A DNA stretch of 48,422 nt from a virus: the IMG/VR virus record IMGVR_UViG_3300046171_000349, positions 1 to 48,422 of that record; one strand, given 5' to 3'. The notes under the pieces were generated by a model. That model did no database searches, was not told the origin of the DNA, and saw only the letters and a program-made list of their open reading frames with translations. The translations under genes and the position numbers were made by a program. This document shows, piece by piece, positions 1 through 48,422 of the stretch. Position 1 is the stretch's first letter. Each line of letters starts with the position of its first letter.

Positions 1-32
1 GTCTACCACGCAAATGGCTGGGTCCCCTATTC

Positions 33-70
33 TTTTAGCGCTAGAGATATACCTCACATGTAGGGCTAAG
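33..70. promoter_or_regulatory. Inverted pair of TTAGCnCTA leader motifs
   Basis: Positions 33-46 read TTTTAGCGCTAGAG on the plus strand. Positions 51-70 read CTTAGCCCTACATGTGAGGT on the minus strand. The two are imperfect inverted copies. Both resemble motifs just before thyX (7736), before the small membrane gene at 10409, and before the ribonucleotide reductase (23064). I infer a phage promoter, operator or leader element. The gene it would serve lies at or beyond the left edge, or is the leftward gene cluster. Confidence 0.4.
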
Positions 71-92
71 AGAAAGCCGTAGGCGATCTCCC

Positions 93-126
93 GACACCCT
101 AGCCCCGTGATCGCGGGGTGGGTGTC
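93..126. other. Two-part stem-loop
   Basis: GACACCC (93-99) pairs with GGGTGTC (120-126), and CCCCG (103-107) pairs with CGGGG (114-118). It lies 20 bases past the stop of the leftward gene ending at 146. No T-run follows on the minus strand, so it is not a canonical intrinsic terminator, but it may protect or end that transcript. Confidence 0.4.
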
Positions 127-145
127 TCGGTGTGGTGCGCGCGTA

Positions 146-466
146 TCAGTCGAGGATGAACTCGACCCACTCTCCAAGAGAGCGTGGCTTCCAGATGCTC
201 AATCTTTCCTGATCGATGATCTGGCGCAGCTTCTCCTCAGTGACCTGAGTCGGGCCACTACAGATGATCCACGCTTCATCCTCGTTCAGCGTGTACGTAT
301 CAAAGTAGATACGAGACTCCCCGATGACAACGTTCGTCTTCGTCCACCGCTCGTCACCTTCCAGAAAGCTGTCGAGCTGCTTCTGCGCAAAGGTCTTCGG
401 CTTTGCGAACAGGTTGCTTCCATCGGTGAATATCAACGTGTTGTGGATATCAGCTGGCATAGTCAT
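146..466 (-). CDS. Hypothetical protein
   Basis: A 106-residue soluble protein that I do not recognise. The start at 466 (MTMPADIH) is preceded by GGAG nine bases upstream; a second ATG six bases downstream (460) has AAGGA eight bases before it and is equally possible. A longer frame to 517 has no ribosome binding site. The sequence is mixed alpha/beta in look, with a WIICSG strand and an acidic, Trp-containing C-terminus. It is the leftmost gene of the leftward accessory cluster. No membrane segment, signal peptide or Cys cluster is visible. Confidence 0.6.
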   Translation of the reverse strand: MTMPADIHNTLIFTDGSNLFAKPKTFAQKQLDSFLEGDERWTKTNVVIGESRIYFDTYTLNEDEAWIICSGPTQVTEEKLRQIIDQERLSIWKPRSLGEWVEFILD

Positions 467-1050
467 TGTCCTTTTCTCCGCGTTCCAAGCGCGGGGTGTG
501 AAAGGTTTAACATTCATGGCTACAATATCTTATCCCGCACACTGCCCCGCTTTTGCACGCTGACGCGCGGTAGCCACAAGAAGATCGTTGCGTGTTTATT
601 TCTAGGGGAGGTAGTTGAGGACAGCCCTGAGGGAGTAGCCCGAGGGAGTAGCCCGAGGGAGTAGCGCGAAGGAGCAGCGTGCGTGTGCCGCGTGTGCCGT
701 GTGGTGACCGCGTGCGCCGCATGAGTCGCGTCTGCTCTACGCGCACGTGTGTGAGGGGCGCGTGTTCGTTAACAAACGTAACTGTTGTGTTGGCGTGTAA
801 CGAGGGTGTGTCTGTGTATACGTGTCTACCCTTATACGTCTACGCTTACCGCGTGTCTCCTCACGGCGTGTGAGGGAGAGACGAGAGGGAGCGTGTGTCG
901 TGTGTGGGTGTGTCACGTATACGTGTGTTGTGTCATCGGGAGTTTTGCGCGAATGGGATTTGGGCTAAGAAGAGCGGGTGTCTTCGCGCGGAGTGTGACG
1001 CGTCCTCTGCGTGCGCGGAGGGTGAGCGTTATGGTGTTACCGCGTGAAGG
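467..1050. other. Long intergenic region, no supported gene
   Basis: Between the leftward genes ending at 1051 and starting at 466 there are about 580 bases. I see no frame with a plausible start and coding character. The left part holds four short tandem repeats (624-676). The rest (about 680-1040) is rich in GTG, CGTG and TGTG runs on the plus strand, a clear G/T strand asymmetry. It may hold promoters for the gene at 466 or an untranslated structured RNA, but I cannot show either. Confidence 0.5.
624..676. repeat. Four tandem 13-14 bp repeats
   Basis: Units are GCCCTGAGGGAGTA (624-637), GCCCGAGGGAGTA (638-650), GCCCGAGGGAGTA (651-663) and a diverged GCGCGAAGGAGCA (664-676). Each unit carries a GGAG core. 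They lie in the intergenic region upstream of the leftward gene at 466. Iteron, protein-binding site or slippage product are all possible. Confidence 0.8.
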
Positions 1051-1716
1051 CTACAGGGGGCTCTGCGCTTCGGTGATGAGCGCGAGCTGACTACGGAGGT
1101 GAGCGTACGCGCTTTGTCCGTACTGCCGCACGCCGCCGAGCGTGTAGGTCCCTCGATCAGTCACGGCGCACGCGTGACCCAACCACGCTGAGCGTGACCA
1201 GTCGATCTCCGCCAAGGCGCTGAGGTGCTCGACGTCGACCTCGCGCTCACCTAAGAGTATGCCGAGCGCGTTCATGACGGGGAGAGATCGCGCGACAGCG
1301 TCTCTGCGCTCGAGCGCGGGCTTGAGCGCGAGGAGCACGCCGTACACGAAGCGGACGTCCTCCTGCCTCAGCGCGAGCGTGAGGTCTTCGTCTCTCACCG
1401 GCCTCTGGCAGGAGGCGAGCCCGTGGGTGTACCCGCACATGAACTGACGCAGACACTTTACGCTCAGGTCGGCATCCCGCGACACCTGCCGCGCGCCTGT
1501 GACGCGCAGCCCGAGCGCGGCAGCAAGACCCGTGATCGTCACCTGCGCCTCTCGCTCAAACAGCTTGAGCTCGTAGAGCCGGGTGTACTCATCAGACTCT
1601 TCGTAGACCGCTGAGGTCATGAAGGCGGCGCGCACCTCGGCCTCGGTCTTGAAGGACAGCACGCTGATCACCTGTGGTGACTCGCCCACCTCATACACGA
1701 CCGCGAGGTGTCTCAA
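1051..1716 (-). CDS. Hypothetical protein, N-terminus unresolved
   Basis: An unrecognised protein of at least 221 residues from a TTG at 1716. That TTG has no ribosome binding site, and the open frame continues upstream to about 1808 with coding-like sequence (IKFDKTEEDL, then VLTPSPDGVIEVDD) but no ATG, GTG or TTG. The upstream gene (1809-2318) ends exactly where this frame becomes coding-like. The two are offset by one base and may be a single protein of roughly 420 residues split by a frameshift or one missing base near 1805. The sequence is helical with alternating charges. No known domain, membrane segment or Cys cluster is recognised. Confidence 0.6.
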   Translation of the reverse strand: MRHLAVVYEVGESPQVISVLSFKTEAEVRAAFMTSAVYEESDEYTRLYELKLFEREAQVTITGLAAALGLRVTGARQVSRDADLSVKCLRQFMCGYTHGLASCQRPVRDEDLTLALRQEDVRFVYGVLLALKPALERRDAVARSLPVMNALGILLGEREVDVEHLSALAEIDWSRSAWLGHACAVTDRGTYTLGGVRQYGQSAYAHLRSQLALITEAQSPL

Positions 1717-1808
1717 GGTATGATCAGAGATGAGCGCGTCATCGACCTCAATGACGCCATCGGGTGAGGGCGTGAGGACGTAGAGGTCCTCCTCGGTCTT
1801 ATCAAACT

Positions 1809-2318
1809 TTATGGCGTCACACTGAACACGCGGGTGATCCTGCCGAACGTGACCGAGACGACGCTCGTCGGGAGTCGGGTGAGGTCACGTACGACTCGAC
1901 GCCTCACCTCGTCCGAGACGAGACCCGCCTCTTCGATCTTAGCGTCGAGGTGCTGTGGCATGTGGACACCTTGCCGCGTACTCGCCCTCTCGGGCAAGGT
2001 AGACCACGCCCGCCTTATGACCTCGGCGAGCTTTCGCTCGACCTCCTCGTCGAGGTCACCGTCTTCGGGGAGGTAGTCCTCCATCTCGAGGAGCTTCTCG
2101 AGCTCAACGATGCGGTCGATCGCGACTTCTGCCGCGTTAAGGGTGTCCCCTACGCCGATGTCTGTTCTGAGGCAGACTTGAGTGAAGGGGGGTTTGACTT
2201 GCTCGAGCCACACATGTTTAGGTCCGGAGTCCACTACGTGGAAGTACGCTGAGGTGCCAGGTATCGTGACCACCTCCCCCACTTTTTTCGTCCAATAATG
2301 GTTCATCCAGGGTCTCAT
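1809..2318 (-). CDS. Hypothetical protein, possibly N-terminal half of a split gene
   Basis: A 169-residue protein starting at an ATG that overlaps the previous stop (ATGA), with GGAGGT five bases upstream, so start and coupling are clear. The N-terminal 60 residues look beta-rich (VVTIPGTSAYFHVV, HVWLEQVKPP). The middle is acidic and helical (EDYLPEDGDLDEEVERKL). The end, SVVSVTFGRITRVFSVTP, looks like an interrupted beta-strand. The following gene begins in the -1 frame without a proper start; see that entry. No family recognised. Confidence 0.65.
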   Translation of the reverse strand: MRPWMNHYWTKKVGEVVTIPGTSAYFHVVDSGPKHVWLEQVKPPFTQVCLRTDIGVGDTLNAAEVAIDRIVELEKLLEMEDYLPEDGDLDEEVERKLAEVIRRAWSTLPERASTRQGVHMPQHLDAKIEEAGLVSDEVRRRVVRDLTRLPTSVVSVTFGRITRVFSVTP

Positions 2319-2623
2319 CGCGCACCTCCAGGGATCTCGCCCGCGTTGCGATATCCGTCTCCGGGGATCTCGCCTTCGAGTCGAGCGAGGTGAAGCTCGT
2401 GCTCGAAGGCGCGTCGCGCGAGCTCGTCCGTGAACTGATAGTTCTCTCCGCCGGAGCGGAGGTCGACAGCGCTCTCTAGCGTGATCCGGAACTGACTCTC
2501 CGGCTCGCGCTTCGCGGCGCGCTCTACGAGCATGTCGATCTGCTCGTCGGTGACCTGTGTGTCCCTCACCACAATCGTCACGTTTTTATAGGAACGCGTC
2601 CTGTTGTTAGGTTTCGTATGCAT
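2315..2623 (-). CDS. Hypothetical protein
   Basis: A 102-residue protein. The start at 2623 is supported by GGAGG eight bases upstream; the longer frame to 2695 would read through a promoter/leader element. After a basic start (MHTKPNNRTR) it has a beta-strand KNVTIVVRD and a charged helical body with DEQIDMLVERAAKR. It is translationally coupled to the next gene through an ATGA overlap. Function unknown. It is the first gene expressed from the conserved two-hairpin leader at 2624-2726. Confidence 0.65.
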   Translation of the reverse strand: MHTKPNNRTRSYKNVTIVVRDTQVTDEQIDMLVERAAKREPESQFRITLESAVDLRSGGENYQFTDELARRAFEHELHLARLEGEIPGDGYRNAGEIPGGAR

Positions 2624-2726
2624 GGTATGCTCCTCCCGTCGTGCGACGGGGGTATAGGGTTGAATAGATGAGCGACGTACGCCGCTCGGGAACACTACGT
2701 TATCGCGTAACGCCCTCTCTTTTTGC
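2624..2726 (-). promoter_or_regulatory. Conserved promoter plus two-hairpin 5' leader (copy B)
   Basis: Reading leftward: GCAAAAA (2726-2720), 15 bases, then GATAACGTAGTG and on through TTCCCGAGCG (core 2704-2683), hairpin 1 (2687-2670), CGCTCATCT, TTCA, then hairpin 2 CCCGTCG-TG-CGACGGG (2650-2635) directly followed by the Shine-Dalgarno. The core is identical over 22 bases to the plus-strand copy at 15189-15210, with the same 22-base distance from GCAAAAA to GATAAC. I infer a -35-like and -10-like promoter followed by a structured untranslated leader. Confidence 0.65.
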
Positions 2727-2875
2727 AGGTCAGGGTGAGGGCTAAAAAAGCGCCCGACGCTTCAGGATCATCGGGACTTCCTTTACGGGTAGCTATCCCG
2801 CTCACCGAGAGGTGTTGTATCTCGGTCACCCCGTCACGCCCAGTCAGGCGCGCGACGGCGGTCGACACCCTCATA

Positions 2876-3085
2876 TTACTGAGGGATGGTCACGAGGACG
2901 TAGTCCTCGGGTCGACCTGTCGGGTGCGCGTCCTCAGCGAGGTAGGACTGCTCCGCCTCACAGAGGTACTCATCACCGCGACGGGTGAGGATGAGACCGA
3001 GTAGCGCTCTGCTCACCAACGTCTCCGTCGGGATGGACTCGCGGCTACAGCCGGTCTCATCGAAGATCACCTGACTATCGATCAA
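2876..3085 (-). CDS. Small hypothetical protein
   Basis: A 69-residue acidic protein starting at TTG (3085) with GGAG seven bases upstream. It contains RALLGLILTRRGDEYLCEAE and ends in EDYVLVTIPQ, which reads like a small alpha/beta fold. The antisense frame over the same span has no ribosome binding site and looks like a shadow. Function unknown. Confidence 0.5.
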   Translation of the reverse strand: MIDSQVIFDETGCSRESIPTETLVSRALLGLILTRRGDEYLCEAEQSYLAEDAHPTGRPEDYVLVTIPQ

Positions 3086-3250
3086 GGCTTCTCTCCGCTA
3101 CGCGCTCCTTATTCTCCAGACTTCACCTCAGCGACGAGGCTTATACCGGATATTCATAGCGCGCAGGTTCTCCGCGTTCACAGGCGGATACTGCTCGAGC
3201 GTTATTGCTCGGGGGCTTCAACTTCTTATCACGTGAGGCGCCTGCTTTCT

Positions 3251-3928
3251 TTAGCAGTCCTCGTCGACGGTGACGCGCTCGTCCTCACGCAGCTTTCTCG
3301 CGGCGCGTCGAGCGCGTGAGCGCTTGACTACGCCGTGAGAGCGGGTGCGGTCGCGGAGCGTCATCTCCCGCTTCTCGCCGTAGAGGCGCACGATCGTCTT
3401 AAGGCGCTCGATCTCAAGCTCTAGCGTCTCGATCACCTCCTCCAGCTCCTCCATTGGCAGACGCTCTCTCGGGGGCGGGAAGAGGATACTCTCCATCTCC
3501 TCGTTGAGCATGCCAAGGCCCGCGTTAGCTTTGAGCCATGTGATCAGCTCGCGCTCCCGATAGTTGACGCGCTCCGGGTGGTTGGGGTCGACATAGCCCT
3601 CGATGTCGATCCCCTCGCTCGTGAAGATCAACACATGGTCTGAAGTTGCTCGCTTAGCCGGCCATGTGACCCGCGCCTCCTCCCAGGCGGGGAACCAGAG
3701 CGCTTGCACGCTCTCGTTACGCCACTCGAACACGGTCACGTCTTCGGCCTCATCGTCGCCTTTGAGCTCTCGATACGATCCGAGGAATACCATATCGTCG
3801 ATCCCGTAGTCCTTTGCGGTCTCGATGACGTCTTCGAGCTTATTTTCTGACCCGACCTGCTGAGCGAGCAGGTCGAGGAAGGGTGTCCGGTGATGTGCGG
3901 ACAACCACGTCAACAAGTAGTACAGCAT
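3251..3928 (-). CDS. Hypothetical protein with coiled coil and basic tail
   Basis: A 225-residue protein. The ATG at 3928 follows GAGAGGAG with six bases spacing. Residues 1-135 look like a compact alpha/beta domain with many Trp residues (FEWRNESVQALWFPAWEEARVTWP is split here only by spacing rules: FEWRNESV, then LWFPAWEE, then VTWP). Residues about 145-190 form a Glu/Leu-rich coiled coil (MEELEEVIETLELEIERLK). The last 40 residues are strongly Arg/Lys-rich with an acidic end, suggesting nucleic-acid contact. I recognise no family. It is divergent from the dCMP deaminase gene, with which it shares the 3929-4032 promoter region. Confidence 0.65.
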   Translation of the reverse strand: MLYYLLTWLSAHHRTPFLDLLAQQVGSENKLEDVIETAKDYGIDDMVFLGSYRELKGDDEAEDVTVFEWRNESVQALWFPAWEEARVTWPAKRATSDHVLIFTSEGIDIEGYVDPNHPERVNYRERELITWLKANAGLGMLNEEMESILFPPPRERLPMEELEEVIETLELEIERLKTIVRLYGEKREMTLRDRTRSHGVVKRSRARRAARKLREDERVTVDEDC

Positions 3929-4032
3929 ACAAGACTCCTCTCTGTTCTGGACTCACGTACGTGAGCGCTGTAGGTTACACGCTGTTATCCCTGTTCCTCT
4001 CTCATTTTTTCACCATCAAAGGAGACTACGTT

Positions 4033-4521
4033 ATGTCGAGTATGAAGCACATCATGATGCGCGTCAGGCAGGCGGAGCTGATCGCGCAGACATCACCCTG
4101 TCCTAGAGGTCAGGTAGGCGCCGTTCTCTTTCAGCCCGAGACGTGGTCTGTCATCGCGGATGGTTACAACGGCCCTCCTCGCCGAGGCGGGAGGCTGTGC
4201 GGAGGCGAGGTCTGTAACAGAGACCAGTGCGGCATTGAGAGCGGGACGCGGACAGAGGTCGGGTGCGCCCACGCGGAGTTTAACGCGGTCGCCAACGCCG
4301 CGAGGCAAGGCGCGTCGACGAAGGGCGCGTGGTGCGCGGTGACACATCCTCCTTGCCTCATGTGCGCTAAGCTGTTGCACCACGCGGGCATCAGGCGCGT
4401 GATCATTGCGGAGGGTGAGTACAGCGGCGAGGGGCGCGAGTATCTGGAGAGACACGACGTGATCGTGTCTTGGGCTAAAGAGGAGGCGCTCGTGCGAGCG
4501 CCCGCGTCTCATGACGCGTAG
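4033..4521 (+). CDS. dCMP deaminase (deoxycytidylate deaminase)
   Basis: Zinc-dependent deaminase converting dCMP to dUMP, the substrate of thymidylate synthase; cytoplasmic. The 162-residue product has the cytidine/deoxycytidylate deaminase signature: CAHAEFNAV with H80 and E82, then PPCLMCAKLL with C108 and C111 as zinc ligands. Additional Cys residues (C23, C56, C61, C66) match the extra Cys/His region common in phage and bacterial dCMP deaminases. The start at 4033 has AAAGGAG eight bases upstream. With ThyX (7753) and the class II reductase (23088) it makes a dTTP-supply set. It converges on, and overlaps by 13 bases, the leftward Mom-like gene. Confidence 0.9.
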   Translation: MSSMKHIMMRVRQAELIAQTSPCPRGQVGAVLFQPETWSVIADGYNGPPRRGGRLCGGEVCNRDQCGIESGTRTEVGCAHAEFNAVANAARQGASTKGAWCAVTHPPCLMCAKLLHHAGIRRVIIAEGEYSGEGREYLERHDVIVSWAKEEALVRAPASHDA

Positions 4522-5309
4522 GGGTTTTGCTTGAGGTAAGGCACCTCAGGTAGTTTCTTAACGACGTGCTTGTCGAGCGACCAACCATAGGCGAGGTTGC
4601 CAGGGTGGCGAAACTTTCGGAAGGTCGGCGAGACCCTTCGAACATACGCCTCACCCGACTCACCGTCTAGCGGAGCAGACGCACCTGCGCGGAGGAGCTG
4701 GTCGAGCGCGTAGTCCTTGCCCCGCTCACCTCTCCTGATCTTACCGAGTGATCGCGGTGACATCACGCGACCGTTAGGGAGCAGCATCAGCGTGGCGGGT
4801 GACCCGACCTGCCCGAAGTAAGACGCGTTGAGCGCCTTGTAGATCTGACCGATGTGTCCGGGCTTGATCACCTCCCCGTCTTCGCTCGTTCGAGCGATCG
4901 GGTCGGAGAACGACAGGACGAACCGGCTCCCCTTCTCGCGCTTGAGCAGCTTGAGCGCACGAGAGAGAAACCAGCTCTCCCCGTTGAACGCGACGTCATC
5001 TAACAAGACGAAGCGGCCGAGCTCAACGCCCTCGCTCGGTGTGATCTCCGCGTAGCGCGGGAGCACCTTCTGCGAGGCGGGCGTAGAGAAGATCGCGACG
5101 CCCACGAGCTTATCGTCACGTACGAGGCCCACGCGGAAGCGCGCGGCGGGGTACGTGCCGCTGTAGTGGTGGTGTGTCACGAAGGTCTTCGCGACCCTGT
5201 CCTGATCGATCACCACGACCTCGTACCGCGTGGGGTCGAACAGGGTGTGGAGAGGCGCCCACGTAGAGCGTTGATCTCGCCACCTCTGCTCGAATAGATC
5301 ACCCTGCAT
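4509..5309 (-). CDS. Mom-like GNAT-fold protein, putative DNA adenine modification
   Basis: A 266-residue protein resembling the phage Mu Mom family, which converts adenine in DNA to a carbamoylmethyl form that blocks restriction enzymes. Seen here: THHHYSGTYP (45-54), a strand pattern FRVGLVRDDKLVGVAIF (58-74) typical of GNAT acyltransferases, VELGRFVLLDDVAFNGESW (95-113), SFSDP (133-137) and PGHIGQIYKALNASYFG (150-166); the last two correspond to the conserved YADP and GHxGxIYxA segments of Mom-type proteins as I remember them. The C-terminal 90 residues are basic and may contact DNA. The start at 5309 has AAGGAA upstream and overlaps the preceding stop. Assignment is by motif recall, not search. 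Confidence 0.6.
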   Translation of the reverse strand: MQGDLFEQRWRDQRSTWAPLHTLFDPTRYEVVVIDQDRVAKTFVTHHHYSGTYPAARFRVGLVRDDKLVGVAIFSTPASQKVLPRYAEITPSEGVELGRFVLLDDVAFNGESWFLSRALKLLKREKGSRFVLSFSDPIARTSEDGEVIKPGHIGQIYKALNASYFGQVGSPATLMLLPNGRVMSPRSLGKIRRGERGKDYALDQLLRAGASAPLDGESGEAYVRRVSPTFRKFRHPGNLAYGWSLDKHVVKKLPEVPYLKQNPYAS

Positions 5310-5886
5310 CGTAATCTTCCTTCAGTGAAATGAAGACATCCCCTGCCCTCATACACTCACTGCTCACCTCTACGTGTTCTATATTGAGGGTGTGGGGAGG
5401 ATACACATCCCCTGACATGACATGCTCGAAGACGTGATCTCCGTCAGTAAGAGAGACTGGCACAAAGGCGACCACGCCAGAGCAGACTGCCACCTCCCCG
5501 ACGAAGTCCTCCTCGAATATGGGGAATACACCGTCCCCTTCGACTGTCCTCGCCCAGAACAGCGGGACTTGTTGTCCTAGATAAATTCGACCCGACACGG
5601 CGTTTGTCTCAAGGCAGTCCGAGAGTATTTCTTGGAAGCGATCTTCCCCGAGAATGAGGCAAGGGTCACCGATGAGGAACTCACAGGGCTCCCACTCCAA
5701 CGTGCTGGGATTGCGTTGGTAACCTTTGTCACGTAGATTCCACTCAAGGTCATCGAGGAGTTCCTCGAACTTTCCCTGTGCTTCTTCCGTGTAGGTTTCT
5801 CCATCAGGTCCGTACGGGTCTTTAATCGACTCTACGAGCAGGTCGTGCGCCTGCTCGCATAGATCAGCGTTTGTCACGATCTGCAT
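5299..5886 (-). CDS. Hypothetical protein
   Basis: A 195-residue acidic protein. The ATG at 5886 follows AGGATAACACACC, an AGGATAAC leader also seen before the genes at 6256 and 48279. The centre has EFLIGDPCLILGED, a GDPC motif seen in several small phage proteins of unknown role, followed by strands rich in Val/Phe (VGEVAVCSGVVAFVPVSL). It may be beta-rich. It overlaps the Mom-like gene by 11 bases, so the two are probably co-translated and a role linked to modification is possible but unproven. Confidence 0.65.
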   Translation of the reverse strand: MQIVTNADLCEQAHDLLVESIKDPYGPDGETYTEEAQGKFEELLDDLEWNLRDKGYQRNPSTLEWEPCEFLIGDPCLILGEDRFQEILSDCLETNAVSGRIYLGQQVPLFWARTVEGDGVFPIFEEDFVGEVAVCSGVVAFVPVSLTDGDHVFEHVMSGDVYPPHTLNIEHVEVSSECMRAGDVFISLKEDYDAG

Positions 5887-5927
5887 GGTGTGTTATCCTC
5901 TCCCGCCTAAAATGAAAGCGAGGTTTT

Positions 5928-6020
5928 ATGAGTTATATTGAGATGTTGATGGTCGCCCCCTCAGCTATTGTCTACGGGGGGATCATCGTCTCTGCGTGCG
6001 CAGAGATCAGGCGTCAGTGA
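5928..6020 (+). CDS. Possible 30-residue membrane peptide
   Basis: A short rightward frame (MSYIEMLMVAPSAIVYGGII then VSACAEIRRQ) between two leftward genes. The ATG at 5928 has GAGG five bases upstream. Residues about 5-24 are hydrophobic enough for one membrane segment, with a positively charged C-terminus. It overlaps the end of the leftward gene at 6014 by 7 bases. Support is only the ribosome binding site and the composition. Confidence 0.3.
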   Translation: MSYIEMLMVAPSAIVYGGIIVSACAEIRRQ

Positions 6021-6256
6021 GTGATACGCTCATTGTTAACGTCGTAGTCACACACCTTTGACCAAGACTCGGCAGCCTCGTCGTCTTGGTTCTGGCGATA
6101 AGTCGCCTTACACCCATCAACGTAGCGCACAGTCACCTCGACGCGTCGAGGGACACACACGGTGTTAATAAGTACGCCGACGATGTCCGCGCCGTCAAAG
6201 TCGTGCTCGATCGCCTCGAGCGCGAGCTTCACAGCGCTCTTACTTTTGTCTCTCAT
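6014..6256 (-). CDS. Small hypothetical protein
   Basis: An 80-residue protein. The ATG at 6256 follows AAAGGATAACACA. The N-terminus is a Lys/Ala helix (KSKSAVKLALEAIEHD). The middle has two strands (IVGVLINTVCVP and VEVTVRYVDGCKATYR). It looks like a small alpha-beta protein. No function recognised. Confidence 0.6.
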   Translation of the reverse strand: MRDKSKSAVKLALEAIEHDFDGADIVGVLINTVCVPRRVEVTVRYVDGCKATYRQNQDDEAAESWSKVCDYDVNNERITH

Positions 6257-6260
6257 TGTG

Positions 6261-6527
6261 TTATCCTTTCTGTGTGATGTGTATACAGTACCCGCACAGC
6301 GGGGCAGCGCCCTCGCGGTTATCTGGGTCCGTATCGCCGCAGCGGACGCACGGCGCGACGGGGAGGTTCACGTCAGCGCCCCAATCGGGATCCTCTACGC
6401 GGAGCATCTCCGCCTCGGGGAAGGTCTGCTGCACCGTAGCCGCCGCGTCCGCAAGCGACTCGGCCTGCAGCTCGACAACACCCGTGAGGGTTAGTGTTCC
6501 GCGCGTGAGGGTCACGGTGACCCTCAC
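6261..6527 (-). CDS. Small protein with C-terminal zinc ribbon
   Basis: An 88-residue protein starting at a GTG that overlaps the previous stop (GTGA). Residues 1-50 are strand-strand-helix (VTVTLTRGTLTLTGVVEL, then LADAAATVQQTFPEAEML). Residues about 59-83 carry CVRCGD and, after a spacer, LCGYC, four Cys in a CxxC-n-CxxC arrangement typical of a zinc ribbon. Likely role is protein or nucleic-acid binding; no specific family recognised. Confidence 0.65.
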   Translation of the reverse strand: MRVTVTLTRGTLTLTGVVELQAESLADAAATVQQTFPEAEMLRVEDPDWGADVNLPVAPCVRCGDTDPDNREGAAPLCGYCIHITQKG

Positions 6528-6736
6528 GGCACCTCTCCCGCCTCGATGCGGCGGAGCAGCTCCTCGCCCTTAACAGCCTCGATGAGCTGATCAGTGAGCG
6601 CGTCGAGGTATTGAGGGTCGCTCGTCGCGCGATCGAGCGTGATCCACCCGTACTTAGGCAGACCGACATACAACGCGTCAGGGTCAATCCCGTCGCTGTC
6701 AGGCAAGCGGGAGGGCTTATATGTCTCAAGTCTCAT
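6524..6736 (-). CDS. Small hypothetical protein
   Basis: A 70-residue protein. The start at 6736 (MRLETYKPSR) overlaps the previous stop as ATGA, with GGAGAG five bases upstream; the longer frame to 6781 is not needed. The second half is helical (LDALTDQLIEAVKGEELLRR). It is the middle gene of a coupled run 7326-6261. Function unknown. Confidence 0.6.
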   Translation of the reverse strand: MRLETYKPSRLPDSDGIDPDALYVGLPKYGWITLDRATSDPQYLDALTDQLIEAVKGEELLRRIEAGEVP

Positions 6737-7326
6737 AGGATCTCTCCAGGCCACCAAGGAGGTGGCGGTGTGTGCGCCCACTTCGCGAAGCGGGCTTTAT
6801 CGTTGATGTAGAATTCACGATACGTACGTACCGGGTTGTCAGGGTATCTCACGTGATCCTTAACCGCGAGGGGTACAGGCAGCTTGCGCCTCCTGTGCAT
6901 CGCGGGCGGTCTCTGTGGGAGCGAGTCATAGAACGTCACGCTCTTGTGTCGCCGATGATAGCGACGCGTGTACTCCTCGCCTAGAGCGCGGAGCAGACGC
7001 TCTGTGTATTGCATCCCGTACCAGCACTCCTTGACCCACACGGCGCAAGGGTGATTTCTCATCCGCGGCGTATAGTGCGTCTTGAACTCCTCCTCGTACG
7101 AGGGCTCGTCGAAGAGCGAGGGCGTGCTGTGAGACACAGACAGGTCCTCCGCGATCTGACTGACCTGATCGACCGTGAGCTCGCCGAGTAGGATACGCGC
7201 CGTGACGAGCATCTGACACAACTCGACAGGCATCTTGTTGGTGTGCTGGTCACAGTGCCACCGCGCGGAGAGCGCTGGGTCACGCGAGAGATAGAAGATG
7301 TTGAAGTCACACCTCCTTTCTGTCAC
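6733..7326 (-). CDS. Conserved phage protein of unknown function (CDxHxxKMxxE family)
   Basis: A 197-residue protein of a type I recognise from many myoviruses, including T4-like cyanophages. The shared pattern is an N-terminal NIFYLSRDP, then HCDQHTNKMPVELCQML (usual form CDKHVVKM..E..Q.L), a central NHPCAVWVKEC, EEYTRRYHRRHKS and a C-terminal PVRTYREFYINDK. The charged, invariant-looking Asp/His/Lys/Glu set suggests an enzyme, but no activity is established to my knowledge. It starts at GTG 7326 with GAGGTGA upstream and couples into the next two genes by ATGA and GTGA overlaps. Confidence 0.7.
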   Translation of the reverse strand: MTERRCDFNIFYLSRDPALSARWHCDQHTNKMPVELCQMLVTARILLGELTVDQVSQIAEDLSVSHSTPSLFDEPSYEEEFKTHYTPRMRNHPCAVWVKECWYGMQYTERLLRALGEEYTRRYHRRHKSVTFYDSLPQRPPAMHRRRKLPVPLAVKDHVRYPDNPVRTYREFYINDKARFAKWAHTPPPPWWPGEIL

Positions 7327-7396
7327 GGTTTTATCACCTCAAAGTGTTGATATTTATAACCTTTATCCCGTGATAACTCTCTGAAAGGAGGGCGAC

Positions 7397-7669
7397 ATGA
7401 ATAAACTCAAGCCCGTTGAGGTCACAGGCCTCATCCCCCTTATGAGACAAAGCGGTAACGACCTCGCCACTTACGAGCACTGCGATTGCGGAGGCAGCCG
7501 CGAGTGTCCTTACTGTGAAGGGACCGAGATGCGCGAGGTCGTCGCGCGATACTTTATGGTCGACACTAACTCTACGGTCGCGGACGTGATCATTGAGTTG
7601 GACTTGAGCGCGAAGGCGACCGTCCGCTTGACGAGAGCCGTAGGCATACTCTTCGCTATTGTGACCTAG
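7397..7669 (+). CDS. Small Cys-rich protein
   Basis: A 90-residue protein with a strong start: AGGAGG five bases before ATG 7397, preceded by GTGATAAC. It contains HCDCGGSRECPYCEG at about 34-48, a CxC...CPYC zinc-binding arrangement. The remaining C-terminal part has strand/helix character (VADVIIELDLS, then TRAVGILFAIV). Its stop codon lies inside the left arm of the long hairpin before thyX, so this gene and thyX are probably co-transcribed. Function unknown. Confidence 0.65.
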   Translation: MNKLKPVEVTGLIPLMRQSGNDLATYEHCDCGGSRECPYCEGTEMREVVARYFMVDTNSTVADVIIELDLSAKATVRLTRAVGILFAIVT

Positions 7670-7744
7670 CGCTAAGCGAGATATGGTGACCGTCCCGCTC
7701 CGCACGGAGCGTGCGCGGTGAACACCTATCTCTCTTAGCGCTAG
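7666..7744 (+). promoter_or_regulatory. Long interrupted hairpin in the thyX leader
   Basis: Five paired blocks nest perfectly: 7666-7676 with 7734-7744 (11 bp), 7678-7683 with 7727-7732 (6 bp), 7685-7688 with 7123-free bulge then 7723-7726 (4 bp), 7689-7692 with 7716-7719 (4 bp), and 7696-7702 with 7705-7711 (7 bp) closed by a CA loop. The outer arm covers the stop of the upstream gene and the first AG of the thyX AGGAGG. No T-run follows, so it is not an intrinsic terminator. A translational control element for thyX, or a processing site, is the simplest inference. The outer arms contain the palindrome TTAGCGCTA. Confidence 0.7.
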
Positions 7745-7752
7745 GAGGCTCT

Positions 7753-8436
7753 ATGCTCGCTATTTACCCTTACGGGGATGACTACGGCTGTGTCGCGAAG
7801 ATCAGCTCTACGGGTGATGACCGGACGGCCGTGTGCGCCGCCCGCGTCTCTTTTTTACGCGATGGTGATGATCCGGACGACAAGCGCGACGAGCGCCTCC
7901 TGCGCTTCATGATCAAGGAGGGACATACGTCACCTTTTGAGCATGCTGGGATCACTCTTAGGATCACATGTCCTATGTTTGTCAGGTCTCAGATCATGCG
8001 TCATCGTACGTTCTCGTTCAATGAGGTGTCGCGCAGATACACGTCAGAGGAGATCAAGGTCTATGTCCCCTCGGCGCTGCGTATGCAGTCTGAGAAGAAC
8101 CTGCAGTGCAGCGAGTCAGGGTCTCACATCCAAGAGGAGGCCGCTGTGATCGACGCGATGGATCAAGCCTTACAGGCGTCGCTGCGCGCTTACAGCTACT
8201 TGATCTATAAAGGCGTGTCGCGCGAGCAGGCGAGAGGCGTGCTCCCTCAGAACACGTACACGACGTTCTGGATGACCGGCAGTCTCCACAACTGGTTCAA
8301 GTTCCTCAAGCTGAGGCTCCATGAACACAGTCAGGAGGAGACGCGTCTGATCGCACAAGCCGCACTGACGATCATCCAAGAGGACTTCCCGCTCACGACG
8401 AGTCTCATGAAGGAGCTCGGTAAGCTGGAGGGCTAA
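7753..8436 (+). CDS. thyX: Flavin-dependent thymidylate synthase ThyX
   Basis: Converts dUMP to dTMP using methylenetetrahydrofolate with FAD and NADPH; cytoplasmic, usually a homotetramer. The 227-residue product carries the ThyX signature RHRTFSFNEVSRRY (83-96), preceded by HTSPFEH (58-64), which contributes to FAD and dUMP binding, and a C-terminal region with VLPQNTYTTFWMTGSLHNW. Length is in the normal 220-250 range. The start at 7753 has AGGAGG four bases upstream. It takes dUMP made by the dCMP deaminase at 4033. Translation may be controlled by the adjacent hairpin. Confidence 0.95.
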   Translation: MLAIYPYGDDYGCVAKISSTGDDRTAVCAARVSFLRDGDDPDDKRDERLLRFMIKEGHTSPFEHAGITLRITCPMFVRSQIMRHRTFSFNEVSRRYTSEEIKVYVPSALRMQSEKNLQCSESGSHIQEEAAVIDAMDQALQASLRAYSYLIYKGVSREQARGVLPQNTYTTFWMTGSLHNWFKFLKLRLHEHSQEETRLIAQAALTIIQEDFPLTTSLMKELGKLEG

Positions 8437-8455
8437 AAAGCATACGTGCGTATGC
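8435..8455 (-). terminator. Intrinsic terminator for the leftward genes 9314-8511
   Basis: On the minus strand, GCATACG-CA-CGTATGC (stem 8455-8449 with 8446-8440) is followed at once by TTTTT (8439-8435). It lies 56 bases past the stop of the leftward gene at 8511 and at the 3' end of thyX, so it closes the convergent pair on the leftward side. Confidence 0.75.
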
Positions 8456-8510
8456 CCTCTACACACGCGCCCACCTCCGTAGCGCGTGCGTGGTGCTCAA
8501 GGAGAACGTA

Positions 8511-9104
8511 TCAGTCTACACTGACGTCTCCCCCTTCGTCAACTTGGCAGTCCTCACAGGTGTGCTCCTTGTCCGCCACGTCTCCGTCAACGTCGCGGAT
8601 GTCAAAGCTCCAACCACAGTCCTTGCAGGGCCTGCGGTGAAACTCCGTCTCGCACCAGTCCGAGCAGAACGGAAGGTTTGCGCTGTCATGCGTGTCGAAC
8701 GACTGATCGCACTCCTCACACACGAAGACAGCCTCCTCTTCGATACAGCCTCCATCTTGGATAAGGCTGAGCGCGTTCTTTAACTCTTCGTTCTCGAGCG
8801 CGGTGGGCGGCACGACGAGCGCTTTGATCCACCCGCCCAGCCACTGAAGGTTGAGGATGTTGTAATCGCCGCCCCAGCCTTCAGGCTCCTCGACGTCCTC
8901 GTGCGCGTCACAGACCTCGCTACACAGCTCCTTGAGGAGACGGTAGTTGGCGCGTGCGTACCCCGAGCATCGGTCCTCGTCCTGCTGTGTCGCGATGCAG
9001 ACCCAATCCTCGATCCCCTCCTCGTCTTCAGACAAGAAGATCGGGATCGATTGGTTCCACATTCGTGACATCTCACGAACTGTAGTTAACTCAGATACGT
9101 CCAT
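8511..9104 (-). CDS. Hypothetical protein with C-terminal double zinc ribbon
   Basis: A 197-residue acidic protein. The ATG at 9104 follows AAAGGA with seven bases spacing. Residues 1-120 are a Trp-rich alpha/beta region (IPIFLSEDEEGIEDWVCIA; LQWLGGWIKALVVP). From about 128 there is CEECDQSF, then FCSDWC, then CKDCGWSF and CEDC: eight Cys in CxxC pairs, consistent with two zinc-binding knuckles. No catalytic motif recognised. Transcription ends at the hairpin at 8435-8455. Confidence 0.65.
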   Translation of the reverse strand: MDVSELTTVREMSRMWNQSIPIFLSEDEEGIEDWVCIATQQDEDRCSGYARANYRLLKELCSEVCDAHEDVEEPEGWGGDYNILNLQWLGGWIKALVVPPTALENEELKNALSLIQDGGCIEEEAVFVCEECDQSFDTHDSANLPFCSDWCETEFHRRPCKDCGWSFDIRDVDGDVADKEHTCEDCQVDEGGDVSVD

Positions 9105-9107
9105 GTT

Positions 9108-9314
9108 TTAATCCTTTATGAGCCTAACTCGGGCTCTGTCACATACTTTCATATTTCTCTTTGCGATATCCCAGTACCACGAGAGCATGTTTACGAGTTG
9201 TAACAGAGCGCGTGCCTCTTCGTCTGAGAGCTTATCGGCCGATTTCTTTAACACCTGTCGGTTAAAAACAGCGGGCGCGTTCGCGATCGCTGCTCTGAGG
9301 TCTTGCCTGAGCAT
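9108..9314 (-). CDS. Small hypothetical protein
   Basis: A 68-residue basic, mainly helical protein (MLRQDLRAAIANAP start; LSDEEARALLQLVNMLSWYW in the middle; Arg/Lys-rich end). The start at 9314 has AAAGGA six bases upstream; the longer frame to 9329 has none. It is followed after 3 bases by the zinc-ribbon gene. It is divergent from the DpdA-like gene across the 9315-9425 promoter region. Confidence 0.6.
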   Translation of the reverse strand: MLRQDLRAAIANAPAVFNRQVLKKSADKLSDEEARALLQLVNMLSWYWDIAKRNMKVCDRARVRLIKD

Positions 9315-9425
9315 AATGCTTCCTTTCAAGAGAGACGGTCATCGCCTCTCTACCGTGTTATCACAGCATACTTTAGATACGCACATGCGGCTTCCCTGAG
9401 TGATAACAATGTGAAAGGAGGTACT

Positions 9426-10355
9426 ATGCGTATCAAGCATTACAAGAGCGGGTCGAACAGGACCCCTGATATACTCGCGTTCACAGCGCTTAACTTACCG
9501 TTCGGTGTAGTCGCGACAGAGCTTAGGAAAGAGCAGAGAGAGCTACTCACGAGGGAGATACCTATCGAGTTATTTGTCGACTCAGGTGCGTTCGGGGAAG
9601 TAGACGCTGATCTCAACGTGATACATCCCATATCTGACGACGAGTGGGATTACATTTTTGACGTCTATGAAGAGATGGCACGCGCGCACGCGCACCGCGT
9701 CACAGTCGTCGCGCCTGACCGTATCGGAAATCAGACAGAGACGCTCGTGCGGATGGCTACCTATGCCGAAAGAGTATATGAGCTCACGTGTCTGGGCGCG
9801 CGTGTACTCGTACCGATCCAAAAGGGTGAGGTGTGTCTGTCTGAGTTTTATGAGCAAGCGCGGTACTTTCTCGGTTTTGCGGACAATGTGAGATATGTTC
9901 CTGCCATCCCTATGAAGAAGGACGCGACTTCTGTCTCTGAGCTCGAGAGGTTTGTCAAAGACGTACGTCCGCGCGAGCTGCACCTGTTAGGTATAGGACC
10001 TATGAACAGGAACATCGGCAAGATCTTAAAGGCGTGCCCGTATGTACCTGAGCTGACGATGGACTCTAACGTGTTAACCGCTAAGGTAGGTAGAAAGGGT
10101 TCTAAACCGCGACCCCTTACACGCGCTGCCGACAAGGCCTCTGTCTTGATAGAGGCGCACTTAGGTCCAAAGCGCGTGACTTACAGAGGGCAGGAGTTTA
10201 TGCTCGACGGCGCGTCTTCTGAGTGGGGTGATCGGTACGCGGCATCTGCGAACGCAGACTACGCGTTTCACGAACAGGTGATCTGGCCTAGACGGGATCC
10301 GGCGTGTATGAGACAGATAAAGAAGCTGTCCGCCATCCTAGATGTCTTCGGGTGA
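9426..10355 (+). CDS. DpdA/TGT-like base-exchange enzyme, putative DNA 7-deazaguanine insertion
   Basis: A 309-residue protein that I read as a member of the tRNA-guanine transglycosylase fold, in the compact phage form related to DpdA, which swaps guanine in DNA for a 7-deazaguanine. Seen: FVDSGAFGEV (50-59; VDSGxF is the TGT base-pocket Asp), VTVVAPDRIGNQTETL (93-107), RVLVPIQKG (126-134), ELHLLGIG (184-191; TGT G-G-L/LGIG segment) and LTMDSNVLTAKVGR (210-223; candidate nucleophile D213). The CxCxxC zinc site of bacterial tRNA TGT is absent. No preQ0 synthesis genes are in this window, so the base would come from elsewhere in the genome or the host. The start has AGGAGG upstream after GTGATAAC. 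Confidence 0.65.
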   Translation: MRIKHYKSGSNRTPDILAFTALNLPFGVVATELRKEQRELLTREIPIELFVDSGAFGEVDADLNVIHPISDDEWDYIFDVYEEMARAHAHRVTVVAPDRIGNQTETLVRMATYAERVYELTCLGARVLVPIQKGEVCLSEFYEQARYFLGFADNVRYVPAIPMKKDATSVSELERFVKDVRPRELHLLGIGPMNRNIGKILKACPYVPELTMDSNVLTAKVGRKGSKPRPLTRAADKASVLIEAHLGPKRVTYRGQEFMLDGASSEWGDRYAASANADYAFHEQVIWPRRDPACMRQIKKLSAILDVFG

Positions 10356-10403
10356 CCGGGGATGGGCGCGTACGCACCTATCTCTTTAGCTCTACATGGG
10401 AGG
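10351..10403 (+). promoter_or_regulatory. Leader element related to the thyX hairpin
   Basis: GGTGACCG at 10351 and CACCTATCTC followed by TTTAGCTCTACATGGGAGG (10385-10403) match blocks of the thyX leader (GGTGACCG and CACCTATCTC, then CTTAGCGCTAGGAGG) in order. The outer left arm of the thyX hairpin is missing here, so only part of the structure can form. It overlaps the stop of the upstream gene, as at thyX, and ends in the Shine-Dalgarno of the gene at 10409. Confidence 0.5.
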
Positions 10404-10408
10404 TCTAG

Positions 10409-10525
10409 ATGCGGTACACCTACATCGCATTATGTATTATACTGTTCTTTATCTATCTGAGAGCCTCGACGCGGTGCGTATACATCGACGGGGATTACGG
10501 GAGTGTGTGTCATGTTTCTAGGTAA
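10409..10525 (+). CDS. 38-residue membrane peptide
   Basis: A short gene that begins MRYTYIALCIILFFIYLRAS and has one clear membrane segment (about residues 4-17) followed by an Arg and a short polar tail with two Cys. GGGAGG lies five bases before ATG 10409, preceded by the conserved TTTAGCTCTACATG motif, so the translation start is well supported. It overlaps the next gene by 14 bases. Small single-TM peptides in this position can be lysis accessories or host-membrane effectors; no family recognised. Confidence 0.55.
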   Translation: MRYTYIALCIILFFIYLRASTRCVYIDGDYGSVCHVSR

Positions 10526-11621
10526 GTTCGCGAATATAGACCGTCACATAAAGAAAGCGTCAGCACCTCGCGACTACAAGCGTGAGTACCGTCTGTTCCA
10601 CAGCTCACCAGAAGCCAAGCGTAACCGCGCCAAGCGTAACCTGTGGAACCGCAGGCTCAAGGGCAAAGTACCCGCGGGCTACGAGATCGATCATAAGCGT
10701 CAGCTCCGCGACGGCGGAGGCAACGGGCGTGACAACATACGCTTCATGCGCATATCCAAGAACAGAGCAGAGCACAACAGGAGAAGAGTCGTGAGAGACC
10801 ACATGCGAAAAGAGTCCGCGTTTAAGCAGAAGCGCTACGAGGTCGATCGTGACAAGGTACGAAGAGAAGCACGCAAGACTAACAAGCGGGCAGCGGGGAG
10901 TATTGGACTGCTTCTAGGCGGACTCGCTGGGAGTAAGCTAGGGCCTGTTGGGATTGCAGGAGGTGCTTTAGGTGGAGGACTCATCGGAGTAAAGGCTGGG
11001 ACCGCTCTACGTCCGAGCGACAAGACGGTCGAGAATATAGCACGTATGTACGAGAGGGAGATCAATCAAGACAAGTTGAGTGATCTAGAGTTAGCCGCCA
11101 GAGGCAACGCGAATTACGGAGGAAGTGTATACGACAGAGAGGCTTTGATCAGAAAGTTTTCGAAGACCGCATCGTTCGATCCCTATCAATGGGTTTATGA
11201 CTCCTTGGTTAAGGAGGCTCAAGCCATAGCGACCAAGCGTGACCCTGCGAAGTGGTCAGCCGCGAAGCGTGAGGCTAAGGCTAAGATGGGTGGAAAGCAC
11301 TCAGCGCGCGCGATGCAGCTCGCGACACAGATCTACAAGAAGAAGGGCGGGACCTATGCCGGAAAGAAACCCTCCTCGTCTAGCAACAAGCTCCGAAAAT
11401 GGACAAAGCAGAAGTGGAAGTGGAGCGGAGGAGACACGCCCGGCGAGGGAGGCAAGGGGGTCTATCTCCCCAAGCGATCCGCCGAGCAGCTCTCGTCCAC
11501 TAAGTCCGGAAGAGCTAAGCTCCGCCAGGCGTCTCGCGTCAAGAGGGAAGCTACCTCGCGTGGCCGACAGTTCTCCTCTCATGGCCTCCACCTTGGGAAG
11601 AAGCGGAGCGAGGTGTCCTGA
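10512..11621 (+). CDS. HNH-like, membrane segment and DUF5872-like multidomain protein
   Basis: A 369-residue basic protein with three parts. Residues 54-92 carry an HNH-like core: EIDHKRQLRDGG, N75, then RAEHNRRR with H88. Residues about 121-152 are a Gly/Leu-rich hydrophobic stretch (SIGLLLGGLAGS, GGALGGGLIGV). Residues about 213-232 hold KTASFDPYQWVYDSL, a motif shared with the virion-region protein at 32422. From about 237, DPAKWSAAKREAKAK, SARAMQLATQIYKKKGG and KLRKWTKQKWKW match what I recall of the DUF5872 phage domain. The start at 10512 has GGGAG eight bases upstream. A nuclease delivered or anchored at a membrane is possible; activity is unproven. Confidence 0.6.
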   Translation: MFLGKFANIDRHIKKASAPRDYKREYRLFHSSPEAKRNRAKRNLWNRRLKGKVPAGYEIDHKRQLRDGGGNGRDNIRFMRISKNRAEHNRRRVVRDHMRKESAFKQKRYEVDRDKVRREARKTNKRAAGSIGLLLGGLAGSKLGPVGIAGGALGGGLIGVKAGTALRPSDKTVENIARMYEREINQDKLSDLELAARGNANYGGSVYDREALIRKFSKTASFDPYQWVYDSLVKEAQAIATKRDPAKWSAAKREAKAKMGGKHSARAMQLATQIYKKKGGTYAGKKPSSSSNKLRKWTKQKWKWSGGDTPGEGGKGVYLPKRSAEQLSSTKSGRAKLRQASRVKREATSRGRQFSSHGLHLGKKRSEVS

Positions 11622-11669
11622 ACCAATCCCACCCCCTATGTTTCTAGATGAAGACGAAGAGGAGACACC

Positions 11670-11906
11670 ATGCATGCACTGCGAAAATGTTATCTGTTCT
11701 TGCTGATCGCGTGTATGGCTACGTGTGATCACGCAGACGATCAGAGCTATAACCCTTACAGGAGTCCTTGCGAGGCCTTGTTGGATAAGCTCGAGGATTG
11801 TATCGGAGGCAGACCCTCACTGAGAGGTGCGTGCACTGACAGAAAGGCCGAGAGGTTACTCGAGATGTCCTGTGCCGAGATCATAAGTAACCTCAGAGGT
11901 GAGTAG
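11670..11906 (+). CDS. Predicted small lipoprotein
   Basis: A 78-residue product with a short basic N-terminus (MHALRK), a hydrophobic stretch (CYLFLLIAC) and a lipobox LIAC, giving a lipid-anchored Cys at about residue 15. The mature part has paired Cys (CEALLDKLEDC, then GACTDRK and MSCAEII). GAGGAG lies five bases before ATG 11670. It could be an outer spanin component or an exclusion lipoprotein, but no inner spanin partner is evident; the link to the cyclase that follows after 2 bases is by operon only. Confidence 0.6.
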   Translation: MHALRKCYLFLLIACMATCDHADDQSYNPYRSPCEALLDKLEDCIGGRPSLRGACTDRKAERLLEMSCAEIISNLRGE

Positions 11907-11908
11907 CG

Positions 11909-12757
11909 ATGGCTAAGCAGTACACGCTCAAGGAGAGACGCCTCGCGATTGTGCTGCTCGACATCATCGGATCAACCGCGTTCGTGCAGAAGGTGGGAGC
12001 GCTCAAGGCCGCGGAGTGGTTTCAATACCATGACACGCTCACCCGCCGCTTATGTATTAAGTACAGCGGGCGGGAGATCGACAGGAGTGACGGGTTCTTG
12101 ATGTCCTTTGAGAGACCTGTCGACGCGGTCAACTTCGCTCTGATGTACCAGAAGACGGTACCTAAGAAGACGAGGCTGGGCACACGCATCGGGATACACT
12201 GGGGTAAGGTCATCGAGGTCCAGCAGGATGAGCTCTGGCAGGCTGTCGGCGCGAAGAGCGTAGAGCTAGAGGGGATCGCGAAGAACATCGCGGCGAGGAC
12301 GATGAGTCTATGCGGCGCGGGTCAGGTACTCCTCACTGAGGAGGCGATGAAGGCTGCGCAGGGGAGGGTCAATCGCTTCACACCTGAAGGGACAAGGTAC
12401 GCGTGTGTCGGGTCTTATCGCTTCAAGGGCGTAGCTTCGGCGCAGACGGTGTACGCGGTAGGCCAGACCATCGAGTCTCTACAGCCACCGAAAGGCAGCG
12501 AGAAGGTTAAGCGTCTCGGAGGACCGCGTTATGTCAGGTCACGAGTTCGTGATCGAAAGATCATGGAGTGGGTCTGGTGGCTGACGTACCGGCTAGGCTT
12601 TGTCGCCCTTATATTCTGGCTCTACGTGTTTCATGGTCTCTGGAGTACGCAGTTCGGTCGCGATCTTCTCGGGATGCAGTACATGTGGTGGGTAGAGGAT
12701 CTCAACGCCTACATGTTAAGATTGTTTACGTTTATTATAGAAGGGGCAATCTTTTGA
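11909..12757 (+). CDS. Class III nucleotidyl (adenylate/guanylate) cyclase with C-terminal membrane anchor
   Basis: A 282-residue protein. Residues 11-185 are a class III cyclase catalytic domain: LLDIIGSTAF with metal-binding D18, REIDRSDGFLMSFE (55-68) with the second metal Asp D61, RIGIHWGKV (93-101), and AKNIAARTMSL (124-134) with N126 and R130, the transition-state Asn and Arg. All core catalytic residues are present, so it is predicted active; whether the product is cAMP, cGMP or a pyrimidine cNMP cannot be read. Residues about 221-245 are a strong membrane helix (WVWWLTYRLGFVALIFWLYV) and 255-282 a second hydrophobic region. Its stop overlaps the start of the two-TM gene. Such cyclases are common in bacteria and rare in phages. 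Confidence 0.85.
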   Translation: MAKQYTLKERRLAIVLLDIIGSTAFVQKVGALKAAEWFQYHDTLTRRLCIKYSGREIDRSDGFLMSFERPVDAVNFALMYQKTVPKKTRLGTRIGIHWGKVIEVQQDELWQAVGAKSVELEGIAKNIAARTMSLCGAGQVLLTEEAMKAAQGRVNRFTPEGTRYACVGSYRFKGVASAQTVYAVGQTIESLQPPKGSEKVKRLGGPRYVRSRVRDRKIMEWVWWLTYRLGFVALIFWLYVFHGLWSTQFGRDLLGMQYMWWVEDLNAYMLRLFTFIIEGAIF

Positions 12758-13236
12758 ACGAGAGAGAGACGAATGATTTATCCGAGAAAGCGAAGCGCGG
12801 CTGGTGGGCGAGCGTAGTCTTCATGCTGCTCATAGTGGCCTTGATCATCTTCCTAAGCTACGTAAAGATCGTAGAGGAGAACAGGGACATACTCATCGGC
12901 ATCATCGGGATGCTCACCGGAAGCATAAGCTCCATGCTCGCGATCGCGAGTGGACGGGACCCCAGCGAGATGGATGAGCTGAAGGGGAAGCTGTCTGACG
13001 CGAACGCTGACAGGCAAGCCTTGATCGCGAGGTTGCGTGACGCTCAGATACAGATGCAGCTACTACGCGAGCAGATCTTTGAGCTTCAGACATCCGTGAT
13101 CGAGAAGCTGTCCGTGTTCGTAAACGGGGAGAGGCCAATCAAGACAAGAGACGAGGGAGATGTTAGACTCCCTGACGTTGTAGAGGATTGGCTTCCCGTC
13201 AATCGAGAGACACATATAGACGAGGACGAGACATGA
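12754..13236 (+). CDS. Two-TM coiled-coil protein, holin-like or cyclase partner
   Basis: A 160-residue protein from TTG 12754 (AAGGGG seven bases upstream; TTGA overlap with the cyclase stop). Residues 17-39 and 46-66 are membrane helices (VVFMLLIVALIIFLSYV and ILIGIIGMLTGSISSMLAI). Residues about 70-115 form a coiled coil (DELKGKLSDANADRQALIAR). The tail is acidic. The small size, two membrane helices and location near the endolysin fit a holin. The strict coupling to a cyclase also fits a membrane partner of a nucleotide signal, but no cyclic-nucleotide-binding domain is visible. Confidence 0.6.
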   Translation: MNERETNDLSEKAKRGWWASVVFMLLIVALIIFLSYVKIVEENRDILIGIIGMLTGSISSMLAIASGRDPSEMDELKGKLSDANADRQALIARLRDAQIQMQLLREQIFELQTSVIEKLSVFVNGERPIKTRDEGDVRLPDVVEDWLPVNRETHIDEDET

Positions 13237-13790
13237 ATCACATGACACATACCGCGGGAGGACTAGAGGCGCGCATGGTTAAGCGTCAGCTCAAGGAGAT
13301 CTGCGAGATGGCAGAGGAGCTCTACTGCTGTCTCAACGATCATGACGATATCCATGAGTGGGTTCAGGTCAAGATGGCGACTATTCATGATCGCCTCAAC
13401 AGCGTACACTCGTACATGATGTACGAGATGAAGTACCCTAAAGATGAGCTCAGATTAGGTAAGTATGCGTCTGTTGAGTACAGAGGGAGGAGATTCCCTG
13501 GCTATAATCAGCCCATCGCGAGCGACCGACCTAACAAGAAGAAGATGGTGCTCGCCAAGAAGGGCGACCAAGTTAAGCTGATCCACTTCGGGCAGAAGGG
13601 ATACAAGCACAACTACTCTAAGAGCGCGAAGTCTAACTACCTCTCTCGGTCCGCGGGCATACGCAACAAGAGCGGCGGTCTGACGATGAACGATAAGTTT
13701 AGCCCTAACTACTGGTCGCGTCGCGTGCTGTGGCCTAAGAATCAAAGGGCTGATGGGAGCGCCGCGAACAAGAGGCGCCGAGGAGCTTAG
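13233..13790 (+). CDS. Conserved phage protein with C-terminal IHFGxKGY domain
   Basis: A 185-residue protein. The ATG at 13233 overlaps the previous stop (ATGA). Residues 15-65 are a helical region (VKRQLKEICEMAEELYCCL; HDRLNSVHSYMMYE) common at the N-terminus of small virion or neck-region phage proteins. Residues about 105-175 contain VKLIHFGQKGYKHNYS, YLSRSAGI, MNDKFSPNYWSRRVLW, a compact basic domain I have seen in several tailed-phage proteins without known function. The end is very basic. It converges with the metalloprotease gene, overlapping by 4 bases. Confidence 0.6.
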   Translation: MNHMTHTAGGLEARMVKRQLKEICEMAEELYCCLNDHDDIHEWVQVKMATIHDRLNSVHSYMMYEMKYPKDELRLGKYASVEYRGRRFPGYNQPIASDRPNKKKMVLAKKGDQVKLIHFGQKGYKHNYSKSAKSNYLSRSAGIRNKSGGLTMNDKFSPNYWSRRVLWPKNQRADGSAANKRRRGA

Positions 13791-14809
13791 ACGATTATGT
13801 TCTGGACTAACTCCTGTAGGTGGGGATTATTGTTAAATCGGTTCACAGCGTCCATCGCCTTGTTTCCGTAGTACGCGTTCACATTTCCTCTAAATGTCGG
13901 GTCTTTACGGTAGTGGCCTAAGAACTTGCGCGCTTGATGGTACGGCCCGTCCTTCGAGAAGTTGACCGCGTCTTCGGCGACGTTCCTCGCGCTCCTCGCG
14001 AATCCTGTCGTCGCTCTCTGGACATGGCGCGCTGCTGTCGTTACGCCTTGCGGCACAAACGCGGCGTCCTTCTCGTGCATAGGGAAGAAGACCGCGCCCC
14101 TGTCGAGAGACCGATCTCTGATCTTAGACCCTGTCCTCTTCTGTAAAGTCTTCTTATATTCTTCACGGGAGATCACGTCGCTGACGTGCGCGTGAGGAGG
14201 CGCGTAGTACGCCGAGGGTAATCCGCTCTTGATCGGCGTGTAATACTGGTCAGCTTTGAGGCCGCGTCTCTTCTTCATGCGGTTAATCGCCCGTACATCT
14301 CTTTTAGTCCCGCGTACATCGCTGAGGTCCCTCTTGATGCGCTTGTTGGTGATGTGCGTGTTGGCGAGTGACCCACCGAGTAATCCTGTAGCCGCGCCGA
14401 CGTTACCGGAGCCTATGCTACCCGACACGGCGGCTTTATTAAGCGCGTCGGTGACATACGAGCGGTACGCTGTCTTAAGCGACTTCTTCGCCTCCCTGTA
14501 CTCTGCGTCAGATAACTCACCATCCTCTTTCATCATCCTCAGCGCGTTCTTTGTCGCTTGGTGTTCCTCTACGAGTAATGGGAGAGACGCGAGTCCGCTC
14601 ACGCCTGCGCCGATTAGAGCGCCGCCCGCGATACCGAAGCGCGATCTACCTACGAGTCCTGCCACAGAGCCTATACCCATACTCGACGAAGAAGATACAT
14701 TAGGTCCGATACCTCTGAGCTTTGGATATCTTGAACGTTCTGCGTTCTCAGCGTGGCCGTATTCATGTAAACCTATAGCCACGTATCTTGGATCTCTTCT
14801 CTTACTCAC
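13787..14809 (-). CDS. YugP-like (Zn_peptidase_2) membrane metalloprotease, phage form
   Basis: A 340-residue protein. Residues 8-128 match the bacterial YugP/Zn_peptidase_2 core: YVAIGLHEYGHAENAE with zinc ligands H15 and H19 and catalytic E16, a Gly-rich membrane region (46-78), then LPLLVEEHQATKNALRMM with candidate third ligand E81 or E82, and the family pattern LSDAEYREAKKSLKTAYRSY. The usual N-terminal ~100 residues of YugP are absent; the start GTG 14809 is firm (AAAGGAGG upstream, after GATAAC). A second Gly-rich segment follows (128-150), then about 190 basic, phage-specific residues. Predicted to sit in the membrane and cleave envelope proteins. No experimental precedent for this form is known to me. 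Confidence 0.65.
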   Translation of the reverse strand: MSKRRDPRYVAIGLHEYGHAENAERSRYPKLRGIGPNVSSSSSMGIGSVAGLVGRSRFGIAGGALIGAGVSGLASLPLLVEEHQATKNALRMMKEDGELSDAEYREAKKSLKTAYRSYVTDALNKAAVSGSIGSGNVGAATGLLGGSLANTHITNKRIKRDLSDVRGTKRDVRAINRMKKRRGLKADQYYTPIKSGLPSAYYAPPHAHVSDVISREEYKKTLQKRTGSKIRDRSLDRGAVFFPMHEKDAAFVPQGVTTAARHVQRATTGFARSARNVAEDAVNFSKDGPYHQARKFLGHYRKDPTFRGNVNAYYGNKAMDAVNRFNNNPHLQELVQNIIV

Positions 14810-14820
14810 GGAGCCCTCCT

Positions 14821-15165
14821 TTGTTATCTATTGCGTTAAACATCATAACCGTTATCCTCATACTCGTCACCATCGACGCGCTGTGGATGCTGTTCGTGCT
14901 CTATCGTGCTTTCGTCAAGGCGCTCGAGCTGTTCTTGGACGGGACGGTGCGCTTACCTTGGCAGTCGAAGTGGAGCATCATCATGACAGTCATCGACGTA
15001 TATGAGGAGCTCTTCTTCGAAGATCCTGTCGAGACGCTCGTCTACATGCCGTTCTACTCATTCTCCGAGCCAGACTTCGGTGCTGATCTCTTCTGTTCGC
15101 CTTTCCTTAACATGATGCGCGACGGCGTTATCGACTTCGACATATCAGAGGCGGACAGGGAGTAG
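14821..15165 (+). CDS. Membrane-anchored small protein
   Basis: A 114-residue protein. The likely start is TTG 14821 with GGAG seven bases upstream; an upstream ATG at 14788 lies inside the divergent metalloprotease gene. Residues about 3-40 are strongly hydrophobic (NIITVILILVTIDALWMLFV), one or two membrane helices. The rest is acidic and aromatic (YEELFFEDPVETLVYMPFYS). Function unknown. The head-to-head arrangement means its ribosome binding site overlaps that of the metalloprotease gene. Confidence 0.5.
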   Translation: MLSIALNIITVILILVTIDALWMLFVLYRAFVKALELFLDGTVRLPWQSKWSIIMTVIDVYEELFFEDPVETLVYMPFYSFSEPDFGADLFCSPFLNMMRDGVIDFDISEADRE

Positions 15166-15166
15166 C

Positions 15167-15262
15167 GCAAAAACAGGCGAGTCTGAGGGATAACGTAGTG
15201 TTCCCGAGCGATGCACATCGCTCATCTTTTCATTCACACCCGCCGTACGTCGCGGGAAGGAG
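15167..15262 (+). promoter_or_regulatory. Conserved promoter plus two-hairpin 5' leader (copy A)
   Basis: GCAAAAA (15167-15173), 15 bases, then the 22-base core starting GATAACGTAGTG (15189-15210), hairpin 1 GAGCGATG-CA-CATCGCTC (15206-15223), CATCTTTTCATTCA, hairpin 2 CCCGC...GCGGG (15239-15256) and AAGGAG (15257-15262) for the GTG at 15269. The order, core and spacing match copy B at 2726-2624 on the other strand. The hairpin tips differ but keep pairing, which supports RNA structure. Confidence 0.65.
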
Positions 15263-15268
15263 AACACT

Positions 15269-15778
15269 GTGTCAAACGACATCCCAGCGCAGCTCAGCGC
15301 TCTAAAAAAGCGATTGGCTGAAGACGCTGACGCCAAGGCGTGGTCAGTCTTATGGATCATCTCAGCGATCGAGCTGACCGCTATGATTTCGAAGTCTCAG
15401 GATATCGCGTATCTCGCGCTTGGCGCGATGCGTGATCCGGAGATCCGAAACATCGCGCCGAGTGTCTTTCGTAACCTGCGAGAGCTGGTGGAGGGCGAGG
15501 AGTCAGATATGATCGCGCCTTTGACTCCGTTCATGTCGCCTCAGTCAGACAGCACGAACGCACTGATCTGTGCGATCAGTGTGTATGTCACTCTCCTCGC
15601 GGAGATGGGCGAGGAGTCCGCCTTCCGTGACTGTTATGACGCGTGTATATGCGTCAAGCGCCCCACATCTAAGCGTGTACTAGGGTGGTTGCGAGCGGAG
15701 GGGGAGAGGCGAGGCCACGCGTGGCCCCCCGAGCGAGTGGAGCGTGACTATCCGGCGTTATGCGCTGAGTTAGTCTAA
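15269..15778 (+). CDS. Hypothetical helical protein
   Basis: A 169-residue, mostly helical soluble protein from GTG 15269. Sequence includes KKRLAEDADAKAWSVLWIIS, ELTAMISKSQDIAYLALGAM and a Cys-containing stretch FRDCYDACICVKRP. It is the only gene expressed from leader copy A before the convergent endolysin (9-base overlap). An immunity, anti-defence or regulatory role is possible only by position; no family recognised. Confidence 0.6.
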   Translation: MSNDIPAQLSALKKRLAEDADAKAWSVLWIISAIELTAMISKSQDIAYLALGAMRDPEIRNIAPSVFRNLRELVEGEESDMIAPLTPFMSPQSDSTNALICAISVYVTLLAEMGEESAFRDCYDACICVKRPTSKRVLGWLRAEGERRGHAWPPERVERDYPALCAELV

Positions 15779-16681
15779 AAAGACATCGTCCCACCAGCAC
15801 GCGATGTCCCACTTGCGGCTCGTGAGGTGGTGGTGGCCTAAGAGCGTGTACTGATCAGGGTCGGAGACGACCCCGTGGTGATCAGGCGCGCTCTCATTTA
15901 GCCCTAAGACGTCCATGAGGTCTCTCACGAACGCACGAGTCGCAGACGCGATGCGCGGCTCAAGTGAGAGGATGTTGCGGTTACCTCGATCTGTCGGGTT
16001 CTTGATCTTCTTGATGTTATAGCCTTGATCGATATAACGAGAGCTCCACTTGTATACGGGCTGTTGGCAGATGTCTACGCCCACAGAGTTCGTGTTGTGC
16101 TTACCTGCGTGCCACGACTTGTGCGCGAGGTCGATATACTGACACACGGTAGGTACACCTTCGATCAAACCGATACCGAAGTGCGTACTCACCTTGCGGT
16201 CAGGTACGTTCATCACCGCGTGGAGATGCTTCGGGTCTAGTCCGCCCCAGTGCATGATGACGCGGTCGATCCCTTGATTGCCCCACGGCGTGAAGTGCCC
16301 AGCTTCGTGCAGTGAGTATCCTTCGCTTTGATCAAAGTTGAGTACACGGTAGGGCGATCCGCTGCCTCCGATAGAGACTCTGCGTCCTCGCTCTACTACG
16401 TAGTTATCATGCGCCATGACTGGTTGAAAGCGAGAGAGGAGTCTGTGCCACGTCATTGGCCCGAGCTTACCGTCAGCGTTACGAGCAGCCTCGCCCATAC
16501 AGTCTACCTGAAAGGCCTTAACCGCTTGGTAGAACTTGATCGATGATAGCTCTTCTGCGAGGTCAGGGTACGCCTCTAACGCGCGGGATGGTATACCGCG
16601 AGGTCCGACAAGCTTCTCGGCTGTCGTGCTGTTGTACTTACACGCGCTTCTCGCGCTAGGAGATGAGTGCTGAGTTGACAT
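15770..16681 (-). CDS. N-acetylmuramoyl-L-alanine amidase endolysin with peptidoglycan-binding domain
   Basis: Endolysin that cleaves the MurNAc-L-Ala bond. Of 303 residues, about 45-85 fit a PG_binding_1-type domain (FYQAVKAFQVDCM; DGKLGPMTWHRL). About 135-297 are an Amidase_2/PGRP domain: VIMHWGG with H144, STHFGIG with H167, AHKSWHAGKHNTNSVGVDIC (186-205) and LGHHHLTSRKWDIACWW (281-297) with His, Lys and Cys in zinc/catalytic positions. There is no signal peptide, so release needs a holin (candidate at 12754). The start ATG 16681 is 10 bases past the end of the 955-residue gene upstream, likely one transcript. Confidence 0.9.
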   Translation of the reverse strand: MSTQHSSPSARSACKYNSTTAEKLVGPRGIPSRALEAYPDLAEELSSIKFYQAVKAFQVDCMGEAARNADGKLGPMTWHRLLSRFQPVMAHDNYVVERGRRVSIGGSGSPYRVLNFDQSEGYSLHEAGHFTPWGNQGIDRVIMHWGGLDPKHLHAVMNVPDRKVSTHFGIGLIEGVPTVCQYIDLAHKSWHAGKHNTNSVGVDICQQPVYKWSSRYIDQGYNIKKIKNPTDRGNRNILSLEPRIASATRAFVRDLMDVLGLNESAPDHHGVVSDPDQYTLLGHHHLTSRKWDIACWWDDVFLD

Positions 16682-16691
16682 AAGTGACTAC

Positions 16692-19559
16692 CTAGCTGAT
16701 GGGGTAATTGTAAGGAGCAAAATTAGGAGTCTTAGCCCCCGCTTGCGATAAAGTCATAGGGACGCGCATATCACCTACAGCAGGAAGTTTAGGTCCTTGA
16801 GTGGAGAGTTGAGCGCCGGAGATACTTATCGGGTACATATCTTCCAGTTTATGGACTTGAGTGTTCGGGTTACTTAGGTTCGAAGGAGGGGTTTGATATC
16901 TTTGTTGAGTTGCTCTACGCGAAGCCGTGGGGGGAGACGTGGGGGGAGGCGTGGGGGGAGGCATGGGGGGAGGCGTGGTGGGAGGCGTGGGCGCAGAGCC
17001 TTGTCTCGGTGTGGGCGTTGTTTGCACAGGAGGTGTTGGAGACGCGGCATTTGCCGCGCGCTGCGCGTTAGCTTGAGTCTCCTTAAAACGGGTATAGCCT
17101 TCAGGATTTGTATACCTCATCTGCTGTGCGGCAGCGGCTTCGTCCATCACACCTGATTTAACCGCGCTGTCATACGCCTTTTGGATCTTTGCAGGGTCAT
17201 TAGTCGCGATTGCCTTCTCGAGATCTCCCATGAACTTGAGCTGCGCACCTGCGGTATTCACTTTACCTTCGAGGAGGCCTGCTCTTCTTAACCTTTCGGC
17301 TAATTGAGGTTGACTAGCTGCGTCTAGTCTAAGCTGAGTGAGCTGGTTCATGGTTAAGGGTTTACCGGTGACGGGATTGAGGGCCGCCCCTCCGCGACTC
17401 GATAAGACGAGATCGTCCGATAACTCCTTCACGCCCACGCCCATACGCTTAGCTAGCGTCTCGCGCGCCACTCTAGTGCCTCCCGCCGCACCTCCCGGCA
17501 ATAATTTACCCAAACCGCCTGTGAGCTTCGCGGCGCCGAGCCCCGCGCCCGCGCCAAGCATCGCCCCTGTCATGAACCCAGCGCCTCGGTTACCCTCCCC
17601 GCCCGCTAACGCGCCGATCGCGCCACCGCCGACCGCGCCGACAGCAGCGGCGGTCGCTGCCCCCGCGAACGCTCTCTTCTGCATCTCTAGGTTATCGATT
17701 TGAGCCATGACCGCGTCGATACGACCTCTCGCGCTTGACTCCTTAGACATGTAACCGCCCGCCGCACCGCCTGTGACTGCGAGGCCTCCGGCGACAGATA
17801 GGTCTTGCCTTAACGCTCCGCTCGAGATGTGACTTCTGAAGCTCTGTCCGGTCCTGTTCGCTCTATTAGCGAGCGATTGTATCTGGTCGCGTCTGCTCAT
17901 ACGACTAAACTCCTCTACGTTGAGCCCGAGCTCGCGGGCGCGTTCTAATCTTAAGGTCTCAGCGGTCTTACCGCCACGCGGCTTAACGATCATCTCGACG
18001 CCTTGGCCGAGACGCCTCCGCTTGCCGCCGATCGTGTTGAAGGCTTCGTTGACTGTAGTCTGCGCCTTACTGATATTAACATAGTCCGCGGTCACCGCAG
18101 CGTGACCCCGCTCGATGAGACCGCGCTTGATGTCCTCTGCGGGCCTCTCGATCTTCATGATCACGTCAAAGTGCGAAGGATCACCTGTGTGGAGAAGCTG
18201 AGACTGTTCTACGACAGTTCCGGGTTTAACTCCGCCCTTTGCCTTGATCGCGGCGTCGATGTTGACGTTGCCCGCCTTTAACGGGTTATACGAGATAAAC
18301 TCATCGAGCGACATACGCGCCGCGCCGAGTTCCTGCTCAATCGCACGAGCGAGAGATGACTTCCCGGAGCCTGTCGAGCCGACGACACCGATACGCATCT
18401 TCTTAATCTGCGCGGTCGTGTACCCTTGCCTCTTCAAGTCACGGATCATGCGACGCGCGTTCTGAACCGACGCTTCAGGTATCTTGCCGGAGATGTTCAG
18501 CTTAGCGAGCGCCTTCTCTTCACCGCTCGAGAACATCGTGTTGTACTTAGCCTTGAGGTGCGCTCTGAGTCCTGGGCGTCTCGCGAGGGTGATCGCCGCC
18601 GCCGCGCCTATCCCAAGCCCCGCGCCGATGAGCGCTTTCTTCTTCTGATCTCTGCTCAGCGCAGATGTCTTCTCTCTATATCCATACATAGCGCCTCCCG
18701 CCGTGCCCCCTGTGACCAACGCGGTGTCTGTTAATACTTTTCTGAGATTGAAAGAGTTCGTGATCCCGTAGGGCTTTATGATCTTACCTCTGTCAAGAGA
18801 CGCGAGCTGTTGAGCTTGGGTGAGCTTCTTAAACCGCTCAACGTCAAGCCCGAGCTCACGTGCTCTATTGAGCCTGCCTCTCTCGGATTGAAACCCGCCC
18901 TTGCCTCGTATCTTGATGTCTACGCCTCCGCGCGTTCTCACATGACGCCCGTTGAGCGAGTTAAAGCTCTCGTTAATCTCACCTTGAAGCGTCTTGTAGT
19001 CTATATAGTCCGTCTGGTGCGCGCCTTTACCGCGCTTGAGGATAGATCTTCGGACCTCATCAGCGTCTCTTTCGAGCTTAATCACTACGTCAAACTGATC
19101 CATATTAGACCCGTGAGGCATATGTGTCTGCTCGAGGACAGACCCTTGGGGGATATTTCCACCAAAGTTACTGTCGATGAAGTTTTGAGCGCGACGCCCC
19201 TTGAGGGAACTCTTCGCTTTATCTAAATTGATACTCTTGACGCCTAACTCTTTCTCAAGAGCTCGCGCCATTGTGCTCTTCCCTGTGCCCGGGGTCGCGA
19301 TGATGCCGACTTTAGCTTTTCGCGGATCAATGCCTGCTCTCCTCAGTGCGGAGCGTATGGCCTTAGCGTCTTGAAGAGCGGTTCTAGGTAACTCCGCGCT
19401 TGACGCGACAGCTCGCGATCCTCCCTTACCGATGCTCTTTACCTGGTGCGTCAACATCTTACGCAAGCCGGGACGTAGCGCGAGCACAGCGCCGGCGCCT
19501 ACCGCGAGTCCCGCTCCCGCTCCGATAACAGATCTCTTTAAGCGATCATCATTTGACAT
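16692..19559 (-). CDS. Membrane protein with two tandem P-loop kinase-like domains
   Basis: A 955-residue protein built from an internal duplication. Each unit has a Gly/Ala membrane helix ending ALRPGLRK or LARRPGLRA (about 9-32; 308-333), a P-loop NTPase domain (Walker A ATPGTGKST 88-96; GSTGSGKSS 394-402), an Asp ~17 residues later (D113; D419), EQ-H-(DPS)xxFDVxxKLER (143-164; 451-472), a basic R-rich helix, RARELGLxVExF (232-243; 540-551), and a second Gly-rich helix (280-292; 588-602). Offset is 306 residues. The fold resembles small-molecule kinases or zeta-toxin-like kinases. Then come Gly-zipper helices (629-680), a helical part, a Pro/Thr-rich linker (841-878) and a 75-residue tail. 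No known homologue recalled; substrate unknown. Confidence 0.7.
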   Translation of the reverse strand: MSNDDRLKRSVIGAGAGLAVGAGAVLALRPGLRKMLTHQVKSIGKGGSRAVASSAELPRTALQDAKAIRSALRRAGIDPRKAKVGIIATPGTGKSTMARALEKELGVKSINLDKAKSSLKGRRAQNFIDSNFGGNIPQGSVLEQTHMPHGSNMDQFDVVIKLERDADEVRRSILKRGKGAHQTDYIDYKTLQGEINESFNSLNGRHVRTRGGVDIKIRGKGGFQSERGRLNRARELGLDVERFKKLTQAQQLASLDRGKIIKPYGITNSFNLRKVLTDTALVTGGTAGGAMYGYREKTSALSRDQKKKALIGAGLGIGAAAAITLARRPGLRAHLKAKYNTMFSSGEEKALAKLNISGKIPEASVQNARRMIRDLKRQGYTTAQIKKMRIGVVGSTGSGKSSLARAIEQELGAARMSLDEFISYNPLKAGNVNIDAAIKAKGGVKPGTVVEQSQLLHTGDPSHFDVIMKIERPAEDIKRGLIERGHAAVTADYVNISKAQTTVNEAFNTIGGKRRRLGQGVEMIVKPRGGKTAETLRLERARELGLNVEEFSRMSRRDQIQSLANRANRTGQSFRSHISSGALRQDLSVAGGLAVTGGAAGGYMSKESSARGRIDAVMAQIDNLEMQKRAFAGAATAAAVGAVGGGAIGALAGGEGNRGAGFMTGAMLGAGAGLGAAKLTGGLGKLLPGGAAGGTRVARETLAKRMGVGVKELSDDLVLSSRGGAALNPVTGKPLTMNQLTQLRLDAASQPQLAERLRRAGLLEGKVNTAGAQLKFMGDLEKAIATNDPAKIQKAYDSAVKSGVMDEAAAAQQMRYTNPEGYTRFKETQANAQRAANAASPTPPVQTTPTPRQGSAPTPPTTPPPMPPPTPPPTSPPTASRRATQQRYQTPPSNLSNPNTQVHKLEDMYPISISGAQLSTQGPKLPAVGDMRVPMTLSQAGAKTPNFAPYNYPIS

Positions 19560-20043
19560 GGTGACTAGCCGTGTTCTGGCGTCTATTGTTTTGACTTCTC
19601 CTATAAGCGTTCCACTTGTCTGGGGTGTCTAGTTTACGTAAGTCGCCGAGGACTTGGTGGAGAGTCTTCACAGGAGTCGGCGACGGGATACGATCTATAG
19701 GCTGCGCAGACCCGACCTTCTCGTGGTCGTACTTACCACGAACGTCTCGGTTAAAGCTCTGGCCTACGCTGTCTGATGAAGACAATCGCCTATAAACAGC
19801 GGGAGGCACTCTCTTAAACTCGTAGATCCTCCCGTCATTGAACCTGACGAGGAGGTCGCCACCCGTGTACCCGATCTCTTTGATCATGGAGGACTTCACC
19901 TTCTTCATAGAAGGTTGAGTAGACTTGGCCTCGGGCTTGAGAAGCTTAGGCCCGGCTACCTGCTTAGCGAGGCCTTTACGCATCCTATACGTGAGATATC
20001 CGAGCGCTGCCCCTGCTCCTATACCTAGTCCAAGTTTACTCAT
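19549..20043 (-). CDS. KTSC-domain protein with N-terminal membrane segment
   Basis: A 164-residue protein. Residues 3-20 are a Gly-rich hydrophobic helix (LGLGIGAGAALGYLTYRM). Residues about 51-108 are a KTSC domain: SSMIKEIGYTGGDLLVRFND, GRIYEFKRVPPAVYRRL and SVGQSFNRDVRGKY. KTSC domains are small beta-rich modules common in phages and in lysyl-tRNA-synthetase-linked proteins; their role is unknown. The C-terminus is basic and polar. It overlaps the tandem-kinase gene by 11 bases and follows the PAP2 gene by 3 bases, so the three are co-translated. Confidence 0.75.
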   Translation of the reverse strand: MSKLGLGIGAGAALGYLTYRMRKGLAKQVAGPKLLKPEAKSTQPSMKKVKSSMIKEIGYTGGDLLVRFNDGRIYEFKRVPPAVYRRLSSSDSVGQSFNRDVRGKYDHEKVGSAQPIDRIPSPTPVKTLHQVLGDLRKLDTPDKWNAYRRSQNNRRQNTASHHVK

Positions 20044-20046
20044 AAT

Positions 20047-21531
20047 CTAGCTCCTAGCGAGTCGGTCAAGGTTGGGTGTTTTGATGAGAGACGCTCTCTT
20101 CTCCCTACCCTCTTTGCGCTTCTTGTACGCATCTCCCGCCATTTTACCACCAATCGCGCCTCCCGCAACAGCGCCTACCGTGCTGAGCCCCATCGAGAGC
20201 GCGAAACCCTTACCTCCTAGTCCCTTTACTGACTGGATAGGTGTTTTAACGATCTCTTTTAAAGATTTACCTTCTAGGCTAGGGGCGTAGCCTAGCGGGA
20301 CAGCGAGTGCTGCTCCGCCCGCCATACCAGCAAGGTTACCTACCATTCCTCCAGTCGCTCCTCCGACACCACCGGCGGCTCTCTGCTTCGCATCCCCGCC
20401 CGCGACGTAAGCGCCTGTAGCCGCGCCGATGAGGCTCGCGCTCTTCTCTTGCGGCAGAGGACCCATGAGGTGCTCAATCAACGCCTTCGCGTATTGAACA
20501 TCGGATGGATAATGCACACCGGCCTGTATGCGCGAGAGGCCTACGCGTCTGCCGAGCTCTGTAAAAGCGGAAGCGTGTTCCGGGTATTGATCTGCGTAGA
20601 GCTTGCTCAACGCGAAACCCATCATGCTGTGACCGGAAGGGTAAGCTGGACTCTCCTCCGCGCTCTCGTCCATTGACTGTATATCCCCATCATAGTAAGG
20701 CGCGAGCTGGTACGGTCTAGGTCTTAAGAATTTGTACTTAAGGTACATCGCGATCTTGAGGACGTCCTGCGCAATGTCTTCTGCGATCTCGTCGATGGGA
20801 TCTAGCCCTAAATGCTCACACATACCGTAGAACACGTTATTTACGCTCTCGCTCGCGCTGTCTACAAACCTAGGGTCAAGCGGCTCCTTCTCCATCGTAG
20901 AGAGGATCATCTCTACCTCGCGCTTAGTCTCCTCGCCGTCGTTGGAGGGTGGTGGTACAAGCGGTAAGTCGTTAGGTCCAGCCTTGATGTACTTGTTCTC
21001 CCTGCGGATCTGATTGACGTAGTTAGACAGCGTGTCCGGATCGTGCTGAAGAGCGCGTACGCGGATCCTGACGTCTTCGAGATCGACGCTCGCGACCTTA
21101 ACAGAAGAGAGCGTCTTCGTCTCCGAGAAGCTGTGGCTGTTCGGGCCTCTCTTCTGGGATGCGCTGTAAGTCTCTCTGCGCCCACGATCTTTACCGCTCA
21201 ACACTTTAACGACTCTTACGTCATCGGGCTCCGCGTCCATCACGTCATACGTCACGTCATAACCAGGAGGTGACATGTCTTCACTGAGGACTGTGGCCAC
21301 GACGTGACGCGGGTTACCTCGACGACCTACGTCCTTCACGACGACGTAACCCCCACCATCAAGTCTAACATGGTGAGACCCGCGAGGGAGATGCTTGCCT
21401 CGTAGACCTTGGCGTACCGGCACTAGAGCTTCAGGAGGGAGAGACGTACGCTCTGCGAGTCGATCTTCGGGGTGGCCCGCGAGCTTTAAGAGCATATCAG
21501 CCAGTAACAGTGTTTCAGGTACGTAATGCAC
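20047..21531 (-). CDS. PAP2-superfamily phosphatase fused to Gly-rich membrane region
   Basis: A 494-residue protein. The start at GTG 21531 has AAGGAG seven bases upstream. Residues about 200-355 carry all three PAP2 signatures: K-x6-RP (K265, R272-P273), PSGH (298-301) and SR-x5-H-x3-D (S333-R334, H340, D344). PAP2 enzymes remove phosphate from lipid phosphates (for example undecaprenyl pyrophosphate) or related substrates. The N-terminal ~150 residues are a separate charged beta-rich part. After the catalytic domain come Gly-rich hydrophobic helices (about 366-465), and the end repeats KRASLIK. The catalytic domain itself lacks the six-helix hydrophobic plan of membrane PAP2 proteins and looks like the soluble, acid-phosphatase/haloperoxidase type. 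Confidence 0.8.
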   Translation of the reverse strand: MHYVPETLLLADMLLKLAGHPEDRLAERTSLPPEALVPVRQGLRGKHLPRGSHHVRLDGGGYVVVKDVGRRGNPRHVVATVLSEDMSPPGYDVTYDVMDAEPDDVRVVKVLSGKDRGRRETYSASQKRGPNSHSFSETKTLSSVKVASVDLEDVRIRVRALQHDPDTLSNYVNQIRRENKYIKAGPNDLPLVPPPSNDGEETKREVEMILSTMEKEPLDPRFVDSASESVNNVFYGMCEHLGLDPIDEIAEDIAQDVLKIAMYLKYKFLRPRPYQLAPYYDGDIQSMDESAEESPAYPSGHSMMGFALSKLYADQYPEHASAFTELGRRVGLSRIQAGVHYPSDVQYAKALIEHLMGPLPQEKSASLIGAATGAYVAGGDAKQRAAGGVGGATGGMVGNLAGMAGGAALAVPLGYAPSLEGKSLKEIVKTPIQSVKGLGGKGFALSMGLSTVGAVAGGAIGGKMAGDAYKKRKEGREKRASLIKTPNLDRLARS

Positions 21532-21754
21532 GCTTCTTCTCCTTGTGTTGTCTGTAGACAAGTGTTCCTGTGACGCCTACACCTACGCCCATAGCGATCA
21601 ACATCGCGGCTTGCGACTTAGAGATCTTATTCCCGCTCTTCTCCGCAGCGCGTTGAACCTTAGCGACCTGATTTCCCGATTTCGCGGAACTCGTGAGGTG
21701 ATCAACGTTTAAGCCGGATGATGTCTTTATCAAATAGTAATCAAAGCCGTTCAT
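21515..21754 (-). CDS. Single-TM small protein
   Basis: A 79-residue protein. The ATG at 21754 has AGGAAGGA five bases upstream. Residues 1-45 are polar with many Ser/Lys; 48-66 form a membrane helix (AAMLIAMGVGVGVTGTLVY); the tail is basic (RQHKEKKRA), suggesting N-out or an anchor. It is the first gene of the PAP2-KTSC-kinase-amidase operon and overlaps PAP2 by 17 bases. Confidence 0.6.
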   Translation of the reverse strand: MNGFDYYLIKTSSGLNVDHLTSSAKSGNQVAKVQRAAEKSGNKISKSQAAMLIAMGVGVGVTGTLVYRQHKEKKRALRT

Positions 21755-21830
21755 AGACGTCCTTCCTGTGGGGTCTATCAGTTATACACTTGTCAGTGAT
21801 AAAAGTTTAGTGCAAACCAAAGGAGGTGAC

Positions 21831-22949
21831 ATGCACGTTTTTTCACTAATCAACAAAGCCTTCACTGTGATTAAGCGAGACACAGATAAAGATAGGTGCG
21901 CTGTCTTTATCGACACGAGAGCGGCCGGGACGTACGTCACCGCCGCTCACAACTACTCTGTCTACGCCACGGTACAGTGGCAAGGGAAAGACTCACCCTC
22001 TGTGCTGCCCGACGAGGATTGGCCTGTTCACGACTTCTTGGACCTTGACTTTGTGAGAGACGCCGCGAAGGCCTCTTACAGAGAGATCGACGAAGATGAC
22101 GTGCTCTCTATGTACGCGGAGGACACAGAGGAGCTGCGGATGGTAGCGAACGCTGTCGAAACCATCGATTACGAACCGCTCGATAAGATACAGTCTATCG
22201 AAGGCGTTGACATCTTCGCGCCGCTCACAAAGAGCAAAGGTATCAAGAAGCTCCTCAGGTCCCGAAGTAACCTTCAGCAGGCGTACGTCTGCGAAGATCT
22301 TCTGTGCTTCACGACGGGCCACTGGCTCGTTCAAAAGAGCGTCGACTCCGGTGTTGATGTAGCGACGATACCATTCACTGTGTTGGAGATCATGCAGGCG
22401 TGGAGAGGCAAAGTCGAGTGGCTATACGCGTCTTCCGATCAGAAAGAGGTTAGGTTTCATGGCATATGCGCAGAGGGTGGGCTCGTCACGCTCTCTTACT
22501 ACAACACGAAGGAGAAAGGGCCTAACGTCTCCGCGATCGCGAAAGAGTTCTCTCCCGCCAGCTTCTTCAGGGTGCCGGCTGATGAACTCTTTCGCTTCGT
22601 GACCAAGATTGGGAAGTCCTTCGGGCAGGAAGATACGATCTACTTCACCTACAAAGAAGAAGAAGGCGCTGAGCTTTTCTTATCAACGACAGAGGTGACA
22701 CCTGATAACGAAGAGGTTCTTCGAAAAAAGCACACCACGATTGACTGCGATTTAATGGGCGACGCCTCTCGCATCAAGGACGGACGCTTTAGGTCAGCCT
22801 GGAAAGCTATATACTTAACGACGTGCCTCAACGCCGTAGGCGAACTCGTTGAGTTCATCGTGCCTATCGCAGAGGACGGTTCGGGTAACAAGCCATGCTC
22901 TTTCATCGGCGAGGACGCGGACGCGCTCGTCATGCCTAAGAGACTCTAG
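21831..22949 (+). CDS. DnaN-like sliding clamp (DNA polymerase beta-clamp family)
   Basis: A 372-residue protein of the length of a bacterial beta clamp. The start at 21831 has AAAGGAGG five bases upstream. The best evidence is the C-terminus: a strand/helix RSAWKAIYLTTCLNAVG followed by LVEFIVPI and the ending DADALVMPKRL, which parallels the clamp signature ending in VMPMRL. The middle shows three repeating strand-rich blocks with acidic surfaces. It would ring DNA and tether the polymerase. Its stop lies inside the first hairpin of the reductase leader. A divergent assignment such as another processivity or decoration protein is possible. Confidence 0.55.
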   Translation: MHVFSLINKAFTVIKRDTDKDRCAVFIDTRAAGTYVTAAHNYSVYATVQWQGKDSPSVLPDEDWPVHDFLDLDFVRDAAKASYREIDEDDVLSMYAEDTEELRMVANAVETIDYEPLDKIQSIEGVDIFAPLTKSKGIKKLLRSRSNLQQAYVCEDLLCFTTGHWLVQKSVDSGVDVATIPFTVLEIMQAWRGKVEWLYASSDQKEVRFHGICAEGGLVTLSYYNTKEKGPNVSAIAKEFSPASFFRVPADELFRFVTKIGKSFGQEDTIYFTYKEEEGAELFLSTTEVTPDNEEVLRKKHTTIDCDLMGDASRIKDGRFRSAWKAIYLTTCLNAVGELVEFIVPIAEDGSGNKPCSFIGEDADALVMPKRL

Positions 22950-23082
22950 ACTACCGGATAAGATATCGTGTAGTCTATTGCCCTCATCTGAGACTGATTT
23001 GCGCGGAGCGCTAAGTTCGGTTACAGGTGAGGGCGGCACGCTAACGTCGCCTAAACATTAAACTTTAGCCCTACATGTGGAG
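22947..23082 (+). promoter_or_regulatory. Structured leader of the ribonucleotide reductase gene
   Basis: Hairpin 1: TAGACTAC (22947-22954) with GTAGTCTA (22970-22977), overlapping the clamp stop codon. Hairpin 2: GCCCTCATCTG (22980-22990) with CAGGTGAGGGC (23024-23034), 11 pairs including one G-U, enclosing GCGC-GGA-GCGC (23001-23011). Then TTTAGCCCTACATGTGGAG (23064-23082), the recurrent leader motif, ends in the Shine-Dalgarno. I do not recognise it as a cobalamin riboswitch. Confidence 0.6.
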
Positions 23083-23087
23083 TGACA

Positions 23088-25235
23088 ATGAGCGGCGGTA
23101 ACCAGGCGATGTCAGATTTTGTGTTCGCGTCGACGTACGCGAGGTATAATGATGAGCTCTCTAGGAGAGAGACCTTTGAAGAGGCTGTCGATCGGATGCG
23201 TGACATGCACCGTGAGAAGTATGACCACCTCGGAGAGGAGGTCCATACGCTGATCGATACATCTTTTAACGCGGTGAAGCGTAAGGAAGTCTTAGCGTCT
23301 CAGAGAGCGCTACAATTTGGAGGGCCTCCGGTCCTCAGCCACAACATGCGAATCTATAACTGCGCTACGAGCTACTGTGACCGCGTTCGCTTCTTCGCGG
23401 AGGCGCTCTACATGGGTCTGTGCGGTGTCGGCGTAGGATTCAGCGTTCAGCGAGTACACACAGACAGCCTACCTCCTCTTGTGAATAAAGACACGTGGGC
23501 GCGCAAGATCTCTCTAGATCATGTAGTCGAGGACTCTATCGAGGGTTGGGCCGATGCGCTTAGCGCGTTGATGGAGGGTTACCTCACAGACGCGCCGATC
23601 CCTGACTTCGACTTTGATGAGATTAGACCGAAAGGTTCGCCGATCAGCGCTGGAGGGACCGCGCCCGGTAGCGAACCTCTCGAGACAGCTCTTGAGAAGA
23701 TCGAGTCTTTACTAGTCGAGCTCGTCCAGAACGACGTGACTCACCTCGACCCCATTCATTGTTTTGACATCGTGATGTACGCGAGTGAGGCTGTGATCAG
23801 CGGAGGGCGCAGACGCGCCGCCACGATCGCGCTCTTCGACAGGGATGACAGGGATATGCTCTCCGCGAAGACGGGGAACTGGTATGAGGAGAACATGCAG
23901 CGCGGCCTCGCTAACATCTCAGCGGTTCACATCCTAGACGATGACGACAAGGCCTCCTTCGACGAACTCATCGAGAGCGCTAAGCAATACGGCGAGCCTG
24001 GCGTGATCTTCTCTAACTCACCGTACTACCTGTATAACCCTTGCGTTGAGATCGGTATGTGCCCTCTACTCATCAAGGATGAGGAAGGCAATATCGTCCA
24101 AGACTACACCCTCTCTATGCTGAATGACCGCGTCACCTATCTCAACAAGGGTTATTCGTATGAGTCGGGTTGGCAGACCTGTAACCTCACGGAGATCAAC
24201 GGCGGGGCGGTCAACTCGCCTGAAGATCTCAACCTAGCCGCCAGAAACGCGTCGATCATCGGGACTCTACAGGCGGGCTACACAGCTCACGGCTACCTGG
24301 AGCCTGTCTCGGAGGAGATTATCGAGCGGGAGTCGCTCTTAGGCGTATCGATTACAGGGATCATGGAGCGTCCCGACCTCCTACTGGACGAAGAGGTCCT
24401 CTCGTGTGCGGCGAAAGTCGCGGTAGAGACTAACGCCCACGTGTCTTCGCTCATCGGTATACCCCCTGCGGCGCGAGTCACGTGCGTTAAGCCTGCGGGC
24501 ACGACATCTATCATCCTCGGAACATCAAGCGGTGTACACCCGCATTTCGGTAAGAGGGTGATTCGCCACATACAGGTCAACAAGGACAACCCTGTCCTTC
24601 AAATGTTTGAGCAGATCAACCCTACACTCTGTGAAGAGTCACAATGGTCTAGCGGAGGCACTGACACCGTAGTCGCGTTCCCTCTTGAGTACCCAGACAC
24701 TTCCGTGTTCAAAGAGGACATCACCGCGATTGACTTCTTAGAGAAGGTCAACACCGTACAGAGGTCTTGGGTAGCTCACGGTCTAGCGCGCTCGGCGTCT
24801 TGTGAAGGCTTGACTCACAACGTCTCGAACACCGTCTCCGTAGGTGAGGGCGAGTGGGATGAGGTGTCAGATTACCTCTGGGCGCACAGGCACGAGCTTA
24901 CAGGCGTAGCCATGCTCGGCGATATCGGCGAGTCATGTTACCCGCAGCTACCCAATCAGGCTGTCTTAGACGTGAAGGCGCTGGAGCGCCGGTACGGGAA
25001 GAAGTCGACTGAGCTCGCGATCAAGGGAGACTACGAAGCCTCGGAAAAGAACCTCAAGGACGGTGAGACGTTAGACACGTTGGTATACCATGTACTCGGC
25101 CTTCAGAAATGGGAGAAGCTCGTGTATGATCTTAAGAACGTACCTTACGATATGATGCACGAGAAGACAGACACGACCGCGCCTATGCAGGACTCTGCGT
25201 GTAGCGGGCAGTCATGCGAGGTCAAGTACCTTTAG
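23088..25235 (+). CDS. nrdJ: Adenosylcobalamin-dependent (class II) ribonucleoside-triphosphate reductase
   Basis: Reduces ribonucleotides to deoxyribonucleotides using adenosylcobalamin; a 715-residue single-chain enzyme. Seen: ALQFGGPPVLSHNMRIYNC (first redox Cys C92), GGRRRAATIALF, active-site NPCVE (N317, C319, E321), WQTCNLTEIN (C365, redox partner), CVKPAGTTSIILGTSSGVHP (phosphate-binding region) and the mobile C-terminal CSGQSC pair (C705, C710). These match the monomeric triphosphate reductase lineage. About 45 residues separate C319 and C365, wider than in the Lactobacillus enzyme. The start at ATG 23088 has GGAG five bases upstream; GTG 23082 is less likely. The host must supply B12. 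Confidence 0.95.
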   Translation: MSGGNQAMSDFVFASTYARYNDELSRRETFEEAVDRMRDMHREKYDHLGEEVHTLIDTSFNAVKRKEVLASQRALQFGGPPVLSHNMRIYNCATSYCDRVRFFAEALYMGLCGVGVGFSVQRVHTDSLPPLVNKDTWARKISLDHVVEDSIEGWADALSALMEGYLTDAPIPDFDFDEIRPKGSPISAGGTAPGSEPLETALEKIESLLVELVQNDVTHLDPIHCFDIVMYASEAVISGGRRRAATIALFDRDDRDMLSAKTGNWYEENMQRGLANISAVHILDDDDKASFDELIESAKQYGEPGVIFSNSPYYLYNPCVEIGMCPLLIKDEEGNIVQDYTLSMLNDRVTYLNKGYSYESGWQTCNLTEINGGAVNSPEDLNLAARNASIIGTLQAGYTAHGYLEPVSEEIIERESLLGVSITGIMERPDLLLDEEVLSCAAKVAVETNAHVSSLIGIPPAARVTCVKPAGTTSIILGTSSGVHPHFGKRVIRHIQVNKDNPVLQMFEQINPTLCEESQWSSGGTDTVVAFPLEYPDTSVFKEDITAIDFLEKVNTVQRSWVAHGLARSASCEGLTHNVSNTVSVGEGEWDEVSDYLWAHRHELTGVAMLGDIGESCYPQLPNQAVLDVKALERRYGKKSTELAIKGDYEASEKNLKDGETLDTLVYHVLGLQKWEKLVYDLKNVPYDMMHEKTDTTAPMQDSACSGQSCEVKYL

Positions 25236-25506
25236 CGTCCGCCTTGTCCTGGGACACACGTCTCTCTAAGTGGTCAACCATAGACTCATCGGAGAGATTA
25301 AGCGTCGCCATCACACGGAGCGCGTCCTCCTCGCTCAACTCACCGAGTATGATCACGTCTCTCGGGTCTGCAAGCGCGAGCTTACCTCTGCGATAATAGA
25401 TCGTCACGGCGTCATTGTCTTTCAGCGCGTCTGTGACCACTGAACCAATATGTGGAGAGAGCGTTTCCGCGTTCTCACGCAGAGAGGACTTATCAATGAG
25501 AGACAT
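25222..25506 (-). CDS. Small hypothetical protein
   Basis: A 94-residue protein, MSLIDKSSLRENAETLSP onward, with an alpha/beta look: DALKDNDAVTIYYRRGKLAL and RDVIILGELSEEDALRVMATL. It sits antisense between the reductase (14-base convergent overlap) and the zinc-ribbon gene (11-base divergent overlap). The Shine-Dalgarno is weak (GGGG ten bases upstream). A longer frame to 25797 would run antisense through the zinc-ribbon gene and is rejected. Function unknown. Confidence 0.5.
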   Translation of the reverse strand: MSLIDKSSLRENAETLSPHIGSVVTDALKDNDAVTIYYRRGKLALADPRDVIILGELSEEDALRVMATLNLSDESMVDHLERRVSQDKADAKGT

Positions 25507-25813
25507 AAAACTAGACCCCGGCCTCAAGAGAGTGTTGGCGATTGGATGTACCTTGGTGGGTGCCGCCATCGTAAAGCACAGCGCCGACAGGTTCAAGGCA
25601 ACTGTCGCTCGCAATGAAAAGGACGAGCCTTGGAGTTCGCTCATGTACACGCTCGGACGAGCGTGTCTCATATGCCCGAACGAAAAGTGTCGCCACATCG
25701 CGGTAGTGAAGACCTTTGAGGCGCAGCTCTCGACGAATTGGGAGTGCGAGAAGTGCGGTTGCGTGTGGCGCGAGACGTCGCACTGCGACGTGATCATTAA
25801 GGAGGGGCGATAA
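25496..25813 (+). CDS. Small zinc-ribbon protein with hydrophobic N-terminal segment
   Basis: A 105-residue protein. The ATG at 25496 has AGAGGA upstream. Residues 13-27 are hydrophobic (RVLAIGCTLVGAAIV). Residues about 57-92 hold CLICPNEKC and, 20 residues on, WECEKCGCVW: a four-Cys zinc ribbon of the kind seen in transcription-factor-like and phage regulatory proteins. It couples to the next gene by TAATG. Role unknown. Confidence 0.65.
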   Translation: MRDIKLDPGLKRVLAIGCTLVGAAIVKHSADRFKATVARNEKDEPWSSLMYTLGRACLICPNEKCRHIAVVKTFEAQLSTNWECEKCGCVWRETSHCDVIIKEGR

Positions 25814-26088
25814 TGCTAATCGAGATAGATCTATTGGTCAAAGGCGTTGAGCTAGCCGCCCGCGCGGCTAACCGCAAAGGCCCTGCGAGCTTCATGAACA
25901 GCACACGAACACCTCAAGCAGGAGCCGACGTACGTCGGTACGGCGCGGAGCGCACCGCGATGGCTTACGGCACTCGTCAGGAGATGGACAAGTTCCTGTT
26001 CGTGGAGGGTCTGACCGCCGTGGTCAACCCCTCAAAAGACGACGTCTCGGTGGTTATCGGAAGTCACCGTCGTCGGTGGAGACGCTAG
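25813..26088 (+). CDS. Small hypothetical protein
   Basis: A 91-residue protein starting in a TAATG overlap with AAGGAGG upstream. It has an amphipathic N-terminal helix (IEIDLLVKGVELAARAA), a basic middle, a strand FLFVEGLTAVVN and a very basic end (SHRRRWRR). It converges with the leftward virion module and overlaps its last gene by 35 bases. Function unknown. Confidence 0.6.
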   Translation: MLIEIDLLVKGVELAARAANRKGPASFMNSTRTPQAGADVRRYGAERTAMAYGTRQEMDKFLFVEGLTAVVNPSKDDVSVVIGSHRRRWRR

Positions 26089-26797
26089 CCATCATCCTGC
26101 CTACGGCGTCAGCCGCTTCGTACGATGCGGACTTGACGTAGGCGTCGAGCGCGCGCTCTTGGTCGGAGGCTTTGTTGATGTTGATCGCGTCCTTGAGCTG
26201 GTACGCGCCATAACCGACACCTAGACCGCCTCCGATCAGACCGCCGACGAGCTGCTCCTTGCCGGCTTTGAACTGACCCGCTGACCCGTAAGCTTTAGAC
26301 TTACGAACAGCGTCGATGGCGTCGCGCGCCGCTTTGCCTTCAAGACCTGCGGACGCGAGGTCTTCGGCTTTGCGCATCGCGCTCAGCTGATCCGCTCTAT
26401 ATTCTTTTAGCCCTGATTTGAAGTCCTTCAAGGCTTGACCGCTCTCGGGCTTATATCTAATGCGGTTCTTACTCATGTACTCCTTCTCAAGAGCCTCGAG
26501 GCCTTCCTTGCGACCCTTAAACCCTGCGGGCACATTCTTGTAAAGTGAGCGAGCGCCTGCGCCCAAGAGGCCGCCGCCGACAGCGCCGAGAGCGGCGCCC
26601 GTGAGCGCGCCGTAACCCTCTTCACCCTCACGTGATCCCTTAGCGCCACGCGCGCCACCTACGATCGCGCCGAAGCCAGCCCCTGTGACAGCGGCCTTGT
26701 TGCCGAGGAAAGCGCTGACGCGATCACTCACGCCCGCGACCTTCTCCATAGCGACGCGTCGCGCGTGATCGCGAGCGAAATCCTCAAGCTGCTTCAT
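26054..26797 (-). CDS. Gly-rich membrane-segment virion-region protein
   Basis: A 247-residue protein at the 3' end of the virion module. Residues about 34-85 are two Gly/Ala hydrophobic helices (AAVTGAGFGAIVGGARG; GALTGAALGAVGGGLLGAG), and 183-203 a third (LVGGLIGGGLGVGYGAY). Basic helical linkers separate them. The end contains YVKSASYEAADAVGRMM, one of the K-S/T-A-S-F/Y motifs repeated in this phage. The pattern fits an internal or ejected virion protein that inserts in membrane, or a tail-associated protein; no family recognised. The start ATG 26797 forms TAATG with the upstream stop. Confidence 0.6.
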   Translation of the reverse strand: MKQLEDFARDHARRVAMEKVAGVSDRVSAFLGNKAAVTGAGFGAIVGGARGAKGSREGEEGYGALTGAALGAVGGGLLGAGARSLYKNVPAGFKGRKEGLEALEKEYMSKNRIRYKPESGQALKDFKSGLKEYRADQLSAMRKAEDLASAGLEGKAARDAIDAVRKSKAYGSAGQFKAGKEQLVGGLIGGGLGVGYGAYQLKDAININKASDQERALDAYVKSASYEAADAVGRMMASVSTDDGDFR

Positions 26798-27549
26798 TAG
26801 TCTTCTCCGATACTGTTCCCGAACGCACTAGGCAGCGTAGTGTCTAACGTACTCTGCACGAGGTCAACCATATTCGTGCGGACGGGTACGAGCCGCTCGA
26901 ACTGAATCTGGACCTGCTCTTGTACAAGAACGCCTTGGCTGTCTGTAGAGATCGCGTGTGTAGGGATCACGCAACCCTCAGCGTAGACAGCCCCGATCGT
27001 CTTCTCGTTAGAGTCGAAGGTCTTGATCAAGAGGCCGATAGGTTGACTAAACATGTCAGACGCGAGATTCAGGTAGAGGTTGTTATACCCAGGCCTGATC
27101 TTCACGTTGTGCTTGTTATAGCCGTTACCCGTCGTGTTGTTGTCGTTGTATAGACTCGCCGCTGTAGCCAACGCGTTAAACGGATTGACGGTCACGGGCG
27201 CGCTGAGGTCTTGGAATGAGGAGTACAGCGCGCGGAGGATTGAGGGCCCGTGATAGAGAACACGCCCTAACGAGATCTGGCCGACTGTTCGCCCGCTGAT
27301 GAAGTAGCTACGCTCCGAGCCGAGCTCGAACACGCGCGAGAACTGTCGATTGTGCGAGAGCGAGAAGTTCTGGATCATACCGATAGGGTATGTAAGCGCC
27401 TCACCTGCGAGGGCGCCGATCGGGCCCTCCAGTAGGCGTGGGGGTCCTGCCGCGATGAGGGTAAACGCACCAGACGCATATGCCCCATCCGGCATGCCTT
27501 GCTGCACGTACCGCTCATACGGTTTGAAGTCAAATGTGCCTGCTGCCAT
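26797..27549 (-). CDS. Putative tail tube / virion structural protein
   Basis: A 250-residue beta-rich protein directly downstream of the sheath region, where contractile phages encode the tube. It has GPIGALAGEALTYPIGMIQN, FELGSERSYFISGR and GRVLYHGPSILRALY, and a C-terminal VQEQVQIQFERLVPVRTN; even strands with Asn/Ser loops are typical of tube and structural proteins. No firm family match by eye. The start ATG 27549 follows a good AGGAG (AAGGAGTAAACC). A baseplate or completion role cannot be excluded. Confidence 0.5.
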   Translation of the reverse strand: MAAGTFDFKPYERYVQQGMPDGAYASGAFTLIAAGPPRLLEGPIGALAGEALTYPIGMIQNFSLSHNRQFSRVFELGSERSYFISGRTVGQISLGRVLYHGPSILRALYSSFQDLSAPVTVNPFNALATAASLYNDNNTTGNGYNKHNVKIRPGYNNLYLNLASDMFSQPIGLLIKTFDSNEKTIGAVYAEGCVIPTHAISTDSQGVLVQEQVQIQFERLVPVRTNMVDLVQSTLDTTLPSAFGNSIGED

Positions 27550-27559
27550 GGTTTACTCC

Positions 27560-28318
27560 TTAGGCGATAGTAGGGAGAGTAGGCGACGGGTGACTCATCG
27601 CGCTGTTGTTGAGGTTCTTGACAATGACCGAGCATACAGCATTGACCGCAGGTTGGTTTGTCAGCGCCACACCTGTTGCTTTTAGTGTAATCTGCGAGTC
27701 ACTGAAGGTATCGATGTCAGCACTAAAGTCATCAGCGGTACCTCTGCTGTGGATCAAAAGATGGGCACCTGACCCAATGCCTCCGCTCAGTGAGGTCGCC
27801 GCCGCGACAGCGCAGTCTACACCACCGTTAGCATTTACAACAGCAGTGACCTTATTGGCGTGATCGCTGTTTACCTCAGCTCTTACTGCATCGTTAGAGC
27901 TGCCTCCGGCCGCTAAGGTGATGGTCAGCTTGTTGGCGTTAAAGGCGGAACCGATCGCTGCTGCACCTTGAATAATCTCCACGCTGAACGCGTTTGCTGC
28001 AGTGCCGGGGAGGATCGCGGTGAACGTGATGTTCGCGATCGTGACCGAAGCCTGTGTCTGACCGCAGAGTAGATTAGCGCCGTGAATCGTCGCGTCAGCG
28101 CTTACCTTACGGTCGCCATTTTTAGGGATGATGTTGTTCTGGTAGATCACAGGGATCGACGTCTGAGACTCAAGGCGGGCGAACGCGGCCTCCACGTCAG
28201 AGCGTAGGTCATCGACCTCTCGCGTCAGTGAGTGAGGCCGCTCTGGGAGCTCGCTACCAAAAGAAGAAGAGCGCGCAGCTTTCTGCGCCGATGTGAGGAC
28301 AGTCTTGTTAGATGCCAT
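27560..28318 (-). CDS. Structural protein, Ala/Ser/Thr-rich beta domain
   Basis: A 252-residue protein. A polar, helical N-terminus (TREVDDLRSDVEAAFARLES) is followed by a long Ala/Asn/Thr/Ser-rich beta region (VTIANITFTAILPGTAANAF; KLTITLAAGGSSNDAV). This composition also occurs inside the sheath protein next door (its residues about 400-500), suggesting a shared exposed domain. Probably a tail-exposed or decoration protein. It lies between the sheath and tube-like genes. Confidence 0.6.
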   Translation of the reverse strand: MASNKTVLTSAQKAARSSSFGSELPERPHSLTREVDDLRSDVEAAFARLESQTSIPVIYQNNIIPKNGDRKVSADATIHGANLLCGQTQASVTIANITFTAILPGTAANAFSVEIIQGAAAIGSAFNANKLTITLAAGGSSNDAVRAEVNSDHANKVTAVVNANGGVDCAVAAATSLSGGIGSGAHLLIHSRGTADDFSADIDTFSDSQITLKATGVALTNQPAVNAVCSVIVKNLNNSAMSHPSPTLPTIA

Positions 28319-28330
28319 GTGTAAAACTCC

Positions 28331-31300
28331 TTATACGAAGATCGTGACTTTGATGTAGTTGGCGGGATAGAGGACGCCGACGTTAACGTCGATACGCATT
28401 GTATCAGGCGCGTCAGCGTCTTGCTCGGCGCGCGTGATGTTAGCGCTCGCGAGCAACCCGTTGTTGACAGCGCCCTGACAGATGATATCCACAATCGTAG
28501 AGGTGTCGTCGATGTATGTCTGCGTGATATTGAACAGACCAACTCTACCCTTGAGCGCAGAGCGCAGCTGCTTAGCGAAGAAGTCTACCGCCTTGATGAT
28601 GCTATACTCGCGCGTCTCGAGGGCGTCAGGTGCGGTCGTTGACTGGATACGGATCGAAGGCGCCATACCTGCTGACTCCACCTCGATCACGCAGTTACCA
28701 GCGCTCACGATGTCGAGCTGATCGCTAGTCAACCCAAGGTCAGCGACGTTCGTAAATCCGTCCATACTCCGTCGTGAGAACGGAGTCTCTGCGTTGAGGT
28801 CAGCGGTCTCACCCGCGATCGCGCACGCATAAAAGTACATAGGGATTGACTGCTCGATGCCTCCGATCACGCTCTGGACAGAGTCTGGGAAGAGGCGTAG
28901 CTGTCTGCGGTTATTATACTGCTGAGCGCGGTCGCGTACAGTCGTGGCGATCGCCTGACGATCCGCGATGTTGGTGCCAGGGAGCAAGAGCTTAGCGCCT
29001 CTTACGAACAGGCTGTACTTAGCGTCGCTGAAGCTAGACGCGATCGGCACCGCGCTGTAGTACCCGTCACTGTTGGGCATGCCTGACACACGAACAGTGA
29101 CCATAGAGCCTGAGATCGCAGACACGCTGTAGTGCCGCGTCTCATCACCGATCTCGATCTGAAGAACGACCTCACGGCGATCTTCAAGTACCGCAGGGAC
29201 AGGCAGAGATGGGTCAATCCCATTACCGTCTGCCGCCGCTTCGATGCCTCCGTCGTTAAGGTCGACGAGGTTCGGAGTGTTACTGTACTCAGCGGACTCG
29301 CCTGAAGAGAGCACGATGCTGTTCCTCCGAGTAGGTACAGGAGGCGCGGAGATCAAGACGCGCTCACGCTTCGCCTCCGGCGCGCTCATGTCTGTAACGT
29401 GCTGATTGAAGATGCCGATGACCTCTTCGCTGTGCGTGAGCGGCGCGACCGCGTATACCTCGTGAGCCTCGATGAACTCCGCCGCGCGCATGTATGCGAG
29501 CGCTGTGCCCTCAGGCTCTGATGAGCTTACGTCGTCGACACTGATCGCTGACACGGTCACGCCGTCTCCTGCGTTGAGCATCGCGTAGTAGATACCTAAT
29601 GATAGGGGATTTCGTGTGTCTACAGGAGAGAGCTGAGTAGTGAGGTCGTTAACGTCCGAGATCTGTAGCAGACCTGGGCTGATCGCTGAGGTAGATAGGT
29701 CTAAGCGCAAGCCTCGGTACGCGATGCCTACGCCGATCTCTCCGATCGCGACAGGACTCAGAGGAGCGCCTGTGCGTTGATTACGGATGATCTGCGCGCC
29801 GATGCTCACGATGCCTGTAGGGCTGACAGAGACGTTAGGGTTAGGTCGACCTGTGCCTGTTGCACTCTGAGCCCCGAACCCAAGAGGCGCGAACGCTGAC
29901 ACCGTGATCGCTGATGATCTACCTACCAAGCTCGATGAGAGCGTGAGGGTAGTCACAACGCCGACAGTAGCCACGCTCGCGAGCGTGTAACCTGCCTCGA
30001 GGTTGATCGCGTCGATGAGGTCGTTGACGAGTTGACCGCCTACGCTGACGCTGTACTCATACTCATTATCGTCGAGCGTCCATGCGAACACAGCGTCTGC
30101 CACGTTGAGCGCTCCGTTGGATGTGAGGTTGCTTCCGTTTTGTGAAACCTCTGCGGCGCCTGACCCCGTGATGAGATAGTTCGCGTTGAGCGCCGTAGAT
30201 CCATCAGCCGCGCTGAGGAGTGTGATGCCTTGATCCGCGCCGGTCGCGATCGTCTCTACGGTGATGGTCCCGCCTGCCTCTGATACGGTAAACAGCTGCG
30301 CTTGACCTGAAGCCGCGATCTGGTTGTTCATCTCGACCGCGAGGTCTGCGGCGTTATCGTCAGTGCCGTTAGGGAAGACGAAGGTGAAGTTACTCGTCGT
30401 GGAGCCTGACTGAGAGGTCTGGACGAGTAAGGCGAGGCCTGAGAGGTCAGCAGCGGCTGCGATCGTAAACGTGACAGACGCGGTGGACGCGGCGTCCACG
30501 GAGCCTGAGATGTCGATACCTACGCTCGCGTTGACTGTGCCGTCGAGCTCTTGAGCGCTGAGCTCGTTCGCGATGAAGTATGCGTGCTTAGGGCTGAAGT
30601 CACGCGTGAGCGCCACGCGGGTATATACCTGATTGATGATACCGCCCTCAGCGTTATATTGGCTGTTCGCGCTGTCTACAGTGCCGACCTCGATCGAAGA
30701 AGGCAGGATGCTGAGCACTTGCCCGAGCTCTACGCCGTCTACGACGAGCACATCACCGTTTCGCGTAGGCAATGCCGCCTGAAGGTTGAGGTCATCAAAC
30801 GTAGGGAATGGCGGGAGCGTCGCGACATAGGCGGAGTTTGCCGTACCGTCCCAGCGCACTGGTAACCAGGCAGGTCGACCGCTGTCAGCATTTCGGGGCC
30901 CGCCCTCATAAATCGTTACGTCGGAAACGGCATCCACGTCAGCGTCTCCGAAGTGAAAAGTGCCGGAGCTCACCTCGATCTTAGTCGTCGTTGAACGTCC
31001 CGCAGAAGGTGACGCGTACAGCCCGCTCCCTACGACGCGCATGTCGTGGATCACACGATCAGCTGGATTGAGTTCAGCGAGATTATCTCCCCCGATAAAC
31101 CCCTCAAATGACTCCTCTTTGATCGTGATGAAGGCGTTCGGGTTGTAACTCGCGGACACATCAGGGAGCGCGATGTAAAACGCATACTCAGAGGCCGGAG
31201 TATATAGAGAGGCGGAATCTACACCGGCTGCGATAAACTTCGCCACGACGTCCGCGACAGACTCACCCGCGGCGATCTGTATGAGCCGAGCCTGGTTAAT

Positions 31301-31750
31301 GCCGGTGCCTGTCAGCCTAACAGTGTACGCACGCATAAATTCAGACGCGCCATCGACTACGCCAGCACTTCTTATAAAGATCGCAGGTCTGTGCGCGGGA
31401 GGTAAGCTGTCGAGGTACGCGCTCTTCGCGTCTGGATCGAGGTTGATCACATCGCCGTTAGCTCTGAAGAGCGCCGCGCTGATCTCATTGGTCAGACCGG
31501 AGACGGACACCTCGTTGATGTCCGCGTGGTTCGTCCTGAAGCTCGACGGCGAGACCGAAGACGCTTGTTGGTCATACAAGAAACTAGAGATCTGACTGGC
31601 GGGGTTCGGTGCGCCATCGACAGTCGTCTCCATCACTTCAAAAGCAGGTCCCACAACGCAGGGCGCGAGTGTAGGTACTACTGCAGGGGTAGGGGTGGTC
31701 GAGATCACCTGAGTGATCTCTACGCCAGGTTTACGAATTAGATCCGCCAT
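28331..31750 (-). CDS. Contractile tail sheath protein, unusually large
   Basis: Forms the contracting outer tail cylinder. The 1139-residue product has the typical sheath N-terminus RKPGVEITQVISTTP and VVPTLAPCVVGPA (VG-P motif) and the C-terminal sheath core: REYSIIKAVDFFAKQLRSAL, RVGLFNITQTYIDDT and the closing strand PANYIKVTIFV, which join neighbouring subunits. In between is a long Ser/Thr/Ala-rich region (about 380-660) of Ig-like look that makes it larger than common sheaths (usually 400-700). The chosen start ATG 31750 has GAGG seven bases upstream; GTG two codons earlier overlaps the previous stop. Confidence 0.9.
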   Translation of the reverse strand: MADLIRKPGVEITQVISTTPTPAVVPTLAPCVVGPAFEVMETTVDGAPNPASQISSFLYDQQASSVSPSSFRTNHADINEVSVSGLTNEISAALFRANGDVINLDPDAKSAYLDSLPPAHRPAIFIRSAGVVDGASEFMRAYTVRLTGTGINQARLIQIAAGESVADVVAKFIAAGVDSASLYTPASEYAFYIALPDVSASYNPNAFITIKEESFEGFIGGDNLAELNPADRVIHDMRVVGSGLYASPSAGRSTTTKIEVSSGTFHFGDADVDAVSDVTIYEGGPRNADSGRPAWLPVRWDGTANSAYVATLPPFPTFDDLNLQAALPTRNGDVLVVDGVELGQVLSILPSSIEVGTVDSANSQYNAEGGIINQVYTRVALTRDFSPKHAYFIANELSAQELDGTVNASVGIDISGSVDAASTASVTFTIAAAADLSGLALLVQTSQSGSTTSNFTFVFPNGTDDNAADLAVEMNNQIAASGQAQLFTVSEAGGTITVETIATGADQGITLLSAADGSTALNANYLITGSGAAEVSQNGSNLTSNGALNVADAVFAWTLDDNEYEYSVSVGGQLVNDLIDAINLEAGYTLASVATVGVVTTLTLSSSLVGRSSAITVSAFAPLGFGAQSATGTGRPNPNVSVSPTGIVSIGAQIIRNQRTGAPLSPVAIGEIGVGIAYRGLRLDLSTSAISPGLLQISDVNDLTTQLSPVDTRNPLSLGIYYAMLNAGDGVTVSAISVDDVSSSEPEGTALAYMRAAEFIEAHEVYAVAPLTHSEEVIGIFNQHVTDMSAPEAKRERVLISAPPVPTRRNSIVLSSGESAEYSNTPNLVDLNDGGIEAAADGNGIDPSLPVPAVLEDRREVVLQIEIGDETRHYSVSAISGSMVTVRVSGMPNSDGYYSAVPIASSFSDAKYSLFVRGAKLLLPGTNIADRQAIATTVRDRAQQYNNRRQLRLFPDSVQSVIGGIEQSIPMYFYACAIAGETADLNAETPFSRRSMDGFTNVADLGLTSDQLDIVSAGNCVIEVESAGMAPSIRIQSTTAPDALETREYSIIKAVDFFAKQLRSALKGRVGLFNITQTYIDDTSTIVDIICQGAVNNGLLASANITRAEQDADAPDTMRIDVNVGVLYPANYIKVTIFV

Positions 31751-31752
31751 AA

Positions 31753-32418
31753 TCACGCCTCATCTACGATTGTGGATTGTTCTATGTCTCCGTCTATATT
31801 TACACGAATTTCTCCCGCGATCAACGCAGGCTCCCGCACCTCCCAACGGTGCGCGATAGTAAACTGTAAGACTACAGGGACATTGACCGCCCCTATGTCC
31901 GAAGGGTCTTGTAGCAGACCTTGCGGGGGCATCTCCCCCATGACCATAACGTCTTGACCTATATGAATAAAAGGTCCCGACCTCTGGAGCATATGCCTCA
32001 GCGCCTTCACGTGACTCCCTACGAACCAAGCGAGACGCGCGGCCTCTACTCCGTTCTTAGACAAGCAGTTAACCGTGATTGAGCCCGCGACGACATCACG
32101 AAAAGACCTGATGCCTGTCTTGTGGTCAATATGCTCTAAGCTGTTCATCGCCGTGTTCGCGTACTGAGATTGACCTCGGACAGTAACGATACACGGGCGC
32201 GCTGTGAGCACCTCATTCGTGATCGGCGCGGCGTCCGTGATGATGATCTCTGTCCGCTCGGGGTCAGCGTCCCATGTGTATCTACCAGAAGGGAGCGCTT
32301 TAAATAATCCCTGTATGAACCCTATGATCACGCGGTTCGCGTGATACAGAGGATCGAAGAGCGGGTCAGAGACTCTGCTGTCCCGTATAAAGCCCGGAGG
32401 CGCGTTTATAGGTACCAC
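31753..32418 (-). CDS. Putative tail terminator / completion protein
   Basis: A 221-residue protein located just upstream of the sheath. It has RVIIGFIQGLFKAL, TEIIITDAAPITNEVL, PCIVTVRGQSQ, SITVNCLSKNGVEAARLAWF, and VPVVLQFTIAHRWEVREP, the alpha/beta layout seen in tail terminator or neck completion proteins. Start GTG 32418 has GAGG six bases upstream. Assignment is by fold impression and gene order. Confidence 0.5.
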   Translation of the reverse strand: MVPINAPPGFIRDSRVSDPLFDPLYHANRVIIGFIQGLFKALPSGRYTWDADPERTEIIITDAAPITNEVLTARPCIVTVRGQSQYANTAMNSLEHIDHKTGIRSFRDVVAGSITVNCLSKNGVEAARLAWFVGSHVKALRHMLQRSGPFIHIGQDVMVMGEMPPQGLLQDPSDIGAVNVPVVLQFTIAHRWEVREPALIAGEIRVNIDGDIEQSTIVDEA

Positions 32419-32421
32419 AGG

Positions 32422-32772
32422 TCACCTCATCAGCGAGTCGATGACCCACTGCGTAGGATCAAAGCTCGAGGTCTTAACCGCGCCTGCGATCTCTTGCTCC
32501 TCGATGTATCTACGCTTAGCCTTCTTACGCTGGTAGTTAGCGGCGTAAGCCGCTACGCCCGCAGCAGTCGCGACAGGCGCAACAAACTCAGCGCGTTGAT
32601 GACCGGGTAATCTTCTGAGAGCTCGTCCGCTCCTAGATCGCCTAACGGCTTGAGCGGCCGTGTGCCCTACAGCCGCGCCTACGGCCGCGCCACCGGCGCC
32701 CGCGGCCATCATCTTTAGTCTTAATTTACGCTTTTGGGCCGCTGTGAGCTTTCTCTCATTTTTATGTCTCAT
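32422..32772 (-). CDS. Small basic protein with Gly/Ala hydrophobic segment
   Basis: A 116-residue protein. A very basic start (KRKLRLKMM) leads into Ala/Gly helices (AAGAGGAAVGAAVGHTAA, FVAPVATAAGVAAYAA), then a basic stretch and the terminal KTSSFDPTQWVIDSLMR. That end matches the KTASFDPYQWVYDSL stretch in the rightward protein at 10512, although the genes lie 20 kb apart on opposite strands. Likely virion-associated; function unknown. It overlaps the upstream gene by 4 bases. Confidence 0.55.
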   Translation of the reverse strand: MRHKNERKLTAAQKRKLRLKMMAAGAGGAAVGAAVGHTAAQAVRRSRSGRALRRLPGHQRAEFVAPVATAAGVAAYAANYQRKKAKRRYIEEQEIAGAVKTSSFDPTQWVIDSLMR

Positions 32773-33575
32773 ACATCACCTCTGTAAGAATAGGAGCGCG
32801 GGGATGTCTCAAACTCATCAGGGACAGAGACTGGGATCTTATACTCGATATCCCCATTAGGTATCCTGACAAGACTGACCTCTTGGTGTATGGGAGAGCG
32901 GAGGCGCTCTGTTTGTCGAACAGAGTTTATACGCCAGCGCGTACCCTCGCGCTCTACGATCAGGTCTCTAGGTTTGAGTAAAGGGTAGATGCTCATCCTC
33001 GCGTTCGTCATCGCCTGCTCGGCGACGATCTCTGATGTGTTCATCTGTATCTTATCATTGGGGTCGATCTGAATATAGGCCACGATCGGTCTGTGATATC
33101 CATGATGAAATCCCGTGTTCCAACACACCGAGCAACGAGACACGGTGCGTCTGCCCGTGACCCTGTCATAGCACGCTGTGCACCTCGCGCCAAAAGTACG
33201 AGAGGAGAGCACGAGGCAAGGTCTGCCGACATACTCCCTCAGAAGCAGGTTATGAAGACGCGTGATCTCTAAGCCATCGAGCGGAGCTCGCGGAAGACAG
33301 TTAGTTGGGTCAGACGTATAAGTCTCCCCGTTATGGTCAGCGATGATCCTATAATAGAGAGTGCGCCAAGCGCGCTTACGAGGCGCGATGTAATCCCGCA
33401 CCTGATAGATGTCGTGGAGATCACGGTTAAGTGTCTCGAATGGTCCTTCAGGTGACTCACCTCGCTCGACGGTGTATCTAAACGCGGCGGGGTCAACGCC
33501 TGGATGGTCAACGACCCACGAGATGTCTAGATAATCAGGGTCTGTGCACCTGACCGTGACCGAGGTGAACTTCAT
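32769..33575 (-). CDS. Structural protein with Fn3-like domain and zinc knuckle
   Basis: A 268-residue protein in the neck/tail region. Residues 1-85 look like an Fn3-type beta domain (LDISWVVDHPGVDPAAFRYT; TLYYRIIADHNGETY). Residues about 130-152 have CTACYDRVTGRRTVSRCSVC, a four-Cys zinc site. The C-terminal part is beta-rich (TRWRINSVRQTERL). A small zinc knuckle in a virion neck protein is known from other large phages. Role unassigned. The start overlaps the upstream gene by one base. Confidence 0.6.
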   Translation of the reverse strand: MKFTSVTVRCTDPDYLDISWVVDHPGVDPAAFRYTVERGESPEGPFETLNRDLHDIYQVRDYIAPRKRAWRTLYYRIIADHNGETYTSDPTNCLPRAPLDGLEITRLHNLLLREYVGRPCLVLSSRTFGARCTACYDRVTGRRTVSRCSVCWNTGFHHGYHRPIVAYIQIDPNDKIQMNTSEIVAEQAMTNARMSIYPLLKPRDLIVEREGTRWRINSVRQTERLRSPIHQEVSLVRIPNGDIEYKIPVSVPDEFETSPRSYSYRGDV

Positions 33576-34582
33576 CAGACTCTACCCTTACGCGTCTTGT
33601 TGAGCGCGTCCACTCCGCCACCAAAGCCTGTAGCTGCGCCCGCTGCTCCGCCCGCTGCCATCGCGATCATCGTCGCGTGCGCGGGATGCCTGCGCGCGAA
33701 CTGATCACCTTTATAGCGCGCCTTGTGGATCTTCCTCCTGAGCTTAGGTCCAAAGCCTTTGACCTCCTCAACGGGAGGAGGCTCTACAGGCTTTGTCGCC
33801 TCACGTCGAATCGTCTCATACGTCCCACCGATCACAGCGCCTGCGGCTACGCTCGTTTTACGAGAGACAGCGGCCTTCTTGAAATGACCCTTCTGGCCGG
33901 GCGAACCATTGAGCTGCTCCTCGAGCGCGGCGGAGAGGTCTCTGTGATCTCCCGCTACATCACTAGGTCGCATGAATAAACCCGCTTGCTTATTCATGGA
34001 CTTCTCTTCTTTGTAACGACGCTTGCCGATACGCGATCCCGTGTAGAGACCGGCGCCGATACCTGCGGTCGCCGCTAGCGCTCTACCGAACTGCGTCGTC
34101 CCGCCGAGGCGCTTGAGTCCGCGCTGAACCATAGCGCCGGGCCCGTGAGTGATCTGTTTACGCAGGCCCGCCTCTGACAGGGACTTACGCGCGACGGTCT
34201 TGCCCTCTTTTAATGTCTCGCGCACATACTCCTCAGGGACGTGACTCCCTAAGAGATAAGCCGTCGCGCCGCCGGCGAGACCCGCCGCGGGCGCTGCTCT
34301 CATCAGAGAGTCTCTGTCTGTCTGCTCAATCGCGAGCTTGCGCTTACGATCGTCTTTGATGTCGCGTAACGCGGCCATGCGACCTTGAGACTTAGCCTCT
34401 CTCATACCGAGGTACCCTGCTGTACCTGCTGCGCCTAAGCCCATAAGCGACGGGATCACGAAGCTCATATCTGCGGCTGTTTTCTCATGATACGCATCGC
34501 GCTTGTTCTCAGGCAAGGTGACCTGCGCGTAGAACATAATCGCGTCTTCAGCGCTGTGAGGATTATCGTCAAAGAAGCTCAT
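33575..34582 (-). CDS. Gly-rich multi-segment membrane-like virion protein
   Basis: A 335-residue protein. It has HEKTAADMSFVIPSL then GLGAAGTAGYLG (about 32-58), AAPAAGLAGGATAYLLG (96-112), LAATAGIGAGLYTGSRIG (168-185), FKKAAVSRKTSVAAGAVIGG (238-257) and a final AHATMIAMAAGGAAGAATGF (305-325). These five hydrophobic Gly/Ala stretches alternate with basic linkers. The repeated EKTA/KKAA motif marks some segment starts. No family; an ejected membrane-active virion protein is the leading guess. Confidence 0.55.
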   Translation of the reverse strand: MSFFDDNPHSAEDAIMFYAQVTLPENKRDAYHEKTAADMSFVIPSLMGLGAAGTAGYLGMREAKSQGRMAALRDIKDDRKRKLAIEQTDRDSLMRAAPAAGLAGGATAYLLGSHVPEEYVRETLKEGKTVARKSLSEAGLRKQITHGPGAMVQRGLKRLGGTTQFGRALAATAGIGAGLYTGSRIGKRRYKEEKSMNKQAGLFMRPSDVAGDHRDLSAALEEQLNGSPGQKGHFKKAAVSRKTSVAAGAVIGGTYETIRREATKPVEPPPVEEVKGFGPKLRRKIHKARYKGDQFARRHPAHATMIAMAAGGAAGAATGFGGGVDALNKTRKGRV

Positions 34583-34935
34583 AGGTCATATCCTGTGTCT
34601 GACGGACTAGGCAACTGATTGAACGGGAACGTCGCCGCGTCGTAAGAGGCGTGATGATCAAAGAAGATATACCACATGCCATCGCTGAAATAGATCGTGT
34701 GCAGTAATGCAGCGGGCAGGCCTTGGTCATCGATCGTGTAGTCTGCCGGATTACTCGCGACTCCCCCCTGTTTGAGCGTAGCCGTGTTAACATATTCACG
34801 CACAAACTTAGCGATGCGCTGAGGCGCGCTAGCGCCTATAAACTGAAGACATTGAAAGTGTTCGAGTCTGACCTGCGCGCTGTCTTTTTGAGCGGTCTGG
34901 GGATTTAAATGTGTATCAATATTTGGGTGTGCCAT
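34579..34935 (-). CDS. Small structural-region protein
   Basis: A 118-residue soluble protein (VRLEHFQCLQFIGASAPQRI; LHTIYFSDGMWYIFFDHHAS). Alpha/beta in look, with aromatic strands near the end. ATGA and one-base overlaps with its neighbours place it in the neck-to-tail gene run. Possibly a head-tail joining protein; no family recognised. Confidence 0.55.
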   Translation of the reverse strand: MAHPNIDTHLNPQTAQKDSAQVRLEHFQCLQFIGASAPQRIAKFVREYVNTATLKQGGVASNPADYTIDDQGLPAALLHTIYFSDGMWYIFFDHHASYDAATFPFNQLPSPSDTGYDL

Positions 34936-35426
34936 TATCTGTAGATCCTATCAAAGACGTCATAATACCCGCCGAGGAAGTAATAATCCGAGAGGATCGC
35001 CCCGCCGTCGAACGCGTTACTAATGTTAACCGCGACTTTATATTGCTGCTTCTTCTGCTCGTATGATCCGCGCAGCATGTTAATCCACTGCATAATCATA
35101 GGCGCTTTGTCAGAAGCAGAGACCTGGATACCACCGTCGTTGTAATTCAGCTGGTTGCGCGTCTGTAAGAGCCCTACGGATTCTAAGACAGCGATGACCG
35201 TCCCGCGGAGAAGTAAGCTCCTATACGGAAAGGTCTCAACAGTGAACGCACCTATGAGCGGCGGTGTGTTATTGATGTCATCGAGCGCGTCGATGACAGC
35301 CCACGCGATCATACGGTCCGAGCTCTCCTCGCCGTCAATCAGACGATTCAGCTCCGGGAAGTCCCTCAGATACTGTCTCACTAGAAGAACGAACTCTCCT
35401 AGACTTTGACTTGCGCTTGTTGCCAT
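34935..35426 (-). CDS. Putative head-tail connector protein
   Basis: A 163-residue protein. The start at 35426 has GAGGA upstream. It is helical (SLGEFVLLVRQYLRDFPELN; RMIAWAVIDALDDINNTPPL) with a middle AVLESVGLLQTRNQLNYNDGG and an aromatic end. The helical bundle and its position between capsid and tail genes fit a gp6-type connector/adaptor. Its first 90 bases overlap the 3' end of the previous gene in another frame. Confidence 0.5.
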   Translation of the reverse strand: MATSASQSLGEFVLLVRQYLRDFPELNRLIDGEESSDRMIAWAVIDALDDINNTPPLIGAFTVETFPYRSLLLRGTVIAVLESVGLLQTRNQLNYNDGGIQVSASDKAPMIMQWINMLRGSYEQKKQQYKVAVNISNAFDGGAILSDYYFLGGYYDVFDRIYR

Positions 35427-35643
35427 TAGACTTATCCTCACTGCTCGCGGAGATACTCTCCTCATTGTCTACGATTAGTGCGGGTTTGTCTACTTTTGGT
35501 CGCTGAGGGACTAGAGAAAGCGCGCCTGCGTTAACAAGCGCGTCAGTTGTCGCACTTTCTTCAAAGTATCCGATGTCGCCGCGCTTGTATACTCTGCCTG
35601 ATACATGAAGGTTATCCGCGTGTACATACAAGCGCTTAGGCAT
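35335..35643 (-). CDS. Small Ser/Lys-rich protein
   Basis: A 102-residue protein. The first 60 residues are a compact beta unit (MPKRLYVHADNLHVSGRVYK; RGDIGYFEES), followed by a Ser/Lys/Arg-rich disordered tail. The tail (about 30 residues) overlaps the start of the next gene by 92 bases in another frame, so its 3' end is probably a relaxed overlap. The start couples to the upstream stop (ATGCCTAA). Function unknown. Confidence 0.5.
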   Translation of the reverse strand: MPKRLYVHADNLHVSGRVYKRGDIGYFEESATTDALVNAGALSLVPQRPKVDKPALIVDNEESISASSEDKSNGNKRKSKSRRVRSSSETVSEGLPGAESSD

Positions 35644-36076
35644 CGTCAGTCTTCTTCCTGCGAGACCTCCGCGTTCGCTTAGGCTTCTCTTCCTCAACAG
35701 GCTCAGGATCAGGTGTGATCACAGGCTCAGGCTCGGGAGCGGGAATAGTCTCAGGCTCGGACACCGGCTCGGGTTCCGGTGCTGGCTTCGGCTTACTCCT
35801 CCGACGCTTAGGCTTCTCTTCTTCGGTAGGTTCAGGCGGTATCGGCGCGGGCGGCGTGATCTCTCTGTGGTCGATTATGTCGATCACCCCCGCGAATGAG
35901 TCGAGAAGCGCTCTGTTCGCCTCATAGACCTGTTCAGTCACTCTGACGCTCCTGCCAGGCGCGATGCGCAGGACAGCGCCTGTCGCCAATACGATACTCG
36001 GCAACCGACGCGCCCTCGCGCCTCCGCGAGAGATGTTGATGCGATCCGCGATCAACTTCGCTTTGATCTCGTACAT
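35636..36076 (-). CDS. Virion protein with Pro/Glu and Lys/Arg repeats
   Basis: A 146-residue protein. Residues 1-70 form a small beta-rich domain (SIVLATGAVLRIAPGRSVRV). The C-terminal half alternates basic blocks (EEEKPKRRRSKPKP and EEEKPKRTRRSRRKK) with Pro-Glu repeats (PEPEPVSEPE, PEPEPVITPDPEP), so it is disordered. GGAGG lies five bases before the ATG at 36076. It follows the capsid gene, where small head or adaptor genes are common. Confidence 0.6.
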   Translation of the reverse strand: MYEIKAKLIADRINISRGGARARRLPSIVLATGAVLRIAPGRSVRVTEQVYEANRALLDSFAGVIDIIDHREITPPAPIPPEPTEEEKPKRRRSKPKPAPEPEPVSEPETIPAPEPEPVITPDPEPVEEEKPKRTRRSRRKKTDDA

Positions 36077-36136
36077 GCTTCCTCCGTAGTAAGGGTTAAA
36101 CCTTAGTACAGTGGAGGAAACACGTCACGAGGTCAA

Positions 36137-37294
36137 TTAGAACTGCGATACCACAGGCGAGATGAAGCCATCATCGCCGAACTGTTGGTTACGCGCACGT
36201 CCAAGGTTCTCCTCGTCTGCAGGCAGACGGATAGGTGATCCGTTGTCTGCGTGGTCAGGTGTCACAGAACCACCGAACAGCTCGAGCTTAACGAGACTGT
36301 TGAGGTTGAGGAACGCCATACCGATGTCCTCCCAACACCAGAACGTGATCTTGTTCCCGACCTTATCCACGTAGAACTTGGTGTTGTTCAATACGTAGAA
36401 GCAGCCGAGGAACTCAGGTGAGGTGAATCCATACACGACACCTCGACGCAGGATGTCCGTCTTGATGGTACGGATAAAGCGACGACCGAGGAGGGTGTTG
36501 TACTTGTAGCCATCGACGACAGTCTCAGACTGGATACGATCACCCATGTCTTCAACAGTCCACTGCAGGATGTCATCATAGTCAGCCTCAGTGAGGAGCA
36601 CGAGCTCCATGCGGAGACGGCGATCGGGACCGCTGAAGAGCTTGAAGAAGTTAACGAAGTCAGGGCGGTTGACGGGGCGGACGATAAAGTCATCTTGACC
36701 GCTAGCGAGCGCGAGCTGACCCTTGATGACTGACGCGTTCTGGTCAGGACCGACCGCGACGTTGCCCGCGAGGACGTTAGTCACGTTGAATCCGTCATGC
36801 GCGAGACCTGCTGCCTCGTTAGCCGCCTTCTGGATGGTCTGTACACCAGACTCCGCGTAGATGAGGAACTGACGATCCTCGATCTCTTGGAGGTCGTTCG
36901 CGCTCTGCTCCTCGATCATCTTAGTGATCGGCATCTTGTACGCGAGCAACTCCTGCTCAGTCTTCTCGAAGTGCTCTGACTCGATGGTGAAGAAGCTGAC
37001 CGCGACGCGAGGCGCCCGGATGTAACGAGCGCGTGATGCACCGCGGAAGTCTACGACCATCGCGCGGCTTTCAGGCTCGAGCTCTTCGATCTTTACGAGA
37101 CCGTCGTGCTCAGTGCTGACTTGACACTCCGCAGGAGTCACAGGCTGAGGAGGGAGGACCTTACGCGCGAAGGACACTTCGCGGAGGTGGTCACGGATCA
37201 CGCCGCCACCGTAGGCCGCGATCTTAGCGCGCCCCTCTTCTGAACCGAGCTTCTCTACGAAGAGACTATTTACCATTTCTGCTGAATAACTCAT
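36137..37294 (-). CDS. Major capsid protein
   Basis: The head shell subunit (385 residues, HK97-like fold by inference). Evidence: size, order (terminase, protease, scaffold-like, decoration, capsid), and sequence: a helical N-terminus, VVDFRGASRARYIRAPRVAVSFFTIESEHFEKTEQELLAYKMP in pieces (RYIRAPRVAVSFFTIESEHF visible as E-loop/P-domain-like), NRPDFVNFFKLFSGPDRRLR and a strand-rich C-terminus (TSPEFLGCFYVLNNTKFYVD; ITFWCWEDIGMAFLNLNSLV). This resembles SPO1/large-myovirus capsid proteins. It has a strong start upstream (ATG 37294 after GGAGACTAAC). No cleavage site is certain. Confidence 0.8.
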   Translation of the reverse strand: MSYSAEMVNSLFVEKLGSEEGRAKIAAYGGGVIRDHLREVSFARKVLPPQPVTPAECQVSTEHDGLVKIEELEPESRAMVVDFRGASRARYIRAPRVAVSFFTIESEHFEKTEQELLAYKMPITKMIEEQSANDLQEIEDRQFLIYAESGVQTIQKAANEAAGLAHDGFNVTNVLAGNVAVGPDQNASVIKGQLALASGQDDFIVRPVNRPDFVNFFKLFSGPDRRLRMELVLLTEADYDDILQWTVEDMGDRIQSETVVDGYKYNTLLGRRFIRTIKTDILRRGVVYGFTSPEFLGCFYVLNNTKFYVDKVGNKITFWCWEDIGMAFLNLNSLVKLELFGGSVTPDHADNGSPIRLPADEENLGRARNQQFGDDGFISPVVSQF

Positions 37295-37310
37295 GTTAGT
37301 CTCCTATGGA

Positions 37311-37937
37311 TTAAAGGCCGAAGAGGACGCGAACCTTCATGTTCGCTCCTGAGCCTGTGATGCGTGAGATGTGACCCGCGACAAACGCGCCTGCGGCGAT
37401 CTGCGTGGCGTTAAGTACGGTGAGGCCGGGGATAAGGAGGTCTAACCCTGTGTCAGCGGCATATGCGGCACCTGCTACAGTATTAGGTGCCGCAGACGCA
37501 TACTTGGTAGGGTGACGGACAGCCGCGATACCTACGGGCTTACCCACGCCGTTAGCCGCTGTGAGGTCAGCGCCTACTGCTGCATTCTGAAGGATACCTT
37601 GTACGTTACGGGCGAAAACTTGAGTGTCTGCCTCATAAGGACCGAACTGGAGAACCGGAACCTTACCGCCCGTGATGAGGTCGCCGCGTCCGGTCTCGCT
37701 GAAGAACACGAAACCTGGCTGAGTCGCCACGGTGTCGGCCGCGTTACCTGCTAGCTTAGCGGGGATCTCGCGGTTAACGCCGTAGTTAGTGTTGGTCGTG
37801 TCAAAGGAGAGAAGCTCGCCGGGGACGAGCGCGTTGTTGGTCTGTCCCTTGAGCAGCTCCGACCCACCGTTGAAGGTGCGCGACGGAGCGTAGATGCTCA
37901 AGAAGGGAGAGACGAGTTCGAATGTCTGATTAGCCAT
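37311..37937 (-). CDS. Putative capsid decoration / head protein
   Basis: A 208-residue Ala/Asn/Gly/Thr-rich beta protein directly upstream of the capsid gene. VFFSETGRGDLITGGKVPVL, AVLQ-type strands and NMKVRVLFGL at the end fit a shell-stabilising or decoration protein of the sort that lies next to capsid genes. The start ATG 37937 has a GAGGT upstream. A head-completion or vertex protein is the alternative. Confidence 0.6.
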   Translation of the reverse strand: MANQTFELVSPFLSIYAPSRTFNGGSELLKGQTNNALVPGELLSFDTTNTNYGVNREIPAKLAGNAADTVATQPGFVFFSETGRGDLITGGKVPVLQFGPYEADTQVFARNVQGILQNAAVGADLTAANGVGKPVGIAAVRHPTKYASAAPNTVAGAAYAADTGLDLLIPGLTVLNATQIAAGAFVAGHISRITGSGANMKVRVLFGL

Positions 37938-37955
37938 TGTTCACCTCTATGTGTG

Positions 37956-38309
37956 TTAATTACCTAAAAGATATGATTCTAGTTGTGTCCGCGCGGTGGA
38001 CGCGCTTCCGTACTCGTCAGAGATGCTGGCAACCGAGAAGGTCGAAGGGTTCTCGATCATATTAATAGCTTCTTCGACGACAGGCAAGCGCTCAGGCGCG
38101 TTTGCGAGCTCGTAAGCCTTCGCGTCACGGTCACTCATGTCGATCTGACCGTTGTGTACCATACGGTCAGCGACCGACGCGGCCTTGGTCAAGAGTTGAG
38201 CGTTCTGGTGCCACGCGCGTAGCTGCGCGAGCTCCTGCTCTTGCTCCATTAACTTGGCGCTCGCGGTCTTGAGCAGTTGCGCGACGGACTCTTTTGGAAT
38301 ACCTGCCAT
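37956..38309 (-). CDS. Small helical head-region protein, scaffold-like
   Basis: A 117-residue helical protein (SVAQLLKTASAKLMEQEQEL; NAQLLTKAASVADRMVHN) with coiled-coil character and an acidic C-terminus. It has the K-T-A-S and K-A-A-S motifs common to this module. Size and position (between Gly-rich gene and decoration/capsid genes) fit a scaffold or a small internal head protein. The AGGTAATC leader before ATG 38309 is a moderate ribosome site. Confidence 0.5.
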   Translation of the reverse strand: MAGIPKESVAQLLKTASAKLMEQEQELAQLRAWHQNAQLLTKAASVADRMVHNGQIDMSDRDAKAYELANAPERLPVVEEAINMIENPSTFSVASISDEYGSASTARTQLESYLLGN

Positions 38310-38316
38310 GATTACC

Positions 38317-40311
38317 TCACTTGTTAAACTTGTTTAGATAGCGATCGAGGTTGTAGCCCCCGCCGACGTGAGACACGTACCCGTGCATATCGTTGTTAAT
38401 CTGATCGCGGACGCGCTGCGCCTTAATCCCGATAGGCTCATAAGGACTCGCAGACCGCGACATGCCGGGACGGTGGATATCCATACCGCTAAAAGGATCT
38501 GCCTTGCCTGCCCGGATGCGCGCGGGGCTGATGCGGTCCTCTGCAAGTTTACGCATGCCTTTCTTCTTATAAGTGAACCTCTTCTTCAAGGTTCTCTTCA
38601 TAGCGTCTCTTTCCGCTCTTGTAGGCCTACCGAAGCCTGCTCCTCTGCCTACAGCCCTTATATCGTTTAAGGCTTCTTCGCTAATTAAAGACGCGGCCTT
38701 GCTCTGTCCACCTCCGCCGAACGCTTTGTAAGCACCATAACCCGCGAGGCCCGCAGCGCCTAGCGCGCCTGCGCCGAGTAGCGCGCGACGGTTCTTAGCT
38801 AGGAAGCCTAGCTCTTTCTCGCCCGCTTCTGTTGCGGCCTTACGCGTTTGCTGTACCTGCATAGACTTAGTATTTGGTTGCTTAGACCCGCCGCGTTTCC
38901 TTGTCCCGTCCTCCCTAAAGGTCTGTCCCATAGTCCTTTCAGTGTTTTCTACGAACTGAGCGGCCTGAGTCCTCCAGTTTGCTCCCAACGTCTTTTCTAG
39001 ATTTCTAAGCTGCTCTGCTTCAAGCTTCTGTCCTCGGAAGTGTGCTTCAAGCCCTTCAAAAATTGCAGTTCTCTCGGCAGAATTGACTCTGATCTTATTC
39101 CGATTTAGGTATTTATTAAAGTTACTTCGAGCGTTATTAGTAAATGCCGATATTTCAGCCCTAGTAGCATCGCCCGCCGCGTTAAGAGCCTGTTGTTGAG
39201 ATTTAGCGTTAAGGCGTCCAGTCCTTTTCACTCTTGATGCGCTCTGCTCTTCTTTTATTCCTTTAAACTTGGCCTGCTGTTCGGCGGTAGCACTCGTAGT
39301 CGGAATATATTCCTTGTTTTTTGGGTCAAGTTGAGTTCTGCGCACAATCTCTTCGGCTGAAAGGTTTTGGTATTTAGGCAATACTGTGACTTTTTTTCCG
39401 CCGTGCTCGGCCGTGTGCACCTTAGCCTTATTTGCCTCTAGAGGATTATCCCGTCTGTAGTTAAGGAGCTCACCCGTCTCTGCGTTGGTAACTTTTTGAG
39501 TAGGGTCTTGGAGTTTAGCGTACAGATCTTTAACATTTTGTGGTGCTTTATCATCTAACGCGCCGAACTCCTGGGCAATGCGAGATCTAGATTTAGCAAT
39601 CGACTCATTACGCTTTGAGATCTGGTCAGCAGTCATCTCGACATTACCTCGTCGCGTTGTAACGTTCATCTTACCATCAGCCATACCAGACGTATCTACT
39701 TGAGCTTGTAGACCACCTAGTAGCGTCGGGCGGGACATCATCTGCTCCAATCTCACTGTTGTTGCGATTTTCTCTAACTCCCAAACAGGAATGTTGTAGT
39801 GCTCCGCCATCTTGACGAGCGCGCGCTGCTTCGCGTCTTGCAGACTAGACACCTTAACGACGTTGGTCTGCTCTCCGCCTCCACCGCCGAGCATCTTCGC
39901 GCCGCCGTAGAGCGCACCGAGTCCTACGAGACCCGCTGTACCGCCTACCGCGAACTTACGCCCCGTGGAGAGCTTACCGAACGCGTCGCCGAGGCCCACC
40001 GTTGAGCCGCCCTTGAGGTTCTTATAGAACGCGCCGAGTGTGTCCTCTGCAGCCTCTCCTGCAGCACCTGCCGCAGTAGTCTCCGCTTTTGCGATCTTCT
40101 CTTGGAGCAGCTCAAGCTCCGCGAGCTTCTCGTCAGTCGTGCCGAGGTCATCGAGGTTCGTCGCGACGAAGTTTAACGCGCTAGCTAACTTTGTGATCTC
40201 GTCTCCGCCGTAGGCGCTCGGGACGTCCTCGTAGCTGTCATAGCTAAAGGTCTCGTCCTGGAGCTCACCGTCGAGCGCGTCTTCGATCATGCTTCTTAGA
40301 TTACTGTTCAT
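38317..40311 (-). CDS. Large head-region protein with AT-rich insert and Gly-rich helices
   Basis: A 664-residue protein. Residues 1-100 are acidic and helical (EIT..LASALNFVATNLDDL). A Gly-rich hydrophobic helix follows (KFAVGGTAGLVGLGALYGGA, 119-138). ALVKMAEHYNIPVWELEKIA (163-182) is a K-x-A...GIPxxxLxK-type motif seen in large-phage virion proteins. Residues about 177-480 are Gln/Asn/Lys-rich and encoded by visibly AT-richer DNA than either flank. A second Gly-rich helix (ALLGAGALGAAGLAGYGAY, 511-529) and a basic C-terminus follow. Likely an internal or scaffold-associated head protein. Confidence 0.55.
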   Translation of the reverse strand: MNSNLRSMIEDALDGELQDETFSYDSYEDVPSAYGGDEITKLASALNFVATNLDDLGTTDEKLAELELLQEKIAKAETTAAGAAGEAAEDTLGAFYKNLKGGSTVGLGDAFGKLSTGRKFAVGGTAGLVGLGALYGGAKMLGGGGGEQTNVVKVSSLQDAKQRALVKMAEHYNIPVWELEKIATTVRLEQMMSRPTLLGGLQAQVDTSGMADGKMNVTTRRGNVEMTADQISKRNESIAKSRSRIAQEFGALDDKAPQNVKDLYAKLQDPTQKVTNAETGELLNYRRDNPLEANKAKVHTAEHGGKKVTVLPKYQNLSAEEIVRRTQLDPKNKEYIPTTSATAEQQAKFKGIKEEQSASRVKRTGRLNAKSQQQALNAAGDATRAEISAFTNNARSNFNKYLNRNKIRVNSAERTAIFEGLEAHFRGQKLEAEQLRNLEKTLGANWRTQAAQFVENTERTMGQTFREDGTRKRGGSKQPNTKSMQVQQTRKAATEAGEKELGFLAKNRRALLGAGALGAAGLAGYGAYKAFGGGGQSKAASLISEEALNDIRAVGRGAGFGRPTRAERDAMKRTLKKRFTYKKKGMRKLAEDRISPARIRAGKADPFSGMDIHRPGMSRSASPYEPIGIKAQRVRDQINNDMHGYVSHVGGGYNLDRYLNKFNK

Positions 40312-40312
40312 A

Positions 40313-40729
40313 CTAATACCTTCTCATGTTCATGTTCATAGGACCGCTCTGCGTCATAGACGGAGGCATGCCCTGACCCGCTTGTGTCAGCGGGTTAGGC
40401 ATATTTTGAGGTATACGCGGACTCATGCCCGTCTGCGCGACAGGGCCAGCGCCCGTGACCTGCATAGAAGGCGCTTGCATCGTAGCGCCCGACATAGGCG
40501 TGAATTGACGCGGCTGAACCCCGCTGATAGGCTTTGTCGCAAAAGGACTGCTATACCCTACAGGAGGATGAGGGTTGCCAGGCCTTATGTTCTTTAGCAT
40601 ATTAGGCGGCTTAGCCGCGCGTGTGGCGCCGGAGGGCATACGCATCGTCTTCGCGACTGCGTTAGCCCTCGCGATCTTAGTCAGCTCGTCTGTGAAAGAG
40701 CTCCATAAAACGTCTCGCCACACATGCAT
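40313..40729 (-). CDS. Pro/Met/Gln-rich virion-region protein
   Basis: A 138-residue protein. The first 30 residues are helical (DVLWSSFTDELTKIARANAV); the rest is a Pro/Met/Gln/Ser-rich, low-complexity chain ending MNMNMRRY, without a folded-domain signature. Low-complexity proteins of this kind are seen among head-associated products. Follows the acidic scaffold-like gene. Function unknown. Confidence 0.5.
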   Translation of the reverse strand: MHVWRDVLWSSFTDELTKIARANAVAKTMRMPSGATRAAKPPNMLKNIRPGNPHPPVGYSSPFATKPISGVQPRQFTPMSGATMQAPSMQVTGAGPVAQTGMSPRIPQNMPNPLTQAGQGMPPSMTQSGPMNMNMRRY

Positions 40730-40752
40730 ACCTCATCGTCCGCTAACGGCTC

Positions 40753-41964
40753 TTAAAAGCCGAGGTCTTCGAGGATGTCGTACGCTGCGTCGTCGAGCAT
40801 CTCGTTGTAGTCGATAAGATCCTCGTCACCCTCGTAGGTGTACGCCTCGCCCGGCTCAGGGAAGCTCGCGAGCTTAACTGACTCAGGGTAGGTCTCCTCG
40901 AAGGTCTCAGGGTCGATGCCGTTCTCGAGGAGGATCTCAGCGGCGCGAAGCTCCGCTTCCTTCGCGAACTCCCAGCCGTCAAGATCCTCTACCATCTCGA
41001 TGACAGGATCGTAAGAGCTCTTCTTGCTCATCGAACGAGAAGCGCCATAGCCCGCGAGGCCGAGACCGCCTGCTACGAGGCCAGCCTTACCCGCGCCGCG
41101 CATGTACGCTCCGCGCTGGACGCCTTGAAGCTCCTGCATCAAAGCCTTACGCTCAGCCGCTGTGATCTTCGTCTTGCCAAATAACTTATCAGCTGCTCTA
41201 CCAGCCGTCCCTTTCATTCCTCCACCCTTCATAGCGAGTGATCGGAACTCCTTGCGTAGTGCTCGACCATCAGTGCCCTTAAACCGTTCAGCGATCGCTT
41301 TACGCTGCGCGCGGAGATCTTTTGCGCTGACATCTTTAAGCTTGTCAGTGAATCCGTCGCGGAGGCCACTAACCGTCTTTCCGATACCCCTACCGGCCTT
41401 AATGTCGTAGTAACCTGTCCCGCGCCCGATAAGTGAGCGTAGCATATCACTTCGGCTGACACCCGCGTCGCGTTGTTTCCTGTAGAGAGAGTCATCGCCG
41501 CGGAAAAGACTCTGGTTCTCTCCGCGTCGTGTCAGACCTACTCGATCGCTGATGCGTCGATCCTTCATCTTAACATCAGCGGCCTCTTTTACGAGATCCC
41601 ACGCCTCTGCTTGCTTCTCTAATGCGTACTCTAAATCGTCGTACATGTCGTCTCCTTCTGTGAGGTAGTCCTGTTGTAGTTGGTGTGCGATCTTCATCTG
41701 CTCGTCCGCGTAGGCGTGAGCCATGACGCGTCCCATCTGGTCTGCCTCAGCGAGGCTCGGGTCAGTATACACGTCATCTGACGCGTCTGACAAGACGTAT
41801 GACGCGAACTTATCGAGCTCTGCGTCGTCCATCTCCGCGAGGTCGATACCCGCTTCGTCAGCGACGGCCTCTACGAGCTCGGCCTGAGCGGCCTTGATCA
41901 TATCATCGTCTTGCTGATCTTGCGGTTCAATCCCGTAGAGATCATTTAAGAGTTGGTCATCCAT
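40753..41964 (-). CDS. Acidic scaffold-like head protein with Gly-rich helix
   Basis: A 403-residue protein with strongly acidic ends (EPQDQQDDDMIKAAQAEL; GEAYTYEGDEDLIDYNEMLD) and a basic middle (about 140-290, DVSAKDLRAQRKAIAERFKG). One Gly-rich hydrophobic helix lies at 295-312 (GLVAGGLGLAGYGASRSM), followed by KKSSYDPVIEMVEDLDG. Charged helical chains near the protease are typical of scaffolding proteins, though the Gly-rich helix is not. Start ATG 41964 lies after GGAGACCAC. Confidence 0.55.
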   Translation of the reverse strand: MDDQLLNDLYGIEPQDQQDDDMIKAAQAELVEAVADEAGIDLAEMDDAELDKFASYVLSDASDDVYTDPSLAEADQMGRVMAHAYADEQMKIAHQLQQDYLTEGDDMYDDLEYALEKQAEAWDLVKEAADVKMKDRRISDRVGLTRRGENQSLFRGDDSLYRKQRDAGVSRSDMLRSLIGRGTGYYDIKAGRGIGKTVSGLRDGFTDKLKDVSAKDLRAQRKAIAERFKGTDGRALRKEFRSLAMKGGGMKGTAGRAADKLFGKTKITAAERKALMQELQGVQRGAYMRGAGKAGLVAGGLGLAGYGASRSMSKKSSYDPVIEMVEDLDGWEFAKEAELRAAEILLENGIDPETFEETYPESVKLASFPEPGEAYTYEGDEDLIDYNEMLDDAAYDILEDLGF

Positions 41965-42005
41965 TGTGGTCTCCGTCTCTGTGTTTGAGTTAAGAATATA
42001 TGAGG

Positions 42006-43874
42006 TCAGTTACATTTCGCAAGTAGACCTGAGAGATATTTAGTGATCTGAGGGTTCTTTTGTGCGAAGCACATCGCGAACTCAACAGGCGTCATACCAC
42101 AATGACACACAGACTCTCGGTACGCGGTGGCGAAGTATAACACAGGTAAGAGGCAGAGCGCCTCCATCATCCCGCTCGTGCTATTGTAATCACCGCCGCG
42201 CTCCTCGCGGATCATGTTCATGATCTCAGGAGTATGCATCGCGGTCTTCATTAACTCTTCAGACTCTAACGCAAGGTTCGTACGGTATGAGTCATACGCT
42301 GCGCTGATCTCGTCGAGTACGGGGTCGTCGACGTAGTGACCCTCCTTGACGAGAGGTCTCTTCTGTATGACCGCGACGCGACGTATCGCGACGGGTGTGA
42401 TCGAGCTGCGCTCTCTCAGGAGAGGCGCGATGAGGCTCATGATCGAACTGGGCGCTCTGCCTGACACGCTGATACGCATCATCCCTATGTTACCGGGAAT
42501 ACCCGGAGAGAAGACACGATTGCTAGATCGTAGGCTGTGCGCGAGGTCATGATCACCTCTCGACTTCAGGTATACTCGCTGAAACTCTTTAGGGCGCAAC
42601 GCGATACCCGCTGAGCCGAGCGCGCCGAGCGTAGAGGGTAGATCGCCTCTGCCCGCGAGCTGGTCGAGGATGTCATCAGGGATCATCGCCTCTCTACCTA
42701 CGCGCATGGGTACAGCGCGTCCCATCGGGAGAGAGTTAACGCGCTTGAAGATCTCTGAGATCTTCTCGGCCTCAGCCAGCTTTAAGCTCGACATCTTGCT
42801 CATGTCGACGCGCCTGTCTAAGAACACGTCAGGTAAGCCGTTGTCTCCGGCGTCGTGGTTAAGCGCGAGGATCCCGCTTCCGCGCGCGGTGACCTGCATA
42901 AACGGTGATTGGCTTCTGTCTGCGAGGAGGCTCCCTGCGTACATAGGCGGATTAGGCTGAACACCACGCTTACGCGCTGACTCTAGTTTACCGAACGTCA
43001 TCAGCTTAGGTGTGAGCTTCTTCTGCCTACTCACCTTTCGCTTAATACGCATGCGCGTATTCTTCTGTCGGATGCCTGTACCCTTACGCAGAGACTTGTT
43101 GAGACGCGTAGACGCGGTCTTCTCGATCTCACCGTAGTTAGACGGGACGAAGATGCCTGAACCGCTCGCGACCTTCTCTAACACAAAACTCGTTCGGTCA
43201 GCGCCGATGAACACAAAGCTGATGTCGAAGAAGCGCGGGTAGTGGTTGTACACGAAGACCTTACGACCATCGCGCATGATCTTACCTGGCATCTGTTGCA
43301 TGTGTACGCAGTACTCACTGCGGAACCTAGCCTTGTTCTCGCATATTGAGCACACGTCGTAAGGTACGCGACACCCCATAGAGGTCGCAGGGTACTCTCC
43401 GTCATGGATCTTCTGGAGGATATTCCTCCCCCCATTCCGCTCACACCGCTCATGATCGATCGCGACCACGAGCTCCACGCGCTTCATCTTGTGATTCAAT
43501 GTAGAGAGGATTACGTCGCCGTAAGACTTCGCGGGGTCCTTGTTTACGTGGTGAGCAAAAGAATGAGCGTTAAGAAAAGTCTTATACCCGTGGAGATACG
43601 GGTGAGGAGTACTCGAATGGTCATGACTGAGCCCCGCCCAAGGGAAGTGGTCGTTGTTGAGGTTAGGTCCGTAGAAATCACCCGCGCCCAACGCGAGTAT
43701 GTGGACGTAAGTCTTGTCCGGTTCAGGTTCGAGCATCTGCTTAAACTTAAGCACCTCTGGGTGTATGCCCGCGGTCTTCTCCATATCATCAAAAGGAGAA
43801 GACGGGTCGATCACACCCATAAGAGGCGCGCCGTCAGCGCTGAGGCTCGAGAATGTACTCTCTTTGTAAATCAA
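42006..43874 (-). CDS. Putative prohead (capsid-maturation) protease, large form
   Basis: A 622-residue protein at the position where myoviruses encode the prohead protease. The N-terminal ~230 residues hold VILSTLNHKMKRVELVVAID with candidate catalytic H128 and GEYPATSMGCRVPYD with candidate S165, fitting the His/Ser order of S78-type phage proteases (motif ...SxG). A zinc-type Cys group follows (VCSICEN, EYCVHM: C175, C178, C189). EKTAGI and EKTAST motifs recur. The C-terminal ~390 residues are basic then mixed and of unknown role; other large phages fuse the protease to scaffold-like parts. The catalytic call needs a structure or profile check. Confidence 0.5.
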   Translation of the reverse strand: MIYKESTFSSLSADGAPLMGVIDPSSPFDDMEKTAGIHPEVLKFKQMLEPEPDKTYVHILALGAGDFYGPNLNNDHFPWAGLSHDHSSTPHPYLHGYKTFLNAHSFAHHVNKDPAKSYGDVILSTLNHKMKRVELVVAIDHERCERNGGRNILQKIHDGEYPATSMGCRVPYDVCSICENKARFRSEYCVHMQQMPGKIMRDGRKVFVYNHYPRFFDISFVFIGADRTSFVLEKVASGSGIFVPSNYGEIEKTASTRLNKSLRKGTGIRQKNTRMRIKRKVSRQKKLTPKLMTFGKLESARKRGVQPNPPMYAGSLLADRSQSPFMQVTARGSGILALNHDAGDNGLPDVFLDRRVDMSKMSSLKLAEAEKISEIFKRVNSLPMGRAVPMRVGREAMIPDDILDQLAGRGDLPSTLGALGSAGIALRPKEFQRVYLKSRGDHDLAHSLRSSNRVFSPGIPGNIGMMRISVSGRAPSSIMSLIAPLLRERSSITPVAIRRVAVIQKRPLVKEGHYVDDPVLDEISAAYDSYRTNLALESEELMKTAMHTPEIMNMIREERGGDYNSTSGMMEALCLLPVLYFATAYRESVCHCGMTPVEFAMCFAQKNPQITKYLSGLLAKCN

Positions 43875-43885
43875 AACTAGCTCCC

Positions 43886-44512
43886 TTAGCTGCGAGGCTT
43901 CCTAGTGCCTTTACCCCCGCGCTTCCCTCGTGACTTACCGCTTGACTTACCTCCGGAGCTAGAAGGTCTACCTCTGATCTTGTAGCGCTCCTTGGCGACA
44001 CCTTCAGCGCCACGGGCCACACCTCCGCTGAGAACACCAACCGCGTCTCGCTCATGCTCTTGCAAGCCAGATCCGCCAGTGAGCTTGCTCACGTTAGAGA
44101 GCGCGCCGATGTCCATGTTGTTGCCGCGACGTAACGCATCTGCCATAACCTGAGAGCCGAGGAGTGGATCCTCAAGGACACGAGGCGCATGCATCGCTAG
44201 AGAGTTATATACGAGGTCAATGTCCCGCTTGCTATAGTTACGGATCTCTGGGTTAGCCCGCTTCATCTGCTCGATCAGCTTGTCCTTGTTAGCGCGGACT
44301 CGTGCGTTACGTAAACCCTGAACGGCCGCAGGAACACCATATGCAACAGCGGCGCCTGCCATAGACCCACCGAGCGTGTACATGAAGGCCTTACCGGCTT
44401 CACTCGCCGCCTCTTTTTCAAGGCTGTCGAGAATACTGTCGACGCGGTTATTAAGAGATCTACGCTGTGGCGCGTTGAGTCCATACTTCTTTGAGATAGA
44501 GAAACCGCCCAT
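43886..44512 (-). CDS. Virion-region protein with Gly-rich helix and basic tail
   Basis: A 208-residue protein. LEKEAASEAGKAFMYTLGGS (about 32-51) leads into a hydrophobic helix MAGAAVAYGVPAAVQGL (52-68). The centre is helical, and the last 40 residues are a Lys/Arg/Gly/Ser-rich disordered tail (KSSGKSRGKRGGKGTRK), typical of nucleic-acid or membrane-surface binding. It shares the K-x-A-S pattern of this module. The start overlaps the upstream stop by one base. Confidence 0.5.
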   Translation of the reverse strand: MGGFSISKKYGLNAPQRRSLNNRVDSILDSLEKEAASEAGKAFMYTLGGSMAGAAVAYGVPAAVQGLRNARVRANKDKLIEQMKRANPEIRNYSKRDIDLVYNSLAMHAPRVLEDPLLGSQVMADALRRGNNMDIGALSNVSKLTGGSGLQEHERDAVGVLSGGVARGAEGVAKERYKIRGRPSSSGGKSSGKSRGKRGGKGTRKPRS

Positions 44513-45309
44513 TATGACCTCCCTTGAATTTCGGATTCGAGCTTCTGCTTCTTTTTATTAAGCGCCAACAGCCCTCGCTTAAGACGGCTCGCCTCTTTGA
44601 TGTGACCCTCTACCCGAGTGTACTGCTGGCATATAGGATGATTGAGGTTTGGCGCGCGGCGGGAGAAATCCCCTCGACTCACAGAGCCCGGTATGTGACT
44701 CGCGACGACGTGCGCGACCTTATCAAAGACGTTATGGTCACGCGCTGCGTAACTCATCAGCTCCATAGGCGTAGTCGCGTTCTGAGAGGCGACGGCCGCG
44801 CTCTTGATCATACCCGCGAGCTTAGAGAGCTCATACTCTGACGTGCTATCAGCTCTGTTGAGATCCGCGGCGACGTGTTGGATCGCTGAACGAGTCGTGA
44901 CGAGTTCTCTGTTAAGGTAGTGATCGTAGTTAACGTCTACGTAGCTGCTAGACTTCTCCTCACCCTCGTGGTCGAAGATCGTAGGGTCGTCAGGCATGTT
45001 GTAGTTAGGCGCGCTGAGGTATGACTCGTCGATAGGCTCCGGTGCCTCGCTGCCCTTGTCTAATTGATTGTTCACGTAAAGAGGATCCGCGAGATCGAAG
45101 ACGACGTGCTTATCATCTCCGCCCTTAAACTTCTCCTCAAATGTGATCAAGTTCGCGTTCTCTAGAATACGCGTGACGTGATGCTCCGTGAGACCTGGCG
45201 TGTCTTGAACAGTCTTGACGACAGCATCCCCTAGAGGCATATCATGTTTTAAATGTAGATCTGCGGCGCTCTTCCCTAACTGGGCGAGCTGTTGCTTATC
45301 ATAAGCCAT
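44512..45309 (-). CDS. Hypothetical virion-region protein
   Basis: A 265-residue soluble protein: a helical N-terminus (LGKSAADLHLKHDMPLGDAV; LTEHHVTRILENANLITFEE), an acidic Pro/Tyr-rich middle, and a helical C-terminus ending RLKRGLLALNKKKQKLESEI. It lies just after the terminase in the direction of transcription, where a portal gene would often be, but it is too short and lacks portal features. Function unknown. Confidence 0.55.
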   Translation of the reverse strand: MAYDKQQLAQLGKSAADLHLKHDMPLGDAVVKTVQDTPGLTEHHVTRILENANLITFEEKFKGGDDKHVVFDLADPLYVNNQLDKGSEAPEPIDESYLSAPNYNMPDDPTIFDHEGEEKSSSYVDVNYDHYLNRELVTTRSAIQHVAADLNRADSTSEYELSKLAGMIKSAAVASQNATTPMELMSYAARDHNVFDKVAHVVASHIPGSVSRGDFSRRAPNLNHPICQQYTRVEGHIKEASRLKRGLLALNKKKQKLESEIQGRS

Positions 45310-45328
45310 ATAAACTCCACAAGGGCGT

Positions 45329-45952
45329 ATGGGGGGGTGTCTTTTGTCTCAGTATCTCACTCTACACGAAGTTACGCAACTCCTAGGCGTGAGCGCACGT
45401 ACCGTAAGAAGATACGTGAATAAAGGATTATTGACAAGATGGCATAATAAAGGACGCTGCGTGTTTATAGAGCACGAGGTCAATACACTCTCAGAATCTA
45501 AATCTAAAAAAGGATCACTAGGCGTCATATATGACAGAGTGGGCGCCCTTAACGCGAAGATGATGTCTCTTGACATACGCGTTCGGGTCTTAGAGTTAGC
45601 GCTAAGCTCTAGGCAGCCGGACGCACAATTAAAGCCTGATGATATCAAGATGGTCAAGGCAGAGATACGGCGAGTGTCCCGTAAGAAGTCCATCAGCTAC
45701 GACACACTCTGTGCGTGGAGCGAGGATTTACTCAGGCTGGACCGAAGCGCGTGCTCTAGGTTAGGGTTTAAACTCCTTAAGACGTTCGTAGAGAGGCTCA
45801 TCACAAAAGGCGAGGCGATGCCGGAAATACTAGTAGACCCTTCTCGGTTGATCACACTAGATAAGCTGCGTCTCTTCTCTGCCCGCCTTCAGGGATATGC
45901 GTCTACGACGTCTGCTTCTGCGGAACGATCACGTCAGGCCTCGGTACTTTAA
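45329..45952 (+). CDS. Helix-turn-helix DNA-binding protein
   Basis: A 207-residue protein. Residues about 8-50 are a MerR/excisionase-type HTH: YLTLHEVTQLLGVSARTVRR, YVNKGLLTRW and CVFIEHEV. The rest is helical and basic (DIKMVKAEIRRVSRKKSISY), perhaps for dimerisation. It is the only regulator-like rightward gene in the leftward virion module, overlapping the 3' end of the terminase by 50 bases and sharing its start region with the gene at 45309. The start is ATG 45329 or TTG 45344. It may control late transcription or oppose it. Confidence 0.7.
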   Translation: MGGCLLSQYLTLHEVTQLLGVSARTVRRYVNKGLLTRWHNKGRCVFIEHEVNTLSESKSKKGSLGVIYDRVGALNAKMMSLDIRVRVLELALSSRQPDAQLKPDDIKMVKAEIRRVSRKKSISYDTLCAWSEDLLRLDRSACSRLGFKLLKTFVERLITKGEAMPEILVDPSRLITLDKLRLFSARLQGYASTTSASAERSRQASVL

Positions 45953-46703
45953 TCGTCGAGACCATAAAAGCGAGCAAGAGCGCGTGGAACGTGTCATCTG
46001 CGACGCCTTTGCTCTTCTTGTACTCGTTGATGCGCCTCTCCTCTGAAAACTCCGAGAAGATGTTGAGCATGTCTGACGCGTAGGGGCGCTCAAAGTCCTC
46101 CCACGCGGGGAACGCGAACACGTCACGCCTGCGTATCCCATTAAACATATCAGACATCACCTCAGTCCTGTTGAGTAAGAAGCGCGCGAGACCTGCGTCC
46201 CACCTGACCTTACCGCTCGTGATCGTTGAGTACTGATACTTGAATACGCGCGTGGGCCCAAACTTACGGATCATCGCGTCATTCCTGTCGAAGCCGCCAC
46301 CATAGTCACAGCCTATGAGCTCGGGTCTCCAATGGTTAACTAAGGCATAAATACGCTCTAGCTGAATAGTCGGCTCTGACTCCGCGCCTTCAAACCTGTG
46401 GCAATACACGATCTGAAACTTACCTGAGACGTACTTACATATCACGGCGAGCGTGTATGTCTGCTCTCCTGTTCCCCAGTCGATCCCCATGAACGTTTGA
46501 ACACCCGCGAACGCTGAGTGAGAGTGTCTAAGACCGTCAGGGGTCAACCTCACGGTAGGGTTACAGTTATCTAATATATCTTGGCGAGTGAGCGGTCGTG
46601 TGCCTGAGTCATAAGACAATCCGAGGCACTCGTTGTAAAACTTAGCGCGCGTGTACATGAGCTGCTTGGAGAGTATATCGTCCCACTCGAGCCATGGTAC
46701 CAT
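45903..46703 (-). CDS. terL: Terminase large subunit, C-terminal nuclease part
   Basis: The nuclease half of the packaging motor subunit that cuts concatemeric DNA. RNase H-like acidic motifs: MGIDWGTGEQTY (D of motif I), ELIGCDYGGGFDRN (motif II) and GVADDTFHALLLAF (motif III). The upstream frame continues before the ATG at 46703 as WAGYRIPQIMVPW, so the ATG is internal and the true coding joins the middle part (46642-47277) by a +1 shift near 46735. Confidence 0.8.
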   Translation of the reverse strand: MVPWLEWDDILSKQLMYTRAKFYNECLGLSYDSGTRPLTRQDILDNCNPTVRLTPDGLRHSHSAFAGVQTFMGIDWGTGEQTYTLAVICKYVSGKFQIVYCHRFEGAESEPTIQLERIYALVNHWRPELIGCDYGGGFDRNDAMIRKFGPTRVFKYQYSTITSGKVRWDAGLARFLLNRTEVMSDMFNGIRRRDVFAFPAWEDFERPYASDMLNIFSEFSEERRINEYKKSKGVADDTFHALLLAFMVSTIKVPRPDVIVPQKQTS

Positions 46704-47277
46704 GATCTGAGGTATTCGATATCCGGCCCATAGGGTTAGGTACCCGCGGGTTAGGGTTCATGCTCGCCCATTGAGATTCTTCGTGCATGGCGTTCAGCGG
46801 CGCGTGGCACTTGTCGCAGATCAAACCTGTCTTCCCAATGTTATCTTCGTCGAGGATGTTCCAGTACCTATAGTCTCCGCCACCACATCTGTCGCACGGC
46901 ACAACCCACTCGTTTTGAGTGCTGTCCTCTGACCACAGAGACTCGATCGTGTTATCTAAAGACTTAGGCGTGCCTGCGTAGAGCTTAAACTTGAACGCGG
47001 AGTGAGACACGCACTCTTCAATAACGGGTACACTGTCTGTGTGTATGTCTTGAATCTCATCGATGCAGATCATGTCGGCGGGTATACCGCGCACGCGGTC
47101 TGCGTTGAGGAACGCGTAGCGCAAGACGATCTGACTGCGGTTGATGAACTTCTTTTGGAACACATTCTGCGCGAGCTTGTCTGTCGTCCCACGCCTTGAG
47201 TCGAACGCTCGTCTCGATAGGCTCCTTGATGCGGTCATTAGAAAACGTCTTAGACTGCTGGTTAGTCGGAGATACAT
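46642..47277 (-). CDS. terL: Terminase large subunit, middle part
   Basis: The centre of the terminase: TDKLAQNVFQKKFINRSQI, Walker B ADMICIDEIQDI, coupling motif-like AGTPKSLDNTIES, and a four-Cys zinc ribbon CDRCGG...CDKCHAP. True coding in this frame runs from about 47205 to about 46735; both ends continue in other frames by +1 offsets at GGG and CCC runs. The nominal start at 47277 is an artefact of the break. Confidence 0.75.
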   Translation of the reverse strand: MYLRLTSSLRRFLMTASRSLSRRAFDSRRGTTDKLAQNVFQKKFINRSQIVLRYAFLNADRVRGIPADMICIDEIQDIHTDSVPVIEECVSHSAFKFKLYAGTPKSLDNTIESLWSEDSTQNEWVVPCDRCGGGDYRYWNILDEDNIGKTGLICDKCHAPLNAMHEESQWASMNPNPRVPNPMGRISNTSDHGTMARVGRYTLQAAHVHAR

Positions 47278-47665
47278 AGAGCGCGGTAAACGAGGGCTGT
47301 ATGCACGTCAGCGCTAGGAGGCGATTACCTAAGTATGTAGACTTCTCAACCTGCCTCCCGCACTTGAGTAAAACACGAGGCGACGTCGTGTCATAGATCG
47401 ACCGCAGATATCTACGACTCCCGAAGCTGAAAGGCTCGAGCTGCTTATTCGCGTGGTTGGGCATGCGCACAGCAAACTCAACAAACTCACTTGGTTGGAG
47501 CTCTGTGAGACCCTCGCTGAACAGTACAGGGGTCAGGCCGTCTGAAGCCTCGACCTCAAGATCCCACTCCTCTAAGATAGGAACACCCTCTTCTACAAAG
47601 GGTCTTAGTCTAAAACCTTGATCAAGCGCTTTACGCGCACTCGGAGTGTTCTTTATGACAGGCAC
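47057..47665 (-). CDS. terL: Terminase large subunit, N-terminal ATPase part
   Basis: The start of the packaging ATPase. Walker A-like VLLKCGRQVEKSTYLGNRLL (about 98-117; the CGRQxxKST form is common in phage terminases) and ALYVSPTNQQSKTFSNDR. The likely start is GTG 47665 with GGAGG eight bases upstream. Coding sense is lost after ETSVRLKAW at about 47205; the rest of this frame is unlike terminase, and the protein resumes in the +1 frame as TTDKLAQNV. Confidence 0.8.
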   Translation of the reverse strand: MPVIKNTPSARKALDQGFRLRPFVEEGVPILEEWDLEVEASDGLTPVLFSEGLTELQPSEFVEFAVRMPNHANKQLEPFSFGSRRYLRSIYDTTSPRVLLKCGRQVEKSTYLGNRLLALTCIQPSFTALYVSPTNQQSKTFSNDRIKEPIETSVRLKAWDDRQARAECVPKEVHQPQSDRLALRVPQRRPRARYTRRHDLHR

Positions 47666-47987
47666 AGAACTCACCTCCCTAGCAGAAGATATCGTGAAGT
47701 ACGTAAACCTCGTCGCCTTTGATATATGCGACGCGACTCATATCAAAGTAAGCGACACCGCGTCGCCGCTTGTCAAGAGAGTGACCGCTCCACTGAAAAA
47801 AGACGTCCCGAAGATCGCTCAGCCTCCGTTACGTAAGATGATCAAGAAGTCATGTAAGAGCAGAGACACGCTCGCCGGCGCGATTAAGCTCAACGCGCCT
47901 CGACTCGATGTGGTCATCTACCTCAAGCGACGTGTCACGCCAGCTTGGCTGAGAGAGACTCCTGGAGATTCTCAAACAAGTGATTGA
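47655..47987 (+). CDS. Small hypothetical protein, antisense start to terminase
   Basis: A 110-residue basic protein (TGTELTSLAEDIVKYVNLVA; LKRRVTPAWLRETPGDSQTS). The ATG at 47655 has GGAG eight bases upstream and overlaps the terminase start by 11 bases; the end overlaps the leftward gene at 47935 by 53 bases. It has a helical N-terminus and a C-terminal strand DVVIYLKRR. It fills a gap between two leftward genes, which supports reality. Function unknown. Confidence 0.5.
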   Translation: MTGTELTSLAEDIVKYVNLVAFDICDATHIKVSDTASPLVKRVTAPLKKDVPKIAQPPLRKMIKKSCKSRDTLAGAIKLNAPRLDVVIYLKRRVTPAWLRETPGDSQTSD

Positions 47988-48279
47988 AGATGATCCTCTG
48001 GTAGTAATCCGCGCCCATGCCTCTACACTTCACGTATACGGTCGGCTTCCCATCTCCGAAGATAGTATCTTTGACCTCTTCGATCTGAATCTTATTCATG
48101 CCGACCTCGCCTACAGTGTCTACAAACGCTTTAGCGACGCGTGCCCCTAGGTGCGCAGGGTTATGCTTCGGGAAGATCTGAAGGATCAAGTCTTCTGCTT
48201 CTCGACGGTGCTTCACCATAAAAGACTCTCTGCTCTCTTCTTCAAACATGATCGGTGTGACGTTGATGTCACTGCTCAT
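47935..48279 (-). CDS. Hypothetical protein upstream of terminase
   Basis: A 114-residue acidic protein, helical at the start (ESRESFMVKHRREAEDLILQ) with VGMNKIQIEEVKDTIFGDGK then PTVYVKCRGMGADYYQRIIF. The start at 48279 has AGGA seven bases upstream and begins 4 bases after the stop of the partial gene on its right. A small terminase or packaging role is possible from position only, as it lacks a visible HTH. Confidence 0.55.
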   Translation of the reverse strand: MSSDINVTPIMFEEESRESFMVKHRREAEDLILQIFPKHNPAHLGARVAKAFVDTVGEVGMNKIQIEEVKDTIFGDGKPTVYVKCRGMGADYYQRIIFNHLFENLQESLSAKLA

Positions 48280-48283
48280 TAAG

Positions 48284-48422
48284 TTATCCTGCATCTCGCT
48301 TACCTGATCCGCTGTGGTGCCCGCCGCTCAACGCGTTGAGCGCCACAGGCTTTGTGTTGTTACGCGCCAGCTTAAACTGGCGAAGCTCATGCGCTACAGA
48401 TGCGAGCTCTGCGTCAGCGGTG
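48284..48422 (-). CDS. Partial gene, C-terminal 45 residues
   Basis: Open frame entering from the right edge and ending in TAA at 48284-48286, four bases before the start of the next gene. It reads ADAELASVAHELRQFKLARN, then a short Ala/Leu/Gly/His/Ser-rich end ...SGKRDAG. Helical charged character supports coding. The rest of the gene lies outside the window, so no function can be given. Confidence 0.55.
   Translation of the reverse strand, partial: TADAELASVAHELRQFKLARNNTKPVALNALSGGHHSGSGKRDAG

Follow-up and report, generated by a model that had tools for sequence, protein, structure and literature searches.

Kinase-like domains of the zeta type have been described as fusions to phage MuF proteins, and are also present in proteins presumed to be transferred together with the DNA (PMC5512222). 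Among the literature on virion P-loop kinases and ejected proteins with tandem kinases, only reviews of polyvalent proteins and of jumbo phages were found to be relevant. The protein described here is made of parts of known kinds; however, we found no description of tandem P-loop units combined with virion-type Gly/Ala helices. It is encoded by a 48,422-base IMG/VR virus record, a linear fragment that was analyzed over its full length (hereafter the window) and probably belongs to a large myophage genome. The structural genes of the window are distant kin of those of Salmonella phage Arash, Vibrio phages D69 and D181, and Bacillus phage G, with closer kin among uncultured viral contigs recruited via the ORF at 36137-37294. 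We favor, with a probability of roughly 40% for the reading as a whole, a late-type, virion- or membrane-associated tandem kinase that acts on a small molecule.

An old tandem duplication within one reading frame

The ORF runs intact on the minus strand from 19559 to 16692, while the plus strand across the same interval is riddled with stops. A 955-residue protein had been annotated here, and a single open frame of that size is present, on the minus strand. Its N-terminal portion comprises two repeat units and its C-terminal 345 residues contain a glycine zipper followed by a proline-rich linker, laid out as follows:

16692..19559, minus strand: tandem P-loop protein, whole ORF, 955 amino acids (reading frame)
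18669..19559, minus strand: repeat unit 1, residues 1-297 (alignment; BLASTP of unit 1 against unit 2)
17730..18668, minus strand: repeat unit 2, residues 298-610 (alignment; BLASTP against unit 1)
17520..17675, minus strand: C-terminal glycine-zipper segment, residues 629-680, with GxxxGxxxG runs (hydropathy and composition)
16920..17039, minus strand: proline-rich linker, residues 841-880 (sequence)

Residues 4-291 and 303-603 are homologous, with 34% identity over 283 amino acids, and BLASTP of residues 1-298 against 299-620 returned 147 bits (E 1e-46). The local alignment of the two units, a check proposed with the initial annotation for residues 1-300 and 300-610, gave a raw score of 434, far over chance (mean of 44 and maximum of 70 in 500 shuffles). 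The tandem duplication of one P-loop unit is thus confirmed. At the DNA level the two units can be aligned over a 34-base patch only; therefore, the duplication is old, and neither a recent event nor a product of assembly. A third copy was considered and rejected, as none is present in residues 611-955.

The initial annotation had placed matching motifs about 306 residues apart, and every landmark it named recurs at a spacing of 306-308 residues. The offset is 306 for the Walker A motifs and for a pair of aspartates that each lie 19 residues past the Walker lysine, and 308 for the FDVxxKxER and RARELGL stretches:

19275..19298, minus strand: unit 1 Walker A, ATPGTGKS, residues 88-95 (motif)
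19221..19223, minus strand: unit 1 Asp113, candidate substrate or general-base Asp after strand 2 (alignment; putative role)
19068..19094, minus strand: unit 1 FDVVIKLER, residues 156-164 (motif)
18846..18866, minus strand: unit 1 RARELGL, residues 232-238 (motif)
18357..18380, minus strand: unit 2 Walker A, GSTGSGKS, residues 394-401 (motif)
18303..18305, minus strand: unit 2 Asp419 (alignment; putative role)
18144..18170, minus strand: unit 2 FDVIMKIER, residues 464-472 (motif)
17922..17942, minus strand: unit 2 RARELGL, residues 540-546 (motif)

Two further elements common to both copies had been overlooked, namely VLEQ at 141-144 with its counterpart VVEQ at 449-452, and an RxxxxxRG element read as RRSILKRG at 170-177 and KRGLIERG at 478-485. 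Conservation between the units is highest in the Gly/Ala helix and RPGLR, from Walker A through the next helix, and in the RARELGL stretch. Since Walker A, the Asp, VxEQ, FDVxxKxER, RxxxxxRG and RARELGL have all been kept despite an overall identity of only 34%, both sites appear to be under selection. The same retention of the Walker A Lys and Ser, the Asp and the RG pair in both diverged copies speaks against a nucleotide-binding pseudo-enzyme, in which the P-loops would bind ATP just to stabilize a duplicated scaffold. In favor of a pseudo-enzyme, both units close strand 3 with EQ, and the catalytic base and any activity are putative; overall, we regard this reading as improbable.

A separate observation concerns the motif x-K-x-A-[SAG] (e.g., EKTAS, VKLAS), which is enriched in the window (34 occurrences against 20 +- 4.5 in shuffles) and in a relative, G006 (89 against 50 +- 6.5), mostly in virion-type ORFs. 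It is concentrated in ORFs whose positions are scaffold-like or protease-like, and the ORFs carrying it lie on the minus strand at 20047-21561, 33575-34582, 37956-38309, 40753-41964, 42006-43874 and 44512-45309. The motif could be a prohead-protease or virion-targeting site. In the tandem P-loop protein itself K-x-A-[SAG] was not found, and only S variants occur, at the unit borders: EKTSA (residues 296-300) and SKESSA (605-610), which mark the unit ends. One might speculate that these are processing sites releasing three proteins; with S variants only, cleavage of a polyprotein at the unit borders stays speculative.

Fold and family of the repeat units

Both Walker A motifs named in the initial annotation conform to GxxxxGK[ST] and are intact, with A as the first residue in unit 1, and it is near certain that the units are P-loop NTPases. 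All of the Pfam names attached to the protein (AAA_18, AAA_33, PRK, Zeta_toxin and others) hinge on the surroundings of Walker A, to which PADLOC matches are confined as well. Whole-protein scores are inflated by the summing of two copies; single units were scored separately, and their matches span at most about 50 residues around Walker A. The kinase-type profiles AAA_18 and AAA_33 match near Walker A in both units. Over stretches of about 40 residues, unit 1 alone scored 28.1 against AAA_18 (PF13238), below the cut-off of 29.4, and shikimate kinase (SKI, PF01202) reached 13.8, below a cut-off of 22.1. Unit 2 alone passed the cut-off for PRK/uridine kinase (PF00485; 24.7 versus 22.0), its best stretch covering only profile positions 2-42 of 196; unit 1 was not listed for this family in the single-unit search. 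No other Pfam domain was found in the C-terminal part, and the chain has two copies of one domain.

An AlphaFold model of unit 2, for which the input alignment held unit 1 as the sole other row, has a low-confidence mean pLDDT of 58; over the P-loop core, block means range from 55 to 87. Most of its top VIA-align rows are shikimate kinase, AK6/Fap7, adenylate, gluconate and uridine kinases at Z 6.0-7.6 over 117-156 aligned residues, in a range (Z below 8) where a score can reflect mere arrangement. Foldseek and VIA-align together place shikimate kinase, AK6/hCINAP/Fap7, adenylate, gluconate, pantothenate and uridine kinases high. The unit 1 model (pLDDT 58, pTM 0.46) matched unrelated folds and did not reproduce the kinase ranking. 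The structure search suggested for each P-loop domain thus groups unit 2 with kinases (at Z of 7.6 or less and pLDDT 58) but not unit 1. Given a ranking that is nearly homogeneous and thus suggestive, and a model that is weak, the units probably belong to the small-molecule-kinase class of P-loop proteins.

Zeta toxins carry an Arg at position +3 after the strand-2 Asp (Asp-x-x-Arg). In the present protein this pattern is absent, the corresponding stretches being D113KAK in unit 1 and D419EFI in unit 2, with Lys or Ile at +3. Of the two folds offered by the initial annotation, zeta-type or small-molecule kinase, the latter holds up as the best guess, and a zeta assignment of the units is unlikely. 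It would make the protein a toxin-like kinase acting on UDP-amino sugars, a reading to which we give little credence. The Zeta_toxin profile (PF06414) does pass its cut-off of 22.3 with the whole protein (24.7 bits), where the two copies add up; however, unit 2 alone reached 20.3, its match being confined to positions 8-59 of the 199 in the profile, about the first quarter, unit 1 was not listed, and the genome search gave 19.6. A phage zeta-domain protein also ranked third in a viral fold search (probability 0.99, TM 0.28), and MuF fusions supply a phage precedent for zeta-like domains (PMC5512222). Zeta toxins were not among the best 50 solved entries for the unit 2 model, which excludes nothing.

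A different possibility is that the P-loops serve no small-molecule substrate and instead bind or hydrolyze ATP to power a conformational change or a channel in a tail or DNA-ejection protein. The glycine-zipper helices, the proline-rich tail and the position of the gene after those for the sheath, the tube and a Gly-zipper ORF all agree with this, as do the weak matches of unit 1 alone to AAA+ Walker A regions (VCP-like ATPase, E 0.0033). However, the AAA profile PF00004 remained under its cut-off of 21.2 with both units (19.1 for unit 1 and 15.6 for unit 2), and a canonical AAA+ Walker B (hhhhDE) was not found where strand 3 closes with VLEQ or VVEQ. Since the FDVxxKxER...RG stretch and the unit 2 fold ranking favor kinases, we consider an ATP-binding ejection component unlikely.

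Membrane helices, operon and relatives

Each unit is flanked by Gly-rich helices, the first of which the initial annotation named a membrane helix:

19476..19532, minus strand: unit 1 first Gly/Ala helix, residues 10-28, Kyte-Doolittle 1.92 (hydropathy)
18681..18734, minus strand: unit 1 second Gly-rich helix, residues 276-293, weakly hydrophobic (alignment and hydropathy)
18582..18638, minus strand: unit 2 first Gly/Ala helix, residues 308-326, Kyte-Doolittle 1.65 (hydropathy)
17745..17801, minus strand: unit 2 second Gly-rich helix, residues 587-605, Kyte-Doolittle 1.01 (hydropathy)

For the first helix of each unit that claim is plausible, as both are moderately hydrophobic over 19 residues; the second helices are marginal, that of unit 1 averaging below 1.0. 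Each kinase-like domain may sit within a membrane hairpin, and if all four helices do insert, both domains would share one side of the membrane. Virion-type ORFs of this phage and of related ones repeatedly contain Gly/Ala-rich segments of a similar kind and, by analogy, the tandem P-loop protein is likely virion- or membrane-associated.

The gene belongs to a tightly packed operon close to the block of virion genes and shares its strand with the sheath, tube and other virion-type genes:

20047..21561, minus strand: PAP2-domain protein, operon member (Pfam PF01569, 3.7e-10)
19549..20043, minus strand: KTSC-domain protein overlapping the tandem P-loop ORF (Pfam PF13619, 8e-15)
15770..16681, minus strand: N-acetylmuramoyl-L-alanine amidase (Amidase_2), downstream of the tandem P-loop ORF (Pfam; relatives in two other contigs)
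28331-31756: sheath-like ORF (position, size and relatives; no profile match)
26797-27549: tube-like ORF (position, size and relatives; no profile match)
36137-37294: ORF taken as the major capsid protein (position, size and relatives; no profile match)

As the initial annotation had it, PAP2, KTSC, the tandem P-loop ORF and the amidase form one co-directional operon, with successive gaps of 3, -11 and 10 bases. Undecaprenyl pyrophosphate and other lipid phosphates are among the possible substrates of PAP2 enzymes. For the PAP2 protein of the window, acid phosphatase PhoC is the top NCBIfam match, far under the cut-off. Its Gly-rich C-terminal stretch of roughly 80 residues is missing from the orthologue in the syntenic relative G005, which points to the gain and loss of Gly zippers as modules.

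The 133.5 kb G005 contig, with a capsid ORF that is 82% identical, carries PAP2 and KTSC downstream of the tube gene. Immediately after KTSC it has thyX-like and deaminase genes, matching 7711-8436 and 3883-4521 of the window, and neither a P-loop gene nor an amidase is present there. Because it is missing from this matching place, the tandem P-loop gene looks accessory rather than a core part of the virion, and because G005 has PAP2 and KTSC without it, the partnership is not obligatory. Relatives of the amidase were identified in two other large viral contigs (L047 and L048). Neither has a PAP2, KTSC or P-loop counterpart within 8 kb of the amidase, and the P-loop protein is absent from the whole of both records. 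The kinase-phosphatase gene pairing is not conserved.

These comparisons bear on the possibility that the protein is an unpackaged late kinase, associated with the membrane of the infected cell and engaged in host takeover or lysis timing with the adjacent PAP2 protein and amidase. The compact operon and the substrates open to PAP2 enzymes suit such a role, whereas the grouping is not conserved in G005 or in either contig with an amidase relative. Overall, we would not expect this alternative to hold.

Broader searches agreed with the initial annotation that no phage protein of such design has been described, in that no relative emerged from the collections searched. With tblastn, no homologue was found among about 50,700 phage records, and 72,600 plasmids returned only matches to ATP-binding proteins, of about 57 residues at E 0.6-0.8. 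Neither the protein nor the repeat alignment found a true homologue in IMG/VR viral contigs or GTDB genome contigs, scans that relied on a few short peptide patterns. The degenerate DNA patterns for FDVxxKxER and RARELGLxVE listed no homologue, nor did they list the window's own record, which such scans may leave out. In related records, several of them fragments and with no positive control, protein and profile searches found no repeat-unit homologue. Three candidates were set aside: a viral-contig match (L002) that is an unrelated AAA ATPase gene, a weak match in cyanophage Syn1 (E 0.7) whose matched stretch lacks Walker A, and a match in G005 (E 0.006) that falls on the Gly-zipper segment and was taken as compositional. 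The gene thus appears to be accessory or fast-evolving.

Several other features of the window merit mention. A Zn_peptidase_2-like ORF (13787-14809, minus strand) with HEYGH and a Gly/Ala helix is a possible processing enzyme, and a Mom-family DNA-modification protein is encoded at 4509-5309 (minus strand; Pfam PF25680, 5e-24). On the plus strand, 11909-12757 encodes a putative class III adenylate/guanylate cyclase domain (7.8e-5, narrowly over the cut-off) with a C-terminal hydrophobic helix, and a membrane ORF with two helices (12568-13236) comes next; it would be unusual for a phage to encode a membrane cyclase. The large-terminase-like gene (45903-47674, minus strand) is split among three frames. 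In contig G001 the corresponding stretch is read in a single frame, and compared with it the window has one additional base near 47188 and another near 46725; the extra bases may be assembly or sequencing indels or a real disruption.

A proposed role and its closest counterparts

In the tandem kinase that we favor, two domains of the shikimate kinase/AK6/NMP-kinase class would each be preceded by a Gly/Ala helix and followed by a weaker one, with the glycine zipper and then the proline-rich tail completing the chain. The protein would most likely be packaged in or assembled onto the virion. Upon contact of the Gly/Ala helices with the cell membrane, both ATP-binding domains would come to lie on the same side and may then, as infection begins, phosphorylate a small metabolite of the host or the envelope. 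The motifs conserved in both copies, the kinase profiles, the unit 2 fold ranking and the MuF-zeta precedent (PMC5512222) argue for a kinase. Against it, or against a place in the virion, stand the pLDDT of 58, the mismatch of the unit 1 model, the short profile matches and the missing gene at the G005 locus, to which the barely hydrophobic second helices and the lack of K-x-A-[SAG] may be added.

A cell-wall-precursor or lipid-phosphate substrate is a guess drawn from the neighboring PAP2 and amidase genes, as in the initial annotation. In its most elaborate form, a virion-delivered, membrane-tethered tandem kinase family would join with the PAP2 phosphatase to reset the phosphorylation of lipid-linked or cell-wall precursors at entry or lysis, which we consider very unlikely. 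If both domains are active, membrane-anchored kinases, the phage would carry an ATP-dependent envelope enzyme, an activity rarely shown for virion proteins, and two diverged copies in one chain would offer a test of whether paired sites serve one substrate or two. If inactive or soluble, the protein would be an ordinary orphan of a poorly sampled phage lineage.

Among described systems, zeta toxins and the zeta-like domains of polyvalent and MuF proteins (PMC5512222) share with the present protein a P-loop kinase-like domain, a gene near virion genes and, for the whole chain, a score over the Pfam cut-off. The protein may work like an injected effector. However, its units are under the cut-off and have neither DxxR nor MuF, and the chain lacks the disparate enzymatic domains that define polyvalent proteins (PMC5512222), among which it is not filed here. 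The Gly-zipper virion-type proteins of large myophages resemble it in the Gly/Ala helices that it shares with neighboring virion-type ORFs, but the relatives' Gly-zipper ORFs examined contain no convincing Walker A. Turning to cellular kinases, the PRK/uridine kinase family (PF00485) is matched over its cut-off by unit 2 and likewise closes strand 3 with an acidic residue, whereas the match is confined to one end of the profile and to one unit. The shikimate kinase/AK6 (Fap7, hCINAP)/adenylate kinase class is alike in its GxxGxGK[ST] P-loop, the Asp after strand 2, a hydrophobic strand 3 with an acidic end, the FDVxxxL...RxxxxxRG stretch and the unit 2 model ranking. The single units are under the Pfam cut-offs of this class and, unlike its members, the phage protein has the domain twice, together with Gly/Ala helices, and continues into a long C-terminal tail.
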